NCBI GenBank assembly: GCA_030267965.1
Contig: BRYA01000662.1
Location: 1-36,753, forward strand
Direction: 5' to 3'
DNA from: Triparma columacea
Taxonomy: Eukaryota > Sar > Bolidophyceae > Parmales > Triparmaceae
Length of the DNA stretch: 36,753 nucleotides
Shown here: positions 1-36,753 of the stretch, one piece after another
Numbering within the stretch: the first letter of the stretch is position 1
How the letters are laid out: each line of letters opens with the position of its first letter
Position numbers and translations under genes: made by a program
The notes under the pieces: model-generated
The model's database searches: none
What the model was told of the DNA's origin: nothing
The model's input: the letters and a program-made list of their open reading frames with translations, nothing else

Positions 1-185
1 AATCCGAACCTGAACCCAAACCAAAACCCAAACCCAAACCTGAACCTGAACCTGATCCTGAACCCAAACCTGAACCTGAACCCAAACCCGAACCTGAACC
101 CGAACCCGAACCCAAACCCGAACCTGAACCTGAACCTGAACCCCAACCCGAACCTGAACCCCAACCCGAACCCGAACCCGAACCT
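1..185. repeat. Degenerate 6-bp tandem repeat (AACCTG/AACCCA/AACCCG family)
   Basis: About 30 consecutive hexamers with consensus AACCYR and no visible indel. The unit differs from the stramenopile telomere complement CCCTAA mainly by T to G/A at one position. It may be the DNA side of the Pro-Glu/Lys repeat described as a separate entry, or a subtelomeric or minisatellite array. Confidence 0.8.
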
Positions 186-188
186 TGA
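3..188 (+). CDS. Possible 3' end of a Pro-Glu/Lys-repeat protein entering from the left edge
   Basis: A degenerate hexamer array (CCTGAA, CCCAAA, CCCGAA, CCCCAA and similar) runs from the left edge to about 185. In the frame starting at base 3 it reads as an uninterrupted Pro-Glu / Pro-Lys / Pro-Gln dipeptide repeat of about 60 residues that ends in TGA at 186-188. Changes between units fall at the third base of the Pro codon (silent) and the first base of the second codon (Glu, Lys, Gln), plus one GAA to GAT. Pro positions 1 and 2 and the central A of the second codon never vary. That pattern suits a coding repeat, but a short non-coding satellite related to the telomere hexamer CCCTAA would look similar. 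No start or flanking domain is in the window, so the coding call is tentative. Confidence 0.3.
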
Positions 189-219
189 AATTACGGGTTG
201 GAATTCACGGGTTGCGGTG

Positions 220-1000
220 TCCCACACCCTTTACACACTTTACACACTTCACCTTTACTCACACTAATTTATCATATCCCTCCTCTTTCTACTTTCCCTC
301 CTTTACTCCTCTCACTTCTCTCACTCTTCTTAATAATTACACTCATCCTCCTTTAATTCATCTTTATACACATTTACTACACTTACACATATCATTCCAT
401 CTTATACCCTCCTCTCTTCTACTCTCCTCTTTCACTCTTTTCACTCCTCTCCAAAACTACACTCAACCTTTTTTTATTTATCTTCATACACATCTACTAC
501 ACTTACACATATCATTCCATCTTATACCCTCCTCTCTTCTACTCTCCTCTTTCACTCCTTTCACTCCTCTCCATAACTACACTCAACCTTTTTTATTTAT
601 CTTCATACACATTTACTACACTTACACACACCCTTTCATCTAATACCCTCCTCTCTTTTCTCTCACTATTCAACTCCTCTCACTCCTTTCCAAAACTACA
701 CTCACTCTCTCTACACTTACACACATCATTCAACCTTACACCCTCCTCTCTTCTACCCTCACTCCTTAATTCCTCTCTCTCCCTCCACAATCACACACTC
801 CCTTCTATTTTTAATTCCCATACACATATACTACACTTCCATTATACTCACAAACCACTACAACACTACCACCAATCACCAAAACTCCATACACATAATA
901 CACTTCCACAAAACTCATAAACAACTATAACACTCCCACAATACATCTACTAAACTTTCACAAAATACTCACAAACTACTATAACACTCCCATCATACCT
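220..1000. other. 781-bp G-free strand, intergenic low-complexity tract
   Basis: Reading every base, there is no G on the + strand between 220 and 1000; the tract is made of C, T and A only, with many CTC/TCC and ACA runs. G then reappears sparsely up to the kinase stop at 1200. The tract lies in the convergent space between the possible gene ending at 188 and the minus-strand kinase ending at 1200. I see no gene in 189-1199. The ORF that can be read at 185-643 is a by-product of the low-complexity repeat. Confidence 0.9.
361..717. repeat. ~120-bp tandem repeat, three clear units
   Basis: Units start at about 361, 481 and 600 (period 120 then 119). Units 1 and 2 differ at only a few positions; unit 3 is more diverged in its second half. 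Partial, decayed copies of the same text can be seen before 361 and again at about 702-840. A looser ~60-bp periodicity follows at about 845-995. All of it lies inside the G-free tract. Confidence 0.8.
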
Positions 1001-1199
1001 GACATACACCTCAACCACTTAAACAATAGTCACAACTTAAGCAAATCAAATCATTTTTTCCTACAAAATGTTCCTGCCTTTTTAGGTCCTCCCCATTCAT
1101 CTTCTATCTTCACAACACTGCTAACTTTAGCCTTCCCACCTCCTATCACTTCTTTGACGCTACCATCAGCGCCTCCAACACTTGCTCTCCTTCATTCCC

Positions 1200-4100
1200 T
1201 TAACCTTCATACCTGAGTCCAGCCAAAAGCATTGTCATCCCAGAACCACTGCTTTTATTTCCATCCTTGTCACTTTCCTTTTCCTTGTCTTCTTCAGACT
1301 TCGTTTTCACCTCTTCTTCCTTGAATGAAACTTTACTTTGCTTCACCTCCAGAGGCTCTGGCATTATTCCATCAATTAAAAGGCCATCAAGAAAGCTAGG
1401 CTTTACCAAAACATCGGCTTCTGCTGTAGCTGACCTGTTCATTGGTTCTAAAGCTGCTAACTTGTTTTTGTCGACAGGCTCAATAGTCCTAGGCTTGTCT
1501 TCCTTCTCACTCTGCTCCAACAGCAAAGCCTTCATATTCTTTGTCTCCATGTCAAGCTGCATAAGCTTTTTCTGGAAGATCTTTATCATCTCCTTGAAGG
1601 CTGGCCTCTCCTTAGGATCTTTATCCCAGCATTTCCTCATAATGTCAGCAAGATCTTTATCCTCTGCCTCCACCAACTTCAAATCAGGTCTCCAACCGTT
1701 CCCTACTCTGTTCATTACAACCATTGGTCCCCACCCCTTCCTGAAGGCCTTTTTGATCTCTCCATCATAAAAGATTTCTAACAGCAGCATACCATAGGAG
1801 TAAATGTCTACCTCCTTTGAATACATCTTGTTTTCCTCGTCACTGCTGAAGACCTCTGGAGCCATAAAATATGGTGTTCCTACAGTGGTCATAGTTTTCT
1901 CGTCTCCTGCTCCTCCCAAGCTCCTGCTCTCTCCAAAATCTGTTATTTTAGCAGTCAGGTCATTACTGACCAATACATTAGCACACTTCAAGTCTCTGTG
2001 TATAATGGGTGGGGACCTATTATGAAGGAAAGCACAGCCTTTTGCAATCCCCAAAGCCCAAGATGTTTTCAACCCTATTCCGTGGTTGATAAGGTAAGAT
2101 AGGGTCGATCCTTTCTTAATTCTTGCAGTGTCAATCTTCTCATGAGCATCTAAAACCACTGGAGTTTTCTGCCAGCTAAGCAATTGTACGTGTTCTTTTT
2201 GTCCCTTTAAAAAGTCGTCAAGGCCTCCATTTTTACAAAGCTCGAACATAATTCCGTGCTCTTCATGTTCCCAAACAACACCAAGGCACTGAGCAATATT
2301 TGGATGCCTTAGCTTACCAATGAGCTGCAGCTCAAGGAAAAACCTCTCTAGTGTTTCCTCGGTGAGAGAGGAAGGGAGGATCTCCTTGTAGGCACACTTT
2401 GCCCCATGATAATCTGCAAGAAGCACGTTCCCAAAAGCTCCTCTACCAAGAGAAAGACGGTCTCCTTTCTTATCTCTCTCAAATTCAAGTTCAAAGCTAT
2501 CAACTAGTAGGGAAGGCTCAATGTTACTCCTGCAATAGAGTCAATGGTTAGAAAAAGTATTAAATTCAACCATGCAATTTCTACATCTTGACTTACCTTG
2601 ATACTTTGCTTGTTGTTTCGTTGCTATCATTTATGTAAGCTTCAATCTCCTTCCTCTTGTCAAAGCGATCAAAAAGTGCTGAGAGGGCAATATTGAAGAA
2701 TTGGGTACAAGCTTGGTTTCCAATTGCAGTTGGAACCATGCCTCCAAAGTCTACTTTTGATATCATTGTTACTGCAGTTTGTTTGATGTCACCTATGGAC
2801 TCTAAAGATTCAAAAGTCCAATATGTGTGAATACTTCCACGAACAAAGTCGGGGTTAAGGGGAAACTGCTCCAAGTACTCCTCAGTGTCTGTTACAGAGA
2901 TGTTAATGATACTGTCTGATTGCTTCTTCCAGATTACTTTATTCCTAAATTGTCTTGTAGAAAGCCCAGGGATCCCAAAATTTCTTGCTGTGAAGTAGTA
3001 CACACAGTGATCACTAACTTTTTTGTGCTCTAACTGAATAATACCTTTGTCTTTTGATGAATGTTTCCACCATTTGCTGTAAAGAGACTGGAACTCATAA
3101 GCAGCACATTCCTCAATGCTAGCATCAACAACAGTGTTGGCTGCCCCAGTCTCTGCGCTTTCCTCATCCATGTGCATTTTCATAATCTTAATTCGTCCAT
3201 TATTTCTTTTTGTTTTCTTCAGTTTGTATTTGTTGTTTTTGGATGCCAAAAAGAACTCTTCCCCTTTTAACAACAACGCTTTCTCTTCATTGTCAAAAGT
3301 CTGGGGTTTGTTTTTCATGATGTCTGCCATGTGCAAGAATTCAATTCTATCACTATCTCTGTCGCTCTTTGTGTTGTCATTAATTAGATTAACTCTTTCA
3401 ACTTTATCGTTTTCTTTGTATCTCTTTGTGTATTCGTTGTTCAAGTTGTCTGCAGGGGAGACTGAGGCCAAAGTACTTTGTGCCTTTGCCTTGTCAGACT
3501 GCTTATAAAAGCAGAAGAAAAATGTGAGGACGGCAATAAGTAACACACTTATAGCAATGCTGGCAAGAAGTGTAGTAAGGATGCTGTCAGATGTGTCTCC
3601 ATTTGCGTCAATTGCCATAGAAGCAGTTTCATTGCAGTGGATTCCAGCAAATCCAGAGATACACCGGGTGCAGGTGCAGTTGCCTGTAATGCCTCCAATT
3701 GTCCCACCATTGGTACAAAAGAAGTTCCCATCTCCCCCCACATCAGTTGGCTTCAAAGTGGCTTGACAGTGAGAAGGAGTCTCGCAGTGAAAACCTTCAA
3801 ACCCAGGGCTACACGTACAGGTGCAAGATTCTGCAAACCCACTGACTGTCCCCTCATTGATGCAGTAGAAGTTTCCTTGATTTTCAAGAGATCCGTCATC
3901 AGCGGGATTAGAGGTGGCATGACAGTTACGGATGCAAGATGACTCATCTGCTGTATAACCTTCTGCACAGGAAGCGCAGTTTGGGCCATCAAATCCTTCA
4001 TTGCAGGAAGTGCAGGTGCATTGTCCAGCAATTCCTCCAATCGTTCCCCCGTTTATGCAGTAAAAGTTTCCAGATTTTTCTATTGATCCATCATCAGTGG

Positions 4101-7100
4101 GAGTTGGTGAGGCTACACACTCAAGGAAACACCAGGGAGCATCACCAGTGTAACCTTCTGCGCAGGTTTCACAGTGCGGACCACCAACACCTTCATAAGC
4201 ACAGGTGCACGTGCAAGACCCAGCAATACCACCAATGGTTCCTCCATTTATGCAGTAGAAGTTCCCATCACTCTCCAGAGAACCGTCATCAGAAGGATTG
4301 GCACTAGCTACACAGTTAAGGAAACACCAGGGGGCATCACCAGTGTAACCTTCTGCGCAGGCAGCACAGTTTGGACCCCCAACACCATCGTAAGCACAAG
4401 AAGTGCACGTACAAGACCCTACAGATCCACCTATTGTTCCTCCATTTATGCAGTAAAATTTTCTGTCTGATCCGTCATCTGTTTGTTCTGAGGTTGCTTG
4501 GCAACTCTCAGCTATCTCACAGTGTGTACCACTGTAGTAGGTGTTGCATAAAGTGCAGGTGCAGTATGAGCCATCCTCGTTCCATTCACCCCCAACTTCT
4601 CCCCCATTAACGCAGTAGAAGTTCCCGTCGGAGCCATCGTCAGAGGGGGAGCTACTGGCAACACAGGGATTGTTAAGACAGCCAGAGTACGAGTATTTAT
4701 CGCCCCCTATAGTGTCATAAGTGTCCAAAGCGGATCCTGAGAAAGAGAGAGGTAGGAATAGGAATTGTTGCAGCGGTAACGTAAAGTGAGTTGTGGGGTT
4801 AGGAATGGTTCTAGAGACTACACAATCCTCATTCTCGTCTTACCTTGGATTGGAGTGTTGGAGGAGTAGGGAGAAGGGCAAGTATTGTGGATGGTGATGG
4901 TTGGACCCGAACCAAATAAGGAGCTTCTGTAAATATCGTCACCATTTCCTGAGTCTGCTGTGTTTCCACTGAAGCTTGTTCCATAGATGTTGACAGTAGC
5001 TCCACTACTACGAACATAAATTGCTCCACCTCCATAATCACTACTTGTAGCTCTATTGTTAGAGAAGATACAGAGCTCTATGGTCACTAGGGCACTACTT
5101 TGAAAGTAAACCCCTCCACCAGAACCACCATCTTTATATCCCTTGTCAATGGTGAGAGCTCTGAGAATAAGTGTAGCACTCCCAGTTCCTATCACATACA
5201 TCCCTCTTCTTTGATTCTCTCCATCCAACACACAGCTTGCATTGTCCTCCACACACTTGACCTCTCCATTCAAGTTTCCTGTCCTCAGCATGGTATCACT
5301 ACTTGCACAAGTTCCCTCTGGGCATTTATACGACCCAACAGCTAGAATTGTATTGTCACCATTCGCCATGATGGAGTTGCCAGTGTTGATACCGGAGCCT
5401 ACATAATTACTGACCGTGTTGAACAGCCCGTTCATATCGCCCACATTCTTCTCAGCTAATGACCTCCCTCCGACTAGGATTCCTGCACCCTCCCCACCTT
5501 GGTTCGTCTTCTCCCCCTTGAGGACCCTCCTTGCCGTCCTGCGCACCTCCCCCGCCCCGAAGGACTGAGCGACGGTGCCTTGCATCACAATGCAGTTGAG
5601 CATAACGATGTTGAACGTACGGATGAAGTTGCCACTCAGCCTGAGCCTGTACGAGAAGGCCTTCGGCATGAGGTTGATGACGTAGAAGGCAGCCGTCGCG
5701 AAGAGGTTGAGGGCCATGAAGAACAAGACGAGACCGTCTGACCATGTGAGAGGTGCAGGGGGCTCAGGTGCAGGTTGCGCGGTAGGATCGTAGACGACGA
5801 GGGCGTAGGGGTTCTGCGAGGCGGCGAAGGGCAAGGGGGCTGCGATTGTGGGGAGAAGAGAGACGTTGCATTAGCTACGGTTGCTGCACAACGCCTTGAT
5901 TCTCCCCTCCGTAACCGTAGCTCCCCCTTCCTCTTACCTTGAACCGTCACGAATGCTTTAGTCGTAGCAGCCACAAGCTTCTCAACAACCCTACTCGCGT
6001 ACAAAGAGGAAGCTTCGATGTTGTCACCCTGGAGCCAGCGCATTATACTCGGAAGATCCGAAGGAATGACGTCCTCCTGCAAAGGGGCGCCCTTAACTCC
6101 AAGAGGAGCAAAGTCTGGGTTGGTCGGGACCGTGGCGACTACTACTGGGACGTTAGAATCAAGTGTGTAGCATTTTGCCCAACCTCCCCTAGATCTCCTC
6201 TACCACCCTCTCTTACTTACCTTCTCCCTCAGGGGGTCCGGGTCCAGGTTGCGTAGTAGGATCATTGATGACGAGGCTGGTCGGGATGGGTGTCGAAGCA
6301 GGTTGCGCAATAAGATCATCGACGACGATCCCGATCGCGATGGGCGTCGAAGCAATCTGGATTGGCTGTAACTCAAGGTGGGGAGCAGCTTCCACATTCT
6401 CGTCGTTGCCCTGGAACAAGCCCTCCGTGTCCCTTACTCCGAGAGCTGCGTTGCCTGGGTTGGTCAGGAGCGAGACGACTATGGCATTAGAATCTAAGTT
6501 TGTAGCACTGTGACAAACCTTCCCTCTCTCTTACCTTCTCCCGCAGGGGGTCCAGGTGCAGGTTGAGCAGAAGGATCATTGACGACGAGGGTGCAGGGAT
6601 TCTGCAAGGCGGGGAAGGGCAAGGAGGCTGCGATTGCGGAGAGAAGCGAGACGTTGCATTAGCTACAGTTCCTGCATAACAGCTCGATTCTCCCCTCCGT
6701 AACCGTAGCTCCCCCCTCCTCTTACCTTGAAACGTCGCAAATGCTTTAGTCGTAGCAGCCACAAGCTTCTCAACAACCCTACTCGCGTCCAAAGAGGAAG
6801 CCTTGACGTTGTCACCCTGGAACCAGCGCATCATGCTTGGAAGATCCGAAGGAATGACGTCCTCTTGCAAAGGGGCGCCCCTAACTCCAAGAGGAACAAA
6901 GTCTGGGTTGGTCGGGACCGTGGCGACTACTACTGGGACGTTAGAATCAAGTGTGTTGCATTTGCCAGACCTCCCCTAGACCTCCTTTACCACCCTCTCT
7001 TACTTACCTTCTCCCGCAGGGGGTCCGGGTGCAGGTTGTGTAGTAGGATCGTCGACGACGATCCCGATCGTGATGGGTGTCGAAGCAATTTGGATTGGCT

Positions 7101-8191
7101 GTAACTCAAGGTGGGGCGCCTCGCCGCCAGCGCCTTGGTGAGGGGGGAGGCGGGGTGGGTGAGGAAATGAACATGCCATTGATGTGGACAGTTTACAAAG
7201 GCAACCCTTCCTTCTCCCCCCTCCCCCCCACTCTAACCCCTCCTCACCTCCTAGAAGCCCGAGATTCAGCCCCTCATCAGTAGCTTTGATGTTGTCTTCG
7301 TTGCAAAGGAGCCAGCACTTCGTGCTCGGGGAAGGGAAGATATCCAGCTGCAAAGTGCCCCCCTTGCCTTCGAGAGCTGCGTAGTCCGAGTTGGCAATTA
7401 TGATTAGGTATTATAGTACATTGTGCAGCGCGGTGTCAATCATTAATAAAATAAGTACTTTTCTCTCTCCATCATCCCACTCTTACCTTCCCAAATCTCA
7501 GAACAAGACGCACTCGTTCCCTCATCGATAGTAGCAGGGACGGTCTTGGAGGCCTCTGATGCGCAGGCTTTGTCATCAACGACAACTAGGAATATCTCAA
7601 TGTTGTTGTAGTCCATATCTGGTAGTAGATTGGCGTTTGCTTGTGCTTCGACTGTAACAGCATTTACGGTCATGACGAGCGTGTCGAGCACGAACGCCTC
7701 AAGCACGAGGCGTTGGGTGGCGACGATTTCGTCTAACCACGAGAGGGTAGGACAGAAATCGTCCTCAAGGTGCCTCTGGAAGGAAGTGGCGTTATCTGAG
7801 ATCTCGGGTGCGCGCGGTTGGTGGATGTGGACACGATCTCCGGGGTTGGCACAGTCCTCCGTTTCTCTGCTCCCGAGGTAGTCGGAGACCAAGGTCAAAG
7901 TATCAACATGGTTATGAAGCCAGTGGCGCTGGCCTCGAAGGTGGGTGTGGTTCTCGGAGGAAGTGTCTGTCGCGAAGAGGACATCGGGAATTGAAATGAC
8001 TGCGAAGGAGTGTTAGAAATTAGTTTCCATCCCCATATCGACCCCCCTCAACCCTCTCTTTGTACACTCTTCTTACCTTCCCCGACCATGGCGAAGAGAG
8101 AGAGGAGCGTAAGTCCCCAAATCCACGTCCGCTTTCCTACAATCCCACGTGTGGGGGCTGGCCTTGGGAAGTTACCTTCGGCTGTTGGCAT
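1200..8191 (-). CDS. Predicted receptor kinase: signal peptide, beta-helix, six EGF-like units, TM, START-like, TKL-like kinase
   Basis: Exons, in transcript order: 8191-8077, 7999-7487, 7376-7008, 6932-6726, 6627-6535, 6478-6221, 6144-5938, 5839-4844, 4736-2597, 2529-1200; 6228 nt, 2075 residues, all GT-AG, frame closes exactly. Residues 1-38 form a signal peptide. About 39-590 is unrecognised N-terminal sequence with duplicated modules. Hydrophobic stretches lie at about 621-645 and 664-680. A Gly/Asn/Ser-rich stretch of beta-helix type covers 700-920, and six Cys-rich EGF-like units cover about 930-1290. One membrane helix lies at about 1304-1329, a START-like domain at about 1469-1625 (ending VDFGGMVP...N...FD), and a Ser/Thr kinase of TKL style at about 1655-1960: GRGAFGNV loop, Lys1681, HRD 1810-1812, DFG 1830-1832, APE 1856-1858. 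All catalytic residues are present, so it should be active. The C-tail is Lys/Glu-rich. Expected role: extracellular ligand (and perhaps cytosolic lipid) sensing to phosphorylation at the plasma membrane. Alternatives: a 39-nt in-frame segment (8175-8137) may be an extra intron giving a tighter signal peptide. The beta-helix/kinase part could also be a separate gene starting at a Met in exon 8, since 664-680 resembles a signal peptide. Confidence 0.8.
3640..4680 (-). repeat. Six EGF-like coding repeats of ~150-195 bp in the receptor kinase
   Basis: Each unit carries a conserved frame of C-x-A-T/S, DDGS, GNFYCINGG, CTCT-C and G-x-x-C, and three units end with CAEGYTGDAPWC or a close variant. 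The central units are most alike, so they expanded last. The first and last units lack the trailing CAEGYT part. Confidence 0.85.
5755..7125 (-). repeat. Tandem duplication of exon-intron-exon blocks inside the receptor kinase gene
   Basis: Two blocks, about 5755-6390 and 6545-7125 (offset about 788 bp), are near-identical over exons AND introns. The introns at 5937-5840 and 6725-6628 match almost base for base, as do those at 6220-6145 and 7007-6933. The left block also holds a small extra internal copy of about 60 bp. Every exon boundary here is phase 1, so blocks can be added without breaking frame. The duplicated peptides share GAPLQEDVIPSDLPS and a P-rich LVV-DPT-QPAP segment. Confidence 0.85.
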
Positions 8192-8507
8192 GATGAGGCT
8201 GGATATCCCTCGACACGATAAGTTGTACGGTGAAGTTATGGTTGTTGTAGTGAGACAATGGTTGGGGGGGGGAGGAAGGGCGATCAAATCCTCGAAATTT
8301 GGAACAATAAGACAAAAGGAAAACCAAAATTTTCTTTTGGCTCTGGGACAATCGGCCTTTGTCCTTTCCATTATTCCTTACTGCCAATTTATTATTCCGT
8401 ACACTCTGTGTCCAGTCCGCTGTATTTCTAATTACTGTCCTTTATAACCTATACCTCCCTCCCATTCCCACGCCTCTTCTAACCCTAAGAGAAAACCACC
8501 TCGAAAT
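8192..8507. promoter_or_regulatory. Divergent promoter region, receptor kinase / nitroreductase
   Basis: A 316-bp space between two divergent start codons. On the + strand there is a TATA-like TTTATAA at 8441-8447, about 60 bp before the nitroreductase ATG, and a telo-box-like CTAACCCTAAG at 8479-8489. Nothing clear is visible on the kinase side. The ORFs that cross it have no supporting domain. Confidence 0.35.
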
Positions 8508-9716
8508 ATGAGCGTGCACAAGCTCAATTTTCTCCTCTTCTTGCTCATCTTTCACTATGCTTCTCCACTTTCTACGCCGACCTCTTCGTTTACCTCTGTT
8601 GTACGCAATCGTTATGCGTGTGGTCGTTTTCAGCCCTCAAATGATCTTTCAGTGTCTCTCCCTCTTATCAACCAAGCTCTTTCTGAGGCTGTGCGAGCAC
8701 CCTCGGGTTTCAACGCTCAGCCCTCACGATTTGTGGTGATATCCACCCCCGAGTCTAAGTCGCTGGCTTCTAACTTTGCTTGCGGGAGGAATAGCGACAG
8801 GATTTTGCAGGTATGAACGAGCAACGTGGAGCCACAATAGGGTATTACGAACGGAGGAAGGCGTCCAATCTTATCGACTCATCCCCCTCTCCTTCGCAGT
8901 CAGATGCAACGATAGTGTTTTTGTCTGATATGTTCCCTTCTCTTCCTCCCACGTCGTCCCGCTTCACGAGGATGCTTGCAGAGTCTTCGAGGCCGCCCCC
9001 CAGTGTTCGCTGGATAAAGCTTCTCGTGTCACTTTTTTCCTCTTCCTATTCCGTCTTCGACAATTCCTTCCTCACAAGGTGAGATTGGAAAAAAAGAATA
9101 CATCATTTCTGTGCTCCTCCCACTCACTGCATAACAACACGCTTCGCTATACGCTTCGCTACACGCTTTTGCCACTTGCGACAGGCTGATCTCCCTCCCC
9201 TTCTCCTTCTGTGTCCGTTTCGCCATCAACTTCTACAACCGCCTCCTCTCCTTTCTCCACCGAAATGTGTGCCCTTTGAGAAAAATTCCAAACATCCTAG
9301 TCCTTCCCACTCTCCGTTCCTCTCGGCACTGGGCTACTAAGAACACCATGCTGTCGGCGATGACCTTTATCCTCTCGTGCACGTCGCGGGGACTTCAGAC
9401 GTGTCCGATGGAGGGATTCAACCAGCGTGGCCTCCTTTCGGCCCTCGATGTTTCTGAACCTTGGCGGTACGAGGCTGCCATGATAGTTAGCGTAGGAAAG
9501 GCTTATAATGGTGAAGCCTCGAATGAGGACGATGGTGAGAATGATCGCTTTGGGTGTGAGGGAATCTCATCTTTTCACCTTACATCATCTTCTTCGCTCA
9601 CCGCAGTCGGGATGGCCCACCCTGACCCTCGCGGCTTAGGGGGAAATTCGACACCTCGCTTCTCCTTAGACTCGTACCTCCTAAGCTCTCCAAAGCTGCG
9701 GCCCCAGCGCCCCTAA
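8508..9716 (+). CDS. Nitroreductase-family flavoprotein with N-terminal signal sequence
   Basis: Three exons, 8508-8810, 8900-9078 and 9185-9716; 1014 nt, 337 residues, introns GT-AG. The first ~20 residues are hydrophobic (LNFLLFLLIFHYASP), indicating entry to the secretory route or an organelle. Residues about 32-90 match the FMN-binding start of nitroreductases: RYACGRFQP followed by LSEAVRAPSGFNAQPSRFVVI. The C-terminal part has WATKNTMLSAMTF and RGLQTCPMEGF, the second conserved family block. Family members are FMN-dependent NAD(P)H oxidoreductases acting on quinones or nitro compounds; the natural substrate cannot be read here. The last ~50 residues are Ser-rich and unconserved. It lies divergent to the kinase and convergent with the tetra-repeat channel, with only 80 bp between the two stops. 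Confidence 0.82.
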
Positions 9717-9723
9717 CCCTAAC
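9711..9723. other. Interstitial telomere-like motif at the nitroreductase stop
   Basis: CCCTAACCCTAAC is two telomere-type hexamers, and the first TAA is the nitroreductase stop codon. A similar CTAACCCTAAG lies just upstream of the same gene. Probably chance or a telo-box-like element. Confidence 0.3.
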
Positions 9724-9796
9724 AAAAACTATTTCCTTCCATATTCTATTTGCACATATATCTTTATACACGTCAAGCCCATCCCCCTCCACTCCT

Positions 9797-12700
9797 CTAT
9801 TCAAGGATGGGCATGACGCTCACGTTCTTTGCGGACTTCCCTCCGCTGTCCATTCCACTGTCAGTTGTTGACCTCCCGCTTAATCTAACCCTTCCGCTGC
9901 TCTCTTCCACCTTCCTCTTCAAACCGTTTAGCTTGCCCATGGCGACATTCATGGCCGTCTGCCTCCTTTCCTTTTTAGCAATCGTAAACCCAGTCCCATG
10001 CTGAACCTCTGTCGCTTCCTTCACCACATTAGCGAAGTCGTCAGCCAAGTTCTTCTTGCTCGCCTTCCTTCCCCTGCTGCTCTGGGTGATAAAGCTGAAG
10101 CACTCGATATAAGAATCGATGTGGAGCATGTAGCACTCCGTGTACTCCGCGGCCCTGAAGGTGTACATGCTTGGCTTGAAGTCCCCGACGATGCTCCCGT
10201 CCTCACAATTATGAATCACCTTGTACAGGGGCTCTTCCGCCCCCTCATCCTTGACCTCCTCCAACACTTGGACCCTTCCCTTGACAATCAAGAAAACCTT
10301 GTCTGCAGTGCCATCCTTGGCAATGATAATCTCAGCCGGCAAGGCCAGGTATGGTTGCATAGTGTGGCATATGCTCTTTACAAATCCTGACGACGGGGTA
10401 GTGAGCGACAGTGAAAGATGTGAGCAACGCCACGTGCTGAACGGCGACGATTTCCGAGACTCACCTGGCTTGTAGGGCTTGAAAGCCGCAAAGTTCACCA
10501 TTCCTGCGAAACACACATCCTCCAGGAGCCTCCTCCTGACGGATCTCGGCTGCTTCTCCAGCAATACAACCTCGTCCAGATGGTCGTCCGACAACTGCTG
10601 GTGGATAAAGAAGCCGAAGATCATGTCGGTGAGATGGTCCGACAACTGCCGGTGCTTGACATACTTTGCAATGACCTGCGACCAGGCGTTTGCCTGCCCT
10701 GCGCTCGCGTCCATGGCGTTGACCAGGCTACTCATGATGGCTGTGATTCCCGCGTCGCACAAAACACTTCCCGTTAGCATGCTAATCACAGCGAAGGCCA
10801 TCTCGCTCTTGCTCTTGAGCGTGATGTCGCCGTAACCCACGAGAGTAATGGTGTAGACGCTCCAATACAAGCTTGTGGTGTACCTGATCCCGATGCTCAG
10901 ATCCTCCTCCTCCAGATCTGTCCCGCTCGTCCAGCTCAACTCGTCGTCGAGTCCCCGCAAAATGGCGAGGTAGTAAATGATGCAGGCGAACCAGTGGGTC
11001 GTGAGGAGGACAAAAAATACCATCCTGATGCAGTTCCAAATGCCGGCCTTGTACCTCAGCCCGCTCTCCTCTGCGAAGTCGATCATACTTTGCAACAGCC
11101 GAGGGAGCCTGACCAAGTGCACGAACCTGGGGGGTCGTGGTTGAAAATTATCAGATTAGGTTAGTTGGTTGGGTTTGATTGGGTTTGATCGGGTTAAACA
11201 TGGTAATATAATGCATCAATAGGCATCCAAGCACTCCTCGCTTCGTTCGTCGCATTCAATCTCACCTGAAGCACCGCACCAGCGCGACAGTCCTGATGAC
11301 CCTTTCTCCCGACAAGAAGACGACGGCGTCGCAGGGTAGTGATGCCAACAAATCCCACTTGAACTGCCCCTTCAAGTAGATCTCCTTGAAGTCGTGCCTC
11401 TCGCTCACCAGAAGACCTTCTTTGATCACGGCAAAGAGCCTGGTGCTAAAGAACATGTCGACCCAGAAGACGCTGTCAAACACCAGCCCTAGTCCAAACC
11501 AAATCCACTCCGTCCCCTGGTCCTTCATGCCTTCGCCGTAAAAAGCGACTCTTAGCGGAATGAAGACAAAGTTGCACGTCGTGATGAGCATTAGCAGCAT
11601 GTCCCAGCGCCTCTTGAACACTGAATCAGGCAAGAACACCAAGTCCTTCTTCTCTTCCATCTCGTCTCCCAGCATCATCATTTGGGCCATCTTCCCCCCC
11701 TTCTTTAAATTCTGCTTCATCTTTTCCATCTTCCCTGTGGTATCGATCCTATCCGCGGCCGCCTTGATCTGAGTTCTGAATATCTCATCGTGCATAGGGT
11801 CGTTGCTGAGCAACTTCATAAGCTTGGTGTGCTCGAGGATGAAGGCGCACGTGAAATCGCTAGCCACAGCGGCACAGTACCTAGGTTCGTGGTTGAAGAA
11901 CTCCCCCTCCCCCAACAAGCTCGGACTTCTCACCGTCATGAACTTGTCCTTACCATCGAGCAAGTCGACATCGCCCCTCGTTACCAAGAAGAGCTCCGTC
12001 GCGCACTCTCCTTTCTCGTAAACCTTGTCGCCCTTTAAGAAAAAGTCACTAACCAGACTGTCGAGAATCAGGTCAATCACCCCATGCTCGAACTTCTCGA
12101 ACACCGGCGCCGATGTGAGCATTTTGTCGCAGTGGTGCTTCAACACCTCGTGCCTAATCCTGTCGGGCAAGTAGCTCAAAACGTCGCTCTCCCCCGCCCC
12201 CCTCTGCTTTAACCATAGAGTATCGTAGTACTTCCCGACCTCCTCGACAACCTCAAAGCTGACGTTCCTCATCGTCATAAAGACTTTCACCTCGTCGACC
12301 TTCATCTGAAAAAGTGTCGACGTCACGTCGACTTGAGCAACAATTTCCTCAAGGTTGGCAATAACGGTGGCAAAGAGGAGCGTGCCGATGACGAGAACAA
12401 AGATGCTGAATCCCTGCTCGGCCTGAGTGGTGGCGCTCACATCCCCGTAGCCCGCTGTGGTCAAGGCAGTAGTGGCCCAGTATACACTCCTCACATACAT
12501 ATCGAAGGTGGGCATCGGCACAATCTCCTCGCCCTTTGTTATGTTGTCATGTGTAGGGTTGACCCCAATACTTGGGCACCCCCATAAATGGTTTGCCTTA
12601 ATTGAAGAGCTGCAGTCTGCCCAGTTGCTTGCCCCGGCCTCGTTCTCTAGGAAGGCAATCAGGAAGAAGAAGCAACCCAGCCAATGCGCAGAGAGGAGGA

Positions 12701-15700
12701 TGGTGAAGAGGAGCTTAGATACCTTCAACTCATTCTTGTAGCTGTTGTTTGTCAGTTTCAAGAATAGTACATCGATGCACCTAATATGCTCACTGAGCCA
12801 GACAAAGCGGAGCATCTTGAGCGCTCGGAAGGCCGAAAATGTCTGAAGGATGCTCAAGCTTCCCCCAAAGGACACCCCCAAAACGCATAGTTCGACAGGT
12901 AGCAAGCTCAGAATATCGTAGAGGCTTCTACCCTTGTACCAGCCGCCCTCAAAGTACCGCTCCCTGATCTTCTTCTTATCCTTGATGACCTTGTCCCCCT
13001 CTGTGTAGGCAAAAGACGTCATCCGAAGCTGTGATGAGCGCGAAGCGACGCGAAGCGACGCGAAGCGACAACCGAAAGATTAGCTATATAGTATGGGTGG
13101 GGCGAGGCGCGACGACGACTACCATCCCACTAAGGGTGCGAGGAGCGAAAAGACGACAAGCAGCCCACTACTTAACCCCTCCCGCCACTTGCTTCGCGCT
13201 CGCTCTGACTCACCCTCGAATCTAGGAGCCACACAAAGTCGCCAAAGTAGTCAACTATCAACACAAAGTTGAAGGAGTCGCTATTCTCGAAGGCAAGCCT
13301 GAACGGCACCATGAACAAATTGTACGAAAGCACGAAAAAGACGAACAAGTTCCAGTAGAGTTGGAAGTTGCTGTCGGGGCTGCAGACCGCATCGCCCCTG
13401 AAGTAGAGAAAAAAGCGCCTGAATGAGTTCGGCTTATCTAAGTCGCTCCCAGCGAACGACTTTGACGCTGAAATTATCTCCACCATGAGGCTGTTCCGCC
13501 TCGCAGACTTCAATTCCTTCATCTGAAGAGGCAAGCGCGATGACTCCTCTTTCACGAGATCATCAACAAACTTCCCCATCGTTTTGAATTCTTCAGGGTA
13601 CACGTTCTCCAGGCTCCGAAAGGCAACAGGATGGAGAGATGTGAGGACGCAGTTGTCGTTAGAATACGCGTGGAAGTGCCGCTTGAGGTTGAAGAGGGAA
13701 TATTCTCCAAAGCACCTCGTATTATTTGGCCCGTTTGTGCCTGTCGTTCTCAGCGACTCCAGAAGCTCGCCTTTCTCGTTCTTGAGATGGACGACGCCTT
13801 CCTTCAGGTAGTACCACTGGTGGTGAGATGGATTATCGTGGATAATCCAGTCCCCTTGCACAACAATCTGCTCCTTCAGGAGCAGCGCGATGCTCTGCAT
13901 GAGGCCACTGCTACTTTTGACAGAGGAAAAGAGCGGCGTCGACATGATGGCCTCAGAGTGGTTGTGGTTGGCAATCGCGGGGAGAAAAGCGGGTGGGATG
14001 AGCTTCCTCTCAACTTTAGCGCTGTCCTGCATGTGATTTAACATCTGAAAGTATCTGTTGCACCTCTCCACGATGTCGAAGGGCAGCTCCTTCTCGAGCA
14101 TGTACTTTTCGACGCACGTTGTCACGTGCTGAACGTTGTCTTCAGCTATTTCTATCTTGTGGGCCATAGCGGTGATGTTGGCGATCACTCCCGCAGTGAA
14201 GCACGAACCGAGGATCATCATGGCAATGCTGAACCACCGCCCGGAGACGGTCACCGGAGTGATGTCACCGAAGCCCACTGTCGTCATAGTCGTCAGGGAG
14301 TAATAGACTGACGCAATAAAGCCGGCCTTGTCCTCCTGATAGCTCTCTCCCAGGTTCTCCCCCATCATTGCCCACATGCAACTGCTCCAGTGTGTGAATA
14401 CAATGGAAGCAATAGTGAGGTTAATTGCCAAGATTGCGTCAAGGCTAACATGTACCTTGTGTCGATCGAGGTGCTCCTTTAGCCTTCCAACCAGGTAGGG
14501 AAACCTAAAGGATGCAAGCATTTTTGGAACTCTGCAAAAATTCCATGCTCCAAAAGCGAAGCCGAGGAAGTCAAAAGGGATGGCGATAAAAACGTCCATT
14601 GTCATCCTCCCCGAATGCCAATATTCGCCGAAGATCAATTCCTTGTCGACTATGTTGGTCAGCTTGCCGTTTTCGTTGATTTCGGTGTTGGCAAAGAAGC
14701 GTGCATTCAGGATAATGTTGACGAAGCAAAACGCGTCGAAGACGTAGTCGACGAAGATTCCGAAACCTAGCTCGTCGCCCCACGGCGATCCTTCGGCGCG
14801 GCTCTGCACATAAAGGCGATAAGGAATAGCCAAGCTAGACCACGTCGTGCTGATGAGGAGCGTGACGTCCCAAATCACCCTAAAAAGAGAATTGGCGAGA
14901 ATGACCCCCTTGGCTTTTTCCTCCCCATCGGTTTCGTCCATCATTTCGAGCAATTTGTTCTTCTTCCCAATGTTTTTCTGCATCTGCTCGACCTTGCCCT
15001 TCATCTTCTTTCGCTGCTCCAGCCAATCTAAGAAGGTGAGAACGACCCCAAGAAACTTTTCGCCCTCCCCGTCCTCGTCTACTGAGCTCGCACTCCTGAC
15101 GCTACTGTCGCGGTGGAAAGAGGGTCTCGAGGTTCTCCTCGTCCTCGCCTTGGACCCGGGAGAGCCACCGAAGAAAGCTGCTTTCGGTGGCGTGCCTCTC
15201 TCCACATTAAACGCAGCATCCACGGCGGACTGGTTTGCCGCCCACTTTGTAAGCTCTTCTATAAAGTGTTTCGGTACGACGTCCTCGTCGCTAGCCACCT
15301 TCTGCCCATCGGTCTTCTGGACCTTCCCAACTGCTTTAGGCATGAGCTCGCTATTTATCAGGGACACCGTGAAGTCGATCGATCTTGCCTCTGCATCAAA
15401 CATCGGCGAAAGCATAAGCTCCTCGAAGTCCTTACGCTGGAGAGAAAGTAACTCCGTGAAGGAGGCCGTGATATAGCCATACTCCGACGGTGTCCCAAAG
15501 AAAAATTCGAACCCTCCAAAGTGATCACCGACAAGTAGAGATTCGAGGGTGGACTTATCGTCAGAAGGAAGGAGCACATTGACCTTGCCGTTCCTTATTA
15601 TGAACACGTCTCGTATGGGGGCATTCCTAAGCACGACGGCCTCGTTGGGAGAGTATGTTCGGGGTTTGAGTAATTTAGCCACTTCCTCCACCAAAAATGG

Positions 15701-17600
15701 GAGGGATCTCAAGCCCTTGCAGAAGGGGACGCCTTCCAAAAGAGGCACGTTGAGTTTCATTACCTCCGACCTTAGCGATTTCGGGAGGTGGGCGAGGATG
15801 TCAATTTCGAGCTTCCCGTATTGCATCGCGTAGAGGTAGCTGAAGTGGTTCTTGAGCTTTTGTTGGAGGGAGTCAGGCATGGCGTGGTGGTGCATATAAT
15901 CGCTCAGGCTCTCCATGTTTTGGCGAAACTCCATGTACAAGATGTCTTGGTTTGCAATTACGGAGGACATTACTGCGATTGTGACCGCGAAGGAGAAGGA
16001 GCCTACGAGCATCATTATGGTGGTGAAGATCCTGCGCCAGGGGGAAGGAGGGGGGGGAGGAGGGGGAGGAGGGGAAGTTAGGTGCAGAGGGACTTCGAGG
16101 CCGACCGGGCGGACGCCAGGAGGTAGGATGATTGCATCGCCACCACTCACTTTTCGGCCGTGTTTTTTGACACGGTCACGTCGCCGTATCCTATCGTGTA
16201 AAGAGCCTGGGCCACCACGTAGACTGCGCTATTAATCTGGTGGATAAAATTAGACTCAATATCTGACGGAAGTACCCCCGCTTCCATCCAGCTTTCTGTA
16301 TCAGAGCAGTTGGTCGCCCCGGAGCTGATTTGGCTCTCGGTGCATCCAAAGTTGCAGTAAGCATTCTCATGGTTTGGGCACCCAATGGTGATAAGGACGC
16401 ATCCAAACACCACAAGGAGGATCACGATCAGTATTATAACCTTTGAGATCTCGATAAACGCCGCGGACAGCTCGTACTGATTCCTAGCGCAGTACACCTC
16501 AATGTACCTCCAGAAGGAGAGATACCTCACGAGCTTGAGCATCTGGAAGCTCAGCAGAATGATTGCTTGCGGTCGTTCGAGGCCTGCACCTAATGCGACG
16601 AAGTAGAAGGGGAAAAATCCTAGGATGTCCCAAAGGAACCAGGTGTTAAGGTAGCGCATGAAGATCTCCTTGGGTCTGCTGATTATGATGCCCTTTTCTT
16701 CCCAGGCAAAGGCAAAACACCTGCGAAGATGGGAGTGTGGAAAGGGTGAGGTGGGACCAGTTATGTTGCCTATAATGAACAAGCGTACCGCCTCGCACGC
16801 TCGCTCACCTTAACACCAGGTCAAAAAAGAAGACACACTGGATGAAGAGGGCAGTAGCCGTGATCGCTTCACTCTCCACGCTACCCCGGCTGCCGAAAAC
16901 TATTCGACTGGGGATCAAAAAGGCATTTGTTGTGTAAAGAACGAAGTTGAAGACCTCCCAGTAGAAGCGAAATCTTGACGAGGGCATTCTCCATTCCCCA
17001 ATCTTTGCAACCTTGCGTTCGACCTTGCCCGTTTCTACCAGCTTTGCTATTGCTGATGGATCTACATTTTTTACTGTCAGTGACTTGCGCTTCTCGAACG
17101 TCGACCTCTTATTTTCCCTTTTTGATGTGTTTACAGTGTTGGTCTCCCCCTGGACCCTTATTTTCGTGAAGGCACTAACGGCCCTTCCCTTACTTGGCCC
17201 CGTGGAGCGGCTCTTCGGTGTAAGGGCTTGAGCTATCATCTTTTTCTGGGAAGTTTGTGAGCGGCAGGGGGAGAGAAGAGTTCAGGAAGAATGAGCAACG
17301 GGAACCAGGCCTACAGCTGTTAATTTATCAACACCTTCTAAGGTTCGAGACTCGCTCGGCCGCGGTCGCCATCTTGTCATTTACCTGGACTGTATTTCTC
17401 ACGGCGCGGCTCCCTCGCATAAGGGTTGTGCTCCTTTCTCGCATTGCAGGCCCCTCCCGTCTTGGGAAATCATTGTCCTTCTTGGAAGCCCCCCCCAATG
17501 ACGCCCCTCCCCCTATCCCTGTAGCTGTAGCACCAGGATCAATCTCTCGTATGGCTTCGGCCCTGGCCGCCTTCGAGGCCTGGACGGGATCTACAGGCAT
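9797..17600 (-). CDS. Tetra-repeat cyclic-nucleotide-gated K+ channel-like protein (CNGK-like)
   Basis: Exons: 17600-17385, 17245-16809, 16720-16151, 16031-13214, 13028-11266, 11126-10465, 10386-9797; 7056 nt, 2351 residues, all GT-AG, frame closes. There are four tandem units, each with six membrane segments, a pore loop and a CNBD. Pore signatures are T393-IGYGD, T992-VGFGD, T1537-AGYGD and L2030-VGYGD; CNBDs lie at about 512-605, 1122-1219, 1657-1760 and 2168-2258. S4-like segments carry spaced Arg. The GYG/GFG filters indicate K+ selectivity. One chain with four such units is the known layout of sea-urchin sperm CNGK and can form a whole pore. Only CNBD3 keeps the GE-EFF...PR...AVA pattern near the phosphate-binding position, so it is the best nucleotide-binding candidate. 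Linkers hold PKA-type RRTS and RRNS sites. Start: ATG 17600, supported because exon 1 joins in phase exactly as in the neighbouring paralogue. The 78-nt intron 10464-10387 is in frame and stop-free, so an isoform with 26 extra residues is possible. Confidence 0.85.
13039..13068. repeat. 3 x 10-bp tandem repeat in a channel intron
   Basis: CGCGAAGCGA is repeated three times within the intron 13213-13029, just before the acceptor in transcript direction. The complement ACGCTTCGCT recurs in the nitroreductase intron 2 (about 9140-9168), and similar CTTCGC text sits near acceptors of other introns in the window. Confidence 0.75.
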
Positions 17601-17950
17601 CCCCTCAACCGATGAGAGGAGAAAACTCAGATAAAACTGCTTCCCTGATTCGGCTCCCTGGCTAGACTGAAGGATCTAGTTTTTATGGGCCCCCCTTGCG
17701 GCCACAGACGTGACTGCGCTTTAGGATAATTTACCTCGTGGGGACTAGCTCCTCTTCGGCACCCGTGCGCAACTTATTTCTGGCGTGGCGACGTCAGCTT
17801 CCCCATTTATTTGCTCACCATCACATGGGACAGCTCTTAATGTCAGGTTTGCCGTCTGCCAAAAACCATTTCCTCTCTCTGTGGACAAAGGGAAATGAAA
17901 TAGCAGAGAAAGATTAAGCCGCAGTTTTTAATTCGGCCGCTGTTCGCGTC
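17601..17950. promoter_or_regulatory. Divergent promoter region, tetra-repeat channel / acetyltransferase-protease fusion
   Basis: A 350-bp space between two divergent ATGs. It holds GACGTCA at 17790-17796, seven of eight bases of a cAMP-response-type bZIP site, the only site I can name. No TATA box stands out and I see no RNA gene. Confidence 0.35.
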
Positions 17951-19210
17951 ATGTCTGAGATCGCGAATCAGCCTTCAGATGCGCTGTCGCTTGTTGCGAT
18001 AGATGAAAATTCCCCTGCTGCTACCCTCCAAAGCGCCAAGAAGGTTTGCCTTGAGGCTTTCGGCCACTGGGGTTCCGTCCCGTGTCCCGGTGTCCCTTCC
18101 TCTGCTTCTCTCTTGGCCGTCTATGCTGCAGTTCACCGAGTTCATGGAGTCTGTGGATTTGCTGCTCTAAAAAAACACCACCAGCCGGGTCTCGGTCACC
18201 TGCCTCAGAACAACGGCATACTTCACACCGTGTGCGTGGAGAAGCACCTCCGGGGGTTAGGCATCGGTACTAGCCTTGTTCGACTTGTCGTCGAGCGGGC
18301 TAGACTCTATCATGAGCTTGACTACCTTCTCCTCGCAGCCCAAAAGGGGCCCAATCAACCTCGCCTCTTGAGCCTCTACGCTCGCTGTGGATTCCTGGAG
18401 GTGAAGGGGGAGGAGGTGTCTAGCATGGGATCGAGCCTTGCCAGGAAAATAAGCGATGATTCGGTCGCAAAGTTGGCCTCCTTCCTTTCCTCTCGGAGCA
18501 AGGATAGCGCCAACGTTGTTGCTGGACCTGGCAACGTGTGGATGAAAATGAGGCTAAGGAGCAGATGTGTTGAAGCCAAACGGGGGGTCGAGATTGCTGA
18601 CTCAGACTTTCCCCTTCCAAAACCTCCTCCCCCGTTCCCTCTTGCTCTCATTCGAACTAAAAAATTTATCATCAATTTCGAGCCACAGGTCGGGCCGAGC
18701 TGTGGTCTCACGTGCCTTTACATGATTAGAGGTGCCCTCGGACTAGTCGATGGGGCTGACGACTTACTGTCAATGGCGCAAGAAAGGGGGCTCACAAAAG
18801 ACGGGGAGATGTTCTCCACTCGCAACTTTGCTCAACTTTGCTCTGACGTTCTTCCCACATGCGAAGTCTCCTTTCACGCCACCTTTCCCAGCTCTGAAGC
18901 CTTTGCGAGCTCCGTTTCGGATTCTGTCTTCCTAGTACCTTTCGACATAGTTGGCAACTCTGTGGGATTCCGTGAGGGCAATGCTTCCCACTGGGGCATC
19001 GTGAGCTCCTTCCTGAAACCTTTAAGCGACAATAACGAGTCGTCGGCTCTCTTCCTGTACGTCCAGCACTCCCAAAACAGGGTTCCAATCCTCACCGAAT
19101 ATCGCCAGCTGTTGGAGTCCAACTCACAGCTCAAGGAGACCAACGCCAAGTTTTCTGGGGGGAACATGCTTTCTGGAACATCGATTGAGATAAAACTTCG
19201 CCGGCCGTAA
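17951..19210 (+). CDS. GNAT acetyltransferase (NAA80-like) fused to actin-maturation-type cysteine protease (ACTMAP-like)
   Basis: A single exon of 419 residues, ATG 17951, stop TAA 19208-19210. Residues about 10-150 are a GNAT fold: a beta strand HTVCVEK leads into the acetyl-CoA pyrophosphate loop R101-GLGIGT, and LLSLYARCGF supplies the late Tyr and Cys/Gly-Phe block of the family. Residues about 150-230 are a linker. Residues about 235-419 match the ACTMAP (C19orf54/UPF0692) family: VGPSCGLTCLYM with candidate nucleophile C251, a GEMFS motif, VPFDI, and SHWGIV with candidate catalytic H347. In animals ACTMAP removes the acetylated first residue(s) of actin and NAA80 then acetylates the new acidic N-terminus, so one chain holding both would do consecutive steps in the cytosol. 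The protease assignment is fairly firm. The GNAT is clear as a fold, but its NAA80 identity rests on general likeness plus this fusion. It shares a divergent promoter region with the tetra-repeat channel. Confidence 0.75.
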   Translation: MSEIANQPSDALSLVAIDENSPAATLQSAKKVCLEAFGHWGSVPCPGVPSSASLLAVYAAVHRVHGVCGFAALKKHHQPGLGHLPQNNGILHTVCVEKHLRGLGIGTSLVRLVVERARLYHELDYLLLAAQKGPNQPRLLSLYARCGFLEVKGEEVSSMGSSLARKISDDSVAKLASFLSSRSKDSANVVAGPGNVWMKMRLRSRCVEAKRGVEIADSDFPLPKPPPPFPLALIRTKKFIINFEPQVGPSCGLTCLYMIRGALGLVDGADDLLSMAQERGLTKDGEMFSTRNFAQLCSDVLPTCEVSFHATFPSSEAFASSVSDSVFLVPFDIVGNSVGFREGNASHWGIVSSFLKPLSDNNESSALFLYVQHSQNRVPILTEYRQLLESNSQLKETNAKFSGGNMLSGTSIEIKLRRP

Positions 19211-19505
19211 GTCCATGTAATATATATTTTGGTTTGTTATCTGCCGCATAATAATAATATTAATATTATTTATGTTTCAAACAAACCCTCACCACCATCC
19301 CCAAACCCCCACCACCGTCCCCAAACTCACGGCTACAGAGCACAACCGAAGGGCCTTGTTGGTTTGAGACCTGCTTGCTCTCTAAACCGTGAACAAGATC
19401 CCAAGGGAAGGGCTCGTTGGAGTCACTCTTGCCCGCCTTCGTATCCTCGCCGTACCTTCCCTCTCTGACCCATTCCTCTTTTAACCCTACCCACCCTCGT
19501 TGACC
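19211..19505. other. Intergenic, AT-rich 3' flank with 18-bp palindrome
   Basis: A 295-bp gap between the fusion gene and the eight-repeat channel. It begins AT-rich and contains a perfect 18-bp palindrome at 19253-19270 (AATAATATTAATATTATT). Then come two imperfect copies of a CCACCAYCCCCAAA unit (about 19288-19325). No gene seen. Confidence 0.6.
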
Positions 19506-22500
19506 ATGCCTAACAAGGCCAAGGTTTATGTAATTGACACAAATGTCCCTCAACAGGCAGAGAAGTCCATCGCGAGGGGACACTCTCGGCAAGCGATGCA
19601 TCACCTCACCGAGGAGCAGACCAAAAAGTTTGATCCAGACGAAGTGCTCGATGTAAGTTCCCGGGATGGGATGCAGACTTTGGGCTGTATTGTTGCATTG
19701 ATAGGGTTTGCTATCTTTTGTCCCCTAGTGTCCGCTGTTTGAGTTGCTATGTCGCTTGCGTTGCTCTGAGTGTCCTACTAACCATCCCAAACTGTCCCCC
19801 CTCCCCCAACAGCATGCAATACAAAAACACGCCATCACCCCAATGGGCCGGGCGTCCAATCGCTTCAATTCTTTTGAAGAAATTGTCGTCATAGATGATG
19901 CTGCTGATAGTCATGTGGGAGCAAAGCTTAAAGGCGTCCGGCCAATTGGAAACTGGCGTCTGCCTACCTCAAGGTTCAGGGCATTTTGGGAGACGTTCAA
20001 TTTCGTCGTGTACGCGATGAACTGTTTCGTCTTGCCGTTCCGGATGGTATTCCATCAGAGGGAGAACGTGAGTAATGCCCGAGTCCCTTTGTCTGGCCTT
20101 TATCCATCTCAACCTCCCCTTCCCCTACCTCTCTCCCCTAGTTCTCTGAGCCAGTTGAAGTCTCGTCGCTCTGCGCGTTTTTCCAGCTGGTTTTCATCGT
20201 AGATTTGTACCTTAGGGTGCGCAAGTTTTGCCTCGAGGACGCCGGGGTAATGCAGACCACCCCCAAGGCCATCTTTGATGCCTATAAGGTGAGGGAGACT
20301 GAAAAAGAAAAGAAAGCCCTTGCCCTCATCCCACAAAGTGACATCCCTAACCCCATCCCACACATACACGCACCCCAGAACGAGTGGATGTACTGGGACT
20401 TGGTGTCTTGCTTCCCCTCGTACTACTTCGCACGATTTCTCGGTGCGCCAAAACCAACTGCGTCCCTCTTGCTGGGGTTGCAACTCCTGCGCGTCGTCCG
20501 ATACTTTGACTACTGGTCTTTCATAGATCTGTACATGACGAAGCAACATATCGGGAAGAACCCTGGCGTCATGGAGGTCTCCAAGATTGTGATTGTAATC
20601 ATGATCCTCGTGTCTATCCTAGCTTGCGTTTTCATCCAGATTGGCTGCTCAAACCATGACCCTGAGCTTGGCTGCCTCGACGATCACAGCTGGCTCGCAA
20701 ACTCGAATCTTGAGGTTCAAGCGTCTGACCCCCTTACGCAGCTCAACGCGGCTGTGTACCTAGTTTCCCAGGCTCTTTACACTGTCGGCTATGGGGACGT
20801 TCCGACATCTTCCACCATCGTACAGCTTGTCTTCACTACCGTTATTATGCTGATGGGGGCGTTCTCTTTTGCGGTGGTCATTGCCGTAATGTCCTCAGTA
20901 ATCGCGAACCAGGTGAGATATTGTTGTATTCTTGCCCTCGAAGTTTTTCCCCATTCTTCGCTGACCATCTTCCCACCCGAATCCCCTCCTTCTCTAGGAT
21001 ATCCTCTATGTTGATTTTCGCCAAAAGCTCGAGCAAGTGGCTCAGTACATGAGGTTTCGGGGTCTGCCCGACCACCTTCAGAGGAAGCTCGTGAACCATT
21101 TTAACTACCTTTTTGAAACTCAGTACGGAAAGCTGGAGATCCAGGTGCTGAACGAGCTTCCTAGGGCTCTCAAAGCTGAGGTTCTTATGCTCAATGAGTA
21201 CCTCGTCAAGAATCACCCATTCATTCTCTACACCAAGGATAAGTTTTTCTCTGGGGAACTCATTAAGATCCTCATTCCTCGTACCTACTCCCCTAACGAA
21301 ATCGTTGTGTTCAGGCACTCTCCGATCAACTGCATGTTTTTCATTCGGTTCGGAAAGATCAACATCCTTGCCCACGACGACCAGTCCACCGTAACTTCCC
21401 TCCTCGCTGGAGAGCACTTTGGTGGATTTGAGTTCTTCTTCGACATACTTTTCGAGCACACTTACAAAACCAGCACATTCACAGAACTCCTCGTCTTGGA
21501 TGGGAGCAGCTTCAAAAATATGATGTCCAACCCTCGCTTTGCCGACATTAAGGAGGACGTCGATAGCACTGTAGAAATATTTAGCAAGTATCTTAATCAG
21601 ACAATCCTCGGAATCGGGAATGCAAAGTTTCAGAGTACGAGGAAGAAGACAAAGAGGAAAGGCGAGGAGGATGAGGATTTGCTGGGTAAGAATGGAAAAA
21701 TGAAAAGCGTCGGCATTGCGAATTAATTGCGAGCGGAGCTTCAATCTAACACCCCTTCGCTCTTAGCAGACAGGGAGGAGGCTGCGACCGCTGCGAATGA
21801 CAGGGCGGCAGAAGAAGCCGCTGCCGCTGCAGTTGCTGACGCTGAGGCTCTTGTGGAAGCTGAATCTAAAAGCCCCAAGATACAAGTATCAAACCTGAAC
21901 AGTGCGAATTTCAGTGCTAAGAGCTCCCCGGGGCAAAGGGCTAGAATGACGGCTCTCAAGACGAAGGATGACGTCTTCCCAGCTTACTTTATCCGAAAAC
22001 TGAAAAAGGAGTTTGCTGACGCGAAAAAGCAAGATGACGAGATGGAGGATGACGAGTATCCCTTTGCTGTCACCGACTCGGGCTACCACAGGGGTATTAC
22101 TGCCATGCTGCTCGAGTGGTGGAAACAGCGAAATAGCGTTAACGAACAGGTGAGAGTGTATGAGAACAGTATACTATGAGCATCCCAAAGACGACAATAC
22201 GCACGTCGCATGGAATTCAATTTTACATTCACTAAAACAAACCCCATCGCTTTGCCCCTCCCCCCTCTTCACTTCGCTCGTCGTTTGTCGCAGATATCTA
22301 TCTTCTCCAAAAATATGACCAAGAAGAAAAAGTTCGTCGACATGCTTAACGAAAAGGAGGATGAGGAACTTATACTCATGCCGGATTACTTCGTGATCCT
22401 TGCAGACTCCCGCTGGCGGAAGATCTGGGATACAATATCCCTCATCCTTGCTCTCTACCTCACAATTATGATCCCCCAGCGTTTACATGATAGCACTGAA

Positions 22501-25500
22501 GCTACCAACGAAATACTTACCGACGAGATGGGATCGAACCTCATTGTCGACTGGTTGTGCGACTGCTTTTTCTTGATGGACATCTTCATGCACGCTAGGG
22601 TCTTCGCGCTCACAGAGATAAACGAGCAGGGAAAGACGATCCACATCACAGAGCGAGACCAGATGATCAGAGAATACTACAAGAATGGCCACATGGTTCG
22701 TGACATTGTCACTTTCTTCCCGTACGACCTTTTCGGGCTCGCCGTTGGCTCCTACAATGCTCTTAGAATACCAAAGCTCATCATTGCGCTTCGCCTGCCT
22801 AACATTCTTTCTCAGCTCAAGGTGCACCTCAACCAGACCTACAAGATCCAGCTGTCCCTGGACAACATGCTCGTCATCAACCTTCTCTGCTCCACCGTTC
22901 TCTTCACCCACTGGATTTCATCCATATGGGCAATCTTACAAATCATCGATGATGTAAACACGGAAGGTTCGCGTTACGTTTCTTCGATGTACTGGTCGTT
23001 AACGACGCTCACTACTGTCGGTTTTGGCGATATAACGCCGTCCACGATCAAGTCCCGCTGGTTTGCGGTGCTGGTGATGATAATTGGTTCGTGTTTCACT
23101 GCCGCAGTCATTGCGAACATCACGTCGATGTCTCATAAGGTGGTCATATCTGAGGACAATGCGCAGCACGTCACGACTTGCGTTGAAAAGTACATGGTAG
23201 AAAAGAGCCTCCCCCATGACATTAGAGAGCGCTGTATCCGATACTTCTACATGCTCAAAAACGACATAAATGAGGAAAAGATCCTTAATGAACTTCTTCC
23301 GCCTCCTTTCATTCCCGATATAGCGATGCACGTGTACGAGGATGTAATAGCAATGACACCGATGTTTGAGAGCTGCGATGTGTCAAAGGGACTCATAAGG
23401 AGGTGAGTAAGAATAATAAACAAAACACCGAGCAGTATCGCGACGACACATCACATCACAGCATCTTCAAACCCACAACCCTCCAACTCTCTCCGCGCGT
23501 CGCAGCGTTGCGATGATTCTCCGTGAGGAAGTGGTGGTGGAGCAGGATTGGGTGCTAAAAGACAACCCTGCCCATGACAAGTGGTATTACATCAAGTCCG
23601 GGATAATTCATATTTTGGATGTCGTCAGGGGAAATGATGTTCTCTTCGTGGTCTCTCAGCAGGATCACTTGACATTCGGGGAGGCCGCCTTGTTTTACCC
23701 ACCTGGCTTCAACTTGCGCTCGCCGTACAACGCCAAGGCGCAAAGCAACTGTATCCTGATCTCTCTAGATCCCAAACTATTCCAGTCCTTAGAGACGAAA
23801 TACGAGCCAGAGTTCAACAGGATGAGAGAATTCATTTCTCATGGAGAGACTTCTCACAAACAGGGCCATGACGAGGATGATACTTCGAATGCTAAACTTG
23901 GAGCTGTGCCGCAGGAAGGAGAGACGAAAACGGATCCCAACAACGTTAACAGAATGTCACGGGGGACCCACAATACTCGCCACGTCACCATGTTCGGCAG
24001 GAAGAGCGTGCGGGCCGCTACAAACTTGGCAGAGGCGCTCAGTGGGATGCAAGCCAAGCATCTCGAGGACAGCAAGAACCCCTTTGTCTTAATCTACAGG
24101 GCACTCTCGGGGAAGTTTATCTTCCTTCCTGACTCAAACTTCCAACTTATTTGGAATCATTTAGTGTTCATGTGTCTCATCTACAACATAATGATGATTC
24201 CCTTCCGGATATCCTTCTCGGGAGGCAAGTACGGGTACTTCTCGTGGTACTTCCTCTTGATGGACTACTTCGCGGATGTCATGTTCATTGCTGATACCTT
24301 CCTCCGCTACAATTCCTTTGCTTACCTCGAGGGTGAAACTGTCGTGTCCGACAAGGAGAAAATCCGGGCGAACTACATGAAGTACCTCAAGATCGACGTA
24401 CTGTCTGTTCTCCCGATTGAGCTCCTCACTCTTCCATTACCTGTGCAACCTCTTACGAATGTCCAAGTCTTCGCAATCTTCCGAGCGTTCCGCCTCCTCA
24501 GGGGGAGACATTATGAGGAGCATATCCGTTGCTTTGACCATTTCTTCTACTACGTCACGTCTCAGCGAAACAAGAACTCTCTCAAGGTGCTGAAGCTCTT
24601 ATCCTTGATGATACTTTCCGCCCACTGGATCGGTTGCATTTGGTTTTACATGGCTTACGTTCAGCATAAATATGACATGCCAAATTGGGCCGACTGCAGA
24701 AGTAGCATAGCTGCCAACCATCTCTTTGGCTGCGATGCCGATGTTCAAAACTCGACCTGGGCGCCAATGAGCTCTCAGTACATTAGGTCTGTTTACTGGG
24801 CATCTACGGCCCTCACAACTGCGGGGTACGGGGACGTCTCGGCGACGACCACTCCGGAGCAAATCTTCTCCATAATTGTCCTCGTCATTGGGACGCTAAT
24901 CTTTGCTACCGTCATTGCGAATCTTGAGGAAATTGTTGCGCAGGTTGATGTGACGTCAACCCTCTTCCAGCAGTCGGTGGAGGAGGTGAATGCCTTCATG
25001 AAGATGCGCCTCATTCCTGTGCACGTGCAGGAAGAGATCGGCAAGTACCATGATACCCTCTGGCTGAAGCAGAAGGGGGCGTCTGAAACGGCTATCCTGT
25101 CTTACCTCCCTGGACGGGTGAGGCACGAAGTGCTCAAATTCCATGCCTTCAAGTCACTTAAGGAAGCCCCCGTCTTCAAGGAGTTGGGGTCTGCGTTCCT
25201 GAACGAGATCCTTGACGAGCTCGATTCTGACTTTTTCCTGAACGACGCTGTGGTGTGGGAAAAAGGAGAGTGCGGTTTTGAAGTTTACTTCATAACGCGC
25301 GGTAACGTGGACCTCATGGATGGAAAGAATAAGCTGTTCTCTGTCGGTTCTGGCGGCCTGCTTGGAGAGGGCGAATTCTTCGCGTGCTCTCCTAGGTCGA
25401 CGAGTGCAGTCGCTTCGACGTACACGACGGTGTTTTTCTTGCGCTTCGAAAACCTGCAAAAGCTCCTTGACGGAGATTCTTCCAGTAGGGCTACCTTCGA

Positions 25501-28500
25501 AGAGTTTCTCGTCAAGTCCAAGGCTGATTACGACGTGAACGTGAGGGTGGAAAAAATGAGAAAGAACTTGAAGGCCGGCGGAAAGATGGCGCAAATGATG
25601 ATGCTCGATGACAACGCAGATGACGGGAAGCCTTTGGTGTTCCTTCCAGATTCCGCCTTCCGGCGCTACTGGGACCTCATTGGTATGATTGTCATGCTCA
25701 TGAACTTCTTTTTCATTCCCATTAGGATTGGTTTCTTCGAGCAAGACACCCCGGGTATTGGAGAGTTCGCCTGGTTCATCCTCAACCTTACCTTGGACTG
25801 TATCTTTTACGTGGACATCATGCTCAATCTGAGATACTTCGCAGTTGTCTTCGAGGGCCTTCTCATCTCAGACCGAGCCGAATTCGCCGAGCTGTACATT
25901 CGCGGTAGACTCAAGTGGGATGTGATTGCCTGCTTGCCGATTGACAGCATCGGGTACGTCGCAGGAATTCCTCTTATTCGAACCTATTCGGTCTTCCGCC
26001 TGCCTCGTGCGATTCACTTGTTCCGCCTCCCCCACAACATCCAGTCCTTTATCGACCTCTGTGAGGAAAATGGTATCCGTGCAAAGTCAGGAATTTGGAA
26101 CTGCTGCCGCATGGTCATATTTGTCCTCATGTCAACGCACTGGTGCGCCTGCATCTTCTACTACATCGCCGTCCTTCAAGGACTCGACAGTTCCACGTCC
26201 TGGACGGTTGACCTTCCTCTCAACACTTCCGCAGTTCCGATGAACCTTAAGTATTCAACCTCGATCTACTGGAGCATGTACACCATTACCCTTGTGGGTT
26301 ACGGCGATATCACCCTGAGGTCGAACTCGGAGATGCTGTGGTCGATCTTCACCATGCTAATTGGCACGATCCTTTGTGACGCTGGCATCACTGCTATCCT
26401 TTCCTCGATCATTCACACCATGGATGCCTCCGCCGGAGAGGCGCAGGCTTGGGTTCAAGTAATTACCAAGTATATGCGGCATCGCTCGCTCCCCCTTGAT
26501 CTTCAGGAACGTATTTTCGGTTACTTCGTCCACATGCACCTTTCAGAGGACGACCTTGATGAATTCAAGGTCCTCATGCATCAGCCCAGATATATTAAGC
26601 ACAAGCTCTTGGATTCCATTTGCTTCGAGGTAATGAGGGCAAAGTTTATGCCTCTCGAAAAGTTCGGCGACGGCTTCCTCAAGTCCGTCATCCATGGCAT
26701 GTACCCCTATTTGGCCCTTCCTAAGGAAATCTTGCTGTCTGCTGGGAACCCCAGTGATAAGGTTTTCCTCATAGTCCGCGGCAAGGTGAACGTGCTCACT
26801 GCATCTCGTAACAAATTCTTGGTGACGGACACAATCGAGCATGGAGAGGTCGTTGGAAACTTCCGTGACAGTGAGGTAACACACCGAACCGTCTCTTATA
26901 CTGAACTCTACTGCCTGCCCCTTGAGCACTACTCCCATTGCTTCTCTTACGTCCAAAACGATAAGGAGGCCGCCCTCATTGACAAGAAAAATAAACATAG
27001 GAACATGCTTATGGAGGGCAAGATCAGAGGCTCTTCGCGCACATTTGGTTCTTTCAGATCCAAGTTGGGGAACGGAAACCGCCTTGCTATTGATCTCGTC
27101 AGGCGCAAGACCTCGCAAATCCCGACGATCGAACGAAATTCGTTTGTCCGCCTCGTGTGGAATCTAACCTGCCTCTCCTTTGCCATATACCTGGCATTCC
27201 TCGTTCCTCTGGAAGTGTTCGTGCTTCCTGATTACAGATTCTTTTCTCCCGGTGCGGATCCTGGCATCATTGCTCTCAATATTGTAGACATTCTGGTGGA
27301 CATGTTCTTCGTCATAGACGTCGTCTTCCGCATGTTCTTGTTCAATGACTTCAATGCCGGACAGAAGAATGCTCAAGGAGAGGAGGAGACCATCTTTTGG
27401 CTGTACATCGATCAGCGCCTTTTTTGGGTTGATCTCCTCTCCTCTATACCCCTGGAGCACATCGCTTCCATCAACACAGAGCGGGAGATTGCCGTGTATC
27501 GTGGTTTGAAGCTGCTGCGTGTCTTCCGTATTCCGGACTATACGTCGTACCTGCTTGGCCTTTTGGAGGAACGAAGGATCCTCACCCACATTGGCCTGCA
27601 GCGGATGTGGAACTTGTTCTTCCTGAGCGGCCTCGCCGGGCACTGGGCCTGCAGCATATTCACTTACGTGTCCACCATCGACACTGGAAAGCGTGCTGAG
27701 CAACTTGCCCACGTCTTTTCTTTGAACAACGGTACCCTTCCAGACTCCTTCGTCACTCCTCTACCACCAACATGGATAGAGCTTGATGGTCTTGTCTCCT
27801 ACAACTTCACCAATCTTGCGAACTCGACGTACAGCGGTTTAGTTGTCCGTGAAAATCCTCTCGTGGAAGTCTACATCAGGGGGCTTTACTGGGCGTATGT
27901 GACAATGATCACCACTGGCTTTGGAGACATCACCCCGTCCACAACGAGCGAAACTCTCGTGTGCATCATTTGCATGTACGTTGGAGTAATTGTGACTTGC
28001 GCTGCGATTGCCAATTTGACCCTCTTGGTGTCGAACTTCGATCAAGCATCCAATGAGTTTCATCAGAAATTGGACAACGTCAACAAGTACCTCACCTACC
28101 AACAGGTTCCTGCGGTCTTGAGTAACAAGATCAGGCAATATTACGAGTACCAGTGGACCGTCCTCAAAGGCGTCGATGAGAGCCGCTTCTTGGACGATCT
28201 TTCTCCTCAGCTTCGACAGGCTTTCCAGGAGCAACTCATCGAGGATTATTTGGTCAATGTGGATGTCCTCAGAAGATCTCCGAAGTCCCTAATCACTACT
28301 ATGCTCCAGATCGACGTAATGGAAAAAATCAGCCTTTCACCTGGAGACATCCTCTGTCAAAAGGGAACCTCTTGTAAGGGCCTTTATGTCCTCATTCAGG
28401 GCGTTGCCGAGATCCTCAAGGGCAAAGGAACGACCAGTATTGGCTTCGCCGATGTCAGCATTGATAAAGATATCGTTGAGAGCACCATGAGGAAGGGCGA

Positions 28501-31500
28501 TGTGACCTTTGGCGTCTTCCTCCTCAAGGAGCTTCCCGTTCCGTCGACCATTCGAGCCAAGAGTTACTGTGAGTTCCTTCACATGAAAAGGGATAAGTTT
28601 CAGAAGATCGTGGTGAGGCACTGCACCAGGGATGAAGTCGACGGTATGCTAAAGACGGGGTTGAAGTCCTTGGAGAATGCTGAGAAGTTGAAGAAGTTTT
28701 TGGGTGGAGCAGAGGATGTCACTATGTCGGGCTGGATCAACACATTTCTGCCTGGAACAAAGGCACGCAGGCGTTGGGACGTCATGTCTGCTCTTGTGTG
28801 CTTCTTCTACGCAATAGAGATCCCACTTCACATTGCGTTCTGTTATTCGAAGGTCAGCTTCGGTTTCTTGGCCACCGCCATTCTTGTGGATATTTTCTAC
28901 GCTGGCGATCTATTCATGCATGCCTTTTACTTCCCGTACAGGGACGCCAAGAGTGGTCTGCTCGTTTTTGAAAAGGCTGATATTTTTGCCAATTTCAAGG
29001 CGCACCACTCTAAGCTCACGAGGCTTTGGCATGGGCTCACGTGCATCCCTGTCGAAGTGCTTGTGCTGGCCGATGTGCTCCCTCCAACCCTTCTGCCAGT
29101 GTTGCGCGTTTTGAAGTTCAACAGGCTGATGGATGTCCCAGTTGCCCTCACCAATCTTGAAGATGATTTCAGTGAGAAGTTGAAGCTCGTCGACAATAGT
29201 ACAAAGAGGTTTGTGAAACTCAATTTGGGCATGATTGCGGTTTGTCACTTCACAGGTTGCTTCTGGTATTTCATTGGCACCTTCACAGCGCAATCCACCC
29301 AGCAAGACAACTGGATCGAAGTCGACCAGAACGAGTACTTGAGCCATGACGATGCTGCAGGTTTTGGTTGGTACTTTAGGAGCTTCTACTTTGCTCTTGT
29401 TGGGATGAGTACAGTAGGATACGGAGATATTGTTCCCATCAGTATCGCTGAGACTATTGTTGCCGGGATTATCATTCTCTTTGGTGGTCTTGTCCTCCCT
29501 GCTGTCGTGGGGGGGCTTGCGAGTCTCATGGGCAACATGAACGCCAACCTTGCGCAATTCAAGAGAAAGATGGACAACCTCAAACTTTACATGAACGAAC
29601 ACAAGTTCCCGAGGCCGTTGCAGGAGCGCATCAAAAACTACTACAACTATCTCTGGACGAGGCTCGGAGGTAAGAGCGACCGGGAACACGAGTTGGCAGA
29701 CTTGCCGAAATCCCTCAAGGATGAGTTGAGTAGCTGCATCAAGGGGCCTATCCTAGCCCAGGTAGGGTTTCTAGACAACATGAATACGGAGATTATGAAG
29801 GCTATAAGGGCCTCCCTTCGCCCTCAGATTTTCCTTCCTGGAGACGTGATAATCAAGGCTGGTGAGTATGGTGAGGAGATGTACCTCATCGAGAGGGGCA
29901 AGATCTTCGTCACTTCGGTAGATAGAAAGGTCATGTTTGCAGTCCTTGAGCGAGGAGACTACTTCGGGGAGTCTTCTCTACTGACTGGGGAGAAGCGCAA
30001 CGCTACAGTATTCTCTCCTGGGTACTGCGACTGCCTCGTCTTCACCAAGGCTGCCTTCGATAAGATCATGCTAGAATTCCCCATCCAAAAGAACATCTTG
30101 GTACGGCAGATTGAGAAGGAGCTGGAGAAGAAGACGAAGGTTGATAGTGCGGTTGAGCAGAACCTAAAGAGCCACGAGAAGCTTCTGAGCACACAGACAA
30201 AAGAGGAGAGCAGTGACATCTCTTTCGACTCGAAGATAACGTCGGCCCACCCTGACTCGAGATTTAGGATATTCTGGGGCGCCATTGTTCTAATAGCTGT
30301 GGTACAGTATAGCTTTAAGGTCCCTTTTGATGTGGCTTTTGCTCACTCACTCCAGCCTTCTTTCTTCATTCCTGACTACGCTTTTGACATCTTCATGATC
30401 GTTGATATGTACTTGAAATATAGCGTCTTTGCCTACAGCGACGGCGGTAAGCTCGTCCAGGACAATACCGCCATAGCTGAGCATTATGTAAAGACTGAGT
30501 TAAAGATGGACGCAATTTCTTCAATCCCTTATGATATTGTCGGTGCGTTGGTCGCGCAATTAACTAATCCAGGGAACAAACAAGTAATGGTCTTGGGGCT
30601 GGCGTGGAGTAGGATCCCAAAGCTTATTAGAGTGCTGCGAATCAAAAGTTACTCTAGCGTGCTGGAGAAGTTGCTGGAGGAGCTGGGAATGAATCGGGGA
30701 AACAATGGAGTCAACTTGATTAAACTTCTAGTGGTTGTCGTGATCATCAGTCATGTGGCCGCCTGCTTCTTCTTCCTGATGGCGTTCCACCTTAATAGTT
30801 CTTGGGAAGATTGTGAAGGCCTCCCCAGCGACGACGAAAACGTGAGTTTGAGTTCCTGGGGTAGCGAGTTTAGCGTTTGCAAGTGGGAGGGAACTTGGAT
30901 GCAGCTGCAGGTGGACGAAGATAAGGTCGAGGGGCGGGCAGATGCCATTAGTTTCTACGTGAGGGCCTTTAACTGGGCTCTTCCGACCCTCGTTGTTGTC
31001 GTTATCGGAGATGTAATTCCGTTGACCATGGATGAGACGATGTACTGCTTGTTGTGGATGCTGGTCGGTGTGACGATTAATGCAAGTATCGTTGGAAATA
31101 TTGCTAGCATTGTCGCCAACTTGGAGACCGAGAGCAGCCTCTTCATCAAGAGGGCAGATACTCTGCAGGACTACTTGCACCAGCATGGCCTCCCTCAGCA
31201 CATTCAAGAGCGGGCGAGAGCCTACCTGGACTGGCTTTGGAGCGAAAGGAGAGGGAAGAACCAGGACAGCATCCTCTTCGAGCTTCCCTTCACTTTAAGG
31301 TCTGAGGTAAGCAACTTGAGTCGGCTAAGCTACGTGAGGAGCTGCGAATTCTTTAAGCACCTTCCGGACAACCTTGTCGAGGCCATTGCCATGAGTTTCA
31401 AGAGTCACCTTTACAGCATTCACGACCAAATTGTGAGTGTGGGCGACGAGAGTTTTGAGTTGTTCTATATAGAGAAAGGTGGCGTTGAGGTCATCTTGAG

Positions 31501-34225
31501 TGACAACAAGACAGTTTGCGCAAAGATTGACGCTGGCAACTTCTTTGGGGAGAGCGCCCTGTTCACGGCGGGGCATAGGATGGCGAACATCAGGGCGGCA
31601 GATTTCTGCGAGCTGCTCAGCCTACATAGGATTGACTTCAGCAAGATCTTCAAAAACTTCGAGCAAGAAAAGCAGAAAGTTTTGGAGGTGTTCACTAAAA
31701 TGCAGGAAAGGAACCAGAAGAGAAATCAGACGGTAGAAGACGAGCTCAAGAGAAAAATGTCGCTCGTCATGCACATGGTGCCAAACAGTACTTCGCAGAC
31801 ATTCAGTTTAAGGGGCGCTGCGAGTGGGGAAGGGTTCCTCGAGGGGTTCCTTCGTTCTATGGAGACAGCATTCTGCCAGCACTCGCACATAAGGGTGGTT
31901 TGGGAGCTGTTTGGACTACTGAGCCTTCTGTACTTAATAATCTTCATCCCCCTTAGGCTCGGTTTTTACATCGACGAGAAGGATATTGCCGCCCCCGTTG
32001 ATTACCTCGTGGAGCTTTACTTCCTCAGTGACATCATTTTGCGCTGCTACTTCTTCAATAACGACGTGGCGGAGGAAGGAGAAGGAACTAATTCCATTGA
32101 AGCGACGTTCAAACTGAAGACAAAAGTGAACGTGAGCTACGAGCAGGTGAAGGACGGAGGAGTCAAGACGCTGTTCTCCTGCGAGATTGAAAGCAGAAGG
32201 GACTACAAAAAGGGTCTAATTTATCTGGACCTCGCGGCGATTATCCCCGTTGATATCTTCGTGCTGATGTCGCCGTCTATTTCTACAACGTCATCTCTGG
32301 CATTTGCTCTCAGGCTTGTTCACCTAATCAGGGTCCACCGCTTCTTCGGCTACATCAAGACCATGGAGGGCTACCTTTACCATATAAGGATAAGAGTCGG
32401 GGCCGACTTTATCCAATTGGCGAAGGTGATGATCACATATGTCCTAGTCAATCACTTTTACGCTTGCACTTGGATGTGTATTCACAGGTATGCAGAGGGA
32501 GATGTCGAGTTCACTTGGGCGACGGTTGACAAGATAAGCACTTGGGACCCCATGGTCGGAAAACACGACATTTGTAGTGCCAAGGACACGGGAAGGTGTT
32601 ACGTGAGGGCTTTCCACTTCGTAATTACCACCATTAGCTCTGTGGGGTACGGGGATATTTATCCCACAACCCAATTCGAGACAATTTTTGAGTGGGTAGT
32701 CGTGGTCAGCGGGGCTGCTCTCGTCGCTTCGCTCATCGGGTCCTTCGTGTCCTTCTTCCAGGGGCAAGACAGCAGCGGAAGTTCCGCCTTTAAGATGAAG
32801 CTCAACCTCATCCAAGAGTACATGATCTACAAGGATCTCCCAGAACAGCTTTGCAAAGATATCTTGAAGCATCATCGAAGCGTCTACGCGCAGCAGAAGA
32901 CGCTTGATGTCAGAACGGTGATGAGTGACCTACCTAGACCGTTACAGATGGAGATTGCAATGTTCATTAACCGCCAGATCATCCACAAGGTGCCCCTCTT
33001 GAGGGACTGCAGCGTCACCATTCAGAAGACCATTGCGCTCGCGATTCGTCCGCAATTCATTGAGATGTACAGCTTCGTGTATCACCAGGGCGACATTGGG
33101 GATTCGGTTTACTTCGTTTTGAAGGGAAACGTCTTGGTCCACCAGGGCAGGGACACTTCCAAGCTGGATAGGAAGCACCGTGAGAGGGCAAGAAGGGAGA
33201 GTATCCAACAGGGCATTAGGGACGGTGGGAGTTTTGGAGAGGACGTGGTCGTCAGCAAGACAGGTGTAAGGGTTGAGAGTGCTAGGGCCCTTGTGAATAG
33301 CAACTTGTACACCCTCAGCAAGGGCGAAATTGAGAACATTATGAGTATGCTTGGTCCCGGTGCCAGGATCATGTTCCTAGAGAGACTCCTGAAGAGGGAC
33401 CTTGCGTACGAAGGCGAGGACGAAGAGAGCGACAGTAATGAGGAGGAGGAGGAGTATGAATTCAAGGTTAGCGACGGAATGTTGACCCCTCCCTCGCTCA
33501 TGAGGAAGAAACGAGGAGAGAATTACGATACGAGCGAAGGGTTGGCCTCGAGAAACACTTTGTTCGAGAAGAGCTTGGAGAAGAAAGCGGGGAAGTGGGC
33601 AAGTGGTAGGGGGGGCAGGGCGCGTCTCAGCAGCAACGACCACGAGACAAACTTGGAGAGCCCCAACTCGATTCTGCACACGCCCAACGAAAAGGTTTCT
33701 GGGCCCTCTGTGCAGGCGCCCTCTGTTCCGGGGGAGAGGCGCAGGACGGCTGTTACCAAGGGGGGGGAGTCCAAGCATGAAGGCAATGAAATGCTCATGC
33801 CGAATAGGAGAGAAAGCAAGGTGATCGAGGCGGACCCGAAGATGCTTCGGAAACAGTTTGCGAAGAAAATGATGTCTGCGCAGTCTGAGAAGAATTTTAT
33901 GATAAAGAATGGACTGAGCTTCGAGAAAGGTATCGACGACGTGGAAGAGGAGGACGAGGAGGACGATGCATTTGGACTCGACCTAGACGACGAGGACAAA
34001 GACGTCCTCGGCATGTTTTCAAAACGAGGGGGGGGACTGGGGGAGGACGGGATGATCGTTGAAGGGAGCAAAGAAGATTTGAATAACAACTTCATGAACA
34101 TGATGGTGAAGAAGAGGTTCACGAATGTCGAGAAGATTGCAGAGAACCAGGATAGCTTTAAGCTTGACACAAAGATGGGAGGTTTGGGTGTCGTCGCTGG
34201 GGTTTTGAAGGGGGAGGAGGGGTAG
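19506..34225 (+). CDS. Giant eight-repeat CNBD K+ channel-like protein (octo-repeat, two tetrads)
   Basis: Exons: 19506-19652, 19813-20067, 20142-20288, 20379-20912, 20998-21685, 21767-22149, 22294-23402, 23506-34225; 13983 nt, 4660 residues, all GT-AG, frame closes. There are eight units of six membrane segments + pore + CNBD. Pore motifs: T318-VGYGD, T959-VGFGD, T1526-AGYGD, L2017-VGYGD, T2557-TGFGD, T3057-VGYGD, V3585-VVIGD (repeat 7, degenerate), S4133-VGYGD. CNBDs lie at about 446-540, 1090-1190, 1640-1747, 2133-2233, 2677-2790, 3177-3283, 3700-3807 and 4250-4374. Repeats 1-4 correspond in order to the minus-strand paralogue; repeats 5-8 are extra. CNBDs 3, 6 and 7 look most canonical (CNBD6 GDYFGESSLL, CNBD7 FFGESALF). 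After CNBD1 there is an Ala-rich linker. The tail (about 4395-4660) alternates acidic runs and basic, RRES-type phosphosites. If four units make one pore, this chain could make two. The apparent stop at 21724 lies in an intron (21686-21766), not in the coding sequence. The start ATG 19506 is the first in-frame ATG of exon 1. Confidence 0.85.
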
Positions 34226-34599
34226 GAGATAGAGGACGCTAATACGGAGGAAGTGGAGGAGAAATAGAATGTAAAATTTTGAGAGCGCGAAAGCGCTTTT
34301 GTATCATAATTTGTATGACAAACAAACTGCTTTCATTTTTCTTATCTTAAATCTCAATCGCATTCCTCTTCCTTTTCGGATGGTCTTGAACTGATTACGG
34401 CATGGCCCACATTACAGGAGTGGCTCTGTTGATACGCGCTACTTGTTCGTCTTCTCTCAGGACGACGTGCTTCGACGAGTTTGGAGCCAACAGATCTCAA
34501 AATGCAGGATCCTGAGAGGAGCAGGAATTCAGGGCGCAGGCAGTCAGTTGCAAGAAGAAGAACAAGAAAAACTCAACCCTCTTGTCCGCGCGTCGACAT
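34226..34599. other. Intergenic between channel and right-edge gene
   Basis: 374 bp. It contains the hairpin at 34281-34300 and a short upstream ORF at 34502-34603, each listed separately. No other gene or RNA is evident. Confidence 0.6.
34281..34300 (+). other. GAAA-tetraloop hairpin in the 3' flank of the eight-repeat channel
   Basis: GAGAGCGC, loop GAAA, GCGCTTTT: an 8-bp stem (five perfect inner pairs, one A-U and two G-U outside) capped by a GNRA loop and followed by AT-rich sequence, 56 nt after the channel stop. It probably lies in the 3' UTR. It resembles a bacterial terminator in shape, but the context is eukaryotic, so an mRNA stability or 3'-end element is the more sensible reading. 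Confidence 0.5.
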
Positions 34600-34603
34600 A
34601 TGA
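34502..34603 (+). CDS. Upstream ORF (33 codons) overlapping the start of the right-edge gene
   Basis: ATG at 34502 opens a 33-residue Arg-rich frame (including SGRRQSVARRRTRK) whose TGA overlaps the main ATG as ATGA at 34600-34603, one frame apart. It could be a regulatory uORF or simply 5' UTR, depending on the transcription start. Confidence 0.25.
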   Translation: MQDPERSRNSGRRQSVARRRTRKTQPSCPRVDI

Positions 34604-36753
34604 CGACGTCGTCTGTTGCCGAAGGCAGCGATAAGTATGTGTTCGTTCTGCCGCTAAAACCCCAGAAGCCAATTGAAATGGAGGTGAGTTATTGCGCTTT
34701 TTGTTTGGGGGTTGCATGTGGCAGGAGAGAACGGTGTAAGAGTAGGGATTTCGATTGCTTGACTAGGACTGATATCTCTGCGCTTTCTGCCCGTCTCCGT
34801 GTTGCTAACAAACCTCCCCCTCCTTCAGACCATCACCAACTACCCCAACTTCCTTTCCGCATCCTACGCCTCTCACTACTTGACTGCGCTAGGAGCCCAT
34901 CCGACAAAGTCCAACATGAACCTGCTGCTTTCTGCCCACCCTCTGTCGTCATGTAGCGTTCGGACAGTGTGGAGGAAGGAGGGGGGGCTGAGGGATGCCA
35001 TTGTTGTTGACCCTGTGGTCAAGGCTGGGGGGGCGGGGAAGGATAGGAGGCGCATCGAGGCGAAAGTCAGCCCAAACGTGAAGAGAGCGAAAGAGATATT
35101 CGGCGCGGGGGGCGTGAAGATGAGGGGCGGGACTGGTGGAGTAGGGAGGAGACTCCATGCAACGGGTGAGGGGTTGCACTCTTCGGGTCCCAACTACAGT
35201 AACCAGCAAAGGGAAATACTTGTCAGGCAGAGTCTCATGGACTTGCTGAGGCCATTGTCAACGACTGAGGAGAATATTAAAGGAATACAGGAGCTTTTCT
35301 GCAAGAAGTTTCCTTGGGAGACACTTGAAGCTGAGATTGAGAACTGCCTAAAAACCACGACCGCCAGCAGCAGGGTGGTCGGTACAAGCAAGAGAGGGGC
35401 GGTCACTTCCCCGAAACATTCCCCGAATAGGCCTGCGAGCAACGACGGATCGAACAACAACAGGCCTGCGAGCAGGGACGGTTTGAAGACGAAGCGCGCC
35501 GAAAGGAGCAGGCGCGTCAGCATGGCGCTATCGTCCTCCGTGCAATCATCAATACCTCCCCCGATGTCGTCCCCTACGAGCAAGGACGGGGCCGGCCTCG
35601 TAGACGCGACGAAGAAGAAGGGGGAAGGGGCGGGAATGGTAGGACAAAATAACATGCTGCTCAGCCCCAGGGAGAACTTGATGCAGAGCGTGATTAAGTT
35701 CCTACTGTCCCCGCTAGCGATAAAGATGGTCGATGTCAGCCTGCACTACGTTTACTGGTCCGTTCTGCACCCTTACGCTCTCGCTCACGAAGAGATCAGG
35801 GACTGCTTGGACAAGGCTAGGGAGAAAGTCAGAAGCGGGGCGGGGGGGGTAGTCGCCCACGTGACGGAGGGGGAGGACGAGGGGGTGGGGAAGGGGGGGA
35901 AGCTGCTGAAGGAGATGGACGACGCAGAGGCCTTGATGGGAGTGGGGAAGCTGAGGGATCTTAGAATGAAAAGGTTGGGGAAGGACGCGATGCAGAAGAT
36001 CGCGTTGGCAATTAACAAGACGTGGGAGGAAGTTAGGGGTCACCTCAAGGTGAAGGAGGGTGTTGCTAAGTCTACGGGTCTGTTCCTTCCCGTCCTTATT
36101 TATGCCATCAGAAATGCGGCCGACAACTTACTCGGATCCAAGTACGCTTACCTAACGCGATCCCTAAAGTGGTCCCACTCCGAAATTCTCGTCCGCTTCG
36201 GTTCCCCCTCCGCCGTGTGGTCCTCCCTCCACGCCTCCCTGACGTCGATCCTGGACCCCACAGGTTACGCTAGTCACCTGAGCTGCTTCAGCGGGAGTGG
36301 GGCTGGAGGGACGGCGGGGAGGATCGACAGGATGAAGGAGGGCACGGTAACGCACGGGGGGAGGGGGGGTAAGAGCACCCCCCGCGCAGCGGACGCGGCA
36401 CTAAGACAATACAAGAATCAGGGGAAGGGAGGAGGGGGGGGTACGCAGGGGATGGCAGCCTTTGCTGGTAAGGGAACCAGCAGCGCAGTGGAGAGGGGCC
36501 GACGCAACTACTATCAGACGTCAAAGGTACTGGACAAGGTGATTAGGGACCCTCGGAGCGCGGGAGCGCGGAACATGAGGGGGTTGATACGGTGGGAGGG
36601 AGGCGGGGGGGGAAGGGGGGGGGGGAGGGGGGGCGTAGAGGGGGGAGATGGGGAGGAGGGGGAGGAGGGGGAGGAGGGGGAGATGAACCCTGCTGGTAGG
36701 GCCGAGGTAATGAGCAGCATACTTAAGAACACGTCGAGAGTTTACAAGAAGGC
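34600..36753 (+). CDS. Unrecognised Gly/Arg/Lys-rich protein, 3' end beyond the window
   Basis: Exon 1 34600-34683 (28 codons), intron 34684-34828 (GTGAG...CTTCAG), then an exon that stays open from 34829 to the right edge with no stop in about 640 codons. The frame is phase-consistent across the splice. Residues 29-75 form a conserved-looking block (TITNYPNFLSASYASHYLTA). A Ser/Pro-rich basic linker follows. A hydrophobic helical block at about 310-350 includes VSLHYVYWSVLHPYA, and another at about 420-490 includes LFLPVLIYAIRNAADNLLG and YAYLTRSLKWSHSE. The last ~140 residues are Gly/Arg/Glu runs. No enzyme motif or named family is recognised. High GGG and AGG codon use sets it apart from the channel genes. 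The gene is truncated only by the window edge. Confidence 0.65.
36598..36690 (+). repeat. G-run tract in the coding strand
   Basis: Consecutive runs of 4-12 G separated by one or two bases, ending in an imperfect GAGGAGGGG repeat. It encodes Gly/Arg then Gly/Glu repeats. The runs could fold as G-quadruplexes in the mRNA. Confidence 0.7.

Follow-up and report, generated by a model that had tools for sequence, protein, structure and literature searches.

Within the window, the whole 36,753-nucleotide stretch of DNA analysed here, lies a gene (G8) that joins two different pseudo-tetrameric CNBD channels, in frame, into one predicted protein; the fusion is known from one assembly. Each half of G8 has a four-repeat gene of its own as counterpart, matched repeat by repeat in the same order: repeats 1-4 (alpha tetrad) with the neighbouring gene G4, and repeats 5-8 (beta tetrad) with a gene on C268, a contig of the same genome. 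This double pairing identifies G8 as a fusion of two channels. We give a probability of roughly two in three to the reading that two diverged four-repeat channels were fused in frame and that each tetrad forms its own pore.

Table 1. Positions of G8, its parts and the neighbouring channel gene in the window.
Feature	Position	Strand	Remarks
Eight-repeat CNBD-channel gene (G8)	19506..34225	+	Spliced model from start ATG 19506 to stop 34225; 8 exons, 4660 aa; domain matches
Repeat 1	19948..21654	+	Filter YTVGYGD; usual Glu and Arg missing from the cassette; spread across four exons
Intron 5 of G8	21686..21766	+	Consensus sites only; takes out in-frame TAA at 21724
Repeat 2	22387..24061	+	Filter TTVGFGD; profile 2-350, then 355-496
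Exon 8 of G8, single open exon	23506..34225	+	3572 whole residues; repeat 2 CNBD and repeats 3-8
Repeat 3	24110..25624	+	Filter TTAGYGD; cassette Glu and Arg kept
Repeat 4	25625..27109	+	Filter TLVGYGD; shortened CNBD cassette
Repeat 4/5 linker, 71 residues	26945..27157	+	Coding frame stop-free
Repeat 5	27110..28729	+	Filter ITTGFGD; cassette lost; partner C268 repeat 1
Repeat 6	28730..30238	+	Filter STVGYGD; intact cassette GESSLL..KRNAT; partner C268 repeat 2
Repeat 7	30239..31870	+	Intact cassette GESALF..HRMAN; partner C268 repeat 3
Unorthodox filter VVVIGD of repeat 7	30995..31012	+	Surrounding FNWALPTLVVVVIGDV identical in C268 repeat 3
Repeat 8	31871..33412	+	Filter SSVGYGD; cassette Glu and Arg with one-residue shift; partner C268 repeat 4
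Neighbouring stand-alone four-repeat CNBD channel (G4)	9797..17600	-	2351 aa from 7 exons; paralogous to repeats 1-4

The first-pass annotation had described a continuous, splice-consistent frame of about 4660 residues, and our spliced model, with a single, terminal stop, reproduced its coordinates and length exactly. All seven introns are GT-AG (74-160 nt), and positions run almost gap-free over introns 2, 3, 4 and 7 in a profile itself built with these repeats. Intron 5, which sits in a poorly conserved linker, is the weakest-supported splice; were it left unspliced, the in-frame TAA would sever repeat 1. No splice is needed for repeats 3-8. The 10.7-kb exon 8 holds six repeats, the repeat 4/5 junction included, and alone yields six Ion_trans and seven cNMP_binding stretches; within model residues 1-1207 there are two Ion_trans and two CNBD matches, the last CNBD being common to the exon 8 count. 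Of 118 sliding windows along exon 8, 116 favoured the G8 frame by coding-like codon use; those at 26387-26566 and 27017-27196 did not.

A whole-genome profile search returned eight Ion_trans matches on the + strand of the window (47.5-71.8 bits; Pfam cut-off 25 bits) and eight cNMP-binding (CNBD) matches in G8 (28.8-65.9 bits; cut-off 27.5 bits), two of which are barely above the cut-off at 28.8 and 29.2 bits. These matches bear out the claim that eight pore-domain repeats and eight CNBDs share one frame, and the eight-repeat observation is confirmed for the predicted protein. By profile, all eight repeats have the build of the CNBD-channel superfamily (6TM Ion_trans, then C-linker and CNBD); the match to repeat 1 spans four successive exon pieces, and the repeat 2 CNBD continues past intron 7 (23403-23505). 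The further claim of eight S4-like segments was generous, with R/K counts in the S4 stretch of only 2 in repeat 1 and 3 in repeats 2 and 6. A hydropathy count, too crude for counting transmembrane segments, gave six peaks in only 4/8 repeats (range 3-8). Searched by sequence against solved structures, repeats 3 and 6 gave the best stretches; repeat 6 aligns with TAX-4. Structure prediction covered repeat 7 alone and gave the 6TM-CNBD element order with moderate confidence (mean pLDDT 67, pTM 0.43); among the 50 PDB matches listed for this model, TM was about 0.37-0.47 and rmsd ~12 Å or more. The structure alignment comprised seven repeats, all from the window.

The repeats of G8 have one-to-one partners. 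Repeats 1-4 match those of G4 at 43, 43, 53 and 49% identity (bootstrap 100), as had been proposed, whereas all other pairs among the 12 repeats of G8 and G4 share 17-24%. With 18-24% identity between the two halves, we reject the reading that repeats 5-8 are a recent copy of repeats 1-4. Repeats 5-8 match C268 repeats 1-4 in order at 36, 36, 37 and 34% (best tblastn pieces, 15 loci compared), confirming that they form a second tetrad within the same exon. Genome-wide, the stand-alone C268 gene (1196 bits, 38%, residues 210-2097 of 2101) is their only strong relative, the next best locus reaching 198 bits. In a maximum-likelihood tree of 28 repeats (458 columns kept after removal of those with >25% gaps; outgroups two repeats of C476, one of C297 and one of C230, the genome's other CNBD channels being left out), all eight repeat-paralogue pairings received UFBoot 100. 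Repeats of C384 and C140, whose gene models remain open at the C-terminus, grouped with each of the four alpha positions (UFBoot 99-100), and deep nodes linking alpha and beta repeats had UFBoot 18-71.

The genome has four four-repeat genes, G4, C140, C384 and C268; apparent single-repeat and two-repeat CNBD-channel loci also occur in it. No more channel repeats were found in 9.6 kb on either side of C268, in 9.6 and 8.6 kb beside C140, in 9.5 and 3.7 kb beside C384 or in the 9.3 kb that follow the window. Six peptide patterns taken from repeats 5-8 had no match in IMG/VR. An ancestral eight-repeat gene that later underwent fission is less likely than fusion: there are three stand-alone alpha genes and one for beta, and the alpha distances between G8 and G4 (0.84-1.13) are all smaller than the beta distances between G8 and C268 (1.47-1.90), with the proviso that rates may differ.

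The repeat 4/5 junction showed no stop or frameshift, in line with the first-pass annotation: over 26801-27250, within one exon, the G8 coding frame is the only stop-free frame of six. The linker falls within the range of the other six G8 linkers (54-225 residues), which should leave no space for an intergenic region. Codon use is neutral rather than supporting over most of this linker, because the neutral window 27017-27196 covers about two-thirds of it. A genome search that passes over simple repeats recovered the junction DNA a single time.

Selective constraint appears strongest at the pore. Across the eight repeat-paralogue pairs, identity from P-loop to S6 was 55-89%, versus 21-43% in S1-S4, and P-loop to S6 was the most conserved of five regions in 7/8 pairs; in the exception, repeat 4 of G8 with repeat 4 of G4, it was close to S5 (67% and 68%). 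For beta repeats 5-8 the values were 70, 72, 74 and 55%, versus 21-29% in S1-S4. Identity in the eight pairs was 33-40% at third and 56-69% at second codon positions, and in two unpaired controls 30-32% and 45-49%, respectively. Such conservation of the pore region favours two pores per predicted chain, which we take as the best and most economical reading. A single hybrid pore, also suggested by the first-pass annotation, is disfavoured because each tetrad exists as a separate gene.

What these pores conduct may differ. A G(Y/F)GD filter is present in all of repeats 1-4. The term K+ channel is not supported for the chain as a whole and is not established for the second tetrad, because the repeat 7 filter, VVVIGD in both G8 and C268, lacks the first Gly and the Tyr/Phe. 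In the alignment, the Glu and Arg of the phosphate-binding cassette occur in repeats 3, 6, 7 and 8, and with an insertion in repeat 2, and are absent from repeats 1, 4 and 5. Gating of G8 by cyclic nucleotides, as originally claimed, is therefore likely, but not through every CNBD.

We considered whether only one tetrad conducts, the other (e.g., the beta half) serving as a tethered ligand-sensing or regulatory module. The incomplete repeat 7 filter would fit this, as would the clustering of intact cassettes in repeats 6 and 7, those of alpha repeats 1 and 4 being lost, and the beta-half branches, which are longer in G8 than in C268 for all four repeats and could mean relaxed constraint. However, in all four beta repeats conservation peaks from P-loop to S6, and VVVIGD is conserved in stand-alone C268, whose chain includes no alpha tetrad; we regard this alternative as unlikely. 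Mixed alpha/beta pores formed between chains that swap tetrads or repeats seem highly improbable. CNBD channels do form heteromers, CNGA1/B1 entries are among the PDB structure matches listed, and the linker lengths permit tethering, but the genome encodes a complete, separate equivalent of each tetrad, so a mixed pore is not needed.

Could the locus instead yield two proteins, via an internal promoter, alternative transcript ends, ribosomal restart or proteolysis? Both tetrads do occur as separate genes, and codon use is neutral across most of the linker; yet one exon and one frame run through a stop-free linker similar in length to other inter-repeat linkers, making this explanation improbable. 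A misassembly or annotation artefact joining two genes would suit a locus known from a single assembly, but we consider it very doubtful. Joined by chance, the two parts would need to meet in frame, within a short linker, with the domains on both sides complete and alpha ahead of beta; full-length identity between any repeat and those compared with it is at most 53%; and the junction DNA was found once, on a contig that runs on to 70,090 bases.

In the two-pore reading, G8 would give a single mRNA and a single protein, in which the linker joins the tetrads and each folds to its own four-fold pore, so that two tethered pores share one polypeptide. The alpha pore would have potassium-channel-like filters at all four positions, and the beta pore would have them at three, with the conserved VVVIG at the remaining one, on account of which its selectivity is probably altered. 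Ligand sensing would fall mainly to cassette-keeping CNBDs, those of repeats 6 and 7, probably 3 and 8, and perhaps 2. Such a fusion would keep two cyclic-nucleotide-responsive conductances at a 1:1 ratio and in one place, and might allow cross-talk between them. Tentatively, G8 may be a chain of ~48 transmembrane segments that covalently couples a K-type pore to a pore of a new filter class, gated by a few surviving CNBDs, most of them in the second half; if so, a single ligand event could switch a pair of opposed conductances whose ratio is fixed.

Like four-domain Nav/Cav channels, which have one tetrad per chain, different filters and no CNBD, G8 contains an internally concatenated 24TM pseudo-tetramer in one chain. 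Repeats 3 and 6 by sequence, and repeat 7 by modelled fold, resemble CNG/HCN/KCNH/SthK channels, in which four separate subunits assemble.

CNGK channels (sea urchin and zebrafish sperm; animals and choanoflagellates) are described, in the text available, as having four 6TM-CNBD repeats per chain, a K+-type GYG/GFG pore motif and some CNBDs thought non-functional (PMC4749565). The G8 alpha half and G4 resemble them in this build. Unlike CNGK, with exactly four repeats, G8 has eight, its neighbour G4 having four, and GYG/GFG is found in repeats 1-6 and 8 only. Unlike CNGK hosts, the genome carrying G8 has light-harvesting genes (57 matches), apparently of chlorophyll a/c type. Their top PDB matches are the multi-domain LHC entry 9vfj, and among single-domain PDB chains they resemble chlorophyll a/c proteins; the host is probably a photosynthetic microbe, a chlorophyll a/c alga.

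Two-repeat tandem CNBD channels of SAR, as far as the available text of their survey goes, have repeats diverged to ≤30% identity (PMC7576140). G8 likewise has mutually diverged tandem 6TM-CNBD repeats within one chain, but eight rather than two. The same text, covering 262 homologues, gives CNGK as the sole four-repeat CNBD form and lists no eight-repeat form (PMC7576140), and no eight-repeat channel appeared in open-licence PMC titles or abstract starts among the matches listed. In the parts of this literature available, concatenation in the superfamily thus stops at four repeats, one tetrad per chain. Four- and eight-repeat genes and apparent single- and two-repeat loci occur in one genome, so that the steps can be compared within one organism, and the conserved VVVIGD lends itself to testing how many strands of a pore must carry an orthodox filter. 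An eight-repeat chain of two separable tetrads would extend the known series, with evolution joining whole channels and not just subunits.

In the first-pass annotation, the eight-repeat CNBD-channel gene (G8) had been read as a splice-consistent frame of about 4660 residues with eight channel domains and eight CNBDs. Both claims were reproduced: the spliced translation contains a single, terminal stop, all seven introns are GT-AG and 74-160 nt long, and profile searches of the whole genome (37.85 Mb, 789 contigs; the window occupies positions 1-36753 of C572, a contig of 70,090 bases) returned eight Ion_trans matches in G8 at 47.5-71.8 bits (cut-off 25 bits) and eight CNBD matches at 28.8-65.9 bits (cut-off 27.5 bits). 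The presence of introns identifies the genome as eukaryotic. The last exon holds six Ion_trans and seven cNMP-binding stretches, and repeats 3-8 are independent of every splice. Consecutive exon pieces of repeat 1 matched positions 2-43, 50-90, 91-269 and 270-480 of a channel-repeat profile (28 repeats, those of G8 among them), and repeat 2 matched positions 2-350 and, on the other side of intron 7, 355-496. Since profile positions run nearly continuously over these pieces, the introns there split continuous domains. The single weak splice of G8 is intron 5, whose retention would leave a TAA at 21724.

Features of the window, the related C268 gene, and the selectivity filters of G8
Feature	Position	Strand	Description
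G8 gene model	19506-34225	+	eight exons, spliced product 4660 residues
G8 intron 5	21686-21766	+	ends GTAAGA...TTAG, within unconserved linker
G8 last exon	23506-34225	+	3572-residue frame by itself
G4, stand-alone four-repeat gene	17600-9797	-	7 exons, 2351 aa
GNAT + ACTMAP-like open frame	17918-19207	+	PF00583 2.3e-8; PF21646 1.8e-16
Protein kinase domain frame	1203-2540	-	PF07714, 1.5e-47
Stand-alone four-repeat gene	contig C268		5 exons, 2323 aa
Filters, repeats 1-4 (alpha)			R1 YTVGYGD, R2 TTVGFGD, R3 TTAGYGD, R4 TLVGYGD
Filters, repeats 5-8 (beta)			R5 ITTGFGD, R6 STVGYGD, R7 VVVVIGD, R8 SSVGYGD

The reported absence of a stop between repeats 4 and 5 was also borne out, the coding frame being the one frame of six that is open over 26801-27250. 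A codon model built from G4 and the C268 gene ranked the true frame first in 116 of the 118 exon 8 windows, all but 26387-26566 and 27017-27196. The latter spans about two thirds of the repeat 4/5 linker, and codon use over that part is therefore neutral, neither for nor against. This linker has 71 residues, versus 54-225 in the six other G8 linkers, and its junction DNA was found once in the genome.

Repeats 1-4 match the neighbouring G4, as first proposed, and do so one-to-one (43, 43, 53 and 49% identity), with 17-24% identity in the remaining pairs among the 12 repeats of G8 and G4. Contigs C384 and C140 carry two further stand-alone four-repeat genes of this type, in models whose C-termini are not closed. 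The second tetrad likewise stood: repeats 5-8 each pair in order with those of the C268 gene (36, 36, 37 and 34%), which in a genome-wide search with repeats 5-8 scored 1196 bits (38%, residues 210-2097 of 2101), the runner-up locus, on C384, reaching 198 bits. A maximum-likelihood tree of 28 repeats gave UFBoot 100 to all eight G8-paralogue pairings and grouped the C384 and C140 repeats with the four alpha positions (UFBoot 99-100). Scanning revealed no extra channel repeats in the fetched flanks of C268, C140 and C384 or in the 9.3 kb downstream of the window. Taken together, the pairings, the tree and the repeat-free flanks establish that G8 consists of an alpha tetrad (repeats 1-4) and a beta tetrad (repeats 5-8), each also present alone in the genome.

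At every repeat, distances were smaller between G8 and G4 (0.84-1.13) than between G8 and C268 (1.47-1.90). In the simplest history, the beta genes would have diverged, an alpha gene would then have duplicated locally to give G4 and G8, and one alpha copy would finally have gained a beta tetrad. An ancestral octad later broken up by fission is less likely, as it requires several losses.

Third codon positions were 33-40% identical in pairs, near the 30-32% of two unpaired controls, and second positions were 56-69% identical, above the control values of 45-49%; both halves of G8 have therefore long been maintained as protein. The stretch from P-loop to S6 (55-89% identity across the eight repeat-paralogue pairs) surpassed the four other regions in conservation in 7/8 pairs; in the exception, G8_4/G4_4, it reached 67% versus 68% for S5, a region of 25 columns. 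Filters were compared with the canonical TVGYG (see PMC7576140). The filter stretch of C268 repeat 3 is identical to that of repeat 7 (FNWALPTLVVVVIGDV); VVVIGD (window 30995-31012 in repeat 7) is kept in these paralogues, which are 37% identical overall.

By alignment, the cassette Glu and Arg are present in repeats 3, 6, 7 and 8, seen with an insertion in repeat 2, and absent from repeats 1, 4 and 5; repeat 6 is alignable to the TAX-4 cassette. CNBD identity to C268 was 48 and 40% for repeats 6 and 7, and 27 and 34% for repeats 5 and 8. A C2 domain lies inside the repeat 4 CNBD of the genes on C140 (~420-790, minus strand; Pfam 1.4e-18) and C384 (~8050-8440, plus strand; Pfam 1.4e-4, barely over cut-off), close to the site of the shortened cassette in G8 and G4. 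Nucleotide sensing has possibly been swapped there for Ca2+/lipid sensing.

An AlphaFold2 model of repeat 7, run on an alignment of seven repeats of the window, had mean pLDDT 67 and pTM 0.43, with helices assigned to S1-S6 and the C-linker, then a beta roll. Among the 50 PDB matches listed, the top ones were CNG, HCN, Eag, SthK and plant SKOR/GORK/AKT1 chains, and values were TM 0.37-0.47 by query length and rmsd ~12 Å or more. Model and matches support, with moderate confidence, a 6TM-CNBD unit in repeat 7, the one repeat modelled. Two pseudo-tetrameric pores are our best reading of the G8 chain, where we infer pore number, selectivity and ligand alike. The alpha tetrad would form a K+-type pore and the beta tetrad one of altered selectivity. 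The CNBDs of repeats 6 and 7 (beta) and of repeat 3 (alpha) would do most of the gating. A tetrad with few functional CNBDs is plausible by analogy, since one cGMP on the third CNBD is reported to suffice for gating sea-urchin CNGK (PMC4749565).

Elsewhere in the window, the frame at 17918-19207 fuses a GNAT acetyltransferase domain to an actin maturation protease-like domain and holds the only ACTMAP-like match found in the genome; three acetyltransferase matches to its GNAT part were all weak (E 0.0097-0.044). Because maturation of the actin N-terminus in animals relies on dedicated enzymes, with acetylation by NAA80 as the last step (PMC11465159 and PMC10318143), this protein could combine two actin-processing steps, with the GNAT part as a putative NAA80-like domain. 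Window 1-1000 has an extreme GC skew (-0.835) and is probably a C-rich low-complexity stretch.

Apparent two-repeat CNBD-channel loci lie on C476 (two, on opposite strands), C438 and C297, and one-, two-, four- and eight-repeat loci seem to occur together in this genome. An eight-repeat channel was absent from the literature searched, among the matches listed. A 2020 survey of 262 homologues (PMC7576140) describes CNBD channels with two tandem repeats from dinoflagellates and oomycetes and states that no tandem channels were identified elsewhere in SAR; the four-repeat CNGK it reports come from animals and choanoflagellates. G8 differs from these channels in repeat number, with eight against two in dinoflagellates and oomycetes and four in CNGK.
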